In this document: piece by piece, positions 1 through 64,000 of the stretch
How the letters are laid out: the number at the start of each line of letters is the position of its first letter
Position numbering within the stretch: the first letter of the stretch is position 1
From: Streptomyces humicola
GTDB taxonomy: Bacteria > Actinomycetota > Actinomycetes > Streptomycetales > Streptomycetaceae
Reading direction: 5' to 3'
Assembly: GCF_024436035.1 (NCBI RefSeq)
Contig: NZ_JANFNG010000006.1
Location: 124,001 to 188,000, forward strand
Length of the DNA stretch: 64,000 bases
The notes under the pieces: generated by a model
What the model was told of the DNA's origin: nothing
Database searches by the model: none
The model's input: the letters and a program-made list of their open reading frames with translations, nothing else
Position numbers and translations under genes: made by a program

Positions 1-93
1 GAAGACGTCATCGACGTCCCGACACAGGCAGAGCTTCTCGGCCAGACGGTGACCGTCACCCAGATAGGGTCGTCGTCGGCCATGCCTAGGTGA
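1..93 (+). CDS. C-terminal end of a truncated gene, unknown
   Basis: An open frame enters from the left edge and reads 30 codons to a TGA at 91-93. The visible tail (ending TQIGSSSAMPR) is too short to assign to a family. The only support for it being real is continuous high-GC coding-like sequence and the GTGA overlap with the next small frame, which is the usual sign of translational coupling in these bacteria. Confidence 0.4.
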   Translation, partial: EDVIDVPTQAELLGQTVTVTQIGSSSAMPR

Positions 94-263
94 CCGCCCG
101 CTGCCAACGGCAGCGGGACACGCAGGGCGAAGTGGCCTTCGCCGATCTCGCGTTCCCTCCCGAAAGCGAGGCCGCATCGCTCCACGCCGCCTACCGGCGT
201 TGCCTCAGGCTGCAGCCCTTCCCCGCCATGCCGCGCCCGGACTGGACCTGGCCTGACCGATGA
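90..263 (+). CDS. small hypothetical protein, 57 aa
   Basis: The frame opens with GTG at 90, overlapping the stop of the preceding truncated gene by four bases (GTGA), and ends with TGA at 261-263. The product is about 57 residues, with an acidic-to-basic middle (FADLAFPPESEAA) and a Trp/Pro-rich tail ending DWTWPDR. I recognise no family. It lies outside unit 1 and may be the last gene of an operon that starts left of the window. It could also be chance coding, since high GC makes long open frames common. Confidence 0.35.
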   Translation: MTARCQRQRDTQGEVAFADLAFPPESEAASLHAAYRRCLRLQPFPAMPRPDWTWPDR

Positions 264-403
264 CCCCGGGCGCCGACGGCCGCTCCGCCGAGAGAAGGCC
301 GACGGCGCTGCCTCCGTCAATGTGGCGCCGACACCCCCAGTCACCCGTGACCGCCGACGTAGGTGCAAGCCGCAGGAGGGGCTGAACATTTGCCAGACAC
401 CGC

Positions 404-651
404 GTACTTGTGGACGTACAACAACTTCTTGCCGCTGTTCACTCCTCCGCGCCGCCGTCTGCTTCTATCCCAGTTGCAGCACCCGTGCAGTCTCGTCCAC
501 CGCTCGTCCACCGGAGCTGCTCGCCGAGGGCGTTCGCGACCTGCCGTCGTCGGGAAATGACCAGGCCAGAGCCTTGGCCGTACAGCTTCGCCACAGAAAC
601 GAAACCGCTAACCTACGCACTGCGATGCACAGAACGAGGGCGCCCGATCTG
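404..651. repeat. Degraded att-like repeat, copy A
   Basis: The 264-791 stretch has no convincing gene. It holds a roughly 248-bp sequence that recurs in the same orientation at 19696-19944, so the pair brackets unit 1. Read on the minus strand, about 586-634 resembles a decayed tRNA-Thr 3' half (TGCGTAGG then GGTTTCG), followed by a GGCC-rich imperfect hairpin where intact sites have the terminator. A short minus-strand reading, AVDETARVLQLG followed by a stop, is kept in both copies with one residue changed. It may be the tail of a lost gene such as an integrase, but that is a guess. Confidence 0.6.
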
Positions 652-791
652 TAGCGGCCGGGCGCGGGCCGCGTCTTTGTCGCGCTCTCGTACGCTACCG
701 TCTTCGTCGCCCTGGCGTACTGCGGCTTCCGGACGAAGGACATCATCTCCTGACAGGACATGGCGGCGCTGGTCGATGATCTGCCCACCGG

Positions 792-1289
792 TTATACCCG
801 AGCCGACTCCAGTGCCAGCTGGGTGAACGTGCGCCCGCAGTAGACCAGCGGCTCGCCGCCGGTGGTGACGGCCTGCTCGACGCGCCCGACGAGGATTGAG
901 TGATCACCACCGTCGAGGACTTGGTGCAAGGCGCACACCAGGCGTACGACAGCGTCCGGCAGGCCGGGCAGGCCGGCTTCGCAGTCACCCATGTCGCCTG
1001 CCGAGAAGCGGTCGATGCGGGGAGCGGCAAACCTGCGTGCGATGTGGCCGTGGTTGTCTGCGAGGACATTTACCATGAATTGTGCGCAGCCGGTGAACGC
1101 GGCATGAGTTGACGCTGTCTTGCTCAGGCAGATCATCACCATGGGTGGGTTTGCGGACAGCGACGTGAAAGAGCTTCCGGTGAAGCCCCAACGCTTGCCC
1201 TGTCGATCGATGGTGGTGGCAATGGTGACCGGCGCCGGTACAGCAGCCATCGCGTCGAGGAACGCGGTCGGCGGGGATATATCGGGCAC
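792..1289 (-). CDS. flavin reductase, DIM6/NTAB (HpaC-like) family
   Basis: This 165-residue protein has the length and pattern of the flavin reductase domain family that reduces FMN or FAD with NAD(P)H and hands the reduced flavin to a partner oxygenase. Diagnostic stretches are TGSSFTSLSANPPMV near the N-terminus, the FMVNVLADNH segment, and the late GEPLVYCGRTFTQL. The start is GTG at 1289 behind GGAGTGGAG. It is the last gene of the unit 1 minus-strand operon, 58 bp after the adenylation gene. Its likely partners are the two acyl-CoA dehydrogenase-fold proteins at 3575-5918, which would make them a two-component flavin monooxygenase system. The partner assignment is inference. Confidence 0.85.
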   Translation of the reverse strand: MPDISPPTAFLDAMAAVPAPVTIATTIDRQGKRWGFTGSSFTSLSANPPMVMICLSKTASTHAAFTGCAQFMVNVLADNHGHIARRFAAPRIDRFSAGDMGDCEAGLPGLPDAVVRLVCALHQVLDGGDHSILVGRVEQAVTTGGEPLVYCGRTFTQLALESARV

Positions 1290-1347
1290 AGGGGCTCCAC
1301 TCCAAGGTTCTGTCCGAGAACCCAGCGGTCAGTTGGACCTCAGCAGT

Positions 1348-2898
1348 TCACGAGGGGCTTACTGCCTGGTTGAGAATGTCGCCGACAGCGGCTCGGTCCA
1401 CCTTGCCGTTGGCGTTGAGTGGAAGGGCCTCCATCACTGTGAGCGTGGCAGGAATCATGTAGGCGGGTAGGTACTGTTGCAGGCCTTTGCGCAACGCCTC
1501 CTCGGAACCTGGGGCCGCGCTGCAGGCGGCGGCCAGCTCGATGGAGCCGTCGGTGCCGGTCACCGGGGTCACCACCGCATCGAGGGCGCCCGGTTGTGCG
1601 CGCAGCGCGGCCTCGACCTCTGCGAGTTCGACGCGGTAGCCGTGCACCTGGACCTGCTGGTCGAGGCGGCCGAGGTGGAGGAGGTCGCCACCCGGCATGC
1701 GGCGGACGCGGTCGCCCGTGCGATACCAGTGGGCGTCGGTCAACTCCGTCGCAGGATCATACGGTTCCCCTTCCGGGGTGAGGAAGGGGCCGGCGTTGTT
1801 GGCCGGGTCGAGGTAGCCGGAGAACCGCTGCGGGCCGCGGACGCACAACTCCCCGTCCTGGATGCGGATCTCCAGTGCCGGATAGCTCGTTCCGACCGGC
1901 ACGGTGCCATTGGCGGTTTTCGGCCACTGCGAGCGCTCGGCCGGTAGCCGGTATGCGGTGCAGGTGACGGTGAGCTCGGTGGGACCGTAGGCGTTCTCCA
2001 CCGTGCTTGCGGGGGCGGCTCGCTGCCAGGCCTCGGCCTGCTGCAGCGTCAGGGGTTCTCCACAGAACATGCTACGCCGCAGGGCGGGCATGGTGCCGGG
2101 CCGTAGCGCCTTGAGGCGTTTGGCTATCGAGATCACCGAGGGCACGGAGTTCCAATGGGTGATGGCGCGTCGGTTGATGAATCGCACCGGGGAGAGCAGG
2201 TCGCCACGGGTCGGCACGACGAGGGTGGCGCCGGAGCCCCATGCGGTGAACATGTCGAAGACGGAGGGGTCGAAGGTGAGGTCGAAGCTTTGGGAGAGAC
2301 GGGCTCCCGGACCGGCCTCATAGCGCGGAACGACGTGGTGGAGGTAGGCGCAGATGTTGCGATGCCGGATCGGGACGCCCTTGGGCACCCCGGTCGAGCC
2401 CGAGGTGAACAGGATGTAGGCGAGTTGCTCCGGCCGGGCGTTGGCCGCTCGGTCGACATCGGTGGGCAATACGAAGGGCGGGCTGGAGAGCGACGCCGAC
2501 AACTGCGCGTCGGTCAGGGTAAGGACCGGGCGGTCCAACATCGGGGGATCCGCGCCCGGGTCGGCGATGACCGCGTCGAGTTGTGCGGCGCGTGCGATCC
2601 GCGCATTGCGCTCGGCCGGGAATGAGGGCCCGAGGGGGACGACGGTCGCACCGAGCCGCTGCACGGCGAGGTAGCCGGCATAGGCGAGGACGGTGCGGCC
2701 GGCGAGGAGCCCGACGCGGTGCGGTCGCTCACCGCCGAGGAGTGCCAGCAGCCGGGCGGCGACATGGCTGGCTGTGGCGGACAGTTCGGCGTATGTCAGG
2801 GATGCGGCGCCGATCTCCAACGCCGGGAGATCCGGGTACGTGTCGGCCGAGACCGCGAACCAGTCGTAGAGGGTGCGCCGTTCGCTCACCGTTGTCAC
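1348..2898 (-). CDS. stand-alone amino acid adenylation enzyme
   Basis: A 516-residue ANL-superfamily enzyme that should activate an amino acid as its AMP ester and load it on a carrier protein. Seen are the P-loop FTSGSTGVPKG near residue 165, the pocket motif FDPSVFDMF near 209, the YGPTELT motif, YRTGDRV, and NGKVDR near the C-terminus. It has no condensation or carrier domain, so it must load a separate carrier: the free ACP at 5915 or the BtrH-ACP fusion. The pocket keeps the Asp that binds the alpha-amine, but I cannot match its other residues to a known substrate. Start GTG 2898 lies behind AGAAGGA and overlaps the phosphopantetheinyl transferase stop (GTGA). A longer upstream reading merely runs through that gene. 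Confidence 0.9.
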   Translation of the reverse strand: MTTVSERRTLYDWFAVSADTYPDLPALEIGAASLTYAELSATASHVAARLLALLGGERPHRVGLLAGRTVLAYAGYLAVQRLGATVVPLGPSFPAERNARIARAAQLDAVIADPGADPPMLDRPVLTLTDAQLSASLSSPPFVLPTDVDRAANARPEQLAYILFTSGSTGVPKGVPIRHRNICAYLHHVVPRYEAGPGARLSQSFDLTFDPSVFDMFTAWGSGATLVVPTRGDLLSPVRFINRRAITHWNSVPSVISIAKRLKALRPGTMPALRRSMFCGEPLTLQQAEAWQRAAPASTVENAYGPTELTVTCTAYRLPAERSQWPKTANGTVPVGTSYPALEIRIQDGELCVRGPQRFSGYLDPANNAGPFLTPEGEPYDPATELTDAHWYRTGDRVRRMPGGDLLHLGRLDQQVQVHGYRVELAEVEAALRAQPGALDAVVTPVTGTDGSIELAAACSAAPGSEEALRKGLQQYLPAYMIPATLTVMEALPLNANGKVDRAAVGDILNQAVSPS

Positions 2899-3539
2899 CT
2901 TATCCTTCTGCGAATGTCGTCCATCGTCGCCGGTGCGAAGGCGCAGCTGAGGGGGGTCGCCGACCGGCCGCGCAGGCTTACCCAGCGGTAGCCGCGCCAC
3001 TGCCCGCAGCGGGCGCCCGGCGGTATGTCGATCTCCCAGGGCCGGCCTGCGATGCCCTCACCGGAGGCCTTTGCGCAGGCCTCCTGCGCCGTCCACACCC
3101 AGGCGACCTCCTCGGCGGCCCGTGCCGGGGGCAGTCCGTCCAGTCGCGCGGCATGGCCGTGCAGCAGTCTGCGGGCAAATCCCGGTGTGAGGGAGGCCGC
3201 GGGATGCTGCAGATCCACTCCGAGGGCACGGCCAGGGGCCACGGCGGCGGCGACCTGGCAGCCGCTGTGTGAGACGCTGATGCCGATGTCGGGGCGTCCG
3301 GTGAGCCAGGGTTTGCCCAGGGCGTCGGCTGCGATGGTGGCGTCGGCGAGGGTCGGGCATACGGTGGCGAGCAGCCCTCTGAGCAGGCCGCGCCCGGCGA
3401 GGAATTCCCGCGCGCGCCTCTCGGGGAGGGCTGATGCCCGCCGCTGGTCGTCGGGGTGGGCGGAGGGCGCCTGGCCGGCGATGGCAGCGGTCACCACCCA
3501 CACGCCGTCGTCGACCGTGACCGGTGCCCGATGCGCCAT
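2895..3539 (-). CDS. 4'-phosphopantetheinyl transferase, Sfp type
   Basis: About 214 residues with the Sfp/AcpS2-type signature: GISVSHSGCQVAAAV, then GVDLQ, and later W-x-x-x-E-A-x-x-K written here as WTAQEACAKASG. It would attach the phosphopantetheine arm of CoA to the carrier domains of this operon. The start is uncertain. ATG 3539 (MAHRAP) is chosen, with GTG 3554 also in frame and neither having a strong Shine-Dalgarno. The long upstream frame is antisense shadow through the dehydrogenase gene. It ends four bases into the adenylation gene, so the two are probably translated together. Confidence 0.9.
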   Translation of the reverse strand: MAHRAPVTVDDGVWVVTAAIAGQAPSAHPDDQRRASALPERRAREFLAGRGLLRGLLATVCPTLADATIAADALGKPWLTGRPDIGISVSHSGCQVAAAVAPGRALGVDLQHPAASLTPGFARRLLHGHAARLDGLPPARAAEEVAWVWTAQEACAKASGEGIAGRPWEIDIPPGARCGQWRGYRWVSLRGRSATPLSCAFAPATMDDIRRRIR

Positions 3540-3574
3540 CACATGCGGCGTCACAACCGATGTCGCACGAGACG

Positions 3575-4711
3575 TCACGGGCGTATGCCGGCCGGTTCCA
3601 GTGCGGCGAGCACGCTCTCGGCGCCGTCCGCGACGGTTGCGAGGACCAACTCGCTCGCCCCGCCGCCGATGCCGAAGAGCGCCGCCTGTGCGCGGACCTC
3701 CTGGATCCCGCCGGCGGCGAAGCCCGCTGCTCCCCACAGCTGTGCGCAGGTGCCCAGGACGTGATCGACCGTCTCTGCCGCGGCCGCCTTGAGCGTCGCA
3801 GCGGCCACCGCATCGTGCCGGTCGGCGACGTGGTCCTCCAACAGGCGGCACAGGGCTTGCAGTTGGCGTACCCGTACCACGGCGGTCGCGAAGCGCTGCC
3901 GCACGCTGTCCAGCTCCCAGATGGTGGATTCCCCGTGCGGCCGGGTGGCGAGCCGACGGCGGGTGTCGTCCAGCACCCGGCGGCACAGGGCGACCCCCCA
4001 CAGCGCCCCGGCGAGCCGTTCGGTGCCGATGTGCCGTGCGAAGGCGGGCAGGCCCATGCCGACCCGGCCCAGGATGTGGTCGCGGCCCAGCCGTACGGCG
4101 TCGAAGTCGGCGTGCCCGACGCCGGATGCGGCGAAGAGCGGGGAGTCGGCGGGGCGTACGGTGACTCCCGGGGCGCCAGCGGGCACCAGCACCCAGGTGA
4201 AGTGGGTGAAGTGCCGCCCGTCGCGGTGACGGGCGAGGACGATGAAGTGCTCGGCGGTGGTGGTGTTGGCGATCCAGTTCTTCTCGCCGTGCACCTCAAG
4301 GCAGTCGTCGCCGATGCGCACCTCGGTCCGCAGTGCGGTGAGGTCGGTTCCCGCGGTGACATCCGTGGCGGCGAGCGCCACCGTGGCCTCGCCGCTCACC
4401 GCGTGGTCCAGGGCCTCGACAGCGATGGGGGCGGAACCGGTGGCCAGCACCGGCAGTCCCGTGGCCAGTTGCACGCTCATGGACAGGGTGGCGGCGATGG
4501 AGAAGCGCGCGTCGACGGCCGCGAGGAGACGCTCCAGGCCGGCGGGGTCGACGCCTGCGGCGACATCCCCGCCGCGGTAGGCGTGGGCGATCAGATCGGC
4601 ACGTCCCAGGGCGCGCCACACCTCGGCGCCGTCCGCGTGCGCCGGAAGGCCGTCGAGCTCTGCGAGAGTAACGGAGAGGGCCGGTCCGGCGCCGGATCGG
4701 GTGTCAGGCAA
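3575..4711 (-). CDS. acyl-CoA dehydrogenase-fold flavoprotein 1
   Basis: A 378-residue protein of the acyl-CoA dehydrogenase superfamily. The middle beta-domain signature is visible (HGEKNWIANTTTAEHFIVLARH), and the C-terminal helices include WGAAGFAAGGIQEVRAQAALFGIGGGASEL, matching the usual H/W-G-G-x-G ... GGTSE region. It overlaps its partner (4704-5918) by eight bases, so the two proteins are probably made in equal amounts and may form a hetero-oligomer. It could desaturate an aminoacyl chain on the carrier protein, as in carrier-bound pyrroline/pyrrole routes. Alternatively it could work as a flavin monooxygenase with the operon's flavin reductase. The sequence alone does not decide. Confidence 0.85.
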   Translation of the reverse strand: MPDTRSGAGPALSVTLAELDGLPAHADGAEVWRALGRADLIAHAYRGGDVAAGVDPAGLERLLAAVDARFSIAATLSMSVQLATGLPVLATGSAPIAVEALDHAVSGEATVALAATDVTAGTDLTALRTEVRIGDDCLEVHGEKNWIANTTTAEHFIVLARHRDGRHFTHFTWVLVPAGAPGVTVRPADSPLFAASGVGHADFDAVRLGRDHILGRVGMGLPAFARHIGTERLAGALWGVALCRRVLDDTRRRLATRPHGESTIWELDSVRQRFATAVVRVRQLQALCRLLEDHVADRHDAVAAATLKAAAAETVDHVLGTCAQLWGAAGFAAGGIQEVRAQAALFGIGGGASELVLATVADGAESVLAALEPAGIRP

Positions 4712-5918
4712 AGCGCACCCCTTGGTCCAGCAACGCCATTCGTCCGTCGGCGAGATGGAGGCGGTCGTTGCTGTAGTTCAGCGCCGCCGAGCGCAGGTCG
4801 CGCAGCACCAGTTCGAGCCTGGTCTGCGAGTCCTTGAGATAGCCGTGGCGCAGGCCGACCGCTTCGATGAGCTCGTCCACTGCGGCGAAGCACTCCTGCG
4901 ATGCGGTGATCTTCAAGGAGTTCAGCAGCAGTTGGCGAGAGGGAACGGACAGGTCCTCACCGGAGGCCACCATCCTCAGTGTCCGCTGCAGCAGCGCATG
5001 GACGCTCTCCAGCCGCTGACGCGCCCGGGAGATGCGGGTGAGCAGCAGTTCGGAGCGGAGGTCGAATTGCTTCTTGCCGGCCGGGCTGCGCAGCAGCCGC
5101 AGGACGCGGGAGAGCGCACCAGCAGCGGTACCGAGCCAGACCGCCGACCAGCCGAGGTGGGCGAGGGGCCCGAAGACCTTGTCCGCGATCTCGCGGAAGT
5201 TCCCGTGCTCGCCGACCACGTGGTGAGCGGGGACGGTTCCCTGCAGCTTCATCGGGATGCTGTGGCTGGCCCGCATCCCCATCGGCTGCCAGTCGCCTGA
5301 GCCGCTGATCCGGAGCGTCTCGCGGTCGGCATACACCAGCGACACCTCGTTCGCCGAGTCCGCGTCGGGGCTGCGCATGGTGATGAGGAAACCGTCCGCG
5401 TGCGCACCTCCGGTGACGATGGGCGCGAAGCGGTCGATCGCCAGCCGTGCGCCGTCCTGGTGCAGCGGTGCTTCGGAGGTGAGCAGATGTCCGCCCTTGC
5501 CCGATTCGGTGGTCACCGAGGCGAGGTAGACCTCACCGGCGGCGATGCGCGGCAGTAGCTGTGTACGCAGCGGCTCATGGGCGTACCGCACTACGGCAGC
5601 CGCCTGCTGGCAGTGCATGGCGAAGATCATGCCGACGGACATGTCGCTGCGGCCCAGCAACTGCGCGGCCTCCACGAGATCGGCCAGGGTGCCGCCGAGA
5701 CCGCCGTGCTGCGGCGGGACGAGAAGTCCGAGCAGGCGGGTCCGGCGCAGCGCGTCGAGGGCCTCCACGGGGAAGGCGGCCTCGCGGTCGGTGCGGGCGA
5801 GATGTTCCTCGGTGACCGCGACCACCTCGGCGACGCGGTCGGCGAGGCCGGGCACGCGCGGCGTACCGGGCTGCGCGGCGAGGTCATCGAAGGCGTCGGT
5901 GACGGGCGGTGTCGTCAT
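4704..5918 (-). CDS. acyl-CoA dehydrogenase-fold flavoprotein 2
   Basis: This 404-residue acyl-CoA dehydrogenase-superfamily protein has N-terminal helices with the LLGLLVPPQHGGLGG motif, a beta domain with ASVTTESGKGG and ADGFLITMRS, and a long C-terminal helical part. Where classical enzymes of this type carry YEGT-E near the C-terminus, it reads NYSNDRL, so the usual catalytic glutamate appears absent. That is also a feature of flavin monooxygenases of this fold. Start ATG 5918 overlaps the stop of the free carrier protein (ATGA). The longer frame upstream is shadow of that carrier gene. Its neighbours argue for action on a carrier-bound substrate. Confidence 0.85.
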   Translation of the reverse strand: MTTPPVTDAFDDLAAQPGTPRVPGLADRVAEVVAVTEEHLARTDREAAFPVEALDALRRTRLLGLLVPPQHGGLGGTLADLVEAAQLLGRSDMSVGMIFAMHCQQAAAVVRYAHEPLRTQLLPRIAAGEVYLASVTTESGKGGHLLTSEAPLHQDGARLAIDRFAPIVTGGAHADGFLITMRSPDADSANEVSLVYADRETLRISGSGDWQPMGMRASHSIPMKLQGTVPAHHVVGEHGNFREIADKVFGPLAHLGWSAVWLGTAAGALSRVLRLLRSPAGKKQFDLRSELLLTRISRARQRLESVHALLQRTLRMVASGEDLSVPSRQLLLNSLKITASQECFAAVDELIEAVGLRHGYLKDSQTRLELVLRDLRSAALNYSNDRLHLADGRMALLDQGVRFA

Positions 5919-6190
5919 GCCGTCGCCTTGCCCGAGGCCCCGGCATCGTGCTGCTGCAGCTGCGCCTGCACCGCGCGCCACAGGCTCCCTGCGGTGGCGA
6001 AGGTGCTGTCGTTGAGGTCCTCGTCGGGCAGCGATATGCCGAAGGTGTCCTCGATGGAGAAGAGCAGCTCGATCGCCTGCATGGAGTCGATTCCGACCTT
6101 GCGCAGGTCGGTGTCGGCGGTGATGGCGGTGGCTTCGGGGTTCGCGGTTTTCACCAAAGGCCGGAGGACGTCGATGAAGCGGGGGTCCAT
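5915..6190 (-). CDS. free acyl/peptidyl carrier protein
   Basis: A 91-residue carrier protein with the phosphopantetheine attachment motif GIDSM at about residues 33-37, then QAIELLFSIEDTFGISLPDEDL, which is the acidic helix II typical of ACPs. It should carry an acyl or aminoacyl chain for the two dehydrogenase-fold proteins encoded directly downstream, the first of which overlaps its stop codon. Start ATG 6190 has AGAGGAAA upstream. The stand-alone adenylation enzymes in this unit are the likely loaders, activated by the phosphopantetheinyl transferase at 2895. Confidence 0.92.
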   Translation of the reverse strand: MDPRFIDVLRPLVKTANPEATAITADTDLRKVGIDSMQAIELLFSIEDTFGISLPDEDLNDSTFATAGSLWRAVQAQLQQHDAGASGKATA

Positions 6191-6259
6191 AGTGGGTTTC
6201 CTCTTGTGCAGGTTGTGCAGGGTGGTCGGTTGCGGCTGGAGCGGGTATGGCGGCGGCCG

Positions 6260-7405
6260 TCAGCTGGCGAGGCGGCACAGGTTGTCGAGCCGGTGCAGGT
6301 CTTCCGGAATCAGTCGGTCGGGGTCGATTTCCATGTCGAGTTCGCTCTCCAGACGCTCGATGATCTCCACCAGGCGGAAGGAGCTGAAGGCGGGAAAGGA
6401 GCTCAGCGGCGCGCCCGCGAGCAGTTCGGTCTCCGGCACGCCCAGCACGGTGGCGACCACCTGGGCGACGCGTCGGCGCAGCGTCTCGTCGGCCTCGCTC
6501 GTGCTCGCCGCGGGGGCGGTGCCGAAGACCCTGCGGTCGTCGGCGAGTACCGCGCGCAGCCGGTCGACGACACCCGGGGGTTCGGCCCGGCCGCGTGCCA
6601 CCCGCCGGTGTGCGAGATAGGTCTGCTCCACGACTTTGTCCCAGGCGCGCAGGTGCTGCGTCGTGGTCTCGTCCGTTCTCCCGGCACCGGCGGTGTCGAC
6701 GTGGGTGCGGTATGCCGCATGGAGTTTGCGCGAGCGGGCCAGCAGCCAGGTCTCGGTGGTGAGTTGGGCCAGCGCCAGTCCCCGGTCCGGGCAGGTGTCA
6801 TAGGCGGTGAGGAAGGCGTCGAGCGTGGTGTCGTCGAGCGAGAAGACCGGGGGCGGCTGTCCCGCTGCTGCGGGACCGTCCGGTTCCAGCAGGATCACCT
6901 CGGCCGATTCGATGCCTGCCAGCCCGTTGTCCGGCAGGATCCAGTGTCCTGGTGCGGCCGGGCCCCATTGCGTCTCGTTTCTGTAGGCGTCCGTGACGTG
7001 CCAGCCGTCCGGGCCTGCGGTGAGAAGAAAGCTGTGCTCCATGTGGGCGTGCCCGTGGTAGGGCAGCCAGGGCATGACATAGGAGTCGGCCACGACGTAG
7101 TGCGTGGTGTGCCGTTCCCGGATGGTGCGCAGCATCGTGTCCCGGCCCATGCGGCCCCGTGCCGTCACGTGCAGCCCCAGCAACCGCCCGGCAGCGGTGA
7201 GTTGTTCCGCGAGCGGTGGGTCGACGGTCGGCAGTCCGTCCGCCCGCTGCCACCAGCGGAAGCCCAGCTCTGCGCCGAGCCGCAGATGGGTCCCCGGCCC
7301 GTGGACATGGTCCGCGAGCACCCCGAGGTTCACTTGGATGCAGTCCAGCAGGCCGCAGTGGACCGAGTCGAGCGCATACTGGTCCGGCAGGGGCGCGTCC
7401 GCCAT
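6260..7405 (-). CDS. BtrH N-terminal-like protein fused to a carrier domain
   Basis: A 381-residue protein. The first ~230 residues resemble the BtrH N-terminal family (papain-like fold). They open with HCGLLDCIQ and contain HYVVADSYVMPWLPYHGH and MEHSFLLT, giving candidate Cys and His residues for an acyl-transfer active site. In butirosin biosynthesis BtrH moves an acyl chain from a carrier protein to the antibiotic. The last ~80 residues look like a carrier domain (LSSFPAFSSFRLVEIIERLESEL) with a Ser at about 342-347 as the arm site. Start ATG 7405 follows GAAGGTGA. The fusion suggests that the acyl donor is tethered to the transferase itself. The BtrH match is by pattern only. Confidence 0.7.
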   Translation of the reverse strand: MADAPLPDQYALDSVHCGLLDCIQVNLGVLADHVHGPGTHLRLGAELGFRWWQRADGLPTVDPPLAEQLTAAGRLLGLHVTARGRMGRDTMLRTIRERHTTHYVVADSYVMPWLPYHGHAHMEHSFLLTAGPDGWHVTDAYRNETQWGPAAPGHWILPDNGLAGIESAEVILLEPDGPAAAGQPPPVFSLDDTTLDAFLTAYDTCPDRGLALAQLTTETWLLARSRKLHAAYRTHVDTAGAGRTDETTTQHLRAWDKVVEQTYLAHRRVARGRAEPPGVVDRLRAVLADDRRVFGTAPAASTSEADETLRRRVAQVVATVLGVPETELLAGAPLSSFPAFSSFRLVEIIERLESELDMEIDPDRLIPEDLHRLDNLCRLAS

Positions 7406-7476
7406 GGGTGTTTCACCTTCGTTCGTGGGACATTCCTGGGAGGCTGGGATGTCGCCGCGGCGACGTCGTTCAAGCG

Positions 7477-8202
7477 TCAGATCCACTTCGGCAGGGTGGG
7501 CAGCTGTGCGGTGCCCGCCCCGGTGTCGAGCCCGGCTCCGTCGGAGCGGCCGGAGAGCCAGGCGAGCGCCTCGGCGAGGGTGCCGCTGACCGTGGGTCCG
7601 CTGCCGGTTCCGAACCGGGCGATGACCGCGCCCTCGTCATCGCGCAGCGTGAACGTGGGTACGCCAGGGGCCTGCGCAAAGTAGCCGGTCACATCATCGA
7701 AGATGATCCGCAGTGCGGTCTCGGGGATGTCGGTGAATCCATAGCCGAGGCGCAGGTCGATGTGGTGCAGTTCGAGTTCGCGCAGGCGGATCACCAACAC
7801 CCGCTGCGGCGTGCAGGTCTCTCCCGTGAAGGGCTTGATCGTCGCCTTCCAGGCGGGCCCCGGGAGCTCTTCGATGCTGCGCTGGAAGTGTGCCGCCGTC
7901 TCCCGTACATCGGCGACGAGGAGTGCGGCGGGGCGGCCGGCCCCGGCGGCGATCTCGGCGCCGCGTGCCTGCCTGTCGGCGTACTGCGGGGTTTCGACGC
8001 CGGTGCGTGCCCACTCCAGCAGCCGTTCCAGCGCCGGGACCTGGCACGCCAGGTGGCTGAGCACATGTCCGCGGGTCCAACCGGAGAGCAGCGAGGGAGC
8101 GCGCACCCCGGTGTCGTCGAGCGCTGCCAGGCCGTTCAGCAGCCGCTGTGCCGCGGCGGAGATCTCCTGGAAGGACTCCTGGGTCGGGGCAATTTCCTTC
8201 AC
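7477..8202 (-). CDS. maleylpyruvate isomerase-family, mycothiol-dependent-type enzyme
   Basis: About 241 residues with the DinB/MPI-fold pattern: LLSGWTRGHVLSHLACQ near residue 40, a metal-ligand type histidine there, and the later RLRELELHHIDLRLGYG with a second histidine pair. This family uses mycothiol or acts as a metal-dependent thiol transferase/isomerase in actinobacteria. The long upstream frame is shadow of the aminotransferase. The true start is GTG 8202 behind AGGAGAGG, overlapping the aminotransferase stop (GTGA). Its substrate here is unknown. It could isomerise, hydrolyse or detoxify a reactive pathway intermediate. Confidence 0.8.
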   Translation of the reverse strand: MKEIAPTQESFQEISAAAQRLLNGLAALDDTGVRAPSLLSGWTRGHVLSHLACQVPALERLLEWARTGVETPQYADRQARGAEIAAGAGRPAALLVADVRETAAHFQRSIEELPGPAWKATIKPFTGETCTPQRVLVIRLRELELHHIDLRLGYGFTDIPETALRIIFDDVTGYFAQAPGVPTFTLRDDEGAVIARFGTGSGPTVSGTLAEALAWLSGRSDGAGLDTGAGTAQLPTLPKWI

Positions 8203-9479
8203 TGTTGCCTCTCCTGTCCGATGAGTCCGGCAAGTCCTTGACCGATCCTGACGAGTTGGGAGGAGATGTGCGCCAGGCCGGCCGGGTCGTCGCAGGCGAG
8301 CGCCTCGTGCTGCTGCTGCTCGTTGCCGTACAGCAGACTGGTGGCGGCCTTGAAGCGCAGCGCCTTCGGGTCGTCGCCGAGCAGATGGCCGCCGAGGACG
8401 ACGATGCCGGAGTCGTCGAGCAGCCTCTCGGCGAGCGAGGCCGAGTCGGTGACGCCGCGTTCGGCCAGGCGTGCGCGGTGCGGCTCGAAGTCCGGGTAGA
8501 CGTAGAAGGCGCCCGTCGGCGGACGGCAGCGGGCTCCCGCCTCGACGGCGATCGCGTGCACCGCACGGGCCACGGCGCCGTGCAACCGGGCCCCAGCGGC
8601 GAGCCGTTCGGTGATCTCCTCGGGCTCGTCGAATGCGTACTCGGCGACCTGCTGCATCGGCCCGGCCAGGGTCGACCACACCTCGCTAGCGACCGAGACC
8701 ACCGCGTCGCGGATGCGCTCGCCGGTCTCGTTTGCCGGGAAGCGCGCGACGCCGATGCGCCAGCCGCCGAGGCCGAGTGTCTTGGACAGACCGCTGGTGA
8801 CCACGGTGCGGTCGGGCACCACCTCGGCGGGGCTGAGGAAGGGCGTGGCCTGCGGGTCGTGGACGATGTCCCGGTAGATCTCGTCCGAGACGATCAGCAA
8901 GTCCTCCTCCTCGGCGATGGCGCACACCTCGCGCACCAGGTGCGGCGGGGCGAGGGTGCCTGTCGGGTTGTCGGGGAGGGTCAGGATCATCAGCCGCGGG
9001 TCGCGGCCTGCGGCGCGTGCGGCGCGGAGCACCGTGCGCAACGCCCCGGGCTCCGGCACGCCGCCCCATTCATCCGGAATCGGCACCCCGAAGGCCTTCT
9101 TGCCGGCATACGCCGCCTGCGGCGCATAGGTGTTCCAGGCCGGCCGGGGCAGGAGCACATCGCCGTCCACCACCAGTTGGACCGCCATCAGCAACGGCTT
9201 GCTGCCGGGGGCGACGACAACCTGGTCCGCGGTCGTCGGCATCCGGCGGCGCGCGAAGTAGCCCGCCACCGCACGGCGCACCCCTTCGCTTCCTGCCACC
9301 GGTCCGTAGGACGCGCGTGACGCCCCGGCCGCCAATTGCTGTGCCAGTCCCGGCAGCACAGGCAGTCTCGCCTCGCCGAATGCGAGATGGACCAGGGACT
9401 CTCCGGCGGCGCCCCGCCCGTCGACGAGCTGGTTGAGTGCCATGTTCGGCGAGGTACGGCGAAGGGAGGCGATCGTCAT
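8199..9479 (-). CDS. fold type I PLP aminotransferase
   Basis: A 426-residue class I/II aminotransferase-like PLP enzyme. It shows LTLPDNPTGTLAPPHLV (the conserved N-P-x-G), the DEIYRDIVHD segment with the Asp that contacts the pyridine nitrogen, SGLSKTLGLGGWRIG with the Schiff-base lysine, and a C-terminal GAFYVYPDF motif. It would transaminate an amino acid or a beta-amino acid. The true start is ATG 9479 with AAGGAG seven bases upstream. It overlaps the aminomutase stop (ATGA) and its own stop overlaps the next gene, so it sits in the middle of a coupled block. The immediately upstream aminomutase product is the obvious candidate substrate. Confidence 0.9.
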   Translation of the reverse strand: MTIASLRRTSPNMALNQLVDGRGAAGESLVHLAFGEARLPVLPGLAQQLAAGASRASYGPVAGSEGVRRAVAGYFARRRMPTTADQVVVAPGSKPLLMAVQLVVDGDVLLPRPAWNTYAPQAAYAGKKAFGVPIPDEWGGVPEPGALRTVLRAARAAGRDPRLMILTLPDNPTGTLAPPHLVREVCAIAEEEDLLIVSDEIYRDIVHDPQATPFLSPAEVVPDRTVVTSGLSKTLGLGGWRIGVARFPANETGERIRDAVVSVASEVWSTLAGPMQQVAEYAFDEPEEITERLAAGARLHGAVARAVHAIAVEAGARCRPPTGAFYVYPDFEPHRARLAERGVTDSASLAERLLDDSGIVVLGGHLLGDDPKALRFKAATSLLYGNEQQQHEALACDDPAGLAHISSQLVRIGQGLAGLIGQERQQ

Positions 9480-10834
9480 GGCTGACTCCTTCTTCCCTGC
9501 GCGGGACGGGAGTTGTCGCTTGCGCCGGTACCGCCGGCCACCGCCGCCGCGATGTCGGGAGGGGTGGCCGGATCGAGTTGCAGTTCGTCGATCCACGCGG
9601 CCTCGGCGCAAAACCGGGCGCGGAAGGGCCGGCCCACCAGGGAGGGTGTGCGGGCCTGCAGCATCCTCAGTTGGAAGAAGGCGCCCTGCTCCGTCTCCTC
9701 GATCCCGTCCACGGCGATCTTCCCCGGTGTGGCCGACATGACCGGACCGCGTACGGTGCGGGCCAGACCCGGCAGGGTGCGGTAGGCGTCGCGGAAGACT
9801 TCCACGGCCCTGGCGAGCGCCACCTTGAAGTAGTCGTGTGGACCGGTGTCGCGCTCCACGAACAGGTAGTACGGGACTGCTCCGGCGGCCAGTTCGGCCC
9901 CCCACAACTCACTCCACACCGATGCGTCGTCGTTGACGTGGGCGATGAGCGGCGCCTGACAGTAGAGCACCGCACCGGTGGCGCGGATCCGCGCCAGGGC
10001 ACGGCGCGCCTGGTCGGTCCGCAGCTCGCGCGGATGGCTGAAGTGCGCCATCACCGCAAGCTGCCGTCCTGAGGCGACGATGCGCTCGAACAGCCGCAGG
10101 GCGTCGTCGGCGTCGGTGTCCGTGGTGAACCGCTGGGGCCAGTAGGCGACGGACTTGGTGCCGATGCGGATGGTGCGCACCGACTCCACGTCCAGCAACG
10201 GCAGCAGGTGGCGGGCGAGCCGCTCGGTGGACATCACCATCGGGTCACCGCCGGTGACCAGTACGTCGTGTACTTCGGGGTGGTCACGCAGATAGGTGAT
10301 CAGACCGTCGGGGTCGGGCGCGGCGAAGCGCAGGTCCGCATCACCGATGAACTGCGCCCAACGGAAGCAGTAGGTGCAGTAGGCGTGGCAGGTCTGGCCC
10401 TGGCCTGGGAAGTAGAGCACGGTCTCGCGGTACTTGTGCTGCAACCCGGGTAGCTCCGTACCGTCCTGGCTGGGCACATTGAGCCGCTGGCCGGAGGGGT
10501 GCGGGTTGAGGCGTGCGCGGATCTCCTTGACGGTCTCGCGCAGCAGCAGCCGGTCGGCGGGATCGGCCGATGCCTTGGCGATCTGCTGCAGGTCGGCATC
10601 GGTCAGCATCCCGCGCTGGGGGAAAGTCAGCTGAAAGATCGGGTCGTCGGGCACCGAGCCCCAGTCGATGAGGTGGGAGAGCACATAGGTGTTGACCCGG
10701 AACGGCAGCACCAGCGAGACCAGGCGCACGGTCCGTCCGATCTCCTCCGGAAGCCCGTAACGCTCGGCGATCTCGTCGATGTGGCGGGGCCCGTACGCCT
10801 GGAACCGCGAGGTCTCCAGCAAGGTGCCGGGCAT
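9476..10834 (-). CDS. KamA-type radical SAM 2,3-aminomutase
   Basis: This 452-residue protein carries the radical SAM cluster motif CxxxCxxC as CHAYCTYCFRW near residue 151, preceded by RETVLYFPGQG and followed by VLVTGGDPMVM, the arrangement of lysine 2,3-aminomutase relatives. The family moves an alpha-amino group to the beta position using a [4Fe-4S] cluster, SAM and PLP. The C-terminal ATPGKIAVDG contains a lysine at about the place of the PLP lysine in KamA. Substrates in the family include lysine, glutamate and arginine, and I cannot tell which applies. It overlaps the carbamoyltransferase upstream and the aminotransferase downstream, so beta-amino acid formation and transamination look linked. 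Confidence 0.9.
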   Translation of the reverse strand: MPGTLLETSRFQAYGPRHIDEIAERYGLPEEIGRTVRLVSLVLPFRVNTYVLSHLIDWGSVPDDPIFQLTFPQRGMLTDADLQQIAKASADPADRLLLRETVKEIRARLNPHPSGQRLNVPSQDGTELPGLQHKYRETVLYFPGQGQTCHAYCTYCFRWAQFIGDADLRFAAPDPDGLITYLRDHPEVHDVLVTGGDPMVMSTERLARHLLPLLDVESVRTIRIGTKSVAYWPQRFTTDTDADDALRLFERIVASGRQLAVMAHFSHPRELRTDQARRALARIRATGAVLYCQAPLIAHVNDDASVWSELWGAELAAGAVPYYLFVERDTGPHDYFKVALARAVEVFRDAYRTLPGLARTVRGPVMSATPGKIAVDGIEETEQGAFFQLRMLQARTPSLVGRPFRARFCAEAAWIDELQLDPATPPDIAAAVAGGTGASDNSRPAQGRRSQP

Positions 10835-12510
10835 CAGCGTGCGGCCCCCTTGCCGTCCGCCTTCCGGATCAGCTGATCGCCGAGGACAAGGAAGTCCAGG
10901 TCCATGGAGCGGAATGCGGCCAGCGCGTCGCCCGCGGTGTTGACGATGGGCTGGCCTTTGTCGTTGAAGGAGGTGTTGAGCAGGACCGGTGGCACCCCCT
11001 GGCGCTCCAGCGCATCGAGCACTGCCCCCACGGCGGGGGCTTCGTCTGCCTGGAGCACCTGCGGCCGGGTGGTGCCGTCGATGTGCACGACACCTGGGGC
11101 GACGCTGCGTCCCAGCTCAGTGGCCTTGGCGGCGCCGAGCATGTAGCGGCTCAGATACTCCTGCTGCTCCCAGAGCCGGGCGCCGTAGCCGGGGCGGGTC
11201 ACGCCCGCGAAGGGACGCCACTGCTCCCGGTTCTTGATGGCGTTGACACGGGTGTTGACCTCGGCCGTGTCCGGTACGGCGATGATCGAGCGTCGGCACA
11301 GAGCGCGCGGGCCGACCTCGGCGCGCCCCTGGGCGACGGCGCCGACCCGGCCGTCGAGCAGCAGTGCGGTGAGGGCGTCGATGTCCAGCTCGGAGCGGAT
11401 CAGGCCGAAGGTGTCCGGACCGTGGCTGCGTGCTCCGTAGGCGGGCCCGTCGATGTCGGTGCCCAGGTAGGGGGTGAGCGGGTCGGTGTGCCGCTTCGGT
11501 GGGCGCACCGTCCACGCGGCGCCGAGTGCCACGCCCGCGTCGTGCGGCACCGGTGGTACGTAGACAGGGCCGGGCAGTGTGCCGTTGGTGCTGCAGTTGA
11601 GCGCGACTCCGCCGCTCAGGCAGAGGTTGTCGACATCGGCGGCCTTGCGGGCGATGGCTGCCAGGTGCGTGACGGTCTCCTCGATGATGCGCTGTGCGGT
11701 GTAGGCGACGAGCACCGCCTTGGGGTCGTCGGCGAGACGCTCCTCCGGCACGCTGGGGCCGGTTGCCCCGGCGATGGCTGTGTAGCGCTCCCTCCAGGCG
11801 CCGACCACGGCGTCGTACTGCTCCTTGATCTCCTCGGCGGGGGCACGGCCGTGGCTCTCAGCCAGTGGCCGCACGGCCAACCGGAAGTCGTCGCCGTCGA
11901 TCTCCACCAGCGGTTCGGTGGCGAGTCCGCGGGCGCGCCCGTAGGCGGCGAGCCCCATGGTCTTGCCCGCGTTGAGGAAGGAGAACCCCAGCCATGTCGA
12001 TGCGGCGTCGTAGGCGTAGCCGAGCGAGGCGGTGCGCTGCCAGCTGCGCTCGCGGCGCGGCTCGGCGCCGTCTTCGAAGGTCCAGATGGTGGAGGACTCG
12101 TTCTCACCGTGCCCGTCGATCACCAGGACGGCGGCCTTGTCGAACGGTGAGGCGTAGAAGGAGGATGCGGCGTGCGCCGCGTGGTGGGGTACGCGCACCA
12201 CCTCGGGGGTGCGGCCGGCGAAGTCGAGCCCGGCGGCGTAGGAGAGGAACTCCGCGTCGCTGGTGAAGCGCTGCGGGTAGAGCTGCTCGGTGTCCCAGCC
12301 GACCGCGACCACATCGATGTCGGCGGCGGTGATGCCCGCTTGGTCGAGGCAGAACCGGGCGGCGCCGACCGGCTTGCGGTACAGGGAGTGGCGGTGCCGG
12401 TTGCACCGTTCCTCCTCGGAGAAGGCGACTACGTTGCCGTTGCCGTTGACGAGGCAGGCGGCGGCGTCATGCCAGCCGGTGGGCGGTGCGTTGAGGCCAA
12501 GAATCCACAT
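10834..12510 (-). CDS. O-carbamoyltransferase, NodU/CmcH family
   Basis: A 558-residue protein opening WILGLNAPPTGWHDAAACLV, with VPHHAAHAASSFYASPF near residue 105 and VLVIDGHGE, and in the C-terminal half SGGVALNCSTNG, VGPRALCRRSII and LNTSFNDKGQP. This is the NodU/CmcH/TobZ family, which makes carbamoyladenylate from carbamoyl phosphate and ATP and transfers the carbamoyl group to a hydroxyl of the product. The length and both domains look complete. It starts 28 bp after the ATP-grasp gene, and its stop overlaps the aminomutase start (TGATG). It implies that the unit 1 product has a carbamate, or passes through one. Confidence 0.92.
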   Translation of the reverse strand: MWILGLNAPPTGWHDAAACLVNGNGNVVAFSEEERCNRHRHSLYRKPVGAARFCLDQAGITAADIDVVAVGWDTEQLYPQRFTSDAEFLSYAAGLDFAGRTPEVVRVPHHAAHAASSFYASPFDKAAVLVIDGHGENESSTIWTFEDGAEPRRERSWQRTASLGYAYDAASTWLGFSFLNAGKTMGLAAYGRARGLATEPLVEIDGDDFRLAVRPLAESHGRAPAEEIKEQYDAVVGAWRERYTAIAGATGPSVPEERLADDPKAVLVAYTAQRIIEETVTHLAAIARKAADVDNLCLSGGVALNCSTNGTLPGPVYVPPVPHDAGVALGAAWTVRPPKRHTDPLTPYLGTDIDGPAYGARSHGPDTFGLIRSELDIDALTALLLDGRVGAVAQGRAEVGPRALCRRSIIAVPDTAEVNTRVNAIKNREQWRPFAGVTRPGYGARLWEQQEYLSRYMLGAAKATELGRSVAPGVVHIDGTTRPQVLQADEAPAVGAVLDALERQGVPPVLLNTSFNDKGQPIVNTAGDALAAFRSMDLDFLVLGDQLIRKADGKGAAR

Positions 12511-12538
12511 GTCACTTGTTTCTCTTCGTGCGCGGTGG

Positions 12539-14989
12539 TCAGGGTCGGTGCAGGGGTGGCAGTGGCACGAGCTGCGCGCGGACGGCTTCTTCGGCGCGCC
12601 GGAGGGTCGTCGCGCACTCCTCGGGGGTGTCGGCAGTAGCCAGCAGTGCGGCGAGCCGCGGGACGATGCCGTGTGGTGGCAGCCGCAGTTCGGTGCCGGG
12701 CCCGGCCAGGGGGATGGCCTGGACGATGCCGGGGACGGCCTGCGCTGCGGTCAGGTCGAGGGAGCGGACGGCCGCGTCGTGCTCGGGGTAGACGAAGCGG
12801 ACCTCGGCGCAGCGGTCGCGCGTCCGTTCGGTGTCGGGCGCAGTGTCGAGTGCGATGTCGATGGCGGCGGCGACCGGATCGACGCCGGTGGCGAGGGTTC
12901 CGAGCAGCGGGATGAAGTCGCCCCCGAGGCGGCCGTTGACCTCCACGATGCGTGGTCCGACGGAGGTGAGCCTCAGCTCCGCATGGGTCAGGCCGGTCCG
13001 GATGCCGAGCGTCCGGTGGGCCGAGGTGACCACTGAGCGCAGTTCGTCGGCCCAGGGCTGGTGGCGCCAGGGGGCGACGAGGTGGCCGATCTCCTCGAAG
13101 TACGGGGCGAAGCCGAGCCGCTTGTGAGCCACGTTGACGATGCGCACCTCGCCGTCGAGGACCGCGCTGTCGACGCTGATCTCCGGGCCGCGCAGGAACT
13201 CCTCGACGATCACACCGGACAGGCTGCTGATGCCGGGAAAGGTGGAACCGGTCGCCTGGTCGACGGCGCGGACCAGTTCGTCCTCGTCGGCGGCGAGGGT
13301 GACTCCGATGCTGCCCGCGAGGGCACGGGGCTTGACGACGACGGGGTAGCCGAGTTGCTCGGCCGCCTGGAGCGCCTCGGCGTGGGTGTGGACGTGCCGG
13401 AAGCCGGCCGAGGGCACTCCGGCAGCGTCGAGCAGGCGCCGCGTGGCGAGCTTGTCACGGCAGCGGCGGGCGGCTTGCGGGGACATATGGGCGAGCCCGA
13501 GGCGGCGGGCGACCTGCGCGGTGGTCTCCAACAGCGTTTCGTCCCAGGTCAGTACGGCGCCGGGCCCTTCGTGGCCGTCGAGCAACTGCGCGACGGCGCA
13601 TGTCGTCTGCGCCACATCGCAGGTGTCCGCGGTGCGGAACCGGTCGTCCACGTACTGCCGTTGCCAGTCGGTGGCTGTGCGCTGCACGAGTGCGGTCTGC
13701 ACCCGGTTTGCGGCAGTGGACAGCGAGTACCTGCGGTAGGGCGGGTTCCCGCAGCCGATGAGGACTAGGCGCGGCGGGGCCGTCCGATCGACCGGCGTGC
13801 ACTCCAGTACGGCGCTCCGCATGGTGCGGCGGATCGCCTCCTCCACCTGGGTGGTGGCCGCGCCGCGGAAACGGAACCGGGCCCCGGCGTGCTCGTAACC
13901 GCTGCGATCCATCAGCCGGCCGACATCGGGCAGCACTTCCGCATAGGGGCCGTCGACTTCGCCTGTATGAGAGGTGACGGACCGCACCCGGCAGGGCATC
14001 GGCACACTGGGCGGCACCAGCAGCCAGCCGCCCACGTGCGAGGCGCCGTCGGCCTGCGGCACCTGGTCGTCGGGCAGACCCATCTGGTGGGCGAAGGCGG
14101 TGGCCATCAGGTCGATGCCATGGACTTCGCGCCAGATGAAGGGGACTTCGGCGCCGCCCGGCCGGGCGGCGATCTCCAGAACAGTGAGGTCGCCCTGGTC
14201 GCTTGCGAAGAGCTCCAGGTGGAAGACGGACGCCTGGGTGAACAGCGCCCGTGTGGTGGCGTCGGTGATCTCGCCGATCCGGGCGAGGGTCTCCTCGTCG
14301 TCGATCTCCACCGAACCGAGCGCGGCTCCGGCCGTGAAATCCAGGCATGTGTTGAGGTAACGGGAGGCCCGCCATGCTCCCAGGCCCGCCTCGGTGACAA
14401 TGCCGTCGACGTGCAGTACCCCGTCCGGGACCCAGGGCTGAACCAGCAAGGTGTCCTGTGGGAACGCGTACGCCGCCAGCTCCTGCCGGGAGTCGAGCCG
14501 GGTGATGCCCGAACTCGCCGTCCCGTACCGCGGTTTGACCAGCACCGGCCAGCCGTTCCGTCCGGCGAAGGCTTCGACCGCGGCGTGGTCGGGGGCATCG
14601 GCCGTCGCGGGCGCAGGGACACCTGCCGCCTCGAGCCGCCGCGCCATCAGCAGCTTGTCGCGCAGCGGTGCCAGATCCTCGGTGCTCAACCCAGGAAGCC
14701 CGAAATCTCCGCGCAGATCGGCCGCCAGATCCAGGTCGAGCTCCTGCAGGGCGATGATCCGGGTCGGCGGGCCGCTCTGCTCGACCAGGTCGTCGACGGC
14801 CTGGCGGACCGCCTTGGCGTCCTGGGTGCTGGGGACGAGCCGGATGCCCGCCGTGTGCTCCTGCGGCAGGAGGGCCGCCGCGGTGTCAGTGGTGATGTAG
14901 CTGACGCGGTGGGCGGTGTGGTCGATGTAGGCGGCGTAGTCGGCGTAGCGGTCGGTCCAGCGGTGGATGACGATCACGTGATCCGGCAA
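12539..14989 (-). CDS. double ATP-grasp ligase
   Basis: This 816-residue protein is two ATP-grasp units in tandem, joined near residue 408. Unit 1 shows KLLMARRLEAAGVP, WPVLVKPRYGTASSG and VLEIAARPGGAEV. Unit 2 shows KLATRRLLDAAGVP, YPVVVKPRALAGSIGV and IVEVNGRLGGDF. Each has the lysine for ATP and the acidic/Asn metal ligands (E-N or E-A-R at the end of the fold). Such enzymes activate a carboxylate as an acyl phosphate and join it to an amine, giving peptide bonds without a carrier. Start TTG 14989 is chosen because a strong AGGAGG lies seven bases upstream. The protein may make two amide bonds, or one domain may be regulatory. Confidence 0.88.
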   Translation of the reverse strand: MPDHVIVIHRWTDRYADYAAYIDHTAHRVSYITTDTAAALLPQEHTAGIRLVPSTQDAKAVRQAVDDLVEQSGPPTRIIALQELDLDLAADLRGDFGLPGLSTEDLAPLRDKLLMARRLEAAGVPAPATADAPDHAAVEAFAGRNGWPVLVKPRYGTASSGITRLDSRQELAAYAFPQDTLLVQPWVPDGVLHVDGIVTEAGLGAWRASRYLNTCLDFTAGAALGSVEIDDEETLARIGEITDATTRALFTQASVFHLELFASDQGDLTVLEIAARPGGAEVPFIWREVHGIDLMATAFAHQMGLPDDQVPQADGASHVGGWLLVPPSVPMPCRVRSVTSHTGEVDGPYAEVLPDVGRLMDRSGYEHAGARFRFRGAATTQVEEAIRRTMRSAVLECTPVDRTAPPRLVLIGCGNPPYRRYSLSTAANRVQTALVQRTATDWQRQYVDDRFRTADTCDVAQTTCAVAQLLDGHEGPGAVLTWDETLLETTAQVARRLGLAHMSPQAARRCRDKLATRRLLDAAGVPSAGFRHVHTHAEALQAAEQLGYPVVVKPRALAGSIGVTLAADEDELVRAVDQATGSTFPGISSLSGVIVEEFLRGPEISVDSAVLDGEVRIVNVAHKRLGFAPYFEEIGHLVAPWRHQPWADELRSVVTSAHRTLGIRTGLTHAELRLTSVGPRIVEVNGRLGGDFIPLLGTLATGVDPVAAAIDIALDTAPDTERTRDRCAEVRFVYPEHDAAVRSLDLTAAQAVPGIVQAIPLAGPGTELRLPPHGIVPRLAALLATADTPEECATTLRRAEEAVRAQLVPLPPLHRP

Positions 14990-15081
14990 GAGAAGCCTCC
15001 TGAGGGCAGGAGCGAGTGATGCGAGCGGTGAAGTCGGCAGGGAAGCGGCCGGGGCGGTGGCAGTCGCCGGCCCTACGCTGT

Positions 15082-16362
15082 TCAGATCCGTTCCGCGGTG
15101 GTCAGCAGGGCGTCGTGCAGCTCCCGGAGCAGCGCTTCGGCCTGCTCACGGGCGACGTCCTTGGCAGTCAGCCGAACCGACAGTGAGCTGCTGGTCTCCA
15201 GCGCGCGCGCGTAGCAGCGCGGGCCGATGGTGGTGAACGGCTCCTCCCAGTCGATCCGGGGCCCGGTGGCGGACATGGTGTCCGCTTCCTCGCCCGGCCC
15301 GGGAGGCCCGTCGGGCACGGCGACGTGGTTGAACGCGCAGACCGGCTCCGGCGCATGCCGCATGCGGTCGCGGAGCGCCTCGACGGCGGTGACATCGTGC
15401 ATGCCGTGGCGGAAGGCGGTGAGGCTGTTCCAGTGCGCCGTGCGGGCCACCGCGATCAGATCGTCGTCCATGGCGTGGTCGACGACGGCGGGCACCCATT
15501 GATTCATCGACGTCACCACGTTCTTCCAGCGTTCGGTGAAGCGGTTGGCGCACATCAACTGCGTCAGCAGCCGATCGGTTCCGCACAGCCGCGCCACGCT
15601 GCGCACATACGCGGACAGGACGACAGCGGCCACCGACACCTGCGCTCGCTCGGCGATGGCATGCGCGGCCGAGCGTGCGGGCGCGGAATGCAAAGTGCAC
15701 TGCAGGGCGTCGGCGCTGCTTTCCGTCGCCCCTCCGGCGCCCGGGGCACGGCGGGGAAGGCTGATGTGTGCAGGGGCGCTTTCCAGCGTGTGCTGCCAGT
15801 GGGCGAGAGCCGCAGCCTGGCGGCGCCTGCCCGTCTGCGAGTACTGGTCGGCGGCGAGGTCGGCGGGGCCAGGCGGGGCCGGCTTCAGGCCGCCGGGGCG
15901 GGTCAGCGCCGTCAGGAACTCCCGGTGCAGCAGTTCCTGGGCCCAGGCGTCGGCGACGATGTGATGCTTGATGAAGACCACATGGGTAGGGGCGTCATGG
16001 CAGGTGAGCAGCCGGGCGCGCCAGCCGTGTTCCCGCCCGAGATCGAAGGGGCGAGCGGCCAGGTCCGCAGCGATCTCCTGTGGCCGGTCTGCTGACTCGA
16101 GCGTCGTGAGGCTGTCGTGGAACTCGGCGTCCGGAGTCAACTGGCGTGGTGCGGCACGTTCGGTGAGGTCGTAGCGGGTCCTCAAGGACGGGTGGCGCTC
16201 GACGACGGTGCGCAGTGCTATGCCGACCTGCTCGGCATGCACCCCCTGCGGGATGGTCCACACGGCCGCATTGTTGGGCTCATGCCGTCGGCTCGGTGGC
16301 AGGTACCTGATGTCTTGCCAGACCGAGAGCTGCCCCAGTGACAGCAGCGCTGGTTCGGACAT
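15082..16362 (-). CDS. stand-alone NRPS condensation domain
   Basis: A 426-residue condensation-domain protein with the catalytic HHxxxD motif as HHIVADAW at about residue 135. Other conserved pieces are LRTRYDL (near 65), ANRFTERWKNVV (near 270) and the late DWEEPF region. It would join a carrier-bound acyl group to an amine or another carrier-bound residue. It is the first gene of the unit 1 minus-strand operon. ATG 16362 is preferred over the frame's earlier ATG because GGAGGGG lies directly upstream. With no adenylation or carrier domain of its own it must act between separate proteins. Confidence 0.9.
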   Translation of the reverse strand: MSEPALLSLGQLSVWQDIRYLPPSRRHEPNNAAVWTIPQGVHAEQVGIALRTVVERHPSLRTRYDLTERAAPRQLTPDAEFHDSLTTLESADRPQEIAADLAARPFDLGREHGWRARLLTCHDAPTHVVFIKHHIVADAWAQELLHREFLTALTRPGGLKPAPPGPADLAADQYSQTGRRRQAAALAHWQHTLESAPAHISLPRRAPGAGGATESSADALQCTLHSAPARSAAHAIAERAQVSVAAVVLSAYVRSVARLCGTDRLLTQLMCANRFTERWKNVVTSMNQWVPAVVDHAMDDDLIAVARTAHWNSLTAFRHGMHDVTAVEALRDRMRHAPEPVCAFNHVAVPDGPPGPGEEADTMSATGPRIDWEEPFTTIGPRCYARALETSSSLSVRLTAKDVAREQAEALLRELHDALLTTAERI

Positions 16363-16393
16363 TGGCCCCCCTCCAAGCCAGGGAACTTCCATG

Positions 16394-16537
16394 TTTCGGA
16401 ATCCAGTTTCCATCCACGCCCGACAGACACTTCCACAAGCCGTTGAAGCGCGTCAATCAAGATCCTTGAGACGCACGCCACATGGCGAGCACTCCGGGGG
16501 TATGGCATCATACCGTCGTTTCGGAATCTCGATTCCG
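16394..16537. promoter_or_regulatory. divergent promoter region with palindromes
   Basis: The 205-bp gap between the divergent condensation and adenylation genes holds two perfect inverted repeats: GGTATG-4 bp-CATACC at 16499-16514 and CGGAATC-TC-GATTCCG at 16522-16537. The left arm of the second, with its leading TTT (TTTCGGAATC), recurs at 16394-16403 beside the minus-strand start. This spacing suits a dimeric repressor or activator controlling both directions. No regulator gene is present in unit 1. I see no clear -35/-10 pair. Confidence 0.5.
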
Positions 16538-16567
16538 TGATACGAAATTGGTGTCGACGGGGGGCGT

Positions 16568-18268
16568 GTGAGCGTGAGTCAGCAGCCGACCGAAATGAAC
16601 CATTCATCCGAATTTGACGGTTCAGTAGATGCGCCAGGTACAACCGCTTCATCCGGTTTCCCCGCTTCAGACGGCTTCGCCGGAGAATTCCTCCATGAAT
16701 TCCTGCTCGCCGGTGCGCAGGTGACTCCCGACCGCCCGGCCGTCGTCGAATCCGCGGGAATCGGCCGGGTACGCGTCACCTCCTACCGCGATCTGCGGCT
16801 GCTGGTCGACACCTACACATCCCACCTTCGCGATCTGGGCATCGGAATCGGCGAACGCATCATCCTGGAAGCGGATGTGACGGCGCAGTCCATCGCTATG
16901 CTGCTCGCTTGTTCCGCGGCCGGCCTCACCTTCATTCCCGTAAGCCCCGAGACCCCCGCACAACGGCTGCACTCGATGATCTCCACGGCCCGCCCCGCTC
17001 TGCACGTGCAGCCCACCGACGGAAAGCGGGACGCCCTCCCCGGCGGTGTCGGCACCGCACGGTTCGACACGGCCGGAATCACCGTCGTCGAACGCCCGCC
17101 GACCGGCCGCTCCCTGCGCCGCGAGGCATGCGTCACCGACCCCGCCTACATGATCTTCACCTCGGGCACCACCGGCCGCCCCAAGGGCGTGGTGATGAGC
17201 CATCGCGCAGTGGTCTCCTTCTATCGGGCCATGCTGGAGTACCGCATCGTCACCCCCCGGGACCGGGTGGCCAGCACCTCACCGCTGCAATTCGACTTCT
17301 CGCTGCTCAACATCGGCCTGGCACTCGGATCCGGCGCCGCGGTCGTACCGGTGGCGCAGCAACTCGTCCGCTGGCCCCGCAATTTCCTGCGCGTCCTCCG
17401 TGAAACCGGCGCCACGCAGGTCAACGGCGTTCCGTCGATCTGGCAGCAGGCACTGCGATACGAACCGGAGAAGGTGGCCGCGCTCGACGGGCTGCGCGGC
17501 ATCCTCTTCTGCGGCGAGGAGTTCCCACTGCCCGAACTCCGCCGAATCCGCGAGCTGTTGCCGCAGGTGCGCATCATCAACTGCTATGGCGCAACCGAGT
17601 CGATGGCATGCTCCTTCGCCGACGTTCCCGATCCACTCCCCGACGACCTGGAGAGGCTGTCCATCGGCAGCGGCCATCGCGGCGCCGAACTCCTGCTTGT
17701 CAACGAGGCAGGGCATGTCATCGACGAACCGGGCGTTCCCGGTGAGCTGTACCTTCGCAGCCCTGCTCTCTTCTCCGGTTACTGGGACGACCCCGCCGCG
17801 ACCCGGGCCGCGCTGGTGCCCGATCCTCTCTGCCCTCAATCCGGGCAGCTGGTGCTGCGCACCGGCGATGTCGCCTACCGCGGGCACGACGGCGAGCTGT
17901 ACTTCTGCGGACGGTCGGACTCCCAGGTGCAGATCAACGGCAATCGCGTCGAACTCGGCGAGGTGGAGCGCCGGTTGCTGGAATTCCCGGGAGCCACCGC
18001 AGCGGCCGCCGTTCCACTTCCGCACGCCGCATCGGGCACGGTGCTCGGGGGCTTCGTCGTGGTGTCGAATGATGCGCCCGCCGCCGACGCGGCGAGCCTG
18101 CGCGAATTCTGCGCTGACAGGCTTCCCTCCTACATGGTCCCCCGGGAAATACGCCTGGTGGAGACCCTACCCACGACCACCAACGGCAAGGTGGACCGAG
18201 CCGCGCTCATCTCCAGCGCGGCGACGGCAGGCGAGACAGGCGAAGAGAGGAACGGAGAGCTGCCGTGA
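16568..18268 (+). CDS. second stand-alone adenylation enzyme
   Basis: A 566-residue ANL enzyme with FTSGTTGRPKGVVMSH near residue 195, FDFSLLNIG near 240 (the Asp for the alpha-amine is present), YGATESM, LRTGDVAYRG, QVQINGNRVELGEVE and TTTNGKVDRA. Like the enzyme at 1348 it lacks carrier and condensation domains. It resembles the free adenylation enzymes that load a single amino acid, such as proline, onto a free carrier protein, but I do not assign the substrate. Start GTG 16568 follows a GGGGGGC stretch, and GTG 16574 is an alternative. It overlaps the exporter gene by four bases and is divergent from the main operon. Confidence 0.9.
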   Translation: MSVSQQPTEMNHSSEFDGSVDAPGTTASSGFPASDGFAGEFLHEFLLAGAQVTPDRPAVVESAGIGRVRVTSYRDLRLLVDTYTSHLRDLGIGIGERIILEADVTAQSIAMLLACSAAGLTFIPVSPETPAQRLHSMISTARPALHVQPTDGKRDALPGGVGTARFDTAGITVVERPPTGRSLRREACVTDPAYMIFTSGTTGRPKGVVMSHRAVVSFYRAMLEYRIVTPRDRVASTSPLQFDFSLLNIGLALGSGAAVVPVAQQLVRWPRNFLRVLRETGATQVNGVPSIWQQALRYEPEKVAALDGLRGILFCGEEFPLPELRRIRELLPQVRIINCYGATESMACSFADVPDPLPDDLERLSIGSGHRGAELLLVNEAGHVIDEPGVPGELYLRSPALFSGYWDDPAATRAALVPDPLCPQSGQLVLRTGDVAYRGHDGELYFCGRSDSQVQINGNRVELGEVERRLLEFPGATAAAAVPLPHAASGTVLGGFVVVSNDAPAADAASLREFCADRLPSYMVPREIRLVETLPTTTNGKVDRAALISSAATAGETGEERNGELP

Positions 18269-19497
18269 GCAAGGTCGAGGCGCCCGGCCGCGCCGGCACC
18301 GAAGCCCGGGGACGTCTGCGCTCGGCGGTGAGAATCCGTGTGGGTGGACTGCCCAGCGCCTTCTGGGTGCTGTGGTGCGGCAGCCTGGTCAACCGTCTCG
18401 GCGCCATGGTGAACCCGTTCCTCAGCCTCTACCTCACCGGTGTAAGGGGGCTTTCGGTCCCCACGACGGGACTTGTCCTCGGCATCGTCGGCGTCGGGTC
18501 GGTCATCTCGCAACCGCTCGGCGGCATCATCGCGGACCGCTTCGGACGCCGTGCCGCACTCACCGGCGGCATGCTGGCCAATGGTGCGGTCCTTGTCTTG
18601 CTGGGCTCCACCGGAAGCATCGCCGTGATCACACTGTGCGGATTCCTGCTCGGCATCACCATCGACCTCTACCGGCCCGCGTCCCAGGCGCTCGTCGCCG
18701 ACGCCGTACCCGTCGCGGACCGTACCCGGGCCTTCGGACTGCTCCTCTGGTCGGTCAACCTCGGCTTCTCAGCAGCGATGATGCTCGGTGGATACATCGC
18801 CACGCACGGCTTCCATCTGCTGTTCTGGATCGACGCCGGAGCGTGTGCGATCTTCGGGCTGATGGTGTGGCTCGCCGTCCCCGAGACGCATACCTCCGGT
18901 GCCGACCGGGCCGCCGGGAGCCTGCTCACCGTCGTCCGCGACCACACGATGCTCGCCTTCGCCGGGGTCGTCGTCCTGTATGCGATCGTCTTCCAACAGG
19001 CCTTCGCCACCTTGCCGCTGGCGATGCGGCATTCGGGGTTGTCCGGCGAAGCCTACGGCTGGGTGATGGCGGTCAACGGCATCGTCGTGGTCTCCATGCA
19101 ACCGATCATCGGCCACAAGCTCTCCGGCTTCGACAAGAGCCACGTTCTCGCGGCGGGATTCCTCATCGCCGCCTGCGGGAACGCGCTGGCGAGCATCGCC
19201 TCGGCGACCGCCGGCTATGCCGTCGCCGTCGCGGTCTGGTCACTGGGCGAGATCCTCGTCTTCGCCGTCACCGCCTCCATCGTTGCCGACCTCGCCCCAC
19301 AGAACCTGCGCGGCCGATACAACGGGCTGCTCGGCATGGCGTGGGGAACCGGATTCCTGATCGCCCCCGTCGTCGGCACCCGGTTGCTCGCCATCGGCGC
19401 TCCGGTCCTCTGGTACGGCTGCATCGCCTTGTGCGTACTGGCCGCGCTGGGCCAGCTGGCGCTCGCCCCCGCGGTCCGCTGCCGAACCGCGGGCTGA
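18265..19497 (+). CDS. MFS exporter
   Basis: A 410-residue major facilitator transporter with about twelve hydrophobic segments and the motif A loop GGIIADRFGRRAAL between helices 2 and 3. A basic N-terminal tail of about 35 residues precedes the first membrane segment. The GTG start overlaps the adenylation gene stop (GTGA), so it is co-translated with a biosynthetic enzyme and probably exports the unit 1 product as self-protection. Proton-drug antiport is the usual mechanism in the family. The substrate is inferred from position only. Confidence 0.88.
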   Translation: MSKVEAPGRAGTEARGRLRSAVRIRVGGLPSAFWVLWCGSLVNRLGAMVNPFLSLYLTGVRGLSVPTTGLVLGIVGVGSVISQPLGGIIADRFGRRAALTGGMLANGAVLVLLGSTGSIAVITLCGFLLGITIDLYRPASQALVADAVPVADRTRAFGLLLWSVNLGFSAAMMLGGYIATHGFHLLFWIDAGACAIFGLMVWLAVPETHTSGADRAAGSLLTVVRDHTMLAFAGVVVLYAIVFQQAFATLPLAMRHSGLSGEAYGWVMAVNGIVVVSMQPIIGHKLSGFDKSHVLAAGFLIAACGNALASIASATAGYAVAVAVWSLGEILVFAVTASIVADLAPQNLRGRYNGLLGMAWGTGFLIAPVVGTRLLAIGAPVLWYGCIALCVLAALGQLALAPAVRCRTAG

Positions 19498-19695
19498 CCG
19501 GCACTCGAAGCGGTGGGCGCACGGCCGTACTTTGAGGGGTCCGCTTCCGCAGGGCCGCCTCCACCCCTTCCCGCGGCCAGAACAGCGAGGCAATGAAGCC
19601 CGAACGCCTCGGGAGAACAGGGCCTTCTCGACGAGGGCCGTCCGCTCAGTGCCACTGACCAGCCGCGGGACGAACTGAAAATCGTCGGAACCCAC

Positions 19696-19944
19696 GCACT
19701 TGTAGACGTGCAATAACACCTCGCCACTGTTCACCCCACCATCACCGCCCCTACCTCTGCCCCAGTTGCAGCACCTGTGCAGTCTCGTCCACCGCCCGTC
19801 CACTAGAGCCGGACGCCAAAGGTGATCAAAACCTGCAGCCGTCGGGACATGACCAGGTCAGGGGCCCTGGCCACACAGCTTCGCCACTGAAACTAAACCG
19901 CTAGCCTACGCATTGCGATGCATAGAACGAGGGCGTCCGATCTG
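19696..19944. repeat. Degraded att-like repeat, copy B'
   Basis: The partner of the 404-651 repeat, same orientation, closing the right side of unit 1. On the minus strand, about 19878-19922 reads as a decayed tRNA-Thr 3' half (ATCGCAATGCGTAGG, then GGTTTAGTTTC). It is followed by a hairpin CCAGG-8 nt-CCTGG (about 19854-19871) where intact sites have their terminator. The C-terminal-looking reading VDETAQVLQLG is conserved from copy A. The preceding 19498-19695 stretch after the exporter gene shows no gene. Confidence 0.6.
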
Positions 19945-19972
19945 GGGGATTTCCAAGGTCAAGAGAACGAAA

Positions 19973-20002
19973 AACCGCAGGTCAGAGACTTGACCTGCGG
20001 TT
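19973..20002 (-). terminator. Rho-independent terminator of the tRNA-Thr fragment
   Basis: A perfect 12-bp stem (AACCGCAGGTCA / TGACCTGCGGTT) with a six-base loop. Read on the minus strand it lies just after the tRNA 3' end and runs into TTTTT. The equivalent hairpin at 60174-60204 has the same design but swaps one stem pair (G:C for C:G), so the pairing rather than the sequence is conserved. Confidence 0.85.
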
Positions 20003-20007
20003 CACCT

Positions 20008-20052
20008 TGGAGCCGCCTGAGGGAATCGAACCCTCGACCTACGCATTACGAG
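20008..20052 (-). repeat. att site: 3' half of tRNA-Thr(CGT), left copy
   Basis: 45 bp on the minus strand covering the anticodon loop (CTCGTAA), 3' anticodon stem, variable loop, T-arm (GGTTCGATT) and acceptor end GGCGGCTCCA of a threonine tRNA. No D-arm or 5' acceptor (which should start GCCGCC) lies upstream, so it is not a working gene. It is what integration into a tRNA leaves behind. It differs from the right copy at 60210-60254 at only two positions, and those two pair with each other at the base of the T-stem. It marks the left edge of the 40.2-kb block. Confidence 0.88.
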
Positions 20053-20489
20053 TACGGGATTGATCGTGCCATCCCGTGCTGCGCAAGCCTGTCACATCTC
20101 GTTTTGCCTGATCAGAGTGTATGAGCAACGTTCGCTCATGATGCCTCGTACTGGCAGGTCCAAAGGCGTCCGCGCTCCCCCTGCGCTCCCCACCGTCCTC
20201 CGAGGTACTTCATCTGTGCCGCCCCGGGTCCAGCGGAAGCACGACAACGCGGACATGACCGCTCTGCCTGCAGGTAGCCTGCTGCGTCTGGACTCGGAAC
20301 CCCACCCGTCGAGCGCTCCAGTCACCATCCGACCGTTCAGATTGTAACGGTCCCACAAGAATGCCAGCGCCCATAACCTCGATCCGTTCTCGCCTGCGGC
20401 TCTCCACGGGGGTGCGGCCGCCCGGCTGACGTCGTATCGGCTTGGCGCTTTCCGAACCCGAGGCAGAGTAGGACGGCGGGAGCTCCATC

Positions 20490-20560
20490 GACCAGGTCCA
20501 TCTGCCACAGGTGCATGGGCGCCTCGCGCTGCCACCGGCGGTACTTGCGCGGATGCTGCT
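20490..20560 (-). pseudogene. IS481-family transposase fragment
   Basis: A short minus-strand reading contains RKYRRWQREAPMHLWQMDLVDG, the block before and around the first catalytic Asp of IS481-type transposases (W-Q-M-D). No intact frame surrounds it and no inverted repeats are obvious. The rest of 20053-20662 holds nothing else I can support. It is debris at the inside edge of the island, next to the att site. Confidence 0.6.
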
Positions 20561-20662
20561 GTTCCTGGGAGCGGACGAAGCCGAGACACCTCGGCATCGA
20601 GCAACTGGCGACCTCGGCATAGACAACAAATTGTGGATGAGAAGACCTCAAGCGCCTAGTCG

Positions 20663-21249
20663 GTGGGGATGACCATCGCTGACGCCATCCAACCCGCCGT
20701 GCTCCTGGTCCCGGCATCGGCCTGGACACCAGCCACCAAGCCGGACGACAAGGCCCGCGACGGCGCCTGGGTTGCCGAGCTCGCCGGTGACGTCCTGAAG
20801 GGCTGGCCGAAGGGCATGCGGCTGATCGTCCGCAAGGAACGCTCGTATTCCGGCGCCCAGTTGCGCCTTACTGACGCCGACGGCATGCGGCTGACCTGCT
20901 TCGCCACCAACGCCACCGGCACACCGATCGGGCGCCTGGAGCTGCGGCACCGCCAGCGCGCCCGCGCTGAGGACCGCATCCGCGCCGCCCGCGACACCGG
21001 CCTGCGCAACCTGCCCCTGCAAGATGCCGCCCAGTACGCATCCGGCTGGAGATCATCCAGCTCGCGCTCGACCTGCTGGCCTGGATGCCCATGCTCGCCC
21101 TGACGGGCCAGGCCCGCCTGTGGGAACCCAAGCGCCTGCGGCTGCGGCTGTTCTCCGCCGCCGCCCAGCTGGTTATCAACGGCCGCCGATACCTCCGCCT
21201 CGCCCGCCACTGGCCCTGGACCGACGTGATCACCAACGCGTTCGAGTAG
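20663..21249 (+). pseudogene. IS1380-family transposase, C-terminal remnant with frameshift
   Basis: The plus strand encodes LRLTDADGMRLTCFAT, then LELRHRQRARAEDRIRAARDTGLRNLP, which is the C-terminal part of IS1380-type DDE transposases including the E-D-R region. Around 21045 the frame shifts. The neighbouring frame continues with LEIIQLALDLLAWMPM and EPKRLRLRLFSAAAQLV to a TAG at 21247-21249, the family's normal end. The N-terminal half with the catalytic Asp residues is missing. It is non-functional. The following 21250-21480 stretch shows no gene. Confidence 0.75.
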
Positions 21250-21480
21250 CTGCAGGCCTTGCCGAACCAAGGCTGACGAGCAGCGACGTACTGTCCCGAC
21301 GAGCACCCCACCATCTCCGGAGCCGTGGAACCCGGCGCCCACCCGACGCGTCAGCCGGGCCTTCGGCTTGCCCACCCCAGCCCAAACAAGGCGAATCGGT
21401 CCGACGGATGAACCAACGGAAACATCGAGGTTAACGCCACAGGACGGCAGTTCGCTACCCCCATCCCATGTGGGCTGACT

Positions 21481-21501
21481 GACACCACTCGCAGTGGTGT
21501 C
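21481..21501. terminator. perfect hairpin, possible terminator or operator
   Basis: GACACCACT, three bases, AGTGGTGTC: a perfect 9-bp inverted repeat between the transposase remnant and the first gene of unit 2. No T-run follows on either strand, so it may be a protein-binding site rather than a terminator. Confidence 0.4.
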
Positions 21502-21520
21502 TCCGCTATCCGTTTCGCCC

Positions 21521-21550
21521 GATTAATCGTGAGGAGATGCCTGATTAATC
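21521..21550. promoter_or_regulatory. paired palindromic boxes GATTAATC
   Basis: The palindrome GATTAATC occurs at 21521-21528 and again at 21543-21550. The start-to-start distance is 22 bp, about two helical turns, so both boxes face the same side of the DNA. AT-rich palindromes stand out in this GC-rich sequence and look like an operator for the gene pair starting at 21633. The island's LuxR-type regulator (25497) is a candidate binder, but nothing shows that directly. Confidence 0.45.
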
Positions 21551-21561
21551 CTGAAGTGAAG

Positions 21562-21618
21562 GCGAGGGAAAGCCGGTAAGTCCTCCTGAAAGGAGTGTCA
21601 GTTCTCGACTTCCCTCGC
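21562..21618 (+). promoter_or_regulatory. structured leader or extended stem before 21633
   Basis: GCGAGGGAA (21562-21570) pairs perfectly with TTCCCTCGC (21610-21618), enclosing about 39 nt that include an inner hairpin CTCCT-GAA-AGGAG. If transcribed, this forms a closed leader ending 14 nt before the GTG start at 21633. That start has no Shine-Dalgarno, and a -10-like TATGCT at 21619-21624 would allow leaderless transcription instead. I do not recognise a known riboswitch class. Confidence 0.4.
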
Positions 21619-21632
21619 TATGCTCACGCTCC

Positions 21633-22430
21633 GTGCCTACGGAAAGATCGTTTAAGCACATCCGTCGTGGAGCGGGATCACCGTTGCTGCTCGTACAGGG
21701 GACAGCGGCAACGCATCTCCATTGGGGAAAGCGACTGATGTCGCTGCTCGCCGCTTCGTTCGACGTGGTGGCCTACGACCATCGCGGTGTTGGATACTCG
21801 GCGTTGGCGTGCGAGTCCTTCACAGTGGCTGATCTTGCCGACGATGCCGTTGGCCTGCTCGACGAGCTCGGTTGGCCGCGTGCGCACGTCATGGGGGTGT
21901 CGATGGGGGGCGTTGTCGCTCAGGAGTTGGCTCTGCGCCATCCGAACCGGGTGGAGAGTCTGCTGCTCGGCTGCACCCACACGGGCGGGGCCGGTTCACC
22001 GGCCCTTGCCTCGGATGTACTGGCTTCGGCCATCGTCCACGGCGACAAGCCGGCGACGCTGCGCAACATCTTTCGCGTCGGGGTAAAGGACCCGGAGCGG
22101 GTGCGCCGGGGCGCCTGGGAGGAGTACCGCGATGCCGCTCTGACACTGCCAGTGGACCCGCGGACGACGGCTCTGCAGATTGGTGCAGTCGCTCTTCACA
22201 GCACCGCTGAGCGACTGCACCGAATCAATGTGCCGACGCACGTCGTACACGGCGACACCGATCGCCTCGTTCCTGTCGAGTCGGGTGAGAAGCTGGCCTC
22301 CACCATCCCCGGCGCCCATTTCACGGTGCTGTCGGCAGGTCACTTCTTCTGGCTGGAACAACCCGAGCAGACGGCCAAGTTGGTGGCGGAGACGTGCTCT
22401 GCACCATCGCGCGAGGAGGTCCCACTGTGA
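21633..22430 (+). CDS. alpha/beta hydrolase
   Basis: 265 residues of the alpha/beta hydrolase fold. The nucleophile elbow is GVSMGG (Ser near residue 91), the oxyanion region is LLVQGTAATHLHW, the acid lies in HGDTDRLVP, and the catalytic His is in SAGHFFWLEQP. The family hydrolyses esters, lactones or thioesters. It is the first gene of a two-gene unit with the NRPS that follows, whose GTG overlaps its stop (GTGA). It could release a product, trim an intermediate or unmask a precursor. Start GTG 21633 has no Shine-Dalgarno, which fits a leaderless message (see the upstream element). Confidence 0.85.
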   Translation: MPTERSFKHIRRGAGSPLLLVQGTAATHLHWGKRLMSLLAASFDVVAYDHRGVGYSALACESFTVADLADDAVGLLDELGWPRAHVMGVSMGGVVAQELALRHPNRVESLLLGCTHTGGAGSPALASDVLASAIVHGDKPATLRNIFRVGVKDPERVRRGAWEEYRDAALTLPVDPRTTALQIGAVALHSTAERLHRINVPTHVVHGDTDRLVPVESGEKLASTIPGAHFTVLSAGHFFWLEQPEQTAKLVAETCSAPSREEVPL

Positions 22431-25400
22431 CACATGGCAACTTGTGGCGGACGTTCGTCCGGGTCGCCGGTTCCCACCCCGACCGCGAGGCTTATGTTGG
22501 CCCGGAGGGAGCCCTCGACTACCGGCAACTTGCTGTTGCCGCAGCCATGTTGGCGGACCGTCTGTGCATGCGGAAGGTCGGTGCGGGTGATCTCGTCACA
22601 GTCGAGATGCCCGTCGGCTCGGGCTTCGTCGTCGGTGTGCTGGCCGCAGTGGCGGTCGGCGCGACGTATCTCCCGATCGATGTGTCGGGCCCCGCAAGGC
22701 GGCGTGAGCAGATCCTGGAGGACGCCCGGCCCTCGGTTGTTCTCCAGGCCGACGACGATGACCTCCGTGCGGCCCTGCGCCTCTCGGAAACATCGGCCGC
22801 ACCCGGCTCACCAGACCCGGGGCGGCACGATCCCGCCACGGACGATGATGATCCGGCCTACGTCATCTACACCTCCGGTTCCACCGGCAGGCCCAAGGGT
22901 GTCGTGGTTCCGGCACGCGGCGTCCACAACCTGCTGGCGGCGTTCCAGAGCCGCGCGCCGCTGAGCCCGGGAGCGCGGCACAGCTGGTGGACGTCGCCCG
23001 GGTTCGATGTCTCCGTGTACGAGATGTGGAGTGCGTTGCTGAACGGCGGGACCGTGGTGCCTGTGCCGGACGCGCACCGCCGTGACATCGACGCCACGCT
23101 CGACTACTTGGCCGAGCACCACATCGACTCGGCGTACCTGCCTCCTCAGTTCCTCCCTTCGCTGCGCGACCGGGTCGTGAGCGGTGGTCCCGCCCCCCGG
23201 CTGAGGCGTCTTCTGACCGGCGTCGAGCCGATTCCCATCGGACTGCTGGTTGATCTGCAGTCATGTATGCCCGATGTGGTCGTCGTCAACGGGTACGGCC
23301 CGACCGAGACCACCGTGTGCGCCACGCTGTACACGGTTCCCGAGCGATGTACCGAACCGCAGCGGCGGACACCGATCGGATCGGTGATCGAAGGCAACCG
23401 CGGCTTCGTGCTCGACGATCGCCTCGCTCCGGTCGGTCCGGGACAGCCCGGAGAGCTGTGCGTCGCCGGCCGTGGCCTGGCCCTCGGCTACCTGCACGAT
23501 CCGAGCCGAACCGCCGAACGCTTCGTGGCCGCCGCCGACGGCGACGGTCTGATGTACCGGACCGGTGATCTCGTCGTTGCCGACGTCGAGGGCGAGTTGA
23601 CCTTCCTCGGCAGGATCGACGATCAGCTCAAGATCGACGGCGTCCGGATCGAACCGGCGGAGACAGAGGTCGCGCTCAGGCGGCTCGACGAGATATCGGA
23701 CGTCGCCGTCCTCGCGCGGCCGACGAGCCCTGGTGGCCCGTTGGTGCTGACGGCCTTTGTGGTGCTTTCCGACGCCGTCGGCGAAGCCACCGGCGACCTC
23801 TGGACCGTGATCAGGGCGCGCCTGGCCGAGGAGCTTCCCGCACAGGCCGTACCCCGGCGCTTCTTCGCGCTGGAACGGATACCGATGACCAGCGACGGCA
23901 AGCTCGACCGCGCCGCGCTTCCGCAGCCGAACGACGCGCCGGCGCGCCCGGCCCGGAACGAGCACGAGCGAACCGTCGAGGACGCCTGCCGCGCTCTGCT
24001 TCCCCACACACCGCCCTCGGCACTGGACCTCGGGTTCGCCGAGATAGGTGGCGACTCGCTGCAGGCGGCGCGGCTGTCCATCGCCTTGCGATCGGCGACC
24101 GGCCGAGCCGTTACGGCCGCCCACGTTCTCGAAGCGGAGACCTTGGCCGACCTGGCGGCGAAGGTATCGGCGATGCCCGTCGACGACGCGTCGGACGACG
24201 AGAACGCGGGACAGAGCGAGGCACCCTTGACGCCGGGCCAGGCCGGGATGTGGGCAGCAGAGCTGATCAGCGCTGCTCCCGGGTCCTTCCACGAGTCCGT
24301 GGCACTGGAGCTGACCGGCCCCGTCGACCCCGACCGAACAGCCCGGGAGCTGACGGCCGTTCTCAACCGGCACGTTGTCTTTCGCGGATGCATCGACGAG
24401 GGCGGCGCGCTGTTCGTGACCGATGGTGAACCGGTCTCCGTCGCGGTGCGGTCCGTGGCGCCCGGGGAGAGCCTGGAGCACGGCTGGCAGCAGTTGCTGG
24501 CCGAATTGCAGCGCCCGGCTTTCGACGTCACCAAGGGGCCGCTCGTCCGCGCTGCCGTGCTCGCCGCACCGGACACGGTCCGCGTGCTGCTCGTCTGGCA
24601 CCATCTGGTGATCGACGCATGGAGCGCTCGGGTCGTACTCGAAGAGCTCACGGCCGCACTGAGCGGCCATGCCCCTTCCCGCTCGGAGGAGCATGGCCAT
24701 GCCGACTATGCGCACAGGCAGCGGAGTTACCTCGATTCCACCGAGGGCAAGCTGGCCGTGTGCGCCGCGGCCGACCGGATACGCGCCTGGTTGCCGCCGC
24801 TAGGTGAGGGAGAGAGCGGTCCGGTACAGAGCTCCTGCAGTGTCACGGAATTGGCGGTTGGCCCACGTGTCTGGTCCAAGGTGCGCGACTGCGCGCGGCG
24901 CAACGGCACAACGGTGTTCGCGGTCACCTTGGCTGCAACTCTTGAGCCGGTGTGTCAACTGGCGGAGACCGGCGGGCGGTTCGCGCTCACAGTGGCTGAC
25001 CGGAACGAACCTGCCGACGCCGCCGCCGCAGGATACTTCCTGACGACCGTTCCGTTCGGCCTGCCTCCCGGAGACGGTCGCGTCACCCCTGGCCCGAACG
25101 ACGCACTGCGCCGGGCCCGCGAGGTGATCGCCGAGGCGCGCGAGATGTCGAGAGTGCCCTTCCCCGCGTTGATGGCCGAACTGGGCCTGCGCGAGACCCG
25201 ATCCGTTGCACCGCTGGTCATTGCGTGGGACCGCGATCCGGCCACCGCGCTCTCTGTCCCGGGCTGTACGGTGCGGTCCCTGTCCGTAAGCCCGCTGGGA
25301 GTGCGCTGGCCGTGGACCGTTCTGTTCACAGACCGAGCGGATCTCGGAATGTCCGGACGGATCGAGTTCCCGCCGTGGGTGCCTGGAGACCGAGTGGCAC

Positions 25401-25453
25401 GCTTCGGCGCGGAATTGGAATCGATGCTGGACGAGTTCGCGTCCTTGGCATGA
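22427..25453 (+). CDS. NRPS, A-PCP-C
   Basis: A 1008-residue NRPS. The adenylation domain spans about 1-505 (YTSGSTGRPKG near 147, FDVSVYEMW, GYGPTETT, YRTGDL, SDGKLDRA). The carrier domain has IGGDSL near 543, and the condensation domain occupies about 600-1008 with HHLVIDAW near 724. The pocket keeps the conserved Asp (FDV), but the remaining specificity residues do not match a code I know, so no substrate is given. An order ending in C means the condensation domain joins its own residue to something held on another protein. Start GTG 22427 follows GAGGAGG. It is the first large module of unit 2. Confidence 0.92.
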   Translation: MTHGNLWRTFVRVAGSHPDREAYVGPEGALDYRQLAVAAAMLADRLCMRKVGAGDLVTVEMPVGSGFVVGVLAAVAVGATYLPIDVSGPARRREQILEDARPSVVLQADDDDLRAALRLSETSAAPGSPDPGRHDPATDDDDPAYVIYTSGSTGRPKGVVVPARGVHNLLAAFQSRAPLSPGARHSWWTSPGFDVSVYEMWSALLNGGTVVPVPDAHRRDIDATLDYLAEHHIDSAYLPPQFLPSLRDRVVSGGPAPRLRRLLTGVEPIPIGLLVDLQSCMPDVVVVNGYGPTETTVCATLYTVPERCTEPQRRTPIGSVIEGNRGFVLDDRLAPVGPGQPGELCVAGRGLALGYLHDPSRTAERFVAAADGDGLMYRTGDLVVADVEGELTFLGRIDDQLKIDGVRIEPAETEVALRRLDEISDVAVLARPTSPGGPLVLTAFVVLSDAVGEATGDLWTVIRARLAEELPAQAVPRRFFALERIPMTSDGKLDRAALPQPNDAPARPARNEHERTVEDACRALLPHTPPSALDLGFAEIGGDSLQAARLSIALRSATGRAVTAAHVLEAETLADLAAKVSAMPVDDASDDENAGQSEAPLTPGQAGMWAAELISAAPGSFHESVALELTGPVDPDRTARELTAVLNRHVVFRGCIDEGGALFVTDGEPVSVAVRSVAPGESLEHGWQQLLAELQRPAFDVTKGPLVRAAVLAAPDTVRVLLVWHHLVIDAWSARVVLEELTAALSGHAPSRSEEHGHADYAHRQRSYLDSTEGKLAVCAAADRIRAWLPPLGEGESGPVQSSCSVTELAVGPRVWSKVRDCARRNGTTVFAVTLAATLEPVCQLAETGGRFALTVADRNEPADAAAAGYFLTTVPFGLPPGDGRVTPGPNDALRRAREVIAEAREMSRVPFPALMAELGLRETRSVAPLVIAWDRDPATALSVPGCTVRSLSVSPLGVRWPWTVLFTDRADLGMSGRIEFPPWVPGDRVARFGAELESMLDEFASLA

Positions 25454-25496
25454 GCACGGTGCGACTCGGTCGCATGACAACCGCTACGGGGGAAGA

Positions 25497-26546
25497 ATGC
25501 TGCGTACACATAGCGCCGACGAGGGTGAATGTATCGGAGAGGTCGATTCGGTCGAGCTTTACCGGCTGATGGTCCGTCAACGGCACTTGGACCTGTCCGC
25601 GGCGGCGGACATGTTGGGCTGGAGCGAGGGGCGTACCGCTGCGGCCGCCGAGTGGCTCAGCAAGTACGAGCTGCTGGTCCCCCTGCTCGGAGAGGGAAAC
25701 ACCTTCGGCGTCTCCGCCCCCCGTAGCGCGGCCTCCCGGCTGCTGGTCCCGCTGGACCAGCAGATCGAACGCCTCGAACGCGAGGCGGAACATCTCCGCG
25801 CCGACCTCGGCCGCTATCAGGTCACGTACCACGAGGCCATCCACGAAACCGAGGACGGGAACGAGTTCAGCACGATTGCCGGGCTCGACGCCATCAATGC
25901 CGAGTTGGAGGTCGCGGCCGCGCGCTGCACGGAGGAAGTGCTCACGGTGCAGCCCGGCGGCGGCCGCAACGCCGAGAGTCTGGCCGCGTCCTGGGAACCC
26001 ACCCGCGCCATGCTGGAGCGCGGTGTCCAGATGTGCACCATCTATCAGCATTCAGCCCGCTTCCATACTGCCACCCGGCAGTACGTCAAACAGGTCACCA
26101 GTCACGGCGGGGACGTGCGCACCGTCGGCGAATGCACCGATCGGCTGATCATTTTTGATCGCAAGATTGCCTTCATTCCGGCCCGCGGTGACCGTCAGAT
26201 CGCGCTCGTCATCCACCAGCCGGCCGTCGTCAAGTTCCTGGTCTCCGTCTTCGAGCGGTTCTGGAATGACGCGACGCCGTTCTCGGCCCACAACCGGGTG
26301 TCCGAAGTGAAGACCCTGCTGTCCGACGTCCGCATGTCCATCATCAAGCTGCTTGCCGAGGGCGAGACCGACAACGCCATCGCCCGCCGCATGGGAGTGA
26401 GCGTACGGACCTGCCGTGGCCATATCGCCAAGATCTACGAGGAGTTCGGCGCGCGCAGCCGCTGCCAGCTGGGCGTGCTGATTGCCACCTCAGGGATCCT
26501 GGACGCCGACGATGTCCATGAGGAGGGCAACGCCGCTGCCGGCTGA
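25497..26546 (+). CDS. LuxR-type transcriptional regulator with TrmB-like N-terminus
   Basis: 349 residues. The C-terminus has a LuxR helix-turn-helix (LAEGETDNAIARRMGVSVRTCRGHIAKIY). The N-terminal 60 residues look like a winged helix of the TrmB kind (LDLSAAADMLGWSEGRTAAAAEWL), followed by a coiled region (IERLEREAEHLRADL) and a middle domain. This layout recurs as a pathway-specific regulator in actinobacterial metabolite clusters. It has no ATP-binding site. It sits 43 bp after the NRPS and meets the CYTH-HAD gene tail to tail. The AT-rich boxes upstream of 21633 are a possible target. Start ATG has GGGGGAAGA upstream. Confidence 0.85.
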   Translation: MLRTHSADEGECIGEVDSVELYRLMVRQRHLDLSAAADMLGWSEGRTAAAAEWLSKYELLVPLLGEGNTFGVSAPRSAASRLLVPLDQQIERLEREAEHLRADLGRYQVTYHEAIHETEDGNEFSTIAGLDAINAELEVAAARCTEEVLTVQPGGGRNAESLAASWEPTRAMLERGVQMCTIYQHSARFHTATRQYVKQVTSHGGDVRTVGECTDRLIIFDRKIAFIPARGDRQIALVIHQPAVVKFLVSVFERFWNDATPFSAHNRVSEVKTLLSDVRMSIIKLLAEGETDNAIARRMGVSVRTCRGHIAKIYEEFGARSRCQLGVLIATSGILDADDVHEEGNAAAG

Positions 26547-26555
26547 CCGGACCGC

Positions 26556-27725
26556 TCAGGCCCGCTCCGCCCTGGGGAGGCCGAGGCAGTCCGCAAGGCC
26601 CACGGTGTCCCGCACCACGTACGTCGCTCGGCTGAGGCGGTCGGCCGGAGCCAGGGGCGCGAAGCCGATGCTTGTCATGCCGGCGGCCACCGCCGCGTCG
26701 ACCCCCGGCATGCTGTCCTCGATCACCACTGCGTGGGCCGGGTCGACGTCCATGCGCACGGCGGCGTGCAGAAAGAGGTCCGGAGCCGGCTTTCCACGCA
26801 GGACGTCGTCCGCCGAGTACACACGGTGCCCGAAGTGCGGGGCGAGCCCGGTGACCCGCAGGGCGAGGTCGAGACGGTCTCGTGGTGAGCTCGACGCGAC
26901 ACAGAACGGCGTTCCGCGCTCGCCCAGGGCGGTCAGGATGTCCACTATCCCGGGGACGGGGCACAACTCCCGCTCGAACGCTGCCTTCAGGCGCTCCCGG
27001 TAGTGCTCCGCGAAGCCGGCCGGGAGCTCGCGTCCCGTTTCCGCGCGGACCAAGGCCCGCACGCGGTCCAGGGTGCCGCCCATGTAGCGGCGGATGCTGT
27101 CTTCGAAGGTGGTGGGGAACCCGGATTCGGTGAGCAGGGCGGCGAGTACGCGGTTGGCGATCGGCTCCGAGTCGACCAGTACGCCGTCGTTGTCGAAGAT
27201 CACCAGATCCGCGTCGGCGGGGTCCCGCAACCGCGTCGCGACGGGCGCCGGCGGTGCCCAGCCGGGATACGGATTCCCGTGCAGACGGGAGTTGTCGAAG
27301 CGGAGGTCCTCGGTGACCTCCTCGGCGATCCATGGAGGCAGGTCGGTGACGGACTGGGCGTCGTCCGCGTCGAGTTCGGCCAGGACGAGGCCGGAGTTGG
27401 AGCCGAAGAACTCGTCCACAGTCCAGCCGTCGTACGGCACACCGAGGTAGTGCCGCACCTTCTCCACGAGCGGTTGTGGGCACAGCCGTCCGAGGATCTC
27501 CTCGGCGTCGGCGAGCGGTACGGGGTACTCGAACTCGGGCCTGAGCGCGCCCTGGCGGGGGCCCTTGACGGTGAGGACCGCGGACTGCCCGTCGGTGATC
27601 CGTACCCGCACGGCCCGGTCGGGGTCCTCGGACAGGTAGCCCTGGCGGATTTCCCGTGTCCGGACCACCGCCTCGCGCCAGCCGCGGCGCACCAGGAACT
27701 TGCGTTCCGTCTCCACTCCCATCAC
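26556..27725 (-). CDS. CYTH-HAD fusion protein
   Basis: 389 residues joining two phosphate-handling domains. Residues ~3-150 are a CYTH domain with the ExExK signature (VETERKFLV) and alternating basic/acidic strand motifs (VRVRITDGQ, LTVKGPRQG, ELDADDAQ), as in triphosphatases and class IV cyclases. Residues ~173-385 are a HAD hydrolase of the beta-phosphoglucomutase type: FDNDGVLVDSEP, VASSSPRDRLD, GKPAPDLFLHAA and VIEDSMPGVDAA. Both sets of catalytic residues look intact. It is the last gene of the operon with the formyltransferase and aminotransferase, overlapping the latter by four bases. A role in hydrolysing a phosphorylated intermediate is inference. Confidence 0.85.
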   Translation of the reverse strand: MMGVETERKFLVRRGWREAVVRTREIRQGYLSEDPDRAVRVRITDGQSAVLTVKGPRQGALRPEFEYPVPLADAEEILGRLCPQPLVEKVRHYLGVPYDGWTVDEFFGSNSGLVLAELDADDAQSVTDLPPWIAEEVTEDLRFDNSRLHGNPYPGWAPPAPVATRLRDPADADLVIFDNDGVLVDSEPIANRVLAALLTESGFPTTFEDSIRRYMGGTLDRVRALVRAETGRELPAGFAEHYRERLKAAFERELCPVPGIVDILTALGERGTPFCVASSSPRDRLDLALRVTGLAPHFGHRVYSADDVLRGKPAPDLFLHAAVRMDVDPAHAVVIEDSMPGVDAAVAAGMTSIGFAPLAPADRLSRATYVVRDTVGLADCLGLPRAERA

Positions 27726-29041
27726 GCAAGTCCGTTCAGTGCGGTGTCGAAGACCTCGGCGAACACATCGAGTTCAGCCTCCCGGATGACCAGAGGCGGA
27801 TGCACGTTGATGACGTCGGGTGCCATGCCGGTGGTGGCGACGAGGACCCCGGCCTCGGGGTGTGCGGAGCGGAAGAGGTGACGCAGCCGGCTGGCGTGCG
27901 GTCCGTTGAGGACGATACGAGCCGTGCCGCCCATCGTATCGACCTCGCGGACCAGGGCGGGGTGACGCGTCGCGACCGCGGTCAGCCGTTCCCGCATCGC
28001 CTCCTCCAGCAGGAGGATGTCCTTGTCCACTGTCGTCCACCGCTCCCAGCGGTCCAGCACCGTGTCCACGACGGCGAGTGCGCTCGGGATGCCGATGTAC
28101 GTGGAGGAGTGGCTGCCGGGGCGGTACTGGTCGGGATGGCCCAAGGGCTCGCGCGACCAGACCATACTCAGCGCCGCACCGCCGTTGGTCAGGCCCTTAC
28201 TGGTCACCACGACGTCCGGAGTGACGCCGGCCCGCTGGAAACCCCAGCGCGGTCCGACCCGGTGCATGCCCGTGAAGATCTCGTCTGCGATGACCACCGC
28301 GCCCTGCTCCCGCGCATGGTCCACGGCGGAGCGCAGCAACCCGTGGTCGGGCTCCACCATGCCGCCGACGTTCTGTACGGATTCGAAGACGAACGCCGAC
28401 ACCTTGCGGCGGAAGCCGTTGCCGCCGACCCCGGTCAGCTCGGATCCCCAGCGGGCGACGGCCTTGCGGCAGCCGACCGTACACCCGCCGCCGACAGGGG
28501 GATGCGGACACCGCCGGCAGTCCGGGCTGGGCAGCCGGACCACCTCAAGGCCCCACGCGGCGAGCAGTTCGCGGTAGCGGGGGCTCGAACTGAGCATGCT
28601 CGTCACTCCGGAGCGGCCGTGGAAGGCACCTTCGAAGACGACGACCGTGCCGGGCCCGTTGGCCGCGAAGGCTATGCGCAGCGCTGTTTCCATCGCTTGC
28701 GCGCCGCCGAGGTCCAGTTCCACGCGCCCGGGGGTGCTCAGGACACCCGACACGAGTCGCTCCAGCCGGGACAACACCTTCAGCCTCAGTTCGGACTCGC
28801 AGAAGGAAGGCAGAGCCGGCAGTTGCTCACAGCGCGCCAGCGCCTCACGCAGCAGCTCGCCGTCGTAGCCCCAGGCGACCGTGCCGTTGGCGGCCTCCGC
28901 GTCCAGGTACCGGCGTCCGTCGCCGGCGGTCAGCCAGCAGCCCTCGCCCGAGACGAACCGGGGGACCTCGGGCTCGCGGTAGACGAGGTTGCCCGCCCCG
29001 GCGAAGCCGGGAATGCGGTCTGAGTTCTTGGATTCGGTCAT
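27722..29041 (-). CDS. class III aminotransferase
   Basis: 439 residues of the class III (omega-aminotransferase / glutamate-1-semialdehyde) family. The cofactor-binding parts are GGAQAMETALRIAF, FEGAFHGRSG, DEIFTGMHRVGPRWGF and SKGLTNGGAALSM with the Schiff-base lysine. A cysteine-rich insert (PDCRRCPHPPVGGGCTVGC) near residue 180-200 is unusual and could bind zinc. The family transfers a terminal amino group or shifts amines. The gene overlaps the formyltransferase before it and the CYTH-HAD after it by four bases each, so the three are one translational block. Whether it forms the amine that is then formylated is unknown. Confidence 0.88.
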   Translation of the reverse strand: MTESKNSDRIPGFAGAGNLVYREPEVPRFVSGEGCWLTAGDGRRYLDAEAANGTVAWGYDGELLREALARCEQLPALPSFCESELRLKVLSRLERLVSGVLSTPGRVELDLGGAQAMETALRIAFAANGPGTVVVFEGAFHGRSGVTSMLSSSPRYRELLAAWGLEVVRLPSPDCRRCPHPPVGGGCTVGCRKAVARWGSELTGVGGNGFRRKVSAFVFESVQNVGGMVEPDHGLLRSAVDHAREQGAVVIADEIFTGMHRVGPRWGFQRAGVTPDVVVTSKGLTNGGAALSMVWSREPLGHPDQYRPGSHSSTYIGIPSALAVVDTVLDRWERWTTVDKDILLLEEAMRERLTAVATRHPALVREVDTMGGTARIVLNGPHASRLRHLFRSAHPEAGVLVATTGMAPDVINVHPPLVIREAELDVFAEVFDTALNGLA

Positions 29042-29880
29042 GCGGATGCTTCCTCGGTCAACCGCCGACCGCCCAACAGCGTCGGCTGTCCGTCCACCAC
29101 GACGACGCGGCTTCCGTCAGAGTGTGTGCTGTCGCTGAGCGCGAGCCGCCCGGCCGCGAACGCCCGCACGGTCCACTGCAGGCAGGGGCGGTCGCTGCGG
29201 CTCTTCTGCGCCAGCTCCTGCTGCCAGGCGTCCTCCGGGGTCGGCCGCCGTCCCGCCACGGGCACCTCCGGTCCCATGGCCAGCACCGCGCCCCCGTCCC
29301 GGGTCGTGTCGACCAGGAAGCAGGAGGTACGAGTCGTGGGACGGCCCGCCGCCATGGCGAGCCGTACGGGATCCTTGCCGATGAACTCCCGTGTGCCCCG
29401 GTCGGACAGGACCGAGAGGTCGGCCGGGTGCTGGTTGATCATGCGGCCCTGATAGCGCTCCAGGAGCCGGCCCTCGATCCAGCGGTGGTAGGCGAGGACC
29501 ATCAGGTCCAGTTCGCCGTTGCACCGCTCCCAGTCGGCCAGCCGTGTTTCCAGGCCGTCGTGCCATTCCCGGGCCCGGGCCCGGTAGCGCGCGCGGGCCT
29601 CCGGGTCGCCCGCGGCCGACGCGGTGCCGCAGTGGCGGTCGAAGTCGCCGGTCCACGCCTCGACGCCGGCCCGGCGCGCCACGTCCAGGGCCTTGACCCG
29701 CTCCCCGTGCGAGGCGACGAGGCAGACCTCGAACTCGCCCGGGTGTGCGTCCTGCATGCCGAGCAGGGTGCTGAGGTTGGCGCCGGTCGAGGAGACCAGG
29801 ACACCGATGCGCAACGGCCCGGATACGGAGCGGCGGCTCAGGGGGACATGGGTACCGGTGGCGGGGGGAAGTGCGGACAA
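29038..29880 (-). CDS. PurN-type formyltransferase
   Basis: About 280 residues with the N10-formyl-tetrahydrofolate transferase core: RIGVLVSSTGANL near the start, MINQHPADLS supplying the catalytic Asn and His of the N-x-H-P motif, and CFLVDTTRDGGAVL supplying the Asp (D-G-G). Such enzymes transfer a formyl group to an amine. The purine pathway copy would be elsewhere, so this one is probably dedicated to unit 2. The start is uncertain. TTG 29880 is chosen with GAGAAGAGA upstream, because the longer frame beginning at 30033 has no family-like sequence. It starts the minus-strand operon and is divergent from the LysE gene. Confidence 0.8.
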   Translation of the reverse strand: MSALPPATGTHVPLSRRSVSGPLRIGVLVSSTGANLSTLLGMQDAHPGEFEVCLVASHGERVKALDVARRAGVEAWTGDFDRHCGTASAAGDPEARARYRARAREWHDGLETRLADWERCNGELDLMVLAYHRWIEGRLLERYQGRMINQHPADLSVLSDRGTREFIGKDPVRLAMAAGRPTTRTSCFLVDTTRDGGAVLAMGPEVPVAGRRPTPEDAWQQELAQKSRSDRPCLQWTVRAFAAGRLALSDSTHSDGSRVVVVDGQPTLLGGRRLTEEASA

Positions 29881-30291
29881 GGGCGGTCTCTTCTCTCGGG
29901 TTCTTCGAGGCCGTGCGACAGCCGCTTCGACGTTCTTCCACTGTGCGGTGCGGCGGCATGCCGGTCCATCACGGCCCGGCCCAGTTTGCTGAACTGCAGG
30001 AAGCTGAAGGACGGCAATCCTCCGCCCACACATGCATCAAGCTGCACTCATGTTCATGCAATGCATGGAGATGATGTCTGCGGAACTGGAGTTCGGCGAG
30101 GGCAGCGGGTGAGTCTTGCGAGGCCGCCACAAGCGGCGTTCGTTGAATTCCTAACGGTGGGAGAATTCAGATGGCCTCGTGCTCGCTCATACGGTCCCGT
30201 TCCGCGCTCTTTGTGACGGCGAACGACATTCGCTGGGATCTGATCTTCGGTGTGGCGTCGCCCGGCCCACGCTCGGCCGAGGTGCGGTACA
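29881..30291. promoter_or_regulatory. divergent intergenic region
   Basis: 411 bp between the formyltransferase (minus) and LysE (plus) genes, with no supported gene. It contains two GAATTC palindromes 18 bp apart (30145-30150 and 30163-30168) and an AT-richer stretch at about 30030-30075. It should hold both promoters, but I see no convincing -35/-10 pairs. Confidence 0.35.
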
Positions 30292-30900
30292 TTGGCTGAC
30301 ATCGCGGGGTATACGGCGCTGGCCGCGCTGGTGGTGGTTGTCCCTGGAGCCGACACGCTCGTCGTGGTGCGCAACACCCTGAGCGGCGGCCCCGGGAGCG
30401 CTGTCCGGACCACCACTGGCGTATGTACGGGGCTGGCCGCGTGGGCCCTGCTGTCCTCGGCGGGACTCGCGGCCGCCGTCGCTGGCTCTCCGGCGCTCTT
30501 TGCCATGCTCAGAGTGGCCGGCGCCGCCTATCTCGTCCTGCTCGGGGTGCAGGCGCTCATCGCCGCGTCCCGGGCGGCGGAGCCCGAGCTGCCCGTCGGC
30601 CGGGACTGGCGGCAGGGCGCGCTGACGAGCCTGGGAAACCCTAAAGTCGGCGTTTTCTACACCTCCCTGCTCCCGCAGTTCCTGCCCTCCCACGGGTCGG
30701 CGCTCGGGGCCGCCACGCTGCTGGCTTCGATTCACATCGCCCTGAGTTTCCTGTCGCTGCTCGCCTATGGCGTTCTCGCGGCGCGCATGGGCGACATCTT
30801 CCGCGAAGGGAGATGGCGAAAGGTCCTGGAGAGGTGTGCGGGGACCGGTTTGTGCGCCGTCGGACTGTGGCTGATCGTGTCCGCGGTAACAGGGAATTGA
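30292..30900 (+). CDS. LysE/RhtB-family amino acid exporter
   Basis: A membrane protein of about 202 residues with six hydrophobic segments. It has the family's opening pattern VVVVPGADTLVVVRNTLSGG and the middle TSLGNPKVGVFYTSLLPQF. LysE/RhtB proteins export basic or neutral amino acids and their analogues. TTG 30292 is preferred because GAGGTG lies seven bases upstream and the hydrophobic segment then begins at the usual place. GTG 30250 would add 14 basic residues. It leads the plus-strand set with the AurF-like, carbamoyltransferase and diaminopropionate genes, so export of a diaminopropionate-derived amino acid or peptide is a fair guess. Confidence 0.85.
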   Translation: MADIAGYTALAALVVVVPGADTLVVVRNTLSGGPGSAVRTTTGVCTGLAAWALLSSAGLAAAVAGSPALFAMLRVAGAAYLVLLGVQALIAASRAAEPELPVGRDWRQGALTSLGNPKVGVFYTSLLPQFLPSHGSALGAATLLASIHIALSFLSLLAYGVLAARMGDIFREGRWRKVLERCAGTGLCAVGLWLIVSAVTGN

Positions 30901-30919
30901 CAAGGCTGGAAGGGTTGCA

Positions 30920-31837
30920 ATGGGGTCGCCGCTGGACGGCTGGTACGAAAAGGCAGGAGTGCGGACCGACCCGCGGCGCGTGATCGGGGATGAACTGGAA
31001 GCGGGAAAGACCCTCTTTCCTGAGAAGCTGATCCCGTACCTGGACCATCCGCTGGTGCGGGCGCTGGACCCGCGGCAGCGGTTCGCCCTCGTAACCCGGC
31101 ATCTCTACCAGTACATGCTGTTCACGATGCACTTCGAGACGAGCGTGGTGAACCGCGCCGCCGGTCGCATTGCGGACGGCACCTCGGGGCTGCACCTGCC
31201 GTCCTCGGTGCGCCTGGACGCGTACAAGATCTACTGCGACGAGGCCTATCACGCGCTGTACAGCCTCGACGTGGTGGAACAGGTGAGCGGCGCGACCGGC
31301 ATCGAGACGCCCGACTACGACTTCGCGCCGTTCCTCGGCCGCCTCGACGCAATCGGCGCCGAGGTCCTGCCCGGCGAGCCCGTCCTTGTGCAGCTGCTCC
31401 AGGTGGTCGTCTTCGAAACGCTAGTCACCTCGATCCTCAAGGACATACCGAAGGACCCCTTCGTGGTCGGCACCGTCCGCGAGGTCGTCCGTGATCACGC
31501 CGAGGACGAAGGCCGCCACCACGCCTATTTCGCCGCCTTCTTCAAGGAACTCTGGCAGGGCATGAGCCCGGCACTCCGCGTGCGGGCCGCGCGCTGCCTG
31601 CCGGAGCTGGTCAGCCGCAGCCTCACGCCCGACCTGGTGCCCGTGCGTACCTCCCTCGGCGCGGCAGGGCTGGGCGACGCGGCCGTGCGCGAGATCGTCA
31701 CCGACTGCTATGCCCCCGAGCAACTGCGTCGCGGCGTCCGGTCTTCCGCGCGGCACACCTTTCACCTGTTCGAATCCGTTGGAGTGCTGGACGTGGCCGG
31801 GGCGCGGGACGCCTTCACGTCCGCCGGGTTGTTGTGA
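30920..31837 (+). CDS. AurF-type diiron N-oxygenase
   Basis: 305 residues with the carboxylate/histidine ligands of the AurF (p-aminobenzoate N-oxygenase) family in order: FETSVVNRA near residue 72, DEAYHALY near 108, a FETLVTS near 170, and EDEGRHHAYF near 192. Family members use a non-haem diiron centre and oxygen to oxidise amines to hydroxylamine, nitroso or nitro groups, or occasionally to hydroxylate carbon. It is 20 bp after LysE and 25 bp before the carbamoyltransferase, in the same direction as the diaminopropionate genes. N-oxygenation of the diaminopropionate side-chain amine or a derivative is therefore the leading, untested, idea. Confidence 0.85.
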   Translation: MGSPLDGWYEKAGVRTDPRRVIGDELEAGKTLFPEKLIPYLDHPLVRALDPRQRFALVTRHLYQYMLFTMHFETSVVNRAAGRIADGTSGLHLPSSVRLDAYKIYCDEAYHALYSLDVVEQVSGATGIETPDYDFAPFLGRLDAIGAEVLPGEPVLVQLLQVVVFETLVTSILKDIPKDPFVVGTVREVVRDHAEDEGRHHAYFAAFFKELWQGMSPALRVRAARCLPELVSRSLTPDLVPVRTSLGAAGLGDAAVREIVTDCYAPEQLRRGVRSSARHTFHLFESVGVLDVAGARDAFTSAGLL

Positions 31838-31861
31838 CAACGCCTATAGGAGATGTGAGAC

Positions 31862-32842
31862 ATGGTGGCAACAGGCCGATCCCTGTTGGGACTGCCTGAG
31901 CGTGCTTCGGAGTCGGGGATCTTCTCCCTGGCCGACCTGGAGGACAAGGAACTGGACCAACTGGTGCATCGGTCCCGTGAGTTCTTCACCGACCGGACGG
32001 GTCACGACGAACCGCTGCGGGGGAAGATCGCGGGCATCCTGTTCACCAAGACGTCCACCCGCACCCGTACGGCGTTCACCACCGCTGCGCTGCGCCTCGG
32101 CGGCCAGGTCATCAGCTACGGCCCGCACGACCTCCAGCTGGAGACGGGCGAGTCCGTGGAGGACACCGGCCGCGTCTTCGGGCGGATGCTCGACATCCTG
32201 GTCGCGCGCACCGCGGGCCCCGTGGCCCGGTTGAAGACCCTCTCCTGGGCCGGCGGCATTCCCGTGGTGAATGCCATGGGTCAGGAGGAGCACCCCACCC
32301 AGGGCATCTGCGACCTCGCAACCATGGGCCTGCACTTCGGCGCCCTGGACGGCATCAAGGTGCTGTATGTCGGCGAGGGCAACAACAGTGCCGTGGCGCT
32401 GACGCACGGCCTGGTCCACTACACCGGGATCGAGCTGACCCTGCTCACCCCGCCCGGCTACGGCGTGCCCGAGGCCGAGTTGGTCCGTGCCCGCGCCCGG
32501 GCCGCCGAACGCGGCTCCTCGATCCGGCAGGTCCACGCGCTCGACGAGGCCCCCGACGCCGTCGACGTGGTGTACACGGCCCGCTGGCAGACCACCGGGA
32601 CATCGAAGCCCAACGCGAACTGGCGTGAGGAATTCCGCTACTTGCACATCGACGGGGCGTTCATGAGCCGCTGGCCGGGTGCCGTGCTCATGCACGACCT
32701 GCCGGCCCATCGCGGTGACGAGATCTCCTCGGAGGTACTGGAGGGCGACCGGTCGCTAGCCTGGACCCAGGCGGAGATGAAGCTCACCAGCGCCATGGCG
32801 GTTCTGGAGGCTCTGATACAGCCGCGCCAGGGAAGCCAGTGA
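31862..32842 (+). CDS. ornithine carbamoyltransferase-family enzyme
   Basis: 326 residues of the aspartate/ornithine carbamoyltransferase family. The carbamoyl-phosphate site is intact (TSTRTRTAF near residue 58 and EEHPTQ near 140), followed by the Rossmann-type VLYVGEGNNSAVAL. The acceptor-side motif, HCLP in ornithine enzymes, reads HDLPAHRG here, so the cysteine that contacts ornithine is Asp. The neighbours make L-2,3-diaminopropionate, so transfer of carbamoyl to it (giving ureidoalanine, as proposed for the homologous step in viomycin-type pathways) is a reasonable inference. Start ATG 31862 follows AGGAGATG. Its stop overlaps the next start (GTGA). Confidence 0.88.
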   Translation: MVATGRSLLGLPERASESGIFSLADLEDKELDQLVHRSREFFTDRTGHDEPLRGKIAGILFTKTSTRTRTAFTTAALRLGGQVISYGPHDLQLETGESVEDTGRVFGRMLDILVARTAGPVARLKTLSWAGGIPVVNAMGQEEHPTQGICDLATMGLHFGALDGIKVLYVGEGNNSAVALTHGLVHYTGIELTLLTPPGYGVPEAELVRARARAAERGSSIRQVHALDEAPDAVDVVYTARWQTTGTSKPNANWREEFRYLHIDGAFMSRWPGAVLMHDLPAHRGDEISSEVLEGDRSLAWTQAEMKLTSAMAVLEALIQPRQGSQ

Positions 32843-33855
32843 TCAAGGATTCCGTTTGCGATCTCGTCACCGATGACGTCTTCCTGAGGTTCACCGACGT
32901 CCTCCCGGGAAGCGAGCTGTATCTCAAGATCGAGGGACTGAATCCGGCTGGCTCCGTGAAGCTCAAGACGGCGGTCGGGCTGATCGAGGACGCCGAGCGG
33001 CGCGGTCTGCTCTCTCCGGGCGGACGCGTCGTCGAGTCCTCGTCGGGGAACCTGGGCGTCGCCCTGGCCATGGTCTGCGCCGCGAAGGGCTACGCCTTCA
33101 GCTGCGTGACCGACGTCAACGCCGCACCGCACAATGTGGCGTTGATGCGTGCCCTCGGCTCGGCCGTCGCAGTGGTGGACCAGCGGGACGCGAACGGGGG
33201 CTTCCTGGGCACGCGCATCGCCCTCATCGAGCGCATGCTGGCGGACGATCCCCTGCTGGTGTGGCCCAATCAGTACGCCAACCCCGCCAATCCGAGGGTC
33301 CATCAGACCCGTACAGCCGCAGCGATTCTTGCCGCGATAGAGAACGTGGACTTCCTGTTCGTGGGCGCGGGCACGACCGGCACCCTGACCGGGTGCGCCA
33401 GGTACTTCCGTGAGGTCTCGCCCCACACCAGGATCATCGCCGTCGACACGCTCGGCTCGGTCACCTTCGGAACCCCCGCGGGTCCCCGTCACATTCCCGG
33501 CCTGGGTACCAGCCGCCGTCCCGAGATCTGCCGCCCCGGCCTGGTCGACGAGGTCGTGCTGATCGAGGAGACCGAGGCGGTACGCACCTGCCGGATGCTC
33601 GCCCGGCGGCACGGATTGCTGGCCGGTGGCTCGACCGGCTCGGTGTTCACGGCGGTGCATCGGGCCGCGCCCAACATTCCCGCCGGCTCCCGGGTGGTGG
33701 CCATCGCACCGGACATGGGCGAGCGCTATCTCGACACCGTGTACGACGACGACTGGGCCGCCGCTCGCTTCGGCATCGACCCCACTCCTGCTGTCAACAC
33801 GCTTGCGCGCCGGCAGAGCCCCGAGAAGGAGACACCTTGTTCACGTTCGATGTAG
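32839..33855 (+). CDS. sbnA: SbnA-like diaminopropionate synthase
   Basis: 338 residues of the cysteine-synthase-like PLP family. The Schiff-base lysine is in NPAGSVKLKTAVG near residue 40, the substrate loop is VVESSSGNLGVALA, and the phosphate loop is VGAGTTGTLTG. SbnA condenses O-phosphoserine with glutamate to give N-(amino-carboxyethyl)-glutamate, the first step to L-2,3-diaminopropionate. The presence of an SbnB gene immediately downstream, overlapping it by 19 bases, makes this assignment firmer than a generic cysteine synthase call. The GTG start overlaps the carbamoyltransferase stop. The gene symbol is by homology to the staphyloferrin B pathway. Confidence 0.88.
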   Translation: MIKDSVCDLVTDDVFLRFTDVLPGSELYLKIEGLNPAGSVKLKTAVGLIEDAERRGLLSPGGRVVESSSGNLGVALAMVCAAKGYAFSCVTDVNAAPHNVALMRALGSAVAVVDQRDANGGFLGTRIALIERMLADDPLLVWPNQYANPANPRVHQTRTAAAILAAIENVDFLFVGAGTTGTLTGCARYFREVSPHTRIIAVDTLGSVTFGTPAGPRHIPGLGTSRRPEICRPGLVDEVVLIEETEAVRTCRMLARRHGLLAGGSTGSVFTAVHRAAPNIPAGSRVVAIAPDMGERYLDTVYDDDWAAARFGIDPTPAVNTLARRQSPEKETPCSRSM

Positions 33856-34850
33856 TCAGCGGTACGGTGGCCCGCGAGGTCATCGCCGAGTCACGGCAGG
33901 ACATCCTCCAGGTCGTGAAAGAGGCCTACCTGGCCCACGAGTCGGGGCAGTCGATCAACCCCAACAGCTACTTCCTGCGGTTCCCCGAGAAGCCCTCGGC
34001 ACGGATCATCGCGCTGCCCGCGTACCTCGGCGGCGATCACGACGTGGCCGGCATCAAGTGGATCGCGAGTTTTCCGGACAACGTCGCGCGCAACGTTCCC
34101 CGTGCCTCCGCGGTACTCCTGCTGAACGACTATGCCACTGGGTATCCGTTCGCCTGCCTGGAGGCGTCCCAGATCAGCGCCGCCCGCACCGCGGCCTCCT
34201 GCGTCCTGGGCGCCTCGACCCTGCACGGGTCCACCCACGCGGAGCGGATCGCTGTCGTCGGCGCGGGTGTGATCGCGCGCAACATCCTGGAGTTCTTCAC
34301 CGCCGGGCAGTGGAAGATCGGCGAGTTCGCGGTGTACGACCAGGTGCCCGGCTACGCGGATGCGCTGGTGTCGTACTCCCGCGAAACGCTGGGGATTCCC
34401 GCGACGGGGGCGGACAGCTTGGAGTCCGCGGTGCGCGGCGCGGACGTGGTCGTTCTGGCCACGACGGCTGCCACGCCCTACATCAGCGGCCTCGACGTCT
34501 TCTCCGCCAAGCAGACGGTGCTCAACATCTCGCTGCGCGACATCGCCCCCGAGATCGTCCTGGCATCGCACAACGTGGTCGACGACTTCGACCACTGCCT
34601 AACCGCCCAGACCTCCCCGCACTTGGCCGAACAGGCCTGCGGCCACCGCGACTTCATCGACGGGACCCTGGCCCAGGCGGTGCTCGGCAAACTGGAGTTC
34701 GACGACAGCAAGCCGCGCATCTTCTCCCCCTTCGGGCTGGGCATCCTCGATCTGGCCGTGGGTTCCTTCATCTACCGGCGCGCGGTGGAGTCGGGGCGTA
34801 CGACCCCGATCGACGGGTTCTTCGCAGAGACCGAGCGCTGGCAGAAGTGA
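33837..34850 (+). CDS. sbnB: SbnB-like dehydrogenase (ornithine cyclodeaminase family)
   Basis: 337 residues with the ornithine cyclodeaminase/mu-crystallin fold: an N-terminal SINPNSYFLRFPEKPSARIIALPAYLGG segment, then AGIKWIASFPDN with the substrate lysine, and a Rossmann NAD site AVVGAGVIARNILEF near residue 140. SbnB oxidatively cleaves the SbnA product to L-2,3-diaminopropionate and 2-oxoglutarate. Start TTG 33837 is preferred because GAGAAGGAG lies just upstream and it gives the normal length. The two genes together mean the cluster can make its own diaminopropionate building block, for an NRPS module or for the carbamoyltransferase next door. Confidence 0.9.
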   Translation: MFTFDVVSGTVAREVIAESRQDILQVVKEAYLAHESGQSINPNSYFLRFPEKPSARIIALPAYLGGDHDVAGIKWIASFPDNVARNVPRASAVLLLNDYATGYPFACLEASQISAARTAASCVLGASTLHGSTHAERIAVVGAGVIARNILEFFTAGQWKIGEFAVYDQVPGYADALVSYSRETLGIPATGADSLESAVRGADVVVLATTAATPYISGLDVFSAKQTVLNISLRDIAPEIVLASHNVVDDFDHCLTAQTSPHLAEQACGHRDFIDGTLAQAVLGKLEFDDSKPRIFSPFGLGILDLAVGSFIYRRAVESGRTTPIDGFFAETERWQK

Positions 34851-35510
34851 ACCCCGCGATCGTGTGGGCGAGCCGCTCACCCAGGACATCGTCTCGGCCC
34901 TACGCCGCACCTGGGCCGACGACCCGCTCCCGCTGAGCCGCCCGCAGCCCCGGCTGCGGGCTGTTGCCATGCCGACGTCCCGGCGCGCCAGCAAAGCGAC
35001 GGCTCGCCCAGGCCCACGACCCGAGGGAGAGGCGCCCCATGTGGCCGAGGGTCACATGGTCCCGGCCCCCGGCCGGAATGCGGGGCCCGTGACCGCGCAG
35101 GCGGCGCTGCGGCAGGGGCCCGGCAACGGCGACCCGGCCGGGCTGTCGGTCGTGGAGCTACAGGGCCGCCACTGCGGGTCTGTTGTAGCTGATGGTGGTC
35201 TCCGCCACCGTCGTGTGCACGTTCGTCGGCGGGCGCCTGCCCGACACCTGGGGCCGACGGCCGACGTAGATGCTGTCACGCGTTGACTCAGGGCGGGCTT
35301 GCTCGGACGGCGCCGGCAGACTCGGGCTGCTGCGACCGCTCCACATATGCTGGTCGTGCTGCCGGCCCGGCCGTCGGCCGTTGGAGGCCAACGGGGGCAC
35401 CCGGGGCGCGGTCCGGGGACGTACCCGCCGCGCCCACAAGAGCCCCCATCGGCGCCGGCTTTCCGGCGCGGCTGCCGTACCTACCCGTACTGCCCGAACC
35501 GCCCGCCCGG
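34851..35510. other. 660-bp gap with a transporter remnant
   Basis: No intact gene is supported between SbnB and the MFS gene. At 35192-35269 a 25-codon plus-strand reading, MVVSATVVCTFVGG then RLPDTWGRRPT and a stop, matches the motif A loop of an MFS transporter (G-x-L-x-D-x-x-G-R-R). It looks like a leftover of a deleted exporter. The rest is featureless and its open frames are shadows. Confidence 0.5.
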
Positions 35511-36788
35511 TCACGCGTCGGCCGGCACGGCTTCGACCGCAGCCTGTGAACGAGTCCAGATCCGCTCGACAAGCGCGCACACGAACCCCGCTGCCGCGAC
35601 GATCACCCCGAGGACGATCCAGCCGGGCTTGCCCCAGTTGACGCACATCGCGATGACGACGATAGGCGCCACCGCCTCGGTCAAGCCGTATCCGAGACCG
35701 AACACGCCTTGGTACTGGCCATGGGCCTCCGGTCGAGCCAGGGCGAAGGAAAGCTCGAACGCGCCACCCGCCTGCCAGACTTCGGCCAGCGAGTGCACGA
35801 CGACGCCTACGAGCAGCAGCGTGATCGCAAGCCACGCGGCGGGCCCGGACGCCATGGCGATGAGGATCCAGGACACCAGGAACAGCGGGCCGGACAGCGC
35901 GAGCAGCCGCGCCGCGGAGCGCGGCCCGTCGATGGAGCGCGTTGCGGGGACCTGTGTGGCCGCGACGATGGCCGCTTCGAAGAACAGGACGATGGCCGCG
36001 ATCCATCGCGGCGCCGTCGTGTGCAGGACAATCCACACAGGCAGGCCCGTGACCAGGACAAAATACTGCAGGCTCGCGACCGACGATGCGGCGGTCAGCG
36101 CCAGGTAGGGCAGGTCGCGCAGCGCCACCCACCGGCGCTCCTTCTTCGGCTCGGCGCTGTCCTTTCCGGCGGAGCGAGTCGGGGGGATGTGCGGGAGCCG
36201 CGCCAGGATGCCGGCGCCGATCAGGAAGGTGATCGTGTCGGTGAGGATCATGGCCACGTACGCCGGGCGGGTGTCGACGGCCAGGACGACCGCGGCCCCG
36301 ATGGTCCCGATGGCGAGCCCGACGTTGGTCACGGCACGCAGGTACGTACGCAGTTGCGCGCCCTTGCCCTCCTCGGCCAGCGCGCCGATCATCGCGCCGC
36401 GCGCGCTGCCCGTTCCCGAGCGGCCGACGGCAGCGGCGGCGGCCACGACCAGCAGCGGCCACAGGCTGTGCACGAACAGGAGGCTGACGCTCGCCACGGC
36501 CTCCAGCAGCATGGACCCGATGACCACCTCCCGCGCGCCGCGCCGGTCCGCCTGGTCACCGATCAGTACTCCGGCGCCGAAGCCGGTCAGCGACCCCACC
36601 GTGAGGCCGATACCTGCGTTCGTCGGACTCAACCCGGCGGACCTGATGAGGAAGATCGTCCCTGTGGACAGGAATATCCCCATGCCGATGGTGTTGACGA
36701 CGGTCGACAGCGCGAGCAGTCGCTGGCGGGGATCCTGTGGACCACTCAGCGCGGTGCGGAGCCTGGTCAGCTGGTTCATGGTGTTCAC
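35511..36788 (-). CDS. MFS transporter
   Basis: A major facilitator protein of 425 residues with about twelve membrane segments. The loop 2-3 motif is GDQADRRGAREVVIG, and a central cytoplasmic loop (RSAGKDSAEPKKERRW) separates the halves. It probably exports a unit 2 product or intermediate. The start is GTG 36788 with GAGAGAGA upstream, and an internal ATG three codons later is also possible. It is monocistronic on the minus strand beside a nucleotidyltransferase gene, a pairing often seen for self-resistance. That role is inferred from position only. Confidence 0.85.
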   Translation of the reverse strand: MNTMNQLTRLRTALSGPQDPRQRLLALSTVVNTIGMGIFLSTGTIFLIRSAGLSPTNAGIGLTVGSLTGFGAGVLIGDQADRRGAREVVIGSMLLEAVASVSLLFVHSLWPLLVVAAAAAVGRSGTGSARGAMIGALAEEGKGAQLRTYLRAVTNVGLAIGTIGAAVVLAVDTRPAYVAMILTDTITFLIGAGILARLPHIPPTRSAGKDSAEPKKERRWVALRDLPYLALTAASSVASLQYFVLVTGLPVWIVLHTTAPRWIAAIVLFFEAAIVAATQVPATRSIDGPRSAARLLALSGPLFLVSWILIAMASGPAAWLAITLLLVGVVVHSLAEVWQAGGAFELSFALARPEAHGQYQGVFGLGYGLTEAVAPIVVIAMCVNWGKPGWIVLGVIVAAAGFVCALVERIWTRSQAAVEAVPADA

Positions 36789-36917
36789 CTGGTTTCTCTC
36801 TCTCGAACTGCGACCTGCGCAGGGGGTTCACAGGCGTCGCCGTGCGCACCGAGAGGCCTGTGGTGCGGCCTCTTCGGTGAGCACGGCGACGCGGTAGGGC
36901 AGGTTTCGCCAGTACGT

Positions 36918-37754
36918 TCAGGAAGCTGAAAGGAGGGCGTCCTCGAGCCGGACGAGGTGCGCCTGGGTCCATCGGGCCACGCGGCGGGCGCAGTCGCCGT
37001 CGGACTCCCCGGAACGGGCACCGTCCAGGACCATCGAACGATATTCGTCGACCGTGATCCCGCATTCCGGCGTGCCTTCGAGACGGCGCAGCATCCACTT
37101 CTTGCGTCGGCACAGCTGCCCGGCCAGGACCAGACTCGCGTCCGCGATGTGCTCTGCCGCGATGTCGGCGGACACACAAGCCGACATGAAGTCACCGGAG
37201 TCGAGCTGGCCGGCGACATCGGTGAGGGAGTTCTCCGTGTCGGCCTTGAGGAGGCGGGCGAGCGCCCGCTTGTACGACGAGCGGTCGAGCAGCTCGTTCA
37301 TTTCCTGGAAGAATTTCTCGTTCTTCAGCGGAATGCCGATGGAGAGTCGGTAGACGAAATCCTGGAGAAAATCACCCATGGAACAGAACTCGACCTCGGT
37401 TTCGAGGTAGCGCGCCAGCGCCGTGGCGAGCGTGTCGGTCGGCCACACCTTCAGGTCGACGCGCGCACCGTCGTAGACGCCCATCCAGTTGTGCCAGCGG
37501 ATCCCGCTGGGGTCGGCGCCGGGCCAGGTCTCCATGGTCTCGTCGACCGGAAGAACGAGTTCCTTGTCGGAGAACACGTAGAGGTCGATGTCGCTGAAGG
37601 TATTGCCCCACCCGGCCGCCGTCGAGCCCGTCATACAGACGGCCTCGGCCTCGGCCAGTCCGGGAAAGTGCTTGAGGATGGCTTCGAAGGAAAGGTCCGG
37701 CGGAGTGAGGACCCTCGGCTGTGCGCAGATGACGTCGATGACGGGATTAAACAT
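36918..37754 (-). CDS. nucleotidyltransferase-fold protein
   Basis: 278 residues with the polymerase-beta/minimal nucleotidyltransferase signature: MTGSTAAGWGNTFSDIDLYVFS (G-S, then D-x-D) near residues 42-62 and the third acidic residue in ARVDLKVW. Aminoglycoside-type nucleotidyltransferases of this fold add AMP to a hydroxyl and inactivate antibiotics. Others act in biosynthesis. The C-terminal helical part (SADIAAEHIADASLVLAGQL) fits the helical substrate-binding domain of that group. Start ATG 37754 follows GGGAGG. It is divergent from the thioesterase gene. Self-protection by reversible nucleotidylation, or a temporary protecting group, are both possible. Confidence 0.8.
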   Translation of the reverse strand: MFNPVIDVICAQPRVLTPPDLSFEAILKHFPGLAEAEAVCMTGSTAAGWGNTFSDIDLYVFSDKELVLPVDETMETWPGADPSGIRWHNWMGVYDGARVDLKVWPTDTLATALARYLETEVEFCSMGDFLQDFVYRLSIGIPLKNEKFFQEMNELLDRSSYKRALARLLKADTENSLTDVAGQLDSGDFMSACVSADIAAEHIADASLVLAGQLCRRKKWMLRRLEGTPECGITVDEYRSMVLDGARSGESDGDCARRVARWTQAHLVRLEDALLSAS

Positions 37755-37850
37755 CAGGACCTCCCGGATAGAAGGGATTCTCGGGTTGTGGAATTTCTGT
37801 TAGCTTCGTCACGCTGCGCCTTGAATGACGCAGCGGGTAGGATCTGTTTT

Positions 37851-38576
37851 ATGAACATTCCAAAGCAGTCTTCGACGCTGATTCCATGGAGTGCGGAAAC
37901 AGGGAATGGAATCGCCTGTATATGTATTCCGTGGGCCGGCGCCGGGGCGGCTCCTTTCCGCGCCTGGGCTCCGGCGCTCGCCGACGCAGCCGACGTGTAC
38001 GGCGTCCGGCTCGCCGGACGTGAGAGCCGGCAGACGGAGCCGCCGGCGACTGCCCTCGGTGCCGTCGTCGACGAGCTGGTCCGGGAGCTGACCGAGCTGG
38101 GCGCACCCCGAGTCGCGCTCTTCGGCCACTGCTCCGGGGCGCTGCTGGCCTTTGAGCTGGCGCATGCGCTGCGCCGATCCGGCAGCGCCCCCGAGGTGGT
38201 CCATCTGCTGGTCGCGTCCCAACTTCCGCCGCGTGTCTTCCAGAACGCCCGCGTCGACCAGGATCAGGACCTCGCCCGCTACGTGCCCGAGGAGTTCCGG
38301 CGAGAACCCGAACTGCTCGAGGTACTCCTCCCGATCCTCACCGCGGATATGAAACTGGTCTCGGACTACGCCCGTTCGGCGGACGCCCCCCTCGATGTGC
38401 CGCTCACCGTCGTGTACGGCGCATGCGACGACGAACTCGGCGGCGCCGAGGTCGACGGCTGGCGCCACGAGACCACGGGCCCGACCGCGTTCCGTGAGGT
38501 CGTCGGCGCCGATCATCTCTTCAGCGGCACCGCGTGGCTGGAGCTCGCAAAGACGGTCCGTGCCGTGCTGACCTGA
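37851..38576 (+). CDS. type II thioesterase
   Basis: 241 residues of the TEII family: an IPWAGAGAAPFRAW opening, the nucleophile elbow FGHCSGALLAFELA (Ser near residue 87), an Asp in VVYGACDDELGG, and the late GADHLFSG with the catalytic His. TEII proteins free carrier domains that are blocked by wrong acyl groups and are standard partners of NRPS/PKS modules. Start ATG 37851 gives the usual length. The much longer upstream frame is antisense to the nucleotidyltransferase gene. It serves the NRPS and KS modules of unit 2. Confidence 0.92.
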   Translation: MNIPKQSSTLIPWSAETGNGIACICIPWAGAGAAPFRAWAPALADAADVYGVRLAGRESRQTEPPATALGAVVDELVRELTELGAPRVALFGHCSGALLAFELAHALRRSGSAPEVVHLLVASQLPPRVFQNARVDQDQDLARYVPEEFRREPELLEVLLPILTADMKLVSDYARSADAPLDVPLTVVYGACDDELGGAEVDGWRHETTGPTAFREVVGADHLFSGTAWLELAKTVRAVLT

Positions 38577-38598
38577 GCGGTCCGCCGCCGCGATCCGC

Positions 38599-38859
38599 TC
38601 ACGCATCGCCGAGAAACGCCGCGAGCTGCGCGGGAGTCGGGTGGGAGAAGACGTGGACGATCTTCAGGCGCGGCCAGCGTCGGCGCAGGATGTGGACCAC
38701 CCGCACCACTGTCGCCGACGTGGCTCCCAGGTCGAAGAAGCCCGCGTCCGGGTCGACCAACTCCAGGCCGAGCGCCTCGGCCCACACCGCCGCGATGACG
38801 TCGCCGGGGGCGCCTTCCAGAGCGAAGTCGTTCTCCGGGGCGCTGGTGCGCTCAGTCAT
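38599..38859 (-). CDS. free peptidyl carrier protein
   Basis: 86 residues with a carrier fold: VIAAVWAEALGLELVDPDAGFFDLGATSATVVRVVHIL. The arm serine is in GATSATV (near residue 49), in place of the usual GGDSL or GGHSL. Divergent sequences around the serine often mark carriers that serve a special tailoring step. It follows the LLM gene with an eight-base overlap and ends the KS/PqqD/LLM operon. It may hold the substrate of the LLM-type flavoprotein. Confidence 0.88.
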   Translation of the reverse strand: MTERTSAPENDFALEGAPGDVIAAVWAEALGLELVDPDAGFFDLGATSATVVRVVHILRRRWPRLKIVHVFSHPTPAQLAAFLGDA

Positions 38860-39826
38860 CCATGGCCTCTCGCAGTGTCGTTCCGACCCGGTGCAGATGG
38901 TCGAGATCGCCGGCGTCGAGGACCGTGGCGATCACGCCGTCGATCCCGGCCGCGCGGTACTCCGCGACCTGGCGCCGCACCTCGGCGGGGGTGCCGCAGA
39001 GCGCGAGCCCTCGGGCCGCGCTCGGCGCCACGCCCAGCAGGGATCCCAGCCGCTCCAGCGCTTCCTGGAGCTCTGCCTCGGAATCGGTGACGATCGCGGT
39101 CCCCAGCCAGGTCTTGCTGATCTCGCCGCTGTCGCGACCCACCGCGGCGCACGCCCGTTCGAGGACCTCTATCTTGTGGCGCACCGTGGCGGGTCCGCCG
39201 AAGAAGTTGCACGCGTCCGCGTGCCGAGCCACCAGGGGGATAAGGACGCGTTCGCCGCCGCCGCCGATGAGGATCGGCGGACCGTCGGGATTGACCGGGC
39301 CGGGCACATTTAGTGCTTCGTCGACGCTGTGAAACCGGCCGGAGAACCGTGCGGCGTGCTCGGTGAACATCGCGCGGCAGATCTGGACCGCCTCGTCGAG
39401 GCGTGCCAGACGTTCCCGAGGCGGCTGGAAGTCCATGCCGTAGGCGCGGCACTCCTCCTCGTGCCAGCCGGCGCCTATGCCGAGGACGGCACGACCGCCG
39501 CTGATGATGTCGATGGTGGTCACCATCTTCGCCAGCAGTGCCGGGTTGCGGAATCCATTGCACGAGACGAGCACGCCGAGGCGGGCGGTCGAGGTGACGG
39601 CCGCCAGCGCCGCGAGCGTGGTGTACGCCTCCAGGATCGGTTCGTCCGGCTCGCCGACCGACGCGATCTGGTGGACGTGGTCCATGGTCCACAGGCTGTC
39701 GAAGCCGGATGCCTCGGCAGCGTGCGCGATGTCCACGATGTGCTGGAAGAGCTTGTTGTCCATGACTCCCGGAAAGGAGTAGCCGGCCAGCTGCAAGCCG
39801 ACTCGGGTGATCGCGGGGCGGCTCAT
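38852..39826 (-). CDS. LLM-class flavin-dependent oxidoreductase
   Basis: 324 residues with the luciferase-like monooxygenase TIM barrel pattern: ASGFDSLWTMDHV near residue 40, VTSTARLGVLVSCNGFRNPALLAKMVTTID, SGGRAVLGIGAGWHEEE and the C-terminal GTPAEVRRQVAEYRAAGIDGVI. The group uses FMN or F420 and includes F420-dependent reductases and oxygenases. Similar enzymes act on carrier-bound chains in PKS/NRPS systems. Start ATG 39826 overlaps the PqqD gene stop (ATGA). Its immediate neighbours are PqqD-like and carrier proteins, so a carrier-bound substrate is likely. The cofactor cannot be decided from the sequence. Confidence 0.87.
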   Translation of the reverse strand: MSRPAITRVGLQLAGYSFPGVMDNKLFQHIVDIAHAAEASGFDSLWTMDHVHQIASVGEPDEPILEAYTTLAALAAVTSTARLGVLVSCNGFRNPALLAKMVTTIDIISGGRAVLGIGAGWHEEECRAYGMDFQPPRERLARLDEAVQICRAMFTEHAARFSGRFHSVDEALNVPGPVNPDGPPILIGGGGERVLIPLVARHADACNFFGGPATVRHKIEVLERACAAVGRDSGEISKTWLGTAIVTDSEAELQEALERLGSLLGVAPSAARGLALCGTPAEVRRQVAEYRAAGIDGVIATVLDAGDLDHLHRVGTTLREAMDD

Positions 39827-40173
39827 CCGGCGACTGCCGACTGTGCGAGAGCCGCGGCGTCGGCCGGCGTCAACTCCTCGACGAGACCGAGCTCGAGCAG
39901 CCGCTCGCAGAGGTCGTGCACCGGCCGGCGGACCTCCGCGGCGGACAGTCCCAGCTTCTCGGTCACGCCGTCGACCACCTGGGCGAGGTTCCGGCGCCCG
40001 TCGATGAGCAGCCAGACCACACGCCCGTCGCTGTCGACCACGTAACGGCCGACCCAGGTCTCGAGCAGTACGCCGCCCTCGGTGCGCTCACTCAGTTCGG
40101 CCACCTGACCGGTCATGCGGGCGGTCACGTCCAGTCGGCGGACCAGGGTGGTCTTGTCGTTGACAGTGCTCAT
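39823..40173 (-). CDS. PqqD-family protein
   Basis: 116 residues of the PqqD family, a winged-helix fold used in RiPP pathways to bind precursor peptides. Pieces that fit are ETWVGRYVVDSDGRVVWLLIDGRRNLAQVVDGV and the C-terminal LCERLLELGLVEEL. No precursor peptide or radical SAM maturase is visible nearby. Here the gene is locked between a KS-ACP and an LLM oxidoreductase by ATGA overlaps on both sides. It may serve as a docking or scaffold protein for carrier-bound chains. That would be an unusual use and is inference. Confidence 0.8.
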   Translation of the reverse strand: MSTVNDKTTLVRRLDVTARMTGQVAELSERTEGGVLLETWVGRYVVDSDGRVVWLLIDGRRNLAQVVDGVTEKLGLSAAEVRRPVHDLCERLLELGLVEELTPADAAALAQSAVAG

Positions 40174-42548
40174 GAGGTTGTCTCCATAGCTAGGGTCCGA
40201 TCGAGGAAAGCTGCGCTGGCAGCGATCGTGGGAGCGATGAACGGCAGGTCGACCGCAATGTCGAGCCCGAGGCCCTCGTTCAGGCGGGCACCGATCTCCA
40301 CCGCGTACAGGGAGTCGCCGCCGAGGTCGTCCACGAAGTGTGCGTCGTGCGCGATGTGCTCAACGCCCAGGACTTCGCACCAGACCTTCTCGACGTAGGC
40401 GACGACGCTCGCCGCATCGGCGCGGCTCGAGCCACGCGGCTCGACGTCCACGGGATCCGGCTGGACCTCGGGGCGCTCGAGCCAGAACCGACGGCGCGTG
40501 AACGGATACGTCGGCAGCGGAACCCGGCCGCGCGGCTCGTCGCCGTAGTAGGCGGCCCAGTCGACAGCGACTCCCGCTCGCCACGCCGCGGCCGCCACCT
40601 CGGCCAGGTCGAACGACGGGCCGACCAGGACCTGACCGGCCCGCTCGCGGACGGATCCGGCGTCGGCGCCGGTGCAGGCTTCGACAGCTGCCGCCAGTGA
40701 CGTGGGATCGGCGCCGCCGGCAAGCCACTGCGCGGCCGGACGTGCCCAGTCCGGCGCGTCCATCCGGGAGAAGGTCAGCCCCAGGCGGCGCAGGATCCGG
40801 ACAACGCCGAGCGCAGCCAGCGTGCCGGCCTGGTGCGGGGCGAGGTCTGTGAGCCCCAGCTGCCCGGTGAGCCCGGCTTCTTCCCTGAGCTCGGCGACCG
40901 CTGGGCCCAGTAGCGGCTCGGTGGCGAGCAGCCGCTCTCCCATTCCGGCCAACTCGTCCGGCGTCCCGTGGATTGCCAGAGACCACCGTGTGGTGGGCCG
41001 GCCGGCCTCGGCGGGCGAGCGGAGCCGCGCGACGGCCTCGGCCCGGTCGGCGGCGACAGCCGCCCAGCGGCGGGTGAAGCGCGCCCGGCCCACCGCGAGC
41101 GTGTGCGCGATGTCGGCCAGCGCGGACAGATCCAGTGACGGCGCCGCCGCGAGCCGGTCGGCGAGTCGCTGCCGCATCCGCTCCAGCTCTTCGTCCGAGC
41201 GGGCCGACAGCGCGAGGACCTGACGCGAGCGCGCGGCGTCCGCGGCCGGAACGGCGGACACCGACTCCAGAACCACGTGCGCATTGGACCCCCCGAGGCC
41301 GAACGAGCTGACGCCCGCGACACGCGGTCCCTCGGCGTCCCAGGCCCGTGTCTCGGCGGTGACGGTGAAGGGGGTCGAGTCGAGGTCGATCTCGGGGTTC
41401 GGGGCGCGGAAATGCAGTGTTCCCGGCATGACGGCCCGCTCGACCGCCAGGGTCGCCTTGATCAGCCCCGCGACGCCCGCCGCCGCGTCGGTGTGCCCGA
41501 TGTTGGGCTTGACCGCACCCAACGTAAGGGTCCGGGGCTGCCGGTGGGGAGTCGCGAAGACGCGCCGGAGCGCCTCGAACTCGACCGGGTCGCCGATCGC
41601 GGTCCCAGTGCCGTGGGCCTCTATGTAGCCGACCTGCTCAGGTGTGATGTCCGCGCGCGCGAGCGCGGTGCGGATGACCGTTTCCTGGCCGTCGATATTC
41701 GGGACGGTGAACCCGGCGCGTGATCCGCCGTCGTTGTTGACCGCCCATCCACGGATCACAGCCCTGCGGCGGTCGCGACCGGCCTGCGCGTCGGCGTCGC
41801 GCCTGAGCACCACGATTCCGGCGCCGGAGCCCGGTATCGTGCCGGAAGCCCCGGCGTCGAAGGCGCGGCAGCGCCCGTCCGCCGACAGGATCCCGCCCTC
41901 GGTGTAGGTGTAGCCGTCGACGTCGGGCATGAGCAGGCTCACGCCACCGGCCAGGGCGATGTCGCAGTCGCCGGCTGCCAGCGACGCACAGGCGAGCGCC
42001 ACGGCGCTGAGCGCTGTGGCACAGCCGGTCTGCACGGTGATCGCGGGCCCGGTGAGACCGAGCTTGAAGGCGAGTCGCGGTGCGAGGAAGTCCTTCTCGT
42101 TGGCCAGGGTGATGCGCACGTCGCCGCCGCGTCCCGCGCGGGCCTCCGTCGGGGCGACGAACTCGCGGAAGTAGTGGTTCTCACCGGAGCCGACGAACAC
42201 ACCGACGACCGCATCACGTTCCCCGGCGTAACCGGCGTCCTCCAGCGCCGCGGACGCCACTTCCAGCAGCACGCGCTGCTGAGGGTCCATGGTGACGGCC
42301 TCTGCCGGTGGTACGCGGAAGTGGTCGGCGTCGAACGACTCGATGTCATCGACCTTCGCGACGGCACGCACATGGCGGCCGTCGCTCCCGTCGTCGTCCG
42401 GCACGGACTCACCCTCATCCGGACGGCTGACCGACTCGACGCCGTTGACAAGGTTCGTCCAGTACTCCTCGACATCGTCGGCTCCTGCGAAACGTGCCGC
42501 CATACCGATCACTGCGATGGGGCGTGCGTGAAGTGGGTTCGGCTGCAT
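40170..42548 (-). CDS. KS-ACP polyketide protein without an acyltransferase
   Basis: 792 residues. A ketosynthase fills about 1-440 with all three catalytic residues: Cys in VQTGCATALSAV near 176, His in EAHGTGTAIGDP near 311, and His in KPNIGHTDAAAG near 350. A 250-residue linker follows, ending in the post-AT motif PLPTYPFTRRRFW but lacking the GHSxG active site of an acyltransferase. The C-terminal ACP has DDLGGDSLYAVEIG near 744. It should extend or condense one acyl unit, with the extender loaded by a separate enzyme, or it may run a non-elongating condensation. Start ATG 42548 has AGGAG eight bases upstream. PqqD, LLM and PCP genes are coupled behind it. Confidence 0.88.
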   Translation of the reverse strand: MQPNPLHARPIAVIGMAARFAGADDVEEYWTNLVNGVESVSRPDEGESVPDDDGSDGRHVRAVAKVDDIESFDADHFRVPPAEAVTMDPQQRVLLEVASAALEDAGYAGERDAVVGVFVGSGENHYFREFVAPTEARAGRGGDVRITLANEKDFLAPRLAFKLGLTGPAITVQTGCATALSAVALACASLAAGDCDIALAGGVSLLMPDVDGYTYTEGGILSADGRCRAFDAGASGTIPGSGAGIVVLRRDADAQAGRDRRRAVIRGWAVNNDGGSRAGFTVPNIDGQETVIRTALARADITPEQVGYIEAHGTGTAIGDPVEFEALRRVFATPHRQPRTLTLGAVKPNIGHTDAAAGVAGLIKATLAVERAVMPGTLHFRAPNPEIDLDSTPFTVTAETRAWDAEGPRVAGVSSFGLGGSNAHVVLESVSAVPAADAARSRQVLALSARSDEELERMRQRLADRLAAAPSLDLSALADIAHTLAVGRARFTRRWAAVAADRAEAVARLRSPAEAGRPTTRWSLAIHGTPDELAGMGERLLATEPLLGPAVAELREEAGLTGQLGLTDLAPHQAGTLAALGVVRILRRLGLTFSRMDAPDWARPAAQWLAGGADPTSLAAAVEACTGADAGSVRERAGQVLVGPSFDLAEVAAAAWRAGVAVDWAAYYGDEPRGRVPLPTYPFTRRRFWLERPEVQPDPVDVEPRGSSRADAASVVAYVEKVWCEVLGVEHIAHDAHFVDDLGGDSLYAVEIGARLNEGLGLDIAVDLPFIAPTIAASAAFLDRTLAMETTS

Positions 42549-42631
42549 ATTAAGAACTCCTGGAGGATCAAGGTGCCCTGCGGCCACTCAGCAGGCGGCG
42601 GCAGCGCGACGTACGAAGACAAGCGTGAGAA

Positions 42632-42665
42632 ACCACCCGGCCGCGAAAGGGGCCGGTCCGGTGGT
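42632..42665 (-). terminator. hairpin between the A-PCP and KS genes
   Basis: ACCACC-CGGCC pairs with GGCCG-GGTGGT across a short loop, with a three-base bulge. It lies in the 182-bp gap after the A-PCP stop and before the KS start. It may terminate or attenuate the A-PCP transcript. No long T-run is present. Confidence 0.4.
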
Positions 42666-42730
42666 GCCGGCGAGGCCTTCAGCGCGCGGGCCGAGCGAAT
42701 GGCCGCTCGACAGCGGTCGACGGCACCGGC

Positions 42731-44566
42731 TCACCCCGCACTTCGGGCACGGACCCGCTCGACGAAGTCGGCGAGACGCGGTGCTTCGAACAGCGCGCGC
42801 ACCGGTACGTCCGCGCCGAGTTCCTGGCGCGTGCGGCTGACGACCTTCATCACCATCAACGAGTGTCCGCCGAGGGCGAAGAAGTCGTCCGCGGACCTCA
42901 CCTCGGCAACTCCGAGCTCCCCGGCCCAGATACCGGCCACCGCCGCTTCGAGGGAGTCGGTATGGGAGTGATGTGCCTCGGCCGGGTCCACACCCCTCGT
43001 CACCGCACGAGCCTGGTCGAGCAGTGCCCGGCGATCGACCTTGCCGTTGGGCGTCAGCGGCATGCGGTCCAGGATCCGCAGTTCATTGGGGACCATGTGG
43101 CCGGGCAGCCGATCGCTCAGGAAGGCACGGAGCCCGTCCGCGTCCGGGCCGCCGGAGCGGACGGTCGCCCAGGCGAGCAGCCGGGACCCCACCGACTCGC
43201 CGGTGTCCGTCACGACGCAGGCGTCCACGACGTCCGGGTGTGCCTTGAGCGCCGCACCGATCTCGCCGAGTTCGACTCGGTACCCACGGACCTTCACCTG
43301 CTGGTCGCGCCGTCCGACGTAGAAGAGCTGGCCGTCGGCCCCCGCCCGTGCGAGATCGCCACTGAGGTAGGTCCGGCGCTGGTCCTGCGGCCCCCAGGAC
43401 GCCGTGCGGAACGCGCGTGCGGTGGCCTCGTCGTCGTTGAAGTAGCCACGGGCCAGGCCGGGTCCCGAGACCCAGATCTCGCCGACCTTGCCCACCGGAG
43501 TAGGCGCGCCATCCTCGTCCCGCAGCGAAACGGCCAGGTCGGACAGCGGCACACCGATGGGGCTGCCGGTGTCGGCGGCCGCGTCCTTCGCCGTGATCCG
43601 GCGGTGGGTGACGTGGACGGTCGTCTCGGTGATCCCGTACATGTTCACCACCCGGGGGTGTTCGTCCCCTCGACGGCCGAACCATCCGCCGAGCGAGGCC
43701 GGGTCGAGCCGTTCACCGCCGAGGATGATCAACCGCAGGCGGTCGAGCCGGGCTGGCCGGCCCTCGTCGGCAGTGGCCAGTGCGGCCAGGGCCGAGGGCG
43801 TCTGGCTGAGGACCGTGACACCCTCGCGGTCGATCAAGTGGAGAAGCTCGTCGGGCGTACGGGCTTTGTCGTCGTCGACGACGACAAGACGGCCGCCGAA
43901 AAGCAACGCCCCCCACATCTCCCACACCGAGAAATCGAAGGCGTAGGAGTGCAGCATCGTCCACACGTCGTCGGAGTCCGGACCATAAAGGTCTGCCGTC
44001 GCGGTCATGAGCCGGGTGACGTTGCGGTGGGTGATTTGCACACCCTTAGGGGTTCCGGTCGATCCCGACGTGAACATCACGTAGGCGAGATCATCCGGCT
44101 CCACCTTTACGCTCGCCGCCGGGCAGTCCCGATCCGAGGTCTCGCCGGCGAACACGAGCGGGCCCGGGTGCCATTTCCCAGCGCGACCGGCGAGCTCCTC
44201 ATCGGTCAGAAGCACCCGGGGAGCCACCCGCTCGATCAGGCTCTCCAAGCGGGCGTCGGGATAGCGGGGGTCGAGCGGCACATAGGCGGCGCCGGCCATG
44301 AGAACGCCGAGAACGGCCGGCACGACCTGGCGGCGGGCGACGAACACCGGCACCAGATCGCCCGGCCGCACACCGGCGGCGGCCAGCCGACCGGCTATGC
44401 ATCCGGCCAGGTCGTGGAGCTCCGCGTAGGACATCGAAGTACCGCCGGCGGTGAGTGCCGTGGCCTCGGGGCTCGTGGCCGCTTGACGGGAGAACCAGGA
44501 GTGCAGCGTATCGGTGGCTACCGCAAGGTCAGTCAATTCAGGTGTATTGATTTCCACTTCCGGCAA
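42731..44566 (-). CDS. NRPS A-PCP, threonine-like pocket
   Basis: 611 residues: adenylation domain (FTSGSTGTPKGVQ near 165, FDFSVWEMW near 210, NMYGITETTVHV, YLSGDLAR, QVKVRGYRVELGE, NGKVDR) and a carrier domain with LGGHSLMVMK near 566. The pocket residues read D-F-W-S-I-G-M-V-H plus the usual Lys, one change from the threonine code D-F-W-N-I-G-M-V-H-K. Threonine or a close relative (allo-threonine, serine, diaminobutyrate) is a reasonable prediction. There is no condensation domain, so the C domain at 22427 or another partner must act. Start TTG 44566 follows GAGGGA. Confidence 0.9.
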   Translation of the reverse strand: MPEVEINTPELTDLAVATDTLHSWFSRQAATSPEATALTAGGTSMSYAELHDLAGCIAGRLAAAGVRPGDLVPVFVARRQVVPAVLGVLMAGAAYVPLDPRYPDARLESLIERVAPRVLLTDEELAGRAGKWHPGPLVFAGETSDRDCPAASVKVEPDDLAYVMFTSGSTGTPKGVQITHRNVTRLMTATADLYGPDSDDVWTMLHSYAFDFSVWEMWGALLFGGRLVVVDDDKARTPDELLHLIDREGVTVLSQTPSALAALATADEGRPARLDRLRLIILGGERLDPASLGGWFGRRGDEHPRVVNMYGITETTVHVTHRRITAKDAAADTGSPIGVPLSDLAVSLRDEDGAPTPVGKVGEIWVSGPGLARGYFNDDEATARAFRTASWGPQDQRRTYLSGDLARAGADGQLFYVGRRDQQVKVRGYRVELGEIGAALKAHPDVVDACVVTDTGESVGSRLLAWATVRSGGPDADGLRAFLSDRLPGHMVPNELRILDRMPLTPNGKVDRRALLDQARAVTRGVDPAEAHHSHTDSLEAAVAGIWAGELGVAEVRSADDFFALGGHSLMVMKVVSRTRQELGADVPVRALFEAPRLADFVERVRARSAG

Positions 44567-44715
44567 CTTTTCCCTCGGATATCGAAGCTGGTCGGTTTGG
44601 GATCCTAGCCGACGGAAAACTCAGGTCTTCCCTTTAAAGGGTGGCCGAATCGCTGCCACAACGGTAGGGGATCTCCTGCGAGTTGCACGCCTTCAGCATG
44701 ATGCAGTGCAGGATG

Positions 44716-44772
44716 TTGACCTAGGCCCGGTCTGGCTGTCGTATGCACCGGTGACTCACACTCAGTAGGAGT
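44716..44772 (+). promoter_or_regulatory. candidate promoter and operator for the 44800 operon
   Basis: In the 233-bp divergent gap, TTGACC at 44716-44721 followed 17 bp later by TCGTAT (44739-44744) makes a plausible -35/-10 pair reading toward the amidohydrolase gene. Just downstream, CACTC-AGTAG-GAGTG is a perfect inverted repeat ending at about 44772, where a repressor could sit. Confidence 0.4.
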
Positions 44773-44799
44773 GCGACTCATTGGATTGGGAGTGTTCTC

Positions 44800-45939
44800 G
44801 TGGAATCCCCTGAAGCAAACTGGCTGCGGCCGCCGTTGAATGACCTTTCGGAGCTGCCACCGGTAGAGGTTCATTGCCACGGGTTCGGTGATGTCGACTT
44901 CTCGGACTTTACGAAGGTCGACCTCGACCGGCTCGAGGAATGGTGCGCACGCGAGGGCGTTTTGAGCCTGCCCACGATGTACCTCCACCGGTCCCAGCTG
45001 GCGGAGTTCGAGGCGTTCGTCCGCGAGTACCACCGTATGCGGCGCGACGGCCGGCTCCAGCACATCGCCGGCATCGCCCTGGAGGGCCCGCTGCTCGCCA
45101 GCCACGGCGGTACCCCCGCCGCGACGGTCTGGGCGCCCACGCGGCACGAGTGGGAGCGCCTCGCGGCGCTGGGGCCGCACGGTCTCATGTACACCGTGGT
45201 GTCGCCGGACGCATTCTCGCCCGCCTCGGAGCTGACCGTTCAGCCCGGCGCCCAGGAGACCGGCTTCGACTGGATCGTCCCCCTGCTCATGGCCCACGGC
45301 ATCCGCCCGGCACTCGGGCACTTCACCCGGGCCGACCCGGCGGCCAGCGCGGAACTCGTCGATGAAATAGTCGAGTTGGCCTGGCATGCCGAGTGGGCCG
45401 GCAACGGTGTCCGGGTCGTCACCGACCACCTCTTCAACGACATGCCGCTCAACATCCGGCACGCGTTCCGCACGTCACAGGCGCGCGCGGAGCGGGACGC
45501 GGTCATCGCCTCCTACGACCTGCCCTCGTGGACGCTCGACAGGATGGCGGAGATCGCCGGACCGGTGCCGGCGGCGATCATGCGCCAGGCGGCGGCGGGA
45601 CGGATCGGCGCCTGCATCAACTTCGATGGCGAGCACGTCGACCTGGCCATCGCGGCACGTGCGGTGCAACTGATGGGCGCCGAGAACTCGATGATGATGA
45701 CGGACCGCTGCGACTCGGCCCGGCTCGGCGGCCAGGGCCTGCACCACATCGAGGACAACGGCCTGTGGTACCAGCAGGACGGCATCGTCGCGGCAGGCTC
45801 CGTGCCCCTCGCCCGTCAGCAGGCCAACGCCCTGTCGCAGGGCCTCACGCCCGCGGAGGTCCACGCCCTCGCGACCGGCACGGCGCACCGGGTGTTCGGC
45901 ATCTCCGCCATGAAGGACCTGCGCCTCCCCACCGCCTGA
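44800..45939 (+). CDS. NagA-like amidohydrolase
   Basis: 379 residues resembling N-acetylglucosamine-6-phosphate deacetylase. The metal and substrate motifs are EVHCHGFGDVDFSDF near 28, GIALEGPLLASHGG near 90, GHFTRADPAASAE, NFDGEHVDLA near 270 and MMTDRCDSARLGG. The HxHG, the EGP glutamate, the HV histidine and the TD aspartate of that family are kept. Such enzymes hydrolyse an N-acyl (acetyl or formyl) group or a cyclic amide. It starts the seven-gene plus-strand operon, GTG 44800 behind GGGAG. A role in removing an acyl protecting group, for example one added by the formyltransferase, is inference. Confidence 0.78.
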   Translation: MESPEANWLRPPLNDLSELPPVEVHCHGFGDVDFSDFTKVDLDRLEEWCAREGVLSLPTMYLHRSQLAEFEAFVREYHRMRRDGRLQHIAGIALEGPLLASHGGTPAATVWAPTRHEWERLAALGPHGLMYTVVSPDAFSPASELTVQPGAQETGFDWIVPLLMAHGIRPALGHFTRADPAASAELVDEIVELAWHAEWAGNGVRVVTDHLFNDMPLNIRHAFRTSQARAERDAVIASYDLPSWTLDRMAEIAGPVPAAIMRQAAAGRIGACINFDGEHVDLAIAARAVQLMGAENSMMMTDRCDSARLGGQGLHHIEDNGLWYQQDGIVAAGSVPLARQQANALSQGLTPAEVHALATGTAHRVFGISAMKDLRLPTA

Positions 45940-45957
45940 CGAAACAAGGAGCCACCC

Positions 45958-46641
45958 ATGCTGGAAGCTCTCGACCGGCTGGTCGTCGACTGGTCGGACC
46001 TGCCCAAGGCCCGTGCACAGACCCGGGAGATCCTCACCGCGCTCGCCGAGGACAAGGCGACGCTGACCCAACTGCTGGAGCGCGCACGGGAGGAGGAGGA
46101 CCTCTTCGACAAATGCGAGCACCACCGGCTGCTCGACAAGCTGGTCATCTACGACGCCCTGGACCGCGGTTTCCGTATCCGCGTCCACGTCTCCACAGAG
46201 GACCACCGGGACCGGCCGCACGACCACCGGTTCACCTTCACGTCGCTGATCATGCGCGGACAGTACAAGCACGTGCGGCACGAACTGGTCGGGCGCCTGT
46301 CCGACGAGGACATCCCGCAGAACGCCCAGGACGACTTCGACGCCGTCCCGACCGACCTGCGGGTCGTGCCCCGGTTCGTCACCAACGAGCAGGCGGGCAA
46401 CTGCTACACGCTCCACCACAGCGAGATCCACACCACGTATACCACCCCCGACACCGTCTCCCTCTTCCTGCGCGGCCCCGCCGAGAAGGAGCGCTCGATC
46501 ATCACCGAGCGCGAGACCGGCCGCGTGTGGTGGCGCTTCGGCGAGGACAAGGAAAAGGCCGAACGCCGGGGCATCAAGCGCATCTCCAAGGACTATTTCG
46601 ACGAGCTCACCGGCCGCCTGCGTGCCATGGAGGTGCTGTGA
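45958..46641 (+). CDS. cupin-fold protein A
   Basis: 227 residues. The second half has a cupin pattern: PHDHRFTFTSLIMRGQYKH gives the H-x-H pair and the G-x-Y-x-H turn, and TLHHSEIHTTYT gives the second-motif histidine. The first ~70 residues are a helical extension (ILTALAEDKATLTQLLERA). It is a paralogue of the next gene, sharing the H-x-H-R-[FY]-x-F-T and H-x-x-x-H-T-T elements. Metal-dependent dioxygenase or isomerase chemistry is typical of such cupins, but no substrate is evident. Start ATG 45958 follows AAGGAG. Its stop overlaps the next start (TGATG). Confidence 0.75.
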   Translation: MLEALDRLVVDWSDLPKARAQTREILTALAEDKATLTQLLERAREEEDLFDKCEHHRLLDKLVIYDALDRGFRIRVHVSTEDHRDRPHDHRFTFTSLIMRGQYKHVRHELVGRLSDEDIPQNAQDDFDAVPTDLRVVPRFVTNEQAGNCYTLHHSEIHTTYTTPDTVSLFLRGPAEKERSIITERETGRVWWRFGEDKEKAERRGIKRISKDYFDELTGRLRAMEVL

Positions 46642-47372
46642 TGGCCACCCGCCCCGGCGACGACCTGCTGGACCCGACCCCGGCGATCCTGCTGGCACCG
46701 CCCTCCGATGCCGAAGTGACGATGGCCGAGGCCCTGATGGCCTCGCTGCCCACTGTTCGCTGGAACGAACTCGAGCGCGCGGCGGAGATCACCGACGCGA
46801 TCGCCCGCCGCCTGGGCGACGACCGCGCGCTGCTGCGCACCCTGGTGGCCCGCGCCATCCGGACGCCCGAGCTGCGGCAGAAGTTCGAGTGCCACGCTCT
46901 GGACGACAAGATCGTCATCTGGGACGACCAGGAGAAGGGCCTGCGCATCCGGCTCCGGCTCGCCAACACCGACCAGTACGAGCGGGTGCACAACCACCGG
47001 TACAGCTTCACGGCGTACATCCTGCACGGCGCCTACCAGCACACGCTCTACGCGACGGACCAGCCGCTCGACGAGACCGCCGACGTCTCACGGTTCTGGC
47101 CGTACTTCGTGCGCGAGGAACCGGCCGGCCGGGTCATCACGCTCGACCACGATCAGCTGCACACCACCATCACCGAGCCCGAGACCATCTCCCTGATGAT
47201 CCAGAGCCCGGCCCAGAAGCGCCGCGCCTTCATGATCCGGCGCGACAACGGGGACGTGTGGTACCGCTACGGCACCGCCGACGAGTCCGAGGAGCGCCGC
47301 TCCGAGGTGCTGATGTCCGACGAGCGGCTGCACCACTGGCTGTCGCGCCTCGAAGCGTTCGGCCTGCTGTGA
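46641..47372 (+). CDS. cupin-fold protein B
   Basis: 243 residues, paralogous to the gene before it. Matching elements are VHNHRYSFTAYILHGAYQH and LDHDQLHTTIT, and the helical N-terminus is about 20 residues longer. Both keep three possible metal-ligand histidines. Tandem cupins made from overlapping genes suggest a heterodimer, or two successive oxidations of related substrates. Neither resembles a bicupin storage protein. The final segment (FMIRRDNGDVWYRYG) parallels the equivalent WWRFG segment in A. Its function is unknown. Confidence 0.75.
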   Translation: MATRPGDDLLDPTPAILLAPPSDAEVTMAEALMASLPTVRWNELERAAEITDAIARRLGDDRALLRTLVARAIRTPELRQKFECHALDDKIVIWDDQEKGLRIRLRLANTDQYERVHNHRYSFTAYILHGAYQHTLYATDQPLDETADVSRFWPYFVREEPAGRVITLDHDQLHTTITEPETISLMIQSPAQKRRAFMIRRDNGDVWYRYGTADESEERRSEVLMSDERLHHWLSRLEAFGLL

Positions 47373-48139
47373 GCATGTCCTACGGCCACCTCGGCTACGG
47401 TCCGTTGCACTGGCAGCGGATCGATCTGTACGGGCCCGCAGAGCCGGAGGAGACCAGGGCGACGGTGGCGGGGGCGACCGTTTCGGCCGCCCCGGTGGTG
47501 CTGGTGCACGGCGGCTTCTGGCGGCACGACCGTACGGCGCAGGACCTGGAACCACTGGCCTGTGCCCTGGTCGGACGCGGTCACCGGGTCGCCGTGGTGG
47601 AGTATCGGCCGAGCTGGGACGGCGGCGTCTGGCCGGCCGCCGCCGACGACTGCCGTGCCGCGCTGCGGACGCTGGAGGAATCGGACACGAGCTGGGCCGG
47701 TGCGACGCTCGTCGGGCACTCGGCCGGCTGCCATCTGCTGCTCGCCTCGATCGCCGGGACGGCCCGCGGAGCCACCGCGGTGCTGCTCGCCCCGGTGACC
47801 GACCTCGCCGAGGCATCCCGCCTCGGGGTGGGCGGCGGATCCGTGGACGACTTCCTCGCCGCCCATCTGGCGGTCGGGGGCAGCCACAAGCAGGCCACCC
47901 CCGAGCCGCACCCGGCCGATCTCGCTTCGCTCACCGTCGTGAGCGCCGAGCACGACCAAGCCGTGCCAAGGGAATTGACGGACCTTCAGTTGGACGACTG
48001 GGTCGGGCGTGGGCTGCCTGTGACATCCGTGCAGGCGCCGGACGCCCGGCACATGCACCTGGTGAATCCGGAGCGCCCGGCCTGCTGCTCCGTCGTACTG
48101 CCGCTGCTGGCGGGCCACGCCTCGATCGTGGAGGAATGA
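47369..48139 (+). CDS. alpha/beta hydrolase, formamidase-like
   Basis: About 256 residues with the HGGFW oxyanion motif near residue 45, the nucleophile GHSAGCHLLLA near 115, an Asp in SAEHDQAVP and a His in ARHMHLVNP. The HGG ... GHSAG arrangement is that of the hormone-sensitive-lipase and arylformamidase groups. The start is GTG 47369, overlapping the cupin stop (GTGA), with ATG 47375 two codons later. Given the formyltransferase in unit 2 and the NagA-like protein here, deformylation is worth testing, but an esterase is equally possible. Confidence 0.82.
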   Translation: MSMSYGHLGYGPLHWQRIDLYGPAEPEETRATVAGATVSAAPVVLVHGGFWRHDRTAQDLEPLACALVGRGHRVAVVEYRPSWDGGVWPAAADDCRAALRTLEESDTSWAGATLVGHSAGCHLLLASIAGTARGATAVLLAPVTDLAEASRLGVGGGSVDDFLAAHLAVGGSHKQATPEPHPADLASLTVVSAEHDQAVPRELTDLQLDDWVGRGLPVTSVQAPDARHMHLVNPERPACCSVVLPLLAGHASIVEE

Positions 48140-48146
48140 GAGAACG

Positions 48147-49127
48147 ATGACGGCGACCACCGCCGAGGCAGACCTGGGCACGCACCTCGTGCCGGAGACG
48201 AACATGTCCGCCGTCAGCCCCAGGGCGTTCGACTCCCTGACCGCGGACCCGCGCAAGCGGGCCGCGTACCGGCTGGACCCCTACGCCCGTGAGGGGCTCG
48301 ACCTGTTCCGCTCGCCCGGCGACCGCGCCTGGCTCTACACGACCACCTTCGTGGTGATCAAGCCGGACGCGGTCGTCGGCCGGCGCGGCGGGCTGGTTCT
48401 GGACATTCTGGGGGAGGAGGGCTGGCAGCCGATCGCGGCCCGGCCGTTCACCTTCGACCCGCTGCTGACCAGGGAGATCTGGCGCTACCAGTTCAACGCC
48501 GCATCCCGGCAGCGAATCGCGGTGGTGGATCACCTGCTGGGATCGAGCCCCTCGCTGCTGGTTCTGCTGCGCGACACTCGCCGGGCAGACGGGCTGCCCG
48601 CCAGCGTCCGGCTGACCGCGGCGAAGGGGGGCGCCGATCCGCAGGCGGCTCACGCGCGCGATCTGCGTACCCGGTTCGGCAGGGTCAACGGCCTGTTCAA
48701 CTTCATCCACACGGCTGATGAACCGGCCGATCTGGTGCGGGAGTTGCGGCTGTTCTGCTATCGGACCGGCACCGACTGGCTCCGCGCCGCCCTCACCGCG
48801 ACACCGTCGTCCACCGGCGAGGAATGTCCGGCTCGAAGCCTGCTCGCCGGCCTCGAGGCCGACGCTCCGACCCACGACCTGGACTCGGCGCAGAGCCTCA
48901 CCCGGCTGGCCGTCCGCTCCGACGTCTGGGGGAGCCTCGCCCGCGAACACGGCGCCCATGACGCCGTACGACGGTGGCTGTCGGCCCTGGACGAGTCCGA
49001 CCTCCCGCCGGGCACGGCCCGATGGGACGTCCTGTCGGTCCTGACAGACTGGATCGACTGCAACGAGCCAGGCGTCGCGCCCCTGTTGGCGACCGTCTCG
49101 GCGACCGACTGGAGGAAAGAAGCGTGA
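48147..49127 (+). CDS. NDK-like protein with C-terminal extension
   Basis: 326 residues. The middle (about 65-215) reads as a nucleoside diphosphate kinase fold: FVVIKPDAVVGRRGGLVLDIL for the opening strand and helix, and RVNGLFNFIHTADEPADLVREL, where the His aligns with the phospho-histidine of NDK (N-x-x-H-x-S-D). The usual enzyme is about 140 residues, so the N-terminal 60 and C-terminal 110 residues are extra and unrecognised. It probably uses the NDK fold for a pathway-specific phosphotransfer, nucleotidyl binding or sensing. The gene lies in the amidohydrolase/cupin operon and overlaps the HAD gene. Confidence 0.7.
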   Translation: MTATTAEADLGTHLVPETNMSAVSPRAFDSLTADPRKRAAYRLDPYAREGLDLFRSPGDRAWLYTTTFVVIKPDAVVGRRGGLVLDILGEEGWQPIAARPFTFDPLLTREIWRYQFNAASRQRIAVVDHLLGSSPSLLVLLRDTRRADGLPASVRLTAAKGGADPQAAHARDLRTRFGRVNGLFNFIHTADEPADLVRELRLFCYRTGTDWLRAALTATPSSTGEECPARSLLAGLEADAPTHDLDSAQSLTRLAVRSDVWGSLAREHGAHDAVRRWLSALDESDLPPGTARWDVLSVLTDWIDCNEPGVAPLLATVSATDWRKEA

Positions 49128-49798
49128 CGTCCCTTCCCCTCGCTCCACAAGCCCTCGTCTTCGACTGCGACGGGCTCCTGGTCGACACCGAGGTTTGCTG
49201 GACCAGAGCCGAGACCAAGATCTTCGCCGCGCACGGTCACGACTTCGGGCACGAGCAGAAGGCACTGGTGATCGGCCGTACGCTGGCGGGCGCGGGTGAG
49301 GCGATGGCCGACTACTTCGGCAGGCCCGGAGCCGGCCCCGAACTCGCCGCGGAGCTCCTCGAGCTCGTCCGGCAGGAACTGGCCGGCGGCGCCGAAGCCC
49401 TGCCCGGGGCCGCCGAGCTGGTCAATGCCTGCGCGCGGGCCCTCCCGGTCGCGGTCGCCAGCAACAGCCCCCGCGAACTTCTCGACACCGCCCTCACCTC
49501 GGCCGGCCTCGCCGACCTCTTCCCGGTCTCCTTCGCGGCCGACGAGGTGGCGGACGCCAAGCCCGCCCCCGACCTCTACCTGAAGGCGTGCGGCGCGTTG
49601 GGGGCGGCGCCGGGGGCCTCGGTGGCCTTCGAGGACTCGGCCACCGGGATCGCCTCGGCCCGGGCCGCGGGGCTGTTCGTCGCAGTGGTGCCGTCGCTGC
49701 CGGGGAGCGAGCTCGACCACGACTGGCTCGGCGGCAGTCTGGCCGAACCCGAACTGGTGAAGTGGGCGGCGGGACTCGGGTATGACATCGCCCCGTGA
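49124..49798 (+). CDS. HAD-superfamily phosphatase/phosphomutase
   Basis: 224 residues of the beta-phosphoglucomutase-like HAD group: LVFDCDGLLVDTE near the N-terminus (nucleophile and acid Asp), PVAVASNSPRELLD (motif II Ser), ADAKPAPDLYLKA (motif III Lys) and VAFEDSATGIASARAAG (motif IV). It should hydrolyse or move a phosphate on a small molecule. GTG 49124 behind GGAGGAAAG overlaps the NDK-like gene (GTGA), linking a possible kinase and a phosphatase in one translational unit. It resembles the HAD half of the CYTH-HAD fusion at 26556. Confidence 0.9.
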   Translation: MTSLPLAPQALVFDCDGLLVDTEVCWTRAETKIFAAHGHDFGHEQKALVIGRTLAGAGEAMADYFGRPGAGPELAAELLELVRQELAGGAEALPGAAELVNACARALPVAVASNSPRELLDTALTSAGLADLFPVSFAADEVADAKPAPDLYLKACGALGAAPGASVAFEDSATGIASARAAGLFVAVVPSLPGSELDHDWLGGSLAEPELVKWAAGLGYDIAP

Positions 49799-50030
49799 CC
49801 TGCTGGTCTGTCTGTGCTCCCGGGTGAGCGAGGGCGAGTTGATCGAGGCCATCCGCGCCGGGCACCGGGACGTCGCCGCGCTGCGCGAGGCCACCGGGGC
49901 CAACACCGGTTGCGGCGACTGCCTGGAGGACCTGGAGGCCCTGCTGACCGACGAGGCGGAGCAGAACGCCCCGGCGGAAGGCGGCCCGCAGAAGTCTGCA
50001 CTGCACCATGCTGAGGGCGGACCCCTCTAG
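49782..50030 (+). CDS. BFD-like [2Fe-2S] protein
   Basis: 82 residues with the bacterioferritin-associated ferredoxin/(2Fe-2S)-BFD pattern: CLCSRVSEGELIEAI (C-x-C) and TGCGDCLEDL (C-x-x-C). The four cysteines would hold a [2Fe-2S] cluster. It overlaps the HAD gene by 17 bases and ends the operon. It may pass electrons to an iron enzyme nearby: the cupins, the 2OG oxygenase at 50255 or the diiron protein at 50977. The C-terminal 25 residues are a poorly conserved acidic tail. Confidence 0.8.
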   Translation: MTSPRDLLVCLCSRVSEGELIEAIRAGHRDVAALREATGANTGCGDCLEDLEALLTDEAEQNAPAEGGPQKSALHHAEGGPL

Positions 50031-50254
50031 CCCGCGGTGAACGGCCGGGAGAGGGTGAATCGGGAGGACGGTTCCGCGAGCGCGAGCCGTCGCCGCTCGC
50101 CCGGCCGGACCCATGAACGGATGGAGCGCTCGTCCCTCTCAGCCATACGCAGCGCTGCCCGCCCCTGCCCGCGGAGCACGGAAACGGCCTCCACCCGCAT
50201 CGGCCGGGCCCGATCCGCGGGCCGTCGGCGCGACTTCGCAGGAAGGACATCACC

Positions 50255-50950
50255 ATGGCTCTCGACACCGACGGTTTCGCCCTCATCGACCTGCCCCCCA
50301 CCTCGGCCGAGGTACTCGCCAGCTACGAGGACCTGCCGGTCGACGCCTACATGGGCCATGGCACCCGGTACAAGAAGTTCTCGCAGTACCGGTTGTCGGC
50401 GGCGCGGGACGGTGCGGGATGGGACTTCGAACGGCTGCCGCACCGGGACTACACCGCGTACCGGAAGTTCAACCCGGTCGGCGGCGGCAAGCGGCGCACC
50501 TACCTCCCGGTGGCGGTGGACTTCACGCCGCTGATCGACGCGGGGGCGCGGTCGCTCGGGCTGGACCGGAGCGAGGACTGGCAGATCAATCTGCACCAGA
50601 ACCGCACCTGTGCCGCACCCGGACGCCCCGGTCCCCTCACCCCGGAGGGCGTGCACCACGACGGGCACGAATTCGTGATGATCGGCGTGCTGCGCCGGGA
50701 GCGGATCGCCGGCGGCGAGACCCGGCTGTGGCGGCCGGACGCCCCGCAGCCGTTCTGGACCGGGGTGATCGGGCCCGACCAGGCCGTACTCCTCGACGAC
50801 CGGGCGATCGCCCACGACGTCACCGATGTGGTGGCGGCCGGTGACGAGCCGGGCCACCGGGACATCTTCATCGTCGCCTTCTCCCGCTGGAGCGAGAAGT
50901 GGTACGGCGACGAGCACGACGCGGCGGCCCTGACGGACAGCGAGAGCTGA
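50255..50950 (+). CDS. 2-oxoglutarate/Fe-dependent dioxygenase
   Basis: 231 residues of the 2OG-Fe oxygenase family found among amino-acid hydroxylases. The iron facial triad is visible as H-x-D in EGVHHDGHEFVMIGVL (about residue 135) and the distal His in DDRAIAHDVTDV. Nearby are the conserved LHQNRTCA and the late Arg (HRDIFIVAFSRW) for oxoglutarate. Family members hydroxylate free amino acids such as isoleucine or threonine precursors. Start ATG 50255 follows AGGAAGGA, 224 bp after the preceding operon. It is the first gene of unit 3. The substrate is probably a free amino acid. Confidence 0.85.
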   Translation: MALDTDGFALIDLPPTSAEVLASYEDLPVDAYMGHGTRYKKFSQYRLSAARDGAGWDFERLPHRDYTAYRKFNPVGGGKRRTYLPVAVDFTPLIDAGARSLGLDRSEDWQINLHQNRTCAAPGRPGPLTPEGVHHDGHEFVMIGVLRRERIAGGETRLWRPDAPQPFWTGVIGPDQAVLLDDRAIAHDVTDVVAAGDEPGHRDIFIVAFSRWSEKWYGDEHDAAALTDSES

Positions 50951-50976
50951 GCAGCACAGAAACGGTTCTTTTCTGT

Positions 50977-52056
50977 ATGGACACCATGGACACCGACTTC
51001 ACTGCCCTGTTGGACAACAGCCTGCCGGCCGCGCTCCGGGCACTGCTCGCCCTGCCCGCCGACGACCTGCGGCGCGCCAGTGGGGACTACGGCTTCCGCG
51101 GTGAACTGGCCGCCGCCTGCCGCGCCCTGACGGCACGCGCGTACGGCAAGGCAGAGCACACCGCGCTGGAAGAGGTGCACGCGGTGCTGGCCCTGATCTA
51201 CGACCGGGACTTCTCCGGGGTCGCGGTCACCGACACCGACCGCGAGGAGCAGCCGATCCTGCGGGACGTCGCCGCCCTCCTGGAACACGCCGTACTGCGT
51301 CACGAGACGGAGCGCGTACCCGCCCGGGAGCTGACCTGCTACCCGGAGACAGGACCGGAGTACGTGCGCTGGCTCAAGGCGATGGTGAGCCGGCATCCCG
51401 CAGGCTGGCACCCGCTCTACCACCAGCGCCTGGCCGAGCACGGCAGCGTCGAGGACCTGCGACTGCTGCTCGCTCAGGAGACCAATCTCGACCCGCGCTT
51501 CGACGACATCCTCGCCGCGATGCAGATCGGCCGGCAGGGCGCGGAGAAGATGGAGATCGCCGCCAACTACTGGGACGAGATGGGCAACGGCGACCACACC
51601 CTGGTGCACACCACGCTGTTCGGCCGAGCGCTGGAGGCGGTCGGCGCCGATCCGCGCTACATACGCGAGACGTTCCTGCCGGAGGCCGCCGTCTCCGGCA
51701 ACATCTCCTCCTTGCTGGCGCTCTCCCGCCGCCACTACTACAAGGCGGTCGGCTACTTCGGGGTCACCGAGTACCTGGCCCCGCGGCGCTTCCGGTGCGT
51801 CGTCGACGCCTGGCGCGGTCATGACCTCGACGAGGTCGGCATCGTCTACCACGACCTGCACATCGGGGTGGACGCCGGACACGCGGCCGGCTGGTTCAAG
51901 AACGTGGTCAGCCCGCTGGTGACCGCGGACCCGCGGGTCGGCCGGGAGATCGCGCTGGGCGCCGCGATCCGGCTCAACACCTCGAAGGACTACCTCGACG
52001 CCCTGCTGCGGCGCATGCACGCCACCGAGCGGGTCGCCGCCTCGGCGGCCTCCTGA
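50977..52056 (+). CDS. haem-oxygenase-like diiron protein (HDO type)
   Basis: 359 residues with the all-helical haem-oxygenase-like fold and candidate diiron ligands in order: LLAQETNLDP (Glu), AEKMEIAANYWDEMGNGDHTLVHT (Glu/Asp/His), and DEVGIVYHDLHIGVDAGHAAGW (Asp/His pair). This superfamily includes N-oxygenases and C-C or C-N cleaving enzymes in natural product pathways. A weak ribosome site precedes ATG 50977, and a second ATG lies three codons later (50986). It follows the 2OG oxygenase by 26 bp. A test should ask whether it oxygenates nitrogen or cleaves an amino acid. Confidence 0.78.
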   Translation: MDTMDTDFTALLDNSLPAALRALLALPADDLRRASGDYGFRGELAAACRALTARAYGKAEHTALEEVHAVLALIYDRDFSGVAVTDTDREEQPILRDVAALLEHAVLRHETERVPARELTCYPETGPEYVRWLKAMVSRHPAGWHPLYHQRLAEHGSVEDLRLLLAQETNLDPRFDDILAAMQIGRQGAEKMEIAANYWDEMGNGDHTLVHTTLFGRALEAVGADPRYIRETFLPEAAVSGNISSLLALSRRHYYKAVGYFGVTEYLAPRRFRCVVDAWRGHDLDEVGIVYHDLHIGVDAGHAAGWFKNVVSPLVTADPRVGREIALGAAIRLNTSKDYLDALLRRMHATERVAASAAS

Positions 52057-52070
52057 AGGGAGGACCACCG

Positions 52071-52949
52071 GTGCGCCAAGACACCTGGCATCCCGCCGAC
52101 TTCGTCAAATACGAGGCGCTGGGCAACAACTACGTCGTCGTCGACCCGCGGTACGCCGCCTTCGCACCGCTGCCTGAGAACGTCCGGCGGGTGTGCGACC
52201 GGAACCGGGGCCTCGGCGCCGACGGCCTGCTGTACGGACCGTTGCCCGCCGCCGACGGCTTCCGGCTGCTGACCTTCAACGCGGACGGCTCCGAGTGCGG
52301 CGGCAGCGGCAACGGACTGCGGATCTTCGCCTGGTACCTGCGCGAATCCGGCCACACCGAAGCGGACGTGATGACCCTGCGCACACCCTCGGGGACGTCC
52401 ACGGCGACGATCGTCGACGCGGACAGCGGCGTTGTGCGCGTCGGCCTCGGCACCGCCCGCCCCGACAGCGGCGCCGTCGGGGCGCGCGGTCCGGCCCGCA
52501 CTATGCTGCGCGAGCCCCTGGACGCCGCGGGCCGGCGGTGGGAGGCCGGCTGCGTACGGCTGGGCAGCCCGCACTGCGTGCTCCCCCTCGCCGACGCTCC
52601 CGCCGACGCGGGGCTGGCGCGCCGGGTGGGCGCCGCGGTCAGCAGCCATGACCTCTTCCCCGACCGGATCAACGTGGAACTGCTGCACGTCACCGACCGC
52701 GAGAACCTCAGCATCGAGGTCTTCGAGCGGGTGGCCGGGCATGTGCCGGCGTCCGGCAGCGGTGCCGCCGCCGCGGCGTACGTGGCCCACGCGCGCGGCC
52801 TGTCCGGCCCCCGGGTCACGGTGCACATGCCCGGCGGCCGGGTCACCGTGGACATCGGCGAGGACGGAGCGGTGTCCCTCACCGGCGAAGTCGGTCCGGT
52901 ACTGCGCGGGCACTGGGCGCCGCGGCTCGCACGATCGCTGTCGGGGTGA
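52071..52949 (+). CDS. DapF-like isomerase with Cys-to-Ser pair
   Basis: 292 residues of the diaminopimelate epimerase fold: a KYEALGNNYVVVD opening, the substrate segment LTFNADGSE, then GSPHCV and PDRINVELLHV. In DapF two cysteines act as acid and base in C-G-N-G and A-C-G-x-G. Here both are serine: SGNG (Ser79) and ASGSG (Ser228). Cys76, three residues before Ser79, is not in the catalytic position. The pocket glutamate of GAGET reads His224. So it is unlikely to be a normal epimerase. It may be a dehydratase or isomerase, much as Ser/Thr replacement changes proline-racemase relatives, or a binding protein. GTG 52071 follows GGGAGGA. Confidence 0.85.
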   Translation: MRQDTWHPADFVKYEALGNNYVVVDPRYAAFAPLPENVRRVCDRNRGLGADGLLYGPLPAADGFRLLTFNADGSECGGSGNGLRIFAWYLRESGHTEADVMTLRTPSGTSTATIVDADSGVVRVGLGTARPDSGAVGARGPARTMLREPLDAAGRRWEAGCVRLGSPHCVLPLADAPADAGLARRVGAAVSSHDLFPDRINVELLHVTDRENLSIEVFERVAGHVPASGSGAAAAAYVAHARGLSGPRVTVHMPGGRVTVDIGEDGAVSLTGEVGPVLRGHWAPRLARSLSG

Positions 52950-52953
52950 CCCG

Positions 52954-54057
52954 ATGACGACCGCGCTCACCGACGACGGGTACCCCATGCACCGCTGGTT
53001 CTTCGAGGACGCGGCCGGCCGCTACGACCTGGACCTGGGCGACAGCTACCTGGACTGCGGATCGGTGGACGACCTGCCGTACCCCGCCGGCCTGTCGCTG
53101 GACTACGGCAGTAACCGCGGCAGCGTCCCGCTGCGCGAGCTCGTCGCCGGCCGCTACGGCCGGGACGCCGCCGACGTGGGCGTCACCCATGGCGCCCAGG
53201 AGGCGCTCTACCTGCTCCACCGGGTCCTGCTGCGCCCCGGCGACCACGTGGTGGCCTTCACCCCCGGGTGGCCGCAGGCCTGGGAGGTGCCCACCGAACT
53301 GGGCTGTCGGGTCGACCGCGTGGGCACCACCCCCGACGGCGACCCGGACATCGCGCGCGCGGTGCGGCTGATCGGCCCGCGCACCAGGGCCGTGGTGCTC
53401 AACTCCCCCTGCAATCCCACAGGACGGCGTGTGCCGGAGCGGGACGTGGCCTCGCTGGTCACCGCGCTGCGCGCGCACGGCAGCCACCTGATCCTGGACG
53501 AGGAGTACGTGGCCGACCTCGCCCGCGACTCGCTGCTCGGCCGCTACGAACGGGCCGTCTCGGTCTCCGGCGTCTCCAAGGTGTACGGCTTCCCGGGCCT
53601 GCGCACCGGCTGGATGTGCGGGCCCGCGGACCTGGTGGCGGCCGCCATGGAGCGCAAGCACTCCACCACCCTCGCCAACTCCGTGCTCACCGACGCCCTG
53701 GCGGCCGAGGTGCTGCGGCGGCACGACCACTACCTCGACCGCTACCTGCGGCTGACGTCCGGCGGCATCGAGGTGCTGCGCGACTGGGTGGCGCGGCACC
53801 CGGACGTCTTCCGGCTGCTGAAGCCGCAGGGCACGCCGTTCGCCTGGCTTGTGATGACCGTCGCCGGCACTTCGCTGGCCTTCTGCCGTGAAGTGCTGCG
53901 CGCCAGGGTGCTCCTGATGCCAGCGGAGGTCTTCGGCACCGAGCGCGGGCTGCGGATCACCTTCGCCCGCGAGGAGTCCGTCCTGCGCGAGGGGCTGCGC
54001 CGCATCGATGCGGTGCTCGCCGCGCACGGCCACAGCGCGGGCCGGGCGGACCGTTGA
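52954..54057 (+). CDS. PLP enzyme, class I/II aminotransferase fold
   Basis: 367 residues with the fold type I pattern: SLDYGSNRGSVPLRELVA, VTHGAQEALYLLHRVL, LNSPCNPTGRRVP, LDEEYVADLAR (the pyridine Asp replaced by a DEEY motif to be checked) and SGVSKVYGFPGLRTGW with the Schiff-base Lys. The pattern resembles aminotransferases and also capreomycidine-synthase-like cyclases, which use this fold for a beta-replacement on a hydroxylated arginine. With a 2OG oxygenase and a DapF-like protein upstream, a hydroxylate-then-cyclise logic is possible. This is inference. It starts four bases after the previous stop. Confidence 0.85.
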   Translation: MTTALTDDGYPMHRWFFEDAAGRYDLDLGDSYLDCGSVDDLPYPAGLSLDYGSNRGSVPLRELVAGRYGRDAADVGVTHGAQEALYLLHRVLLRPGDHVVAFTPGWPQAWEVPTELGCRVDRVGTTPDGDPDIARAVRLIGPRTRAVVLNSPCNPTGRRVPERDVASLVTALRAHGSHLILDEEYVADLARDSLLGRYERAVSVSGVSKVYGFPGLRTGWMCGPADLVAAAMERKHSTTLANSVLTDALAAEVLRRHDHYLDRYLRLTSGGIEVLRDWVARHPDVFRLLKPQGTPFAWLVMTVAGTSLAFCREVLRARVLLMPAEVFGTERGLRITFAREESVLREGLRRIDAVLAAHGHSAGRADR

Positions 54058-55406
54058 CCACGACACACACCGCCGACCTGTGGCCGCGGCTGCTGCCACC
54101 CTGCGCCACGGCCGACGACCCGCGCGCGGCGGTCCGGCTGTTCGACGGCGTGAAGGGAGCCGACGGCCCTTGGCGTCCGGTGCGGCCGCTGCTGGTGGGC
54201 GCGGACACGTACCGGGACCTGGTACGGCTGTCCCGGCGCGCGGCCGAACTGGTGCTGTCCGCCGCCCGGCGCCGGGCGGACACGGCCCGCGACCTGCTGG
54301 CGGCGCTCGGCTCCCGGCCGGAGGACTACCCACTGCTCGACCCCGGCGACCCGGTCGAAGACCGGCTGCTGACCGCGGTCCGCCCGGACATCCTCATGGA
54401 GGGCGGCGTCGCGCGGTTTGTGGAGCTGAACGTTGACGGGGCACTGGGCGGCGTACTGCAGGCCGATCTGCTCAGCGGCCGCTTCCTCGACCGCTACCGT
54501 CGCTGCGGCCTCGCCAGCCGGCTCGGTCTGTCCGCGGCGCCGTCCGCCGTGCGGGCCAGGGCCGAGGCGCTGCGCACCTTCCTCGGACTGCGCCGGGACG
54601 CCGCCGCCCCGGTGCTCATGCCGCACTTCACCGGGGGCCATCTGCCGGGGCTCGACGACTGCGCCCGGTTCGCCGACTGGCTCGCGCCCGTCTTCCGGCA
54701 CGCGCGGGACCACGGCATGCGGATGTTCACCCATCCCCTGACCGCGCTGACCACCGCACCCGACGGGACCCTGCTGGCCGGCGGGAGAGCGGTCGGCGCG
54801 GTGTTCCGGACCTTCGTCAGCCACGGGGAGCCGCCAAGCGCCGGACTGACGGCGCTCCGCCGGGCGCTGGACGCCGGCGCCGTGCGAATGTTCACCCCGG
54901 AGAGCACCATGCTGCTCACCAACAAGATCACGCTGGCCTGGCTCTGGGACGACCTGGACCTGCTCGACCCGGCGGACCGGCGGCTCGTCGAGACCCACGT
55001 GCCCAGGACCGTTCGGCTCCGCCCCGTCGACCGCGACACCCTGGGCCTCGCCGTGCGGGACCGCGCCGGCTGGGTGCTCAAGCCTGCCAACGGCTTCGGC
55101 GGCAGCGGTGTCGTCGTCGGCGCCGCTGCCGCCGACGCGGACTGGCGGACGGCGCTCGACCACGCGGCCCGGCAGGGCGGGCACGTGCTCCAGCGGTACG
55201 TCGACGCCGACCGGACGGCCATGCGGTTCGTGCGCACCGCGGACGGCGAGGTCGCCGACGCCGAGGTGCCGTACGTGCTCGGACCGTTCCTCTACGGACT
55301 GCGGGGCAGCGGCCTCCTGGTGCGGCACGGCACGCCGGCCGCGGCCGACGTGCTCAACGCCGGCCGGGGAGCTGCCATGAACACCGCCCTGCTGGCCGGT
55401 GGGTAG
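54054..55406 (+). CDS. circularly permuted-type ATP-grasp enzyme
   Basis: 450 residues. The order of motifs is unusual for ATP-grasp: FVELNVDGALGG (the metal-binding E-x-N) comes at about 122-135, and VLKPANGFGGSGVVVG, the ATP-binding lysine loop, near 340-355. This matches circularly permuted, glutathionylspermidine-synthase-like enzymes that form amide bonds. The TTG start overlaps the PLP gene stop (TTGA). It should couple a carboxylate to an amine with ATP. Together with the ATP-grasp at 57566 it supplies two candidate peptide bonds, so unit 3 can build a di- or tripeptide without an NRPS. Confidence 0.78.
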   Translation: MTTTHTADLWPRLLPPCATADDPRAAVRLFDGVKGADGPWRPVRPLLVGADTYRDLVRLSRRAAELVLSAARRRADTARDLLAALGSRPEDYPLLDPGDPVEDRLLTAVRPDILMEGGVARFVELNVDGALGGVLQADLLSGRFLDRYRRCGLASRLGLSAAPSAVRARAEALRTFLGLRRDAAAPVLMPHFTGGHLPGLDDCARFADWLAPVFRHARDHGMRMFTHPLTALTTAPDGTLLAGGRAVGAVFRTFVSHGEPPSAGLTALRRALDAGAVRMFTPESTMLLTNKITLAWLWDDLDLLDPADRRLVETHVPRTVRLRPVDRDTLGLAVRDRAGWVLKPANGFGGSGVVVGAAAADADWRTALDHAARQGGHVLQRYVDADRTAMRFVRTADGEVADAEVPYVLGPFLYGLRGSGLLVRHGTPAAADVLNAGRGAAMNTALLAGG

Positions 55407-55409
55407 CCG

Positions 55410-56741
55410 ATGTCCCGAGGCCTGACAGACCGTCCGAGGCACGCGCTGAAGCTGGATTTCCGGTTCCGTACCTTCCAGGTGTCGGTACTCGGCTCGAACC
55501 TCGCAGACGGCATATACCTCGTCACCATCCCCCTGCTCGCCCTGTCGCTGACCGGTTCCGCGCTCGTCGTGAGCGCGGTCGGCGTGGCGTTGCGCGCGCC
55601 GTGGCTGCTGCTCACCCTGCCCGCCGGCGTGGTGGTGGACCAGTTCCCCCCGCTCACCGTGATGCGGGTGGCGTCCATGACCCGGCTGCCGCTGGTCGCG
55701 GTGCTGTGCGTGCTCGCCTGGGAGCGGCTGCTGCCCGTCTGGGGGCTGGTGACCGCGGCCTTCCTGATCGCCGGGTGCGGCACCTTCATCGACGTGGCGG
55801 CCCAGTCCTTGGTCCCGCGGATGGTCCCCAAGCCGCTGATCCCGCGGGCCAACGCCAACCTGCAATCGGGCCTGACGCTAACCCAGCAGTTCGCCGGCCC
55901 CGCGCTGGGCGGCGTGCTGGCGGCGGTCACCGGCGCCGGGATCGCGCTGTCGACCACGCTGTACGCGGCGACCCTGTCCGGCCTGCAGGCGCTGCAACGG
56001 CGGCTGCCCGGGGGCGGTGACCGGGACGCGGGCGCCACGCCGGGCGGACGGTTGACGCTGCGGGCGATGTTCCGGGACCTGGGCGAGGGCGCCCGGTACT
56101 TCCGTACCCGGCGCGATCTGATCGGCCTGGCGGTGGTCGCCGCGACCGGCAACCTGGCGTTCGCCTCGGTCACCACGATGCTGCCGCTGTGGGTGGTCGC
56201 CCCGGCCCGCCTGGGACTGCCCAAGTCGGCGCTGGGGTTCATCGCCGCGGCGCCTGCGGTGGGCGGCCTGCTCGCCGGGGCGGTGGCGGCGCGGATGCTG
56301 AGCCGGTTCGGCGGGCGCGCGGTGCTCGGCTTCTGCGCGCCGGCCGTCGGTCTGTGCTTCGTGCTGATCGCGGTGCCCAGCCCGTTCTCTGCCTTCGGGG
56401 CGATGGCGTGCTACGGGGGGTTCACCGTGACGCTGAACGTGATGAGCATGTCGCACCGCCAGTCGACCATCCCGGAGCACCTGTTCGGCCGGGTCAACGC
56501 CGTCTACCGGTGGATCGTGCTGGGTGTCTCCCCGTTCGGCGCCGGGCTCGGCGGCCTGGTGGCCGACCACTTCGGTCTGGCGGCCGTCTTCCTGTGCGCC
56601 GGGGCGTTCGCCGGCGGCTCCGGGGTCCTGCTGCCCGCCCTGCTCTTCCGCGCTTCACCTCCGGATCCGGACCGGAGCCAGGACCCCGGACCGGACCGAC
56701 GTACCGACACATCGATGTATCGACTAGGACGTGACGCATGA
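55410..56741 (+). CDS. MFS exporter
   Basis: A 443-residue major facilitator protein, about twelve membrane segments. Its N-terminal half is like the enterobactin-exporter-type MFS group (LLTLPAGVVVDQFPPLTVM for the loop 2-3, FIDVAAQSLVPRMV, ARANANLQSGLTL-type segment). The last 20 residues are a charged tail (PDPDRSQDPGPDRR). It lies within the unit 3 operon between the ATP-grasp and deacetylase genes and overlaps the latter (ATGA), so it probably exports the unit 3 peptide. No other exporter is in this operon. Confidence 0.88.
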   Translation: MSRGLTDRPRHALKLDFRFRTFQVSVLGSNLADGIYLVTIPLLALSLTGSALVVSAVGVALRAPWLLLTLPAGVVVDQFPPLTVMRVASMTRLPLVAVLCVLAWERLLPVWGLVTAAFLIAGCGTFIDVAAQSLVPRMVPKPLIPRANANLQSGLTLTQQFAGPALGGVLAAVTGAGIALSTTLYAATLSGLQALQRRLPGGGDRDAGATPGGRLTLRAMFRDLGEGARYFRTRRDLIGLAVVAATGNLAFASVTTMLPLWVVAPARLGLPKSALGFIAAAPAVGGLLAGAVAARMLSRFGGRAVLGFCAPAVGLCFVLIAVPSPFSAFGAMACYGGFTVTLNVMSMSHRQSTIPEHLFGRVNAVYRWIVLGVSPFGAGLGGLVADHFGLAAVFLCAGAFAGGSGVLLPALLFRASPPDPDRSQDPGPDRRTDTSMYRLGRDA

Positions 56742-57499
56742 CCGATCCGCTCCTCGAACTGCCCTCCGACTGGCAGCGCGCCCTGGCCATCGTCGCCCAC
56801 CCCGACGACGTGGAGTACGCGGCCGCGGCCGCCGTCGCCACCTGGACCGACCAGGGCAAGGAGGTCGTCTACCTGATGGCCGGTCGGGGCGAGTGCGGCA
56901 TCGCCGGCGTGGATCCGGAGAAGGCCAAGCCGATCCGGGAGGCGGAACAGCGGGCCAGCGCGGCGGTGGCCGGGGTGACCCGGGTCGAGTTCCTCGACCA
57001 CCCCGATGGCCTGATCGAGTACGGTCCGCGGCTGCGCCGGGACTTCGCGCACGCCATCCGGCGGCACCGGCCGGAACTCCTGGTAACGCTCAATCACCAC
57101 GACCACTGGCGGGGGGTGTCCTGGAACACGCCGGATCACCGCCACGTCGGCCGGGCCGCACTAGACGCGGTGGCGGACGCTGCCAACGAGCACCTGTTCC
57201 CGCAGGAGGGCCTGGATCCGTGGGAAGGCGTGCGCTGGCAGGCGGTGGCCAACTCCCCTTACCCGACCCACGCTGTGGACGTGACGTGGGCGGTGGAACG
57301 CGGCGTACGGGCGGTGCTAGCCCACGACACCTACCTGCGCGCCCTCACCGACGAGGACCCGGAGGAGTACGTACGCGCCTTCCTGGGGCGGAACCTGGCC
57401 GCCGCTGGCGCGCGGTTCGGCGGCCGGCCCGCGGTGCCGTTCGAGGTGTTCCACCGCGACCCCTACCGCGAGCGCGCCGGCCAGGTCCACTACCGCTGA
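56738..57499 (+). CDS. PIG-L family deacetylase
   Basis: 253 residues of the LmbE/PIG-L family. The zinc site AHPDDVEYAAAA is near residue 20, the second metal ligand is in NTPDHRHVGRAALDA near 130-145, and the rest of the fold is present. These enzymes remove N-acetyl groups in mycothiol and glycopeptide synthesis, or act as amidases in other pathways. Here it may remove a protecting acyl group after the ATP-grasp steps, or open a lactam. Start ATG 56738 overlaps the exporter stop (ATGA), with AGGACG upstream. Confidence 0.88.
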   Translation: MTDPLLELPSDWQRALAIVAHPDDVEYAAAAAVATWTDQGKEVVYLMAGRGECGIAGVDPEKAKPIREAEQRASAAVAGVTRVEFLDHPDGLIEYGPRLRRDFAHAIRRHRPELLVTLNHHDHWRGVSWNTPDHRHVGRAALDAVADAANEHLFPQEGLDPWEGVRWQAVANSPYPTHAVDVTWAVERGVRAVLAHDTYLRALTDEDPEEYVRAFLGRNLAAAGARFGGRPAVPFEVFHRDPYRERAGQVHYR

Positions 57500-57565
57500 C
57501 CCGCGGCCCGTGTCCCGTCGGTCGAAGCCCGGGTCGTGGGCCCCGAACTCGAAAGGAGCCGCGCT

Positions 57566-58909
57566 GTGCACATCGCGGTCGTAGACGCCAACCCCCCTTC
57601 GCTGCGGGCCCTCCGGCTCGCGAAGACGGCCGGGCACCGAGTGACCTTCCTCCAGCCGCCGCTGACCCAGTACGCGCTCACCGGCGAGAACCTAAGCATC
57701 GTCTACTCGGCGGACACCCTCGTCGACGGGATCGACACCACAGACCCGCAGGCCGTGGTCGCCGCGCTCGGCGAGTGCCACGCGCGGCACCCGATCGACG
57801 TGGCCGTGGCATTCCAGGAGCTGGCGGCCGAGGCCGTCGCCCACGCCTGCCGCGAGCTGGGCCTGCGCGGTACGGCACCGGAGGCGGTCCTCATGGCACG
57901 GCGCAAGGACCGTTGCCGGGCGGCGCTGGAAACCGCCGGGCTGGACTCCGCCGCCTACGTGCTCGCCGCCGACCAGGACGCGGCGCTCGCCGCGGCGGAG
58001 CGCATCGGCTACCCAGTGGTCCTCAAGCCGCCGTCCGGCAGCGCCAGCCTGCTGTCCCACGTGGCCCGTGACACGGCCGGGGCGCGGAAGGCCGCCGCCG
58101 ACATCCTCGCCGGCCAGGACGCGGTGCCACCGCACTGGGTTACCCAGTTCAGCCGGGGCGTGCTGGTCGAGGAGCTGCTGGTGGGCCGGATGGTCTCGGT
58201 GGAGATCGGCGCCCGGGACGGCGCGTTCTTCCCGTTCTGCGTCACTGGCAGGTTCCGATCACCGCGCAACGAGGTGATCGAACTGGGGTCGTGCGTCCCG
58301 GCGGACCTGGCCCCGGTGCAGAGCGCGGCGTGCGTGGCGTACGCCGAAGCGGTCTGCCGCGCGATCGGCGCCGACTTCGGCATCTTCCACCTGGAGATCA
58401 TGCTGACCGAACGCGGCCCGGTGCTGGTCGAGTTCAACCCGCGCATCATGGGCGGCGGCCTGCCCAACTGCTACCGGCACGCCACCGGCCAGGAGATCTA
58501 CGCCTCCTTCCTGGACCTGGTGACCGGTGCACCGGTACGCGTCCCCGAAGGCTTCGCGGGGTGCACCGCCGTCTTCGTGGTCACCGCCGAGACCGGCGGG
58601 CGCCTGCCGAAGACGGCGTCCCTCGCCCCGCTGCACGACGACGACGGCGTGCTCGAGGTGCTCGGCTTCGACACCTACCGGACCGGGCCCGGCCGCCTGG
58701 TCGTGCCAGGCCAGACCGTGGCCCGCTTCATCCTGCGCGCCCCGGACCGCAGGACGGCCGTCGCCCGGGGCACGCGGCTGCTGCACCGGCTGGAGGAGAC
58801 GCTGGGGCTGACCTTGATGACGGGCGACAAGGACAGCGAGGGCGGGACGGCGATGCTTCATACCCCTCCATCGCACTGCCGATCACGAGCCTCAGTCGAC
58901 CTGACGTGA
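57566..58909 (+). CDS. ATP-grasp ligase, carboxylate-amine type
   Basis: About 447 residues: an N-terminal Rossmann-like preATP domain (HIAVVDANPPSLRALRLA), YPVVLKPPSGSASLLSHV for the ATP lysine, VLVEELLVGRMVSVEIG, and FHLEIMLTERGPVLVEFNPRIMGGG for the metal-binding E-x-N. It resembles L-amino-acid ligases and carnosine-synthase-like enzymes that make dipeptides. Start GTG 57566 follows AAAGGAG. The final ~20 residues (HTPPSHCRSRASVDLT) are unlike the fold's usual end, and the gene stops at the island's debris zone, so the C-terminus may have been replaced by read-through after a deletion. It is the last gene of unit 3. Confidence 0.85.
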   Translation: MHIAVVDANPPSLRALRLAKTAGHRVTFLQPPLTQYALTGENLSIVYSADTLVDGIDTTDPQAVVAALGECHARHPIDVAVAFQELAAEAVAHACRELGLRGTAPEAVLMARRKDRCRAALETAGLDSAAYVLAADQDAALAAAERIGYPVVLKPPSGSASLLSHVARDTAGARKAAADILAGQDAVPPHWVTQFSRGVLVEELLVGRMVSVEIGARDGAFFPFCVTGRFRSPRNEVIELGSCVPADLAPVQSAACVAYAEAVCRAIGADFGIFHLEIMLTERGPVLVEFNPRIMGGGLPNCYRHATGQEIYASFLDLVTGAPVRVPEGFAGCTAVFVVTAETGGRLPKTASLAPLHDDDGVLEVLGFDTYRTGPGRLVVPGQTVARFILRAPDRRTAVARGTRLLHRLEETLGLTLMTGDKDSEGGTAMLHTPPSHCRSRASVDLT

Positions 58910-58940
58910 AGGCTTCCGGGCGCTCAGGTCGGCGGGCGCC

Positions 58941-59066
58941 TGCGGCCACTGGGCCGAGCACACGACATTCGGCTACAACGTCGTCACCGTGCCGCTCGCC
59001 ATGGCGGGCCTGCCCAACGCGATGCTTGCTGCGGCTGCCGTGTGGGCCAGCCGCTTGCACCGATGA
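58941..59066 (+). pseudogene. gene-end remnant, unknown
   Basis: A plus-strand reading CGHWAEHTTFGYNVV then TVPLAMAGLPNAMLAAAAV to a TGA at 59064-59066 looks like a natural C-terminus without its gene. Upstream it runs straight into the end of the ATP-grasp gene. I cannot name the family. It is debris at the right inner edge of the island. Confidence 0.4.
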
Positions 59067-59101
59067 GGGGACCATGCTGTGATCGAGCGCCTGACCAGCT
59101 T

Positions 59102-59739
59102 CTACAGCTTCTCCAAGATGCCGTTGGGCAAGGCCCTGACCCCGCCGGCCCTGCACCGGCACCACGCACCACACCTCCCGACGCTGGAGTCCGCCTGCTG
59201 GTCGGCCAGGTACCGGGTCCACAGCTCCTCGGGAGTGGGAAAGCGGTCGATCTCCCGGATCGTGGGAGCAGTACCGCTGTAGTCGATCTCCACGATCTGT
59301 CGGCCATTGGTGGCGTAGGCGAAGGACAGCCCGAGCTTCGCGGCGTACCGACGAGCCTGCTCCACACCGTCGTTGGCATCGGCGCGGTAGCGCTTGGCCT
59401 CGACGACACCGATGGGAACGTCTGGCGCGTACTCCAGCACATAGTCGGCAACCAGAGGGTGCCAAATTTCGTGACCCCCGGCACAGGCATCGCTCCGAAC
59501 CGGGCGCACCTGGTCACCCTCACGTCAGGGTCCGCAGTCACGGCGATGGCCTCGGCAACCGCCCCAGGCCCTACCGAGTGGAGGGCTTCATCCATGCCGA
59601 CTCGCTCGGCCACCGAGCGAATCACGGCCGCCACGTCGCGCACCGCCACCGGTTCGACCTCGACTCCACGCGTCAGCAACACCGCGCTCGTCTGCGCCAC
59701 CAAGAACTTGAAGACCACGCTCTCCTGGATATCCGGCAC
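59102..59739 (-). pseudogene. type I restriction HsdR N-terminal fragment
   Basis: The minus strand has ADYVLEYAPDVPIGVVEAKRY, then GLSFAYATNGRQIVEIDY and PTPEELWTRY, the HSDR_N nuclease domain of type I restriction enzyme R subunits, with the E-x-K core (VEAK). It stops after about 90 residues with no helicase part. Upstream, in another frame, a GTG at 59739 opens VPDIQESVVFKFLVAQ, which does not look like HsdR and was probably joined by a deletion. The result is a broken chimera. The 59740-60041 stretch beyond shows no gene. Confidence 0.7.
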
Positions 59740-60041
59740 CTGTTCAACCTACGGGTCCATCTTGTCGCCTCACCACAAAGCGGGCACGAGGCAGCGCTGT
59801 CCCGCGAACCACCCCGCCCGGGTGCCGGCCCCGGCTCCCGCCCGGCCGGGAACGCTCATCCCGGGGCGCCTCGCCGCGGTCAGCGCACCGCCAGCCACGG
59901 ACTCCCCACCGCCCGGGAATCGCGCTCCCCGCACCAGCCCGCTGCGCTCCCTCCGTCCCGATGCGCTCCCCTCGCGCTCCCCTAACCCTCAGCGAGCACC
60001 TCTGCCACGACTAACGAGACGACGGAACCCAGCAAAACGTG

Positions 60042-60119
60042 CAGGTCAGAGCGGGTATGACCTGGGACTCGAGTCAACCGCCTGTGGCGACATCAAACCA
60101 TTGACCGACGGATTACGAC
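60042..60119 (-). repeat. Degraded tRNA-Thr 3' half plus terminator relic (C')
   Basis: On the minus strand 60078-60119 reads TCGTAATCCGTCGGTCAATG then GTTTGATGTCGCC, a decayed version of the tRNA-Thr 3' half next door. It is followed by CAGGTCA-9 nt-TGACCTG (60042-60064), the eroded form of the terminator stem. It lies only about 90 bp from the well-preserved copy and looks like an older integration scar. Confidence 0.7.
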
Positions 60120-60173
60120 TCATGGAATTACAACGCCGGATCTGACCATTCTTCATGGTCAAGGGAGTGGAAA

Positions 60174-60204
60174 AACCCCAGGTCAAAGGACCTGACCTGG
60201 GGTT
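60174..60204 (-). terminator. Rho-independent terminator of the right tRNA-Thr fragment
   Basis: Perfect 12-bp stem AACCCCAGGTCA / TGACCTGGGGTT with a seven-base loop. On the minus strand it follows the tRNA 3' end and runs into a T-run. It matches the left terminator (19973-20002) except for one swapped pair. Confidence 0.85.
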
Positions 60205-60209
60205 CACCA

Positions 60210-60254
60210 TGGAGCCGCCTAAGGGAATCGAACCCTTGACCTACGCATTACGAG
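60210..60254 (-). repeat. att site: 3' half of tRNA-Thr(CGT), right copy
   Basis: 45 bp, minus strand, from anticodon loop to CCA, 43 of 45 identical to 20008-20052. The two differences (T-stem base pair G:C there, A:T here) compensate each other. No 5' half of the tRNA precedes it, so the intact gene should be further right, past the window. The two sites bound a block of about 40.2 kb. Confidence 0.88.
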
Positions 60255-60390
60255 CAAGAGAACCGATAGTCCAGTGGCGTCTGGCGGTGTCCATCGATAC
60301 TGGTCAGCCCACGGGGCGCACGTCAGCGGGCACCGCCGGATGTGGACGTACTGCTACTGATCTTGCAACTGAGCTCTGCCGTGAGGCTCG

Positions 60391-60422
60391 GAGGAGGGCG
60401 CCTGCATGCAGGCACCCTCCTC
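60391..60422 (-). terminator. terminator hairpin after the immunity gene
   Basis: GAGGAGGG-c-GCCTGC pairs with GCAGGC-a-CCCTCCTC around a two-base loop, a nearly perfect 15-bp arm with one mismatch. It lies directly after the stop of the 60429 gene on the minus strand, as expected for the end of the toxin operon. Confidence 0.65.
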
Positions 60423-60428
60423 ATCAAC

Positions 60429-60830
60429 CTACGGCTCCCGTTCCTCCGGCGATAGCGGAGGGATCTTCTCGGCCTCATGGCGCCCCCGCTCCGTGATCTC
60501 CAGCCAGCACGGCTCGAAGTGCTCACGAGACATCAAGAAGTCCCAATCGCGGCTTATGCGTCCCCTAATATCGCCGACCCATGGCAAGAAGTCGCCGGGA
60601 TCCTCAGTGGAGTTGGACAGCTCGCCCACCCGCATCAGGCCTTCCCGGAGCAGGAAGTCGCATACAGCAATCGTCTCCGCCTTGATCTCTTCCTCGCTGG
60701 GGTGGCGCTTCTCTGACTTCCAACGCGGCGTGTCCTCCTCAACCATTCCGGCGAGGAAGCTGAGGGGAACCCAGTCCTGGCGCCCCTCCGCAAGCGCCCC
60801 TTCAACGGCGGGGTGGCGCAAGGTGATCAT
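60429..60830 (-). CDS. putative immunity protein
   Basis: A 133-residue acidic soluble protein (EEDTPRWKSEKRHPSEEEIKAE, PPLSPEEREP) with no signal peptide or membrane segment. I recognise no named family. It follows the toxin-like gene with a TGATG overlap, the usual arrangement for an immunity gene behind a polymorphic toxin. The partner-based role is inferred. ATG 60830 is preferred over an in-frame TTG one codon upstream. A strong hairpin follows its stop. Confidence 0.6.
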   Translation of the reverse strand: MITLRHPAVEGALAEGRQDWVPLSFLAGMVEEDTPRWKSEKRHPSEEEIKAETIAVCDFLLREGLMRVGELSNSTEDPGDFLPWVGDIRGRISRDWDFLMSREHFEPCWLEITERGRHEAEKIPPLSPEEREP

Positions 60831-62038
60831 CAATGTGTCCCCTGATGGATCTTCCAGGCCTGCTTGCGTCCTCCCGGAGGGAAGACATCGATCGTCTCGC
60901 TCGGCGTGGACGTGGAATCGTTCCTATATTGGATGCGCGTGCCATCCGGCCGGACGTAGAAGGCCAGCTTCTGGCCGGGCGGAGGCTTGGGTGCACCATC
61001 CGTTAGCTTATCCCATATGTTGTCCAGGTCCGTCTTGGTGCGGACTGTGCGCACCGTCATTCGGTCGCCAGTATTGGCCCCGAACACTCGCCCCTTCTTC
61101 GTCAATATCTCGTCCGGTGTGAGTTGCTGGATCGCCTCAGGACGAATGTAGTTGTCCTCGCCCCGGAGGCTGCGTGCCGCCTCCTCGTCCCAATCACCAC
61201 CCGTTTCACCGGCGATGGCCGCGCGGAGTCGTCCGACGCCGTCGGCGATCGCTTCGACGCTAAACCCGACATCAGCGGCTGCGAGCCCGGTTTCGATCGC
61301 GCCGGGGACGGTTCCGGCGCCGGTGGCCATCGCAACGACGCCGGCAATGACACCTTCGACACCGAGTTGCACACCCTCGGCGCCTTCGAGGATCTCACCA
61401 CCGCCCAGGACGACGCCTTCGACCTTGCCGACAATGTTGCTGACCTGGTCGCCGAACGTGTCGTGCATGCCGTCGTGCGTGATCGCCCGGTGGATCCTCG
61501 CGGCCGCGGTGCTCGCCGCCGTCTCGTACAGGCTCTTCGCCGCCTGCAGCTCACGTTTGGCCGCGTCCAGGTCACCGGTAGCGGCATCGTGCCGCTGCTG
61601 CACCGCGCCGCGCTGCGGATCATCCGGGTGCATCTGGTCGAGCTGCCGCGTGGCTGCCTGCTGTTCTGACTGTGCTGCGTGTGCGTCCCGGAGAGCCTTC
61701 GCGGCCTGCTGCTGCGCCATCTCAACGGCGCTGGCCCAATCGCCGTCAGAGTCTTCGCGGACGCTGGCGCCGATGGCGTCAGAGGCGATGTCGTAGCGGT
61801 GGTATGCCTTCTGCAGGTCGGCTACCGCATCGTGGGCCGCCGACCGGAACGTGTCGGCGGCTTTCGACTGCCAAGCCTCGACTCCCGCAAGCGCCTGGAT
61901 GTCCCGCACATCCTGCTGGATGGCGTTGGCTGTCCCCCGCAAACTCTCGCCAAGCAGTGCGATCGCATCCGGATCACCCGGTACGGGATCGCCCGGCTCG
62001 CCGAGGACTTCCCACTCGTACGCTGGCGGTCGCCTCAC
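60830..62038 (-). CDS. polymorphic toxin-like protein with WXG/LXG-type N-terminus
   Basis: 402 residues. The first ~200 are helical and coiled-coil rich (AIALLGESLRGTANAIQQDV, then AWQSKAADTFRSAAHDAVADL), like the targeting regions of actinobacterial type VII-secreted toxins. A glycine/alanine-rich middle (about 205-270) suggests a hydrophobic linker. The last ~90 residues (TVRTKTDLDNIWDKLTDG, AFYVRPDGTRIQYRNDS, TIDVFPPGGRKQAWKIHQ) look like a small toxin domain with scattered His/Arg/Asp, but I cannot name its class. The GTG start overlaps the small WXG100-like gene (GTGA). Toxin activity is an inference from layout. Confidence 0.7.
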   Translation of the reverse strand: MRRPPAYEWEVLGEPGDPVPGDPDAIALLGESLRGTANAIQQDVRDIQALAGVEAWQSKAADTFRSAAHDAVADLQKAYHRYDIASDAIGASVREDSDGDWASAVEMAQQQAAKALRDAHAAQSEQQAATRQLDQMHPDDPQRGAVQQRHDAATGDLDAAKRELQAAKSLYETAASTAAARIHRAITHDGMHDTFGDQVSNIVGKVEGVVLGGGEILEGAEGVQLGVEGVIAGVVAMATGAGTVPGAIETGLAAADVGFSVEAIADGVGRLRAAIAGETGGDWDEEAARSLRGEDNYIRPEAIQQLTPDEILTKKGRVFGANTGDRMTVRTVRTKTDLDNIWDKLTDGAPKPPPGQKLAFYVRPDGTRIQYRNDSTSTPSETIDVFPPGGRKQAWKIHQGTH

Positions 62039-62334
62039 TGGCCCTCGCCCGCCGTGTGGAGGGCTGCGGCGAGGTCGGTGTCGATGCCGTCGTAGGAGTC
62101 GGCGGCGTCCTGTGTGATGATCCCCAGGGTGCGGATCTTCTCGGCAAGCTCCTGCCGATGCAGCTTCCAGTTGTCGGAGAACTCGTCGAAGGCCCCGCTG
62201 ATCTTAGGGTGTCCCAGTTCAGCGGGGCTGTAGCCGTCGGCGGGATTCGGCCGGTTGGTGAACTCGTCGTAGACCCTCTGCAGCCGGTCCGAGCACTCAC
62301 GTATCAGTGTCGTGTCGGCTTTCAGATCACTCAT
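62035..62334 (-). CDS. WXG100-like small protein
   Basis: 99 residues, two predicted helices with a central Trp (FSDNWKLHRQELAEKI) and a helix-forming C-terminus, the size and pattern of WXG100/ESAT-6-like type VII secretion partners. Start ATG 62334 has GGGGAG nearby, and the gene overlaps the toxin gene. Such small partners chaperone or co-secrete LXG/WXG toxins. No secretion ATPase is present in the window. Confidence 0.65.
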   Translation of the reverse strand: MSDLKADTTLIRECSDRLQRVYDEFTNRPNPADGYSPAELGHPKISGAFDEFSDNWKLHRQELAEKIRTLGIITQDAADSYDGIDTDLAAALHTAGEGQ

Positions 62335-62563
62335 CAACTCCCCCTCGGAGTTGGGCCGCTCCCACGACCCGAAGGAAAAGATCTTACTCGGCCTCGAACA
62401 GGACGTGAGGGGGCAGAGGCACGAGGCCATTGACCTGTAGCTTCGTGGCCTGCGCGGGTGTGGGTGGTCGTTGCCGTGGTGCACCGGTGTTCGCCGTGGC
62501 TGAGACGGGAGCTTCCTGCGTTTGCCAGGCGCCGTTGTCATAGCGCTCCCGTAGCTTGGTGCC

Positions 62564-63220
62564 ATGGTTGGTGCAGGCGAGAACTCCGCTAGGCAGGGCG
62601 GGCCGCCCGCGGTACGCCAGTTGGCCACGGGCGTTCAGCCCTATTACGCGCAAAACGCGAAATTTCTCGGGCAGCGGTACGGGGGCGTCACCTTCGAGGA
62701 GGTGCATGGTGGGGTGTTGGATTTGCTGCCGCCGGCCCCGGCAGTTGTGGTGGACGTCGGGGCCGGTACTGGGCGGGACGCCGCGGCGCTGGCGCGGCGC
62801 GGTTATCAGGTGGTCGCGGTCGAGCCGGTGCGTGAGCTACGGGAAGTGGCACAGCGCCTGCACCCGAGCGAGGACGTCGGTTGGGTAGAGGATTGCCTGC
62901 CTGAACTGTCCCGGCTGGAGGGGACTTTCCAGCTGGCGCTGTTGTCGGCAGTGTGGATGCACCTGCCGCCGGTCGCACGTGGGCGAGCGATGGAGAGGCT
63001 GGTCACGCTGCTGGCTCCGGCGGGACTGCTGGTGATCTCGCTGCGACGTGGGGCACCGCCGACCGACCGGGTGATGTTCGACGTGCCTGCCGAGGAGGTC
63101 GCGCGTAACGGGGGGCGAGCGGGGCTGCGGTTGGTGCGGCTGGTAGAGGAGGGCGCGGACCGGCTCGGACGTTCCGAGGTATGGTGGCACACCGTTGTGC
63201 TTCGCAAGGGGGATGAGTGA
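62564..63220 (+). CDS. class I SAM-dependent methyltransferase
   Basis: 218 residues of the class I methyltransferase fold: VVVDVGAGTGRDAAAL (motif I) near residue 62, VVAVEPVRELREVA, a motif IV-like ALLSAVWMHLPPVARG, and AGLLVISLRRG. The substrate is unknown. The start is taken as ATG 62564, without a clear Shine-Dalgarno. It is divergent from the toxin operon and its stop overlaps the HNH gene (GTGA), so the two are coupled and may work as a modification pair with the nuclease. Confidence 0.82.
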   Translation: MVGAGENSARQGGPPAVRQLATGVQPYYAQNAKFLGQRYGGVTFEEVHGGVLDLLPPAPAVVVDVGAGTGRDAAALARRGYQVVAVEPVRELREVAQRLHPSEDVGWVEDCLPELSRLEGTFQLALLSAVWMHLPPVARGRAMERLVTLLAPAGLLVISLRRGAPPTDRVMFDVPAEEVARNGGRAGLRLVRLVEEGADRLGRSEVWWHTVVLRKGDE

Positions 63221-64000
63221 GCGGGCGGGAGTTCTACTCTCAGGATGCCTCGGCGCGTGCGTCGTGGAGGCTCGCCGTGCTGATGGGGGCCAACTCACGC
63301 ACCTACAAGTTCGCCCTTGGTCAAGCCTTGCTGGAGTTCGGGCGGCTCGGACAGGAGTCGGTCCCGCTTGCCGAGTTGGCTGCCACCTACAGCCTGGGCA
63401 TGGCACGCCATTTGGCCCACAACCCACAAGCGCCGCACGTTGCGGAGTTGGGAGATAAAGACTTCCTCACTGTTGCTGCCAAGGAGAGCGCCGCGACGCT
63501 GGGCACCGGCCGACCCACGGAGAGGCTGGTTGCGGCTGCGGTGCGCTCGATGCCGACGATGGTGATGCAGAAGTTTCACAACCTGCGCGGCGACAGTGCG
63601 GTGCCCCACACCTTCTACGAGTTGGCAGGGTCGGGGCGGCAGGGCGCCGTACGTCTGACCCCCGAATTGCTTCGGTTGGCGCAGTCGGAGCAGGCCCCGA
63701 GCCTTGTTGCCGAGTTGGGCGCGCGCTGGAGCATCGTGGAGAGCTCCTTCGCTGCTGGCGTAGGCCGCAGTCTGATGGAGGAGGGCGTCACCGTCGACTG
63801 GGACACACTAAAGATCACCGACAAGCGCCGCCGCCGCTCGGTGACCGGCATCGTTGAGGCCACGGTTGGTTTCCAACATGGCCGCTGCCTAATCTGTGAC
63901 AACGTCCTGGCCCTGAGCGATGCCATAGCCGTCGACCACGTCTTCCCCTTCTCCCTGATGCATCGCCTCGGCAGCGTCCGCTCCTGGCACGGCCCAGATC
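63217..64000 (+). CDS. HNH endonuclease-like protein, truncated by window
   Basis: The frame from GTG 63217, coupled to the methyltransferase, runs off the right edge after about 261 residues. The first ~180 residues are helical with no recognised family. Near the end, GRCLICDN followed by DAIAVDHVFPFSLMHR is an HNH-type motif (C-x-x-C and D-H-V). Nothing in the visible part shows a premature stop. Its role, for example in DNA defence, is unknown. Confidence 0.75.
   Translation, partial: MSGREFYSQDASARASWRLAVLMGANSRTYKFALGQALLEFGRLGQESVPLAELAATYSLGMARHLAHNPQAPHVAELGDKDFLTVAAKESAATLGTGRPTERLVAAAVRSMPTMVMQKFHNLRGDSAVPHTFYELAGSGRQGAVRLTPELLRLAQSEQAPSLVAELGARWSIVESSFAAGVGRSLMEEGVTVDWDTLKITDKRRRRSVTGIVEATVGFQHGRCLICDNVLALSDAIAVDHVFPFSLMHRLGSVRSWHGPD

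Follow-up and report, generated by a model that had tools for sequence, protein, structure and literature searches.

A candidate tandem operator and a putative leaderless promoter in front of a hydrolase–NRPS operon

We interpret the leader of the hydrolase–NRPS operon in the window (the whole 64,000-nt stretch of DNA that was analyzed) as an ordinary, strain-specific promoter, and we place about even confidence in this reading, under which a tandem operator would be followed by a leaderless promoter of the form GTGTCA-18-TATGCT. The two GATTAATC palindromes, spaced by 22 bp, would lie on the same helical face and serve a dimeric regulator as a tandem operator. The hydrolase–NRPS message probably starts at its own start codon: the candidate promoter would direct transcription to begin at or within a few nt of GTG 21633, yielding a leaderless or nearly leaderless message. 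Such a start appears most likely because of where TATGCT is placed and because of the leaderless data from S. coelicolor. The perfect 9-bp stem between the boxes and the gene would then lie in untranscribed promoter DNA, where it would be incidental or itself a protein site. Protein binding, start site, and effect on expression are here predictions from sequence. An earlier note on this DNA had offered an operator followed by an RNA switch, or a leaderless promoter; the operator and the leaderless promoter hold up as reasonable, and the RNA switch does not find support. For cluster expression, the analysis marks where the operon promoter and its candidate operator probably lie. There is no need to assume an RNA switch, and no general picture is changed. 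The features are collected in Table 1.

Table 1. Features of the leader and the adjoining genes, in window coordinates
Feature	Position	Strand	Remark
Transposase relic (DDE group 1), including the right end of the element	20655..21436	+	Left limit of the intergenic DNA
Perfect palindrome GACACCACT-CGC-AGTGGTGTC	21481..21501	.	Possible second operator
Direct repeat unit 1	21517..21537	+	Holds box 1, GATTAATC (21521-21528)
Direct repeat unit 2	21539..21559	+	Holds box 2, GATTAATC (21543-21550)
9-bp stem, 5' arm GCGAGGGAA	21562..21570	+	
Inner hairpin CCTCCT-GAA-AGGAG(T)G	21582..21597	+	
Candidate -35 GTGTCA	21595..21600	+	4 of 6; spacing to the -10 of 18 bp
9-bp stem, 3' arm TTCCCTCGC	21610..21618	+	
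Candidate -10 TATGCT	21619..21624	+	Sole TANNNT on the + strand of 21421-21645
Alpha/beta hydrolase	21633..22430	+	GTG start without Shine-Dalgarno; Abhydrolase_1 7.2e-28
NRPS (adenylation, carrier, condensation)	22394..25453	+	Listed frame overlaps the hydrolase stop
LuxR-type (GerE) regulator	25497..26546	+	GerE 3.1e-8

The DDE group 1 (IS1380) transposase relic scores 31.6 bits against DDE_Tnp_1_4, under the Pfam cut-off of 34.7. Among 11 related loci aligned to it, the alignment starts at 20655 in seven and stops at 21420 in seven, and an ATCGAGG motif in its last ~16 nt (to ~21436) was recognized by eye in three of the four related loci that could be read. Given that the relic ends at ~21436 and the operon begins at 21633, a leader of ~196 nt lies between them. 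The G+C content of this region is 56%, compared with 64-75% in the window's 2-kb steps. On a larger scale, the operon sits inside a segment bounded by copies of a tRNA-Thr 3' end. These copies, at 20009-20056 (98% over 48 nt) and 60211-60254 (95% over 44 nt), flank 40 kb; the full tRNA-Thr(CGT) gene is located elsewhere in the genome (G000:C66:201781-201856), adjoined by a phage-type integrase (C66:201105-201455), and a tRNA scan of the window itself found none. Such an arrangement resembles elements integrated in tandem at a single tRNA gene. A 284-bp repeat (368-651 and 19661-19944, 79% identity) has its latter copy immediately to the left of the tRNA copy at 20009-20056. Farther downstream, positions 30920-34850 hold in a row an AurF-like oxygenase gene, an ornithine-carbamoyltransferase-like gene that scores under its NCBIfam cut-off, and SbnA/SbnB (2,3-diaminopropionate) genes, which suggests that the product may contain a diaminopropionate unit that is carbamoylated or N-oxidised.

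Each GATTAATC box forms the core of a 21-nt direct repeat whose units are 81% identical, and the 22 bp from start to start bear out the earlier description of two boxes two helical turns apart. The sequence was found twice in the window against 0.05 expected, and none of 100 shuffles held two copies. Across the 7.07-Mb genome it occurs at six places, two of which are the pair before the hydrolase gene; for six sites placed at random, ~0.00025 pairs no more than 60 bp apart would be expected. Dinucleotide shuffles of 21421-21640 contained the same 8-bp palindrome more than once in 4 of 5,000 cases, a figure that, like the other chance figures for the boxes, was computed after the site had already been pointed out. 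The recurrence of an 8-bp palindrome is in itself not unusual for the window, which contains 12 other pairs with starts at most 60 bp apart, all of them G+C-rich. Even when the prior choice of the site is allowed for, the box pair is hardly chance, because the chance expectations for genome and window and those from the shuffles fall far below what is observed. Its near flanks also fit a direct-repeat arrangement better than an inverted one: 6/8 versus 2/8 for the nearest bases, 7/14 versus 2/14 for seven bases on each side (a direct agreement that 565 of 12,880 placements in the region reach), and 11/24 versus 4/24 for 12 bases on each side. Taken together, the excess over chance and the direct-repeat flanks make an operator plausible, as had been proposed.

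The box centres lie 86.5 and 108.5 bp upstream of GTG 21633, a long distance for a classical activator and more than would allow direct block of the candidate promoter. The spaced GATTAATC pair appears in one of 297 family genomes, namely the window's own, and by eye the other four places in that genome have no flanking sequence in common with the pair. We know of no described site with this sequence, and a literature text search for it as an operator returned titles that concern other systems. As for the protein that might bind the boxes, the LuxR-type regulator encoded at 25497 is a guess. At a threshold of 1e-30, proteins of its kind are present in 109 of the 121 family genomes searched; besides the window's own copy, the top-scoring relative is 42% identical, and none exceeds 46% among the matches listed. 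The box sequence was found at 0 of 25 loci around LuxR-type proteins (flanks of ~1.5 kb), a set that includes the window's own locus, whose flank stops short of the boxes. Literature on this regulator type with binding sites was sought, and none was found.

The palindrome at 21481 was considered as a possible second operator. Its exact sequence occurs only here among 200 genomes. With up to two mismatches it is present in 27 of the 200, and a tally by hand of 36 places in forward orientation, next to 37 with the reversed control, shows no enrichment of the kind expected of a recurring operator.

In agreement with the earlier note, GTG 21633 has no Shine-Dalgarno sequence, sought as a match of at least 4 nt at a spacing of 4-13 nt. 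Such a sequence precedes two of the eight ATG/GTG/TTG codons in 21501-21700, ATG 21537 (GTGA) and TTG 21684 (GGAG); the former, which GAGGAG also abuts, opens a frame of three codons. The candidate -10 abuts the stem and leaves 8 nt to GTG 21633, a gap on the long side. A TANNNT placed 5-9 nt before the start arose in 378 of 10,000 shuffles, and one with a 4-of-6 -35 in 46 of 10,000, figures that flatter the candidate promoter because the placement test was picked after the site had been seen. A single TANNNT at some place in the region is no more than expected (shuffle mean 1.35), the scan of 21421-21645 found none between 21421 and the stem, and a stricter promoter scan (9 of 12) returned no promoter. 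The leaderless alternative gains modest support from the region's only TANNNT, which stands 8 nt before the GTG. For S. coelicolor, PMC4895711 gives TANNNT as the -10 consensus, NTGACC as the -35, leaderless mRNAs from 21.0% of primary start sites, and, within secondary-metabolite clusters, leaderless transcripts from 5 of 49 primary start sites.

As we read the sequence, no standard start codon of the open frame other than GTG 21633 retains the N-terminal residues common with G027, the one family genome with a closely related gene pair. An alternative start at ATG 21620, from which translation would have to change to the frame of the hydrolase (MLTLRAYGKIVKHIRRGAG), provides an equally plausible N-terminus. 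The profile scores of the two versions, 130.6 versus 130.3 for TIGR02427 and 90.7 versus 91.9 for PRK14875, are too close to favor either, and their Pfam scores differ by no more than 0.1 bit. By eye, the N-termini of G027 and of 18 of 19 hydrolase relatives (L043 was left out) fit both starts.

The stem itself is as the earlier note had described it: GCGAGGGAA and TTCCCTCGC pair exactly across 39 nt, enclose the inner hairpin, and end 14 nt from the start codon. Its outer seven pairs have a probability of 0.98-1.0 in five folded stretches. For 21530-21660 by itself, the minimum-energy structure differs and the centroid retains the stem. Perfect 9-bp inverted repeats arose in 46 of 5,000 local shuffles with a loop of 30-50 nt and in 148 of 5,000 with a loop of 3-60 nt, and the window contains 41 inverted repeats of this kind (arms of 9, loop of 3-60) compared with a shuffle mean of 37.1. 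As a departure from chance, the stem is much weaker than the box pair. The bare stem has a fold z-score of -2.40, with 3 of 200 shuffles folding equally well, and 21521-21633 has one of -1.87 (9 of 200); with context the score weakens to -1.45 for 21556-21640 and -0.47 for 21530-21660. No Rfam family was found in the leader at the gathering threshold, and a search of 394 family genomes revealed no second copy of the stem. A lax Rfam scan returned two weak matches, at 21077-21168 (-) and 21252-21307 (+), both within the relic and under gathering scores; these were rejected.

Hydrolase matches at 1e-60 were limited to two among the 394 family genomes, the window's own and that of G027, where hydrolase and NRPS genes also lie side by side (70% identity over 239 aa and 66% over 1005 aa). 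G027 additionally carries relatives of four further window genes, with best segments of 72%, 69%, 67%, and 58%. This is the only ortholog pair found: hydrolase relatives on plasmids (621 records) were all below 60%; a search of genome contigs gave 19 relatives of the hydrolase with a best identity of 39% over most of the query (L043 reaches 54% over 24 residues); and the only NRPS match at 1e-200 among 296 class genomes was the window's own. Conservation of the boxes in an orthologous promoter would support a tandem operator. Before the G027 gene, GATTAATC is absent, as are its 7-base parts across the 60 kb taken; the 250 nt before the gene hold no inverted repeat of at least 8 bp (loop 3-59), and nowhere does a match with the window's leader exceed 8 nt. 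A tblastn search at 1e-10 found no LuxR relative within 60 kb around the G027 pair. The G027 gene instead has GGGGGAAGC, a G-rich Shine-Dalgarno-like run, before its ATG, and the protein read from that ATG has eight more residues before the shared part. Boxes and stem are therefore not a conserved part of the gene pair, as judged on one relative. A search with the leader recovered only itself in its own genome and no match on plasmids. In the 393 remaining family genomes the one hit, 27 nt long, was in G034, where it covers the 21481 palindrome in a setting that looks unrelated; its E value of 7e-4 per genome means that ~0.3 would be expected over 394, and it ranks as chance.

Other readings of the leader must be weighed against this evidence. 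It is possible, if doubtful, that the region is decayed DNA, a rearranged flank between the relic and a promoter-less operon in which boxes and stem are functionless and the hydrolase N-terminus is eroded. The end of the relic at ~21436, the low G+C content, the longer G027 protein with its Shine-Dalgarno-like run, and the equally good N-terminus from ATG 21620 are all consistent with decay. The hydrolase and NRPS frames, however, are open and well matched to those of G027, and repeated boxes are unexpected of random remains. Less probable still is that the boxes are not an operator at all and instead pair with each other, in RNA or DNA, as a hairpin of 8 bp plus AGG/CCT. Identical palindromes are always able to pair, and the RNA fold of 21521-21633 does pair them, yet their flanks, both the nearest bases and 12 on each side, agree as direct rather than inverted repeats; we regard this possibility as quite improbable.

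An RNA element would require a leadered transcript that starts upstream of 21562, with the stem and inner hairpin acting in cis as a switch, an attenuator, or a control of ribosome access. The exact stem, its stability in isolation, its high pair probabilities, and the pairing of an AGGAG run with CTCCT in the inner hairpin make this conceivable. Nevertheless, the distance from the AGGAG is 24 nt to ATG 21620 and 37 nt to GTG 21633, more than would let it serve either, and there is no TANNNT between 21421 and the stem. The same gene pair in G027 lacks a comparable repeat, the window holds as many such repeats as its shuffles do, and folding scores weaken with context. With no Rfam match, no relative found to have the stem, and unremarkable folding scores, we consider an RNA element unlikely. 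A more elaborate version, in which the stem with its paired AGGAG would be a previously undescribed, lineage-restricted RNA element that senses the cluster product or a precursor and gates hydrolase–NRPS translation under a regulator that reads GATTAATC pairs, is highly speculative.

The promoter reading, with its tandem operator and leaderless start, can be set beside known systems. Tandem palindromic operators of dimeric regulators are known for biosynthetic clusters, and the leader resembles them in having two like sites two helical turns apart ahead of an operon, with a regulator gene downstream. The closing stem and inner hairpin before an operon recall the structured leaders and riboswitches of Rfam, although the leader differs from these in matching no family at gathering score and in having no other copy that we found. 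Leaderless genes of S. coelicolor favor AUG (76.4%), according to PMC4895711, whereas the start here is a GTG and the transcription start site is predicted. With the leaderless promoters in that data set (PMC4895711), the leader shares a TANNNT just before a start codon without Shine-Dalgarno and a weak -35.

Follow-up and report, generated by a model that had tools for sequence, protein, structure and literature searches.

A carrier-free eight-gene unit of Streptomyces humicola predicted to build a nitrocyclopropyl peptide

Results and discussion

We analyzed a 64,000-nucleotide stretch of Streptomyces humicola DNA (the window) and conclude that the product of an eight-gene unit within it is probably a short, exported antimetabolite peptide, assembled without carrier proteins around a nitrocyclopropyl amino acid. 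Confidence varies along the proposed pathway. Its most likely steps lead from lysine through 6-nitronorleucine to 3-(2-nitrocyclopropyl)alanine (Ncpa), for which the homology to experimentally assayed enzymes is strong. The steps that we suggest for a DapF-like protein and a PLP enzyme are drawn from conservation patterns, and those of the ligases, a PIG-L protein and an MFS protein from their protein families; the final product would be a short peptide containing Ncpa.

A preliminary description of this DNA had proposed an undescribed system, which is true in part. The triad of an HDO, a 2OG enzyme and a DapF-like protein is common to belactosin and hormaomycin, the only characterized product families with the triad that are named in a review (PMC10764440), and the core chemistry is known. 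The combination with a PLP enzyme, PIG-L and two ATP-grasp ligases is absent from the literature searched. Nitrocyclopropane amino acids are rare, and a three-enzyme route followed by ligases and PIG-L would be a short, carrier-free system for making peptides from them.

Gene layout and conservation of gene order

The eight open reading frames occupy positions 50255-58909 on the + strand (Table 1). In gene order, the intergenic gaps are 35, 14, 4, -4, 3, -4 and 66 bp. AG2 starts with GTG at 57566, with an alternative start at 57536. Third-position GC is 0.90-0.93 in seven of the genes; the DapF-like gene is absent from this listing, where an overlapping reading frame was taken instead, and its TIGR00652 score (see below) supports it as a gene. 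Consensus scans for promoters and terminators found none, a result of little weight in an actinomycete with high GC content.

Table 1. The eight genes of the unit, with positions in the window
Feature	Position	Strand	Remarks
2OG enzyme	50255..50950	+	BelL/HrmJ/ScBelL family; predicted nitroalkane cyclopropanase
HDO, haem-oxygenase-like diiron N-oxygenase	about 50986..52056	+	HrmI/BelK family; predicted L-lysine to 6-nitronorleucine
DapF-fold protein	52071..52949	+	Both catalytic Cys replaced (S79, S228); Cys at 76 family-wide
Fold-type I PLP enzyme	52954..54057	+	Own clade, nearest GntC and VioD (capreomycidine synthase)
ATP-grasp 1 (AG1)	54054..55406	+	Circularly permuted ligase, glutathione-synthetase type
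MFS exporter (predicted)	55410..56741	+	PF07690 E 5.7e-26
PIG-L family amidase/deacetylase	56738..57499	+	PF02585 E 3.1e-25
ATP-grasp 2 (AG2), L-amino-acid ligase, BacD/DdaF-like	57566..58909	+	PF13535 E 6.2e-11

Across the eight genes, Pfam assigned 2OG-Fe_Oxy_2, Haem_oxygenas_2, DAP_epimerase, Aminotran_1_2, MFS_1, PIG-L and ATP-grasp_4 domains. PP-binding, AMP-binding and KS domains were all absent, so the unit does not have the make-up of an NRPS or PKS cluster, and the carrier protein is indeed missing, as the preliminary description had stated.

A contig scan with an alignment of the 2OG enzyme retrieved relatives; a scan with AG1 as a single-sequence query returned no matches. The complete eight-gene order is present in at least two other genomes (loci L035 and L036, 59-84% identity). 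A further locus (L201) has the first seven genes, after which its contig ends, and two more (L037/L038) have six of the eight. The run is therefore real and not a set of chance reading frames, and tight spacing and synteny together support its reading as a single, carrier-independent operon. Scattering of the genes among unrelated loci in relatives, the outcome that would have counted against the operon, was rejected, as they stay clustered in other genomes.

For broader comparison, we used 47 nitrocyclopropane loci from Actinomycetota and Proteobacteria whose 2OG enzyme is at least 42% identical to that of the window; the hormaomycin cluster is probably outside this set. The HDO gene adjoins the 2OG gene in all 47, and a DapF-like gene is present in 46.

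The oxygenase pair

The HDO matches HrmI (PDB 9n1a) with a phmmer E-value of 1.2e-117 over 331 residues, and E100, E165, E198, H208, H289, H292, D296 and H299 are invariant in 47 sequences, so that it combines full-length similarity to the HrmI/BelK lysine N-oxygenases with their diiron-type Glu/Asp/His residues. HrmI and BelK convert L-lysine to 6-nitronorleucine (PMC10764440; HrmI is further described in PMC13108848). The HDO is a relative of these enzymes and, given this strong homology, is predicted to oxidize L-lysine in the same way.

The 2OG enzyme matches PDB 9dq0/8jms (phmmer E 1.5e-108), and its Fe ligands H134, D136 and H187 and its 2OG-binding residue R202 are invariant in 48 sequences. 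It thus has the 2OG-Fe_Oxy_2 fold, the HxD...H and Arg residues and the adjacent HrmI-type HDO that are expected of a BelL/HrmJ cyclopropanase. HrmJ and BelL turn a nitroalkane into a nitrocyclopropane, and ScBelL yields cis-Ncpa in vitro (PMC10764440). Again by strong homology, the enzyme is a relative of HrmJ, BelL and ScBelL and a predicted nitroalkane cyclopropanase, which would bond C4 to C6 to give Ncpa. In sequence it lies closer to enzymes of the ScBelL group than it does to BelL, and the isomer is therefore probably cis. At the position of BelL residue 136 it has His, unlike the Arg of HrmJ.

The preliminary description had anticipated a heavily oxidized amino acid. Oxidation is borne out, and the HrmI/HrmJ-type pair makes the prediction more specific, namely nitrocyclopropylalanine; therefore, the build-up of a hydroxy amino acid that had been suggested for a deletion of the DapF-like gene is not expected.

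It is important to consider that few residue changes can switch the reaction of an HDO, and that only about 36% identity links the window's HDO to those of ScBelL-type loci. The HDO might instead cleave lysine as BesC does, with hydroxylation or halogenation by the 2OG enzyme leading to an unsaturated amino acid. The bes pathway likewise combines an HDO with a PLP enzyme and a ligase of the ATP-grasp type, and there is a weak match of our HDO to BesC (19 bits against a cut-off of 500; E 0.01). However, HrmI is the better match by more than 100 orders of magnitude, and the grouping of the 2OG enzyme is with nitrocyclopropane enzymes. On these grounds we rejected a BesC-type pathway, which we consider extremely improbable.

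A DapF-like protein without catalytic cysteines

The third protein has both the family score of DapF (177.7 bits against TIGR00652, cut-off 114.65) and its fold (Foldseek 9mro, E 1.2e-31). However, S79 and S228 occupy the positions of E. coli DapF C73 and C217, as the preliminary "Ser/Ser" reading had it, and both catalytic cysteines are missing from the window's protein and from all 58 cassette homologues (about five of them near-duplicates, leaving 53 distinct). The C217 position is Ser in all 58, and the C73 position is Ser in 55 and Asn in 3. N11, N64, N75, N190 and E208 are invariant among the same 58 proteins, and R209 is present in 57. Both cysteines are found in all 29 readable canonical DapFs. 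In this comparison BelM is represented by belactosin-like loci (L237-L239), and what we say of BelM, HrmT and ScBelL is drawn from the review cited above (PMC10764440).

In Corynebacterium glutamicum DapF, both cysteines are required, as an Ala mutant of either abolishes activity, and the equivalent Asn, Glu and Arg residues bind the L-amino end of the substrate (PMC5296763). A role in lysine supply has been suggested for BelM and HrmT; the DapF-like gene is common to belactosin and hormaomycin (PMC10764440). An ordinary diaminopimelate epimerase that boosts lysine supply would agree with the fold, with a score above the DapF equivalog cut-off, with the retained recognition site and with lysine as the presumed precursor. 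Because both catalytic cysteines are absent while the L-amino-acid site is kept, we regard this role as very unlikely. The host genome, moreover, encodes its own canonical DapF with both cysteines. We rejected a simple epimerase role.

We propose instead that the DapF-like protein acts at the nitro-bearing carbon. It would bind the same molecule as the oxygenases, with the L-amino-acid end in the retained recognition site and the nitro group in the site of diaminopimelate's second carboxylate, and would help to deprotonate or re-face C6. Several caveats apply. C6 of 6-nitronorleucine is reportedly deprotonated non-enzymatically at pH 7.5, with BelL itself speeding this up (PMC10764440), so a dedicated enzyme for the nitronate may be needless. 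Ser is a poor base, and the protein could therefore be a binding protein. In addition, one locus (L212) does without a DapF gene. The general loss of both cysteines in this partner looks new, being undescribed in the literature searched, and it poses a clear, testable puzzle, as the active site conflicts with the published suggestion.

The PLP enzyme and the PLP/BelN split

The PLP enzyme scores 209.5 bits against NCBIfam GntC and 199.5 bits against VioD, below the respective cut-offs of 415 and 390.9, and so does not qualify for either family. In a tree, the cassette PLP enzymes are monophyletic (support 1.0) and stand apart from 25 VioD-family proteins. The catalytic Asn, Asp, Tyr, Lys and Arg of the Aminotran_1_2 fold are invariant.

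Pfam detects no BelN molybdenum reductase among the eight genes, and the unit is thus not of the belactosin type. Among the 47 loci, the PLP enzyme is present in 29 and the BelN reductase in the other 18; no locus has both or neither. This clean split looks new. It divides a far wider, cross-phylum group into a reductive (BelN) branch and a PLP branch. We do not claim the dichotomy for hormaomycin, because of the probable position of its cluster outside the set. The pattern suggests that the PLP enzyme would modify the nitro amino acid, standing in for BelN.

A plain aminotransferase, which converts the nitro amino acid to its 2-oxo acid (or regenerates the amine) and leaves a peptide that simply holds nitrocyclopropylalanine, would account for the fold, the invariant catalytic residues and the scores below both cut-offs. 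We consider it less likely than not: the nearest curated families are not aminotransferases but two cyclodehydratases, GntC and VioD, the PLP enzymes form their own clade, and they replace one-for-one a reductase that acts on the nitro end.

A bolder version of our reading is that the Cys-less DapF branch acts on C6 of lysine-derived nitroalkanes, by nitronate formation or re-facing with NO2 read in place of diaminopimelate's carboxylate, after which the PLP enzyme would open up the nitrocyclopropane ring or rearrange it, giving a new antimetabolite class common to Streptomyces and Proteobacteria. A beta proton would be lost and the C4-C6 bond cleaved with the nitronate as leaving carbanion, followed by re-closure via O or C. 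We know of no enzyme that opens or rearranges a nitrocyclopropane with PLP in this manner, and we regard this version as speculative and doubtful.

Ligases, PIG-L and export

A sequence search of the PDB gave no match for AG1, and only a fold search placed it. In its AlphaFold2 model (pLDDT 91), it matches both glutathione synthetase and glutathionylspermidine synthetase (Foldseek 3kal, E 8.4e-18; VIA Z 27.0 for YgiC and 23.4 for Cp1B), so the earlier reading as a permuted ATP-grasp protein is correct by fold. The invariant R110, D112, E124 and N126 resemble the acyl-phosphate residues R139, D141, E163 and N165 of Cp1B, an enzyme of the E-64 pathway; this Arg-x-Asp...Glu-x-Asn set, together with the fold, marks AG1 as a glutathione-synthetase-type ligase at about 15% sequence identity. 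Ligases of the Cp1B type likewise make carrier-free peptide natural products. AG2 matches L-amino acid ligase (1.6e-12) and BacD (3.9e-11) in the PDB. These families agree with the small, ligase-built peptide that had been predicted for the unit, and belactosin and cystargolide are also assembled by ATP-grasp ligases (PMC11427300).

AG2 and AG1 would attach partner amino acids, PIG-L would strip a protecting or acyl group, and export of the product would fall to the MFS protein. No protein of the unit is more conserved than PIG-L (83-84% in L035/L036), which is BshB1-like, and the MFS gene is paired with AG1 in other clusters too.

Neighboring blocks

It is possible that the eight genes (block 2) are a subcluster for a larger hybrid product that also involves block 1 (26556-34850) and block 3 (44800-50030), in which case the peptide is not the strain's final molecule. 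The three blocks are contiguous in one genome (G227) and near one another in a second (G336), and a Streptomyces monomycini locus (L232) has block 3 genes next to block 2. However, block 2 stands by itself, with neither block 1 nor block 3, in two genomes (G194 and G216) that lack the block 3 marker gene altogether, and the cassette has quite different partners elsewhere. We give the hybrid a little less than an even chance.

Comparison with known clusters

The belactosin A cluster (belK, belL, belM, belN and the ATP-grasp gene belU) has the triad in common with the window, and it also makes a lysine-derived nitrocyclopropyl intermediate and forms peptide bonds by ATP-grasp ligase without an NRPS, as predicted here. 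In contrast, the eight genes include neither BelN nor beta-lactone genes; in their place are the GntC/VioD-like PLP enzyme, PIG-L and the glutathione-synthetase-type ligase. The order of the HDO and 2OG genes is also inverted, and the 2OG enzyme is only about 46% identical to those of belactosin-like loci.

The hormaomycin cluster (hrmI, hrmJ, hrmT) shares a DapF-like partner as well as the HrmI-type HDO (E 1e-117), and presumably the retention of the nitro group, here up to the PLP step. Unlike the window's unit, it uses an NRPS, its HrmJ has Arg where our enzyme has His at the BelL-136 position, and no PLP cassette gene is on record for it.

ScBelL-type loci (S. cavourensis; L046 and others) have the same four-gene HDO-2OG-DapF-PLP cassette, with a 2OG enzyme about 67% identical to the window's and an HDO only about 36% identical; where the window has ATP-grasp ligases after the cassette, these loci have an NRPS module (C-A-T) and an SHMT-like gene.

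A conserved unit of the belactosin kind

The eight-gene unit is genuine and conserved: a nitrocyclopropane peptide cluster that works without carrier proteins and varies on the belactosin type. The window (G000:C66:124001-188000) lies in a 7.07-Mb genome, and the eight genes follow one another with gaps of 35, 14, 4, -4, 3, -4 and 66 bp. Pfam and NCBIfam assign the first four products to the 2OG-Fe dioxygenases (2OG), haem-oxygenase-like iron proteins (here the diiron protein HDO), DapF and class I/II PLP enzymes, and the last four to glutathionylspermidine synthase (weakly), MFS, PIG-L and ATP-grasp. The preliminary description had read this stretch as lacking any carrier protein, and this is borne out: none of the eight genes has a carrier domain.

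Features of the window discussed here
Feature	Position	Description
Block 1	26556-34850	SbnA and SbnB (2,3-diaminopropionate), AurF-like N-oxygenase, ornithine-carbamoyltransferase-like enzyme, LysE, formyltransferase-like protein, class III aminotransferase, CYTH-HAD protein
NRPS/PKS genes	35511-44566	on the - strand: A-T, KS-T, luciferase-like monooxygenase, carrier protein
Block 3	44800-50030	two unassigned cupin-like genes, NDK-like, HAD, BFD
BFD-type 2Fe-2S protein gene	49782-50030	upstream of the eight-gene unit, 224 bp between
Eight-gene unit	50255-58909	eight genes, all on the + strand
Extra cysteine, Cys76	52296-52298	DapF-like protein

Within the same family, relatives of the HDO occur in 31 of 395 genomes. 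The complete set of eight genes, ordered as in the window, is found at loci L035 and L036; L037/L038 have the unit minus ATP-grasp 1 and the MFS gene. When genomes of named species were scanned with the 2OG alignment, 47 loci (42-79% identity) were obtained, from actinomycetes (Streptomyces, Kitasatospora, Micromonospora, Lentzea, Nocardia, Actinokineospora) and proteobacteria (Pseudomonas, Halomonas, Pantoea, Glaciimonas, Thiomonas, Rhodoferax). Among these, L202 (Streptomyces sp. 378) has all eight genes, on contig coordinates identical to those of L035, and L201 (S. indiaensis) has genes one to seven before its contig ends. The HDO gene is present in all 47 loci and the DapF-like gene in 46, the sole exception being L212.

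Predicted nitrocyclopropane chemistry

In known pathways, HrmI/BelK convert L-lysine to 6-nitronorleucine, which HrmJ/BelL cyclise to 3-(2-nitrocyclopropyl)alanine (Ncpa) (PMC10764440); a six-electron oxidation by HrmI has also been reported (PMC13108848). The HDO matches HrmI (PDB 9n1a) with E 1.2e-117 over 331 aligned residues, and the 2OG enzyme matches PDB 9dq0/8jms (E ~1e-108). By eye, the chains of those entries are almost the same as the L046 2OG protein, with which the window enzyme shares 67% identity. The position of BelL His136 is His in the window enzyme, whereas HrmJ has Arg there. ScBelL of S. cavourensis forms a cis isomer (PMC10764440), and given the general similarity of the window enzyme to the ScBelL group we infer that it would also give a cis product.

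A DapF branch without catalytic cysteines

The DapF-like protein is predicted with a pLDDT of 93.5, and its nearest folds are DapFs. In DapF the catalytic cysteines each start a helix; in this model S79 and S228 sit at the N-termini of these two helices. We aligned 58 DapF-like proteins of the cassette (53 distinct) using E. coli DapF as the reference. The C217 position is Ser in every one, and the C73 position is Ser in 55 and Asn in three; both cysteines are kept in all 29 readable canonical DapFs, including the one encoded in the genome of the window. No variation is seen at N11, N64, N75, N190 and E208, 57 of the 58 retain R209, and N157 is variable. An additional cysteine, at the position of E. 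coli Val70, occurs in 58/58 and is absent from the 29 canonical proteins; in the window it lies three residues ahead of the lost catalytic position.

In C. glutamicum DapF, activity requires both cysteines, the equivalents of N64, N157, N190, E208 and R209 grip the L-amino-acid end, and the reacting carboxylate is held by helix ends (PMC5296763). Since recognition residues are kept and the catalytic cysteines are absent, binding is retained and the proton-transfer thiols are lost. L-6-nitronorleucine or Ncpa would fit such a site if the nitro group stood in for the second carboxylate and the C6-H occupied the place of the reacting C-H. A third gene common to the hrm and bel clusters (hrmT/belM) has been proposed to encode a diaminopimelate epimerase that possibly supplies lysine, and cyclisation reportedly depends critically on deprotonation at C6 (PMC10764440). 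Taken together, this makes a role at C6 plausible, and lysine supply is unlikely.

A PLP enzyme in place of BelN

The 47 loci divide into 29 with the cassette PLP gene and 18 with a BelN-like molybdenum reductase; none has both and none has neither. This mutual exclusion argues that the PLP enzyme takes the place of the nitro-reducing step, and its substrate is presumably the nitro amino acid of the pathway. The best curated relatives in NCBIfam are GntC and VioD, each under the cut-off, and GntC also ranks first for a proteobacterial copy. In a tree, the cassette PLP proteins form a single clade (support 1.0), apart from 25 VioD-family proteins and from a different aminotransferase that adjoins BelN. 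One option for the reaction is a GntC/VioD-like loss of the beta proton with ring opening; another is transamination. We consider this split and the DapF branch without catalytic cysteines to be the most interesting points, and both are directly testable.

Streptomyces sp. C10-9-1 carries two loci, L212, in which the DapF-like gene is lost and BelN is present, and L206, with a full PLP-type cassette.

Ligases, PIG-L and export

ATP-grasp ligases form the peptide bonds of belactosin (PMC10764440). ATP-grasp 1 is modelled as a permuted ATP-grasp of the glutathione-synthetase type, and its invariant R110, D112, E124 and N126 resemble a residue set of Cp1B, the E-64 ligase (R139, D141, E163 and N165), in order and within-pair spacing (PMC12568646). 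Its gene adjoins an MFS gene in other clusters too, with ATP-grasp 2 in L102 and with NRPS genes in L103-L106. The second ligase, ATP-grasp 2, is similar to L-amino-acid ligases of the BacD type, and the PIG-L protein suggests removal of an acyl group.

Genomic settings

The proteobacterial form (L233, L236, L240, L242, L244) comprises HDO, 2OG, ThiF-like, PLP, ArgC-like reductase, DapF-like and ArsN/PAT-like acetyltransferase genes, the last nearest to arsinothricin/phosphinothricin resistance enzymes. An EamA-type exporter is present in two of the loci read (L240, L242), and a 4Fe-4S ferredoxin lies upstream in L236 and L240. These neighbours point to an amino-acid antimetabolite as the shared product of the cassette; the ArgC-like protein may act as an enzyme or serve as a spare target.

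Blocks 1 and 3, a gene set reminiscent of oxyvinylglycine-type amino acids, form one contiguous stretch with the eight-gene unit in genome G227 and lie near it in G336; in G194 and G216 the unit occurs without these blocks. The NRPS/PKS genes separate the two blocks in the window and not in G227, and so look like a separate insertion.

The ScBelL-type loci (L046-L049, L055, L056, L058, L059) have a C-A-T NRPS module after the four-gene cassette, several of them with an SHMT-like gene as well; the searchable literature yielded no product for these loci. In G194 (L036, L070) the unit has a different modular setting: it adjoins genes that, judged from sequence by eye, resemble S-adenosylhomocysteinase, aspartate-semialdehyde dehydrogenase, glutamate-mutase subunits, a desaturase and two more ATP-grasp ligases.

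Follow-up and report, generated by a model that had tools for sequence, protein, structure and literature searches.

A DapF-like protein with serine in place of both catalytic cysteines, encoded in a belactosin/hormaomycin-type cassette of Streptomyces humicola

The window, i.e., the whole stretch of 64,000 nucleotides of Streptomyces humicola DNA analysed here, carries a gene for a homologue of the diaminopimelate (DAP) epimerase DapF, which lies within the following series of genes:

50255–50950, + strand: Fe/2OG dioxygenase (PF10014, 4.6e-44), homologue of the BelL/HrmJ-type nitrocyclopropanases
50977–52056, + strand: haem-oxygenase-like diiron oxygenase, HDO (PF14518, 1.3e-35), homologue of the BelK/HrmI-type lysine N-oxygenases
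52071–52949, + strand: DapF homologue of 292 aa, BelM/HrmT type, with Ser79 and Ser228 in place of both catalytic cysteines
52954–54057, + strand: PLP-dependent enzyme of the aminotransferase fold, VioD/GntC (capreomycidine/enduracididine synthase) type (GntC 207.9 and VioD 197.8 bits, both below the cut-off)
54054–55406, + strand: ATP-grasp-like protein (weak, sub-threshold similarity to glutathionylspermidine synthase/glutathione synthetase)
55410–56741, + strand: MFS efflux transporter (PF07690, 5.7e-26)
56738–57499, + strand: PIG-L type de-N-acetylase (PF02585, 3.1e-25)
57536–58909, + strand: ATP-grasp amide ligase, dapdiamide-synthase-like (PF13535, 6.3e-11)

The first four genes are separated by 26, 14, and 4 bases, respectively. 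The Fe/2OG dioxygenase is 67% identical (E 1e-108) to a protein of solved structure, 9dq0/8jms; 9dq0 in turn shares 99.6% identity with the 2OG enzyme encoded in L073, a homologous cassette, and from this context is presumed to be a nitrocyclopropanase. The HDO shares 55.6% identity over 320 aa with HrmI (PDB 9n1a; E 1.6e-117). Since both a BelK/HrmI-type and a BelL/HrmJ-type gene adjoin it, the DapF-like gene is the BelM/HrmT member of the BelK-BelL-BelM cassette of belactosin and hormaomycin, an assignment made by gene context and published description, not by BelM/HrmT sequences; the identities of the two neighbours, taken together with PMC13108848, favour this reading. In the cassette as described, lysine is converted to 6-nitronorleucine by the HrmI/BelK-type oxygenase, and the latter to 3-(2-nitrocyclopropyl)alanine by the BelL/HrmJ-type Fe/2OG enzyme, while BelM/HrmT "may encode" DAP epimerases supplying lysine (PMC10764440). 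An earlier reading made from the sequence alone, referred to below as the sequence-only reading, placed the DapF-like gene in an operon with a 2OG hydroxylase and a PLP enzyme. Genes of both kinds are indeed present, but the supposed hydroxylase belongs to the BelL/HrmJ group and the HDO had been overlooked.

The genes at 52954–58909, encoding the PLP enzyme, the two ATP-grasp-type proteins, the MFS transporter, and the PIG-L protein, are kept wholly or in part with the cassette at three other loci (L064, L066, and L117), and no known product could be matched to this gene set. A VioD/GntC-like PLP gene follows the BelM-type gene in many cassettes, adjoining the cassette in L023 and L064–L077 and lying near it in L030. 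On the opposite strand, at 36918–44566, there are genes for a ketosynthase-ACP, an adenylation-PCP, a free ACP, and a luciferase-like monooxygenase, which constitute either a separate PKS/NRPS-type cluster or the other half of the cluster containing the DapF-like gene.

The DapF-like gene starts with GTG, has the ribosome binding site GGGAGGA and no internal stops, and its GC content by codon position (0.76/0.56/0.91) reflects normal high-GC codon use. Its product matches the DapF profile TIGR00652 with 177.7 bits (cut-off 114.65) as well as PF01678, and its AlphaFold model (pLDDT 94.3) has the inhibitor-bound DapF 9mro as the top structural match. In the alignment to solved DapFs, which is unambiguous, Ser79 stands at Cys75 and Ser228 at Cys224 (numbered as in the closed structures of Anabaena DapF), so that the motifs read FNADGSECGG-S-GNG and VPA-S-GSG instead of the catalytic pair [C]GNG and A[C]GTG of DapF. 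The protein is confirmed to be an intact DapF-fold protein in which serine replaces both catalytic cysteines, as the sequence-only reading had stated. That reading also pointed to the replacement of the GAGET glutamate by histidine; the change is real (His224) but uninformative, and was rejected as evidence, because this position varies in the comparison panel of 22 Cys-type DapFs, with Glu in five and Ile in 13 of them. A second DapF of the same genome, encoded on another contig (G000:C8:53395), is canonical Cys/Cys; the DapF-like gene of the window is thus not the only copy, and it sits in a biosynthetic cluster instead of a housekeeping context.

Homologues were collected from 395 Streptomycetaceae genomes, GTDB contigs, and plasmids, which yielded 31 distinct sequences, counting the protein of the window, from Streptomyces, Streptacidiphilus, Actinoplanes, Thiomonas (Betaproteobacteria), and a plasmid of Agrobacterium vitis. 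With the two Cys columns left out of the tree, all of them come together as a single group (SH-aLRT 100). The Cys75 column contains Ser in 30 sequences and Asn in one, the Cys224 column contains Ser in all 31, and Cys occurs in neither. Because a clade of this size lacks Cys at both positions, the serine state must be ancient and fixed, and strain-specific drift or a sequencing error can be rejected. Cysteine in the homologues, with serine limited to this strain, was the outcome that the sequence-only reading had named as its refutation when proposing this comparison, and the clade displays the opposite pattern. For close pairs of the DapF-like gene dN/dS amounts to 0.22–0.43, indicating purifying selection, though at roughly double the value for the two partner genes.

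In Anabaena DapF with a bound inhibitor, Asn66, Asn164, Asn197, Glu215, and Arg216 serve as ligands of the distal L-amino acid, whereas the reacting carboxylate is bound by the backbone amides of Gly76, Asn77, Gly225, and Thr226 (PMC12039745). In the Ser clade four of the five distal ligands (Asn66, Asn197, Glu215, and Arg216) are found in 31 of the 31 sequences, as is His166, while the fifth, Asn164, a ligand of the distal carboxylate, is kept in 15 and replaced by Val, Ser, or Thr in the others, Ser being present in the protein of the window. Of the proximal anchors, Asn77 and Gly225 are likewise invariant (31/31), Gly76 is kept in 27/31, and the position of Thr226 is occupied by Ser or Ala. 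It is also worth mentioning that Cys76 (52296–52298), three residues before Ser79, is present in all 31 members of the clade versus two of the 22 Cys-type DapFs.

A phylum-wide actinobacterial sample served as a control and revealed that serine replaced the DapF cysteines several times within Actinomycetota. In three genomes (G658, G493, and G749) the sole DapF is Ser/Ser (L137, G658:C2:80982; L141, G493:C131:47257; L149, G749:C13:26192); it forms a separate branch of the tree, and its gene lies between miaA and the gene for LL-DAP aminotransferase. These proteins are apparently housekeeping DAP epimerases without Cys, and either the Ser/Ser pair supports DAP epimerisation or the pathway has been altered in those lineages. 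The existence of such sole Ser/Ser DapFs means that the pair alone neither proves a new activity nor excludes epimerisation, and Ser/Ser as a signature unique to the cassette was rejected, as other actinobacterial DapFs have become Ser/Ser or Ser/Cys independently. In another actinobacterial group (L126, L127, L131, L132, L143, L147, and L153), several members of which have two DapF copies, the copy that was read is Ser/Ser and its motif is ASA[AT]G, whereas the DapF homologues of L129, L130, L134, L135, L146, L148, and L154 are Ser/Cys and require two origins on the tree.

The control bears directly on the possibility that the protein of the window is still a DAP epimerase, with serines as bases, that raises the lysine supply for the cassette. 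Such a role would agree with the wording of the review on belM/hrmT, with the retention of all distal DAP ligands except one, and with the three genomes in which DAP epimerisation may tolerate Ser/Ser. We nevertheless consider it unlikely: a canonical Cys/Cys DapF is already encoded elsewhere in the genome, no other lysine-pathway genes were recognised among the cassette neighbours scanned, the distal carboxylate ligand Asn164 is Val, Ser, or Thr in half of the clade, and exchange of Cys for Ser hinders catalysis in the DapFs and racemases studied (PMC12039745). The protein is most likely derived from a DAP epimerase but no longer one, and its annotation as a DAP epimerase or lysine-supply enzyme is doubtful.

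Serine in these positions does not by itself predict dehydration either, as the sequence-only reading had supposed by analogy with the proline racemase superfamily, since Ser occurs alike in a Ser/Thr dehydratase and in a true Ser/Cys epimerase of that superfamily (PMC4113996), as well as in the housekeeping Ser/Ser DapFs. The Ser/Thr members being trans-3-hydroxyproline dehydratases (PMC4113996) is the point in favour of a dehydratase or eliminase acting on a hydroxylated amino acid, an activity that we regard as highly improbable. The protein of the window matches PF01678 and gave no proline-racemase family match in the Pfam scan, and its Ser/Ser pair differs from the Cys/Thr or Ser/Thr pair of the trans-3-hydroxyproline dehydratases. 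A hydroxylated substrate is not expected when the neighbours are homologues of a nitrocyclopropanase and a lysine N-oxygenase, the adjoining 2OG enzyme falling in the nitrocyclopropanase group and in no known hydroxylase group; according to the review, moreover, the hydroxylated analogue is not turned into a cyclopropane (PMC10764440). The suggested dehydration or isomerisation of hydroxylated amino acids made by the 2OG enzyme thus finds no support, while the more general suspicion of a different activity is strengthened by the clade-wide change being tied to a biosynthetic cassette.

In the 395 Streptomycetaceae genomes an adjoining DapF-like gene is present in 19 of the 20 cassettes with HDO and 2OG genes, all 19 BelM-type genes lie beside both of these, and none of the five 2OG loci without an HDO has a DapF-like gene (Fisher p 1e-4 for the co-occurrence, with no correction for the relatedness of the genomes). 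Among plasmids, both records with HDO and 2OG genes also carry the DapF-like gene, which was not detected at the four HDO-only and the two 2OG-only loci examined. Plasmids of NBC_00158, NBC_01276, NBC_00726, and S. lavendulae (L191–L194) encode an HrmI-like oxygenase with 43–47% identity to the HDO of the window, next to which neither a 2OG nor a DapF-like gene was seen; VlmB-like and flavin-reductase genes are found in two of these four stretches. The lone cassette lacking the DapF-like gene, G100:C14 (L108), represents a natural deletion, and the same genome has a second, complete cassette; the gene order in L108 is EamA-HDO-2OG-Mo-AKR-PLP-OCD. One Actinoplanes member of the clade (L036) is found in an NRPS context, where the Pfam scan detected neither HDO nor 2OG within 10 kb. 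The cassette spans two phyla, with Actinomycetota on the one hand and Thiomonas and Agrobacterium on the other, and its downstream genes differ, encoding a molybdopterin oxidoreductase, which judging by the review would be BelN-like, in some cassettes and a VioD/GntC-like PLP enzyme in others. Because these downstream genes vary, the DapF-like gene follows the oxygenase pair and not the remaining pathway, suggesting that its product acts at the stage of the nitro intermediate.

Such tight linkage could also be expected of a non-catalytic partner, i.e., a carrier, chaperone, or scaffold binding the nitro intermediate or the two oxygenases. The near-obligate co-occurrence with both oxygenases, the dN/dS above that of the partners, the loss of catalytic residues with retention of binding ones, and the solved E. 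coli DapF–RppH complex, in which the fold acts as a binding partner, make this a strong rival, even if we hold it to be rather improbable; the near-invariance of the two serines (31/31 and 30/31) is at odds with it and suggests a chemical role.

Handling of the nitro intermediate is the probable role of the protein of the window. Its place in the cassette, the absence of both catalytic Cys throughout the clade, the kept binding residues, and the DapF fold, all directly established, are best explained, if still tentatively, by a BelM/HrmT cassette component that binds 6-nitronorleucine and moves or holds the C6 proton or the nitronate, where both the substrate and the proton transfer are what we infer. 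The acidity of a C-H beside a nitro group greatly exceeds that of the alpha C-H of an amino acid. 6-Nitronorleucine is isosteric with diaminopimelate: the two agree in chain length and in the L-amino-acid end, and the nitro group takes the place of the reacting carboxylate. Its L-amino-acid end would be held by Asn70, Asn201, Glu219, and Arg220, and its nitro group by the helix N-termini at SGNG and SGSG, so that the C6-H would sit between Ser79 and Ser228. The C6 proton might then be moved by the hydroxyls or by bound water, thiolates being unneeded given the acidity of the nitro-adjacent carbon. The outcome could be formation or protection of the nitronate for the cyclopropanase, which requires C6-deprotonated 6-nitronorleucine (PMC10764440), or else proton exchange or epimerisation at the nitro-bearing carbon. 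More specifically, a cofactor-free nitroalkane/nitronate tautomerase or nitro-carbon epimerase of the DapF fold, with Ser-based formation or protonation of the nitronate between the lysine N-oxygenase and the nitrocyclopropanase, is conceivable, though on balance doubtful.

The protein might also be a racemase or epimerase that acts on the alpha carbon, with Ser as the base and with lysine, 6-nitronorleucine, or else the nitrocyclopropyl amino acid as the substrate. The fold and anchors are those of an amino-acid racemase, and a 4-hydroxyproline epimerase of a related superfamily, with a Ser/Cys pair, uses Ser as a base (PMC4113996). With the alpha end in the reacting site, however, nothing would fill the conserved L-amino-acid pocket, and the known cassette intermediates are L-configured, 6-nitronorleucine being described as L, which makes this activity about as unlikely as lysine supply.

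Several observations count against a proton-transfer role at 6-nitronorleucine. BelK and BelL suffice in vitro, and the C6 proton can be lost non-enzymatically at pH 7.5, a step that BelL itself accelerates (PMC10764440); an additional proton-transfer enzyme is therefore not strictly needed and the protein of the window may be an accessory one. The kept residues would bind DAP equally well and do not single out 6-nitronorleucine, half of the clade has lost the distal ligand Asn164, the first Ser is Asn in one member of the clade, one cassette (G100:C14) does without the gene, although its genome has another copy, and the gene has roughly double the dN/dS of its partners.

The cassette itself was described previously, with a tentative annotation for its DapF-like gene. 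No study of BelM/HrmT function was found in the literature searched, which did not include the main primary papers; nor was the loss of Cys in BelM/HrmT-type proteins and its consequence for their annotation, an earlier discussion of which in the primary papers is possible. In that literature the DapF-like gene, the third one conserved in the nitrocyclopropane cassette, was assigned a lysine-supply role by analogy, and the clade-wide loss of Cys together with the kept amino-acid pocket makes this assignment testable. A role at the nitro intermediate, if true, would explain the recruitment of a diaminopimelate epimerase, the substrate of which is isosteric with 6-nitronorleucine, and would give biocatalysis a further tool, an enzyme that handles nitro compounds.

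Compared with known systems, the protein of the window resembles DapF of Anabaena (9mro), E. coli (4ijz), and Haemophilus (1gqz) in structure (Foldseek TM 0.80–0.87, 30–35% identity), in the distal L-amino-acid ligands, and in the anchors at the helix N-termini; it differs from them in the Ser/Ser pair, in Ser or Ala at Thr226, in the loss of Asn164, and in its location in a biosynthetic cluster, the canonical DapF being encoded elsewhere. With the sole DapFs of L137, L141, and L149 it shares Ser/Ser, but these have an independent origin on the tree, the miaA/LL-DAP aminotransferase context, and Gln in place of His166. The proline racemase superfamily, represented by the Ser/Cys 4-hydroxyproline epimerase B9JQV3 and the Ser/Thr trans-3-hydroxyproline dehydratase B9K4G4, has Ser as the first base and the same general fold, but belongs to another Pfam family, acts on cyclic imino acids, and has Cys or Thr as the second residue. 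The closest counterparts, likened by context and description, are BelM of belactosin and HrmT of hormaomycin, putative DAP epimerases whose genes form the same three-gene set with BelK/HrmI-type and BelL/HrmJ-type genes (PMC10764440), whereas the cluster of the window differs from theirs by the VioD/GntC-like PLP enzyme, the ATP-grasp enzymes, and the PIG-L protein.
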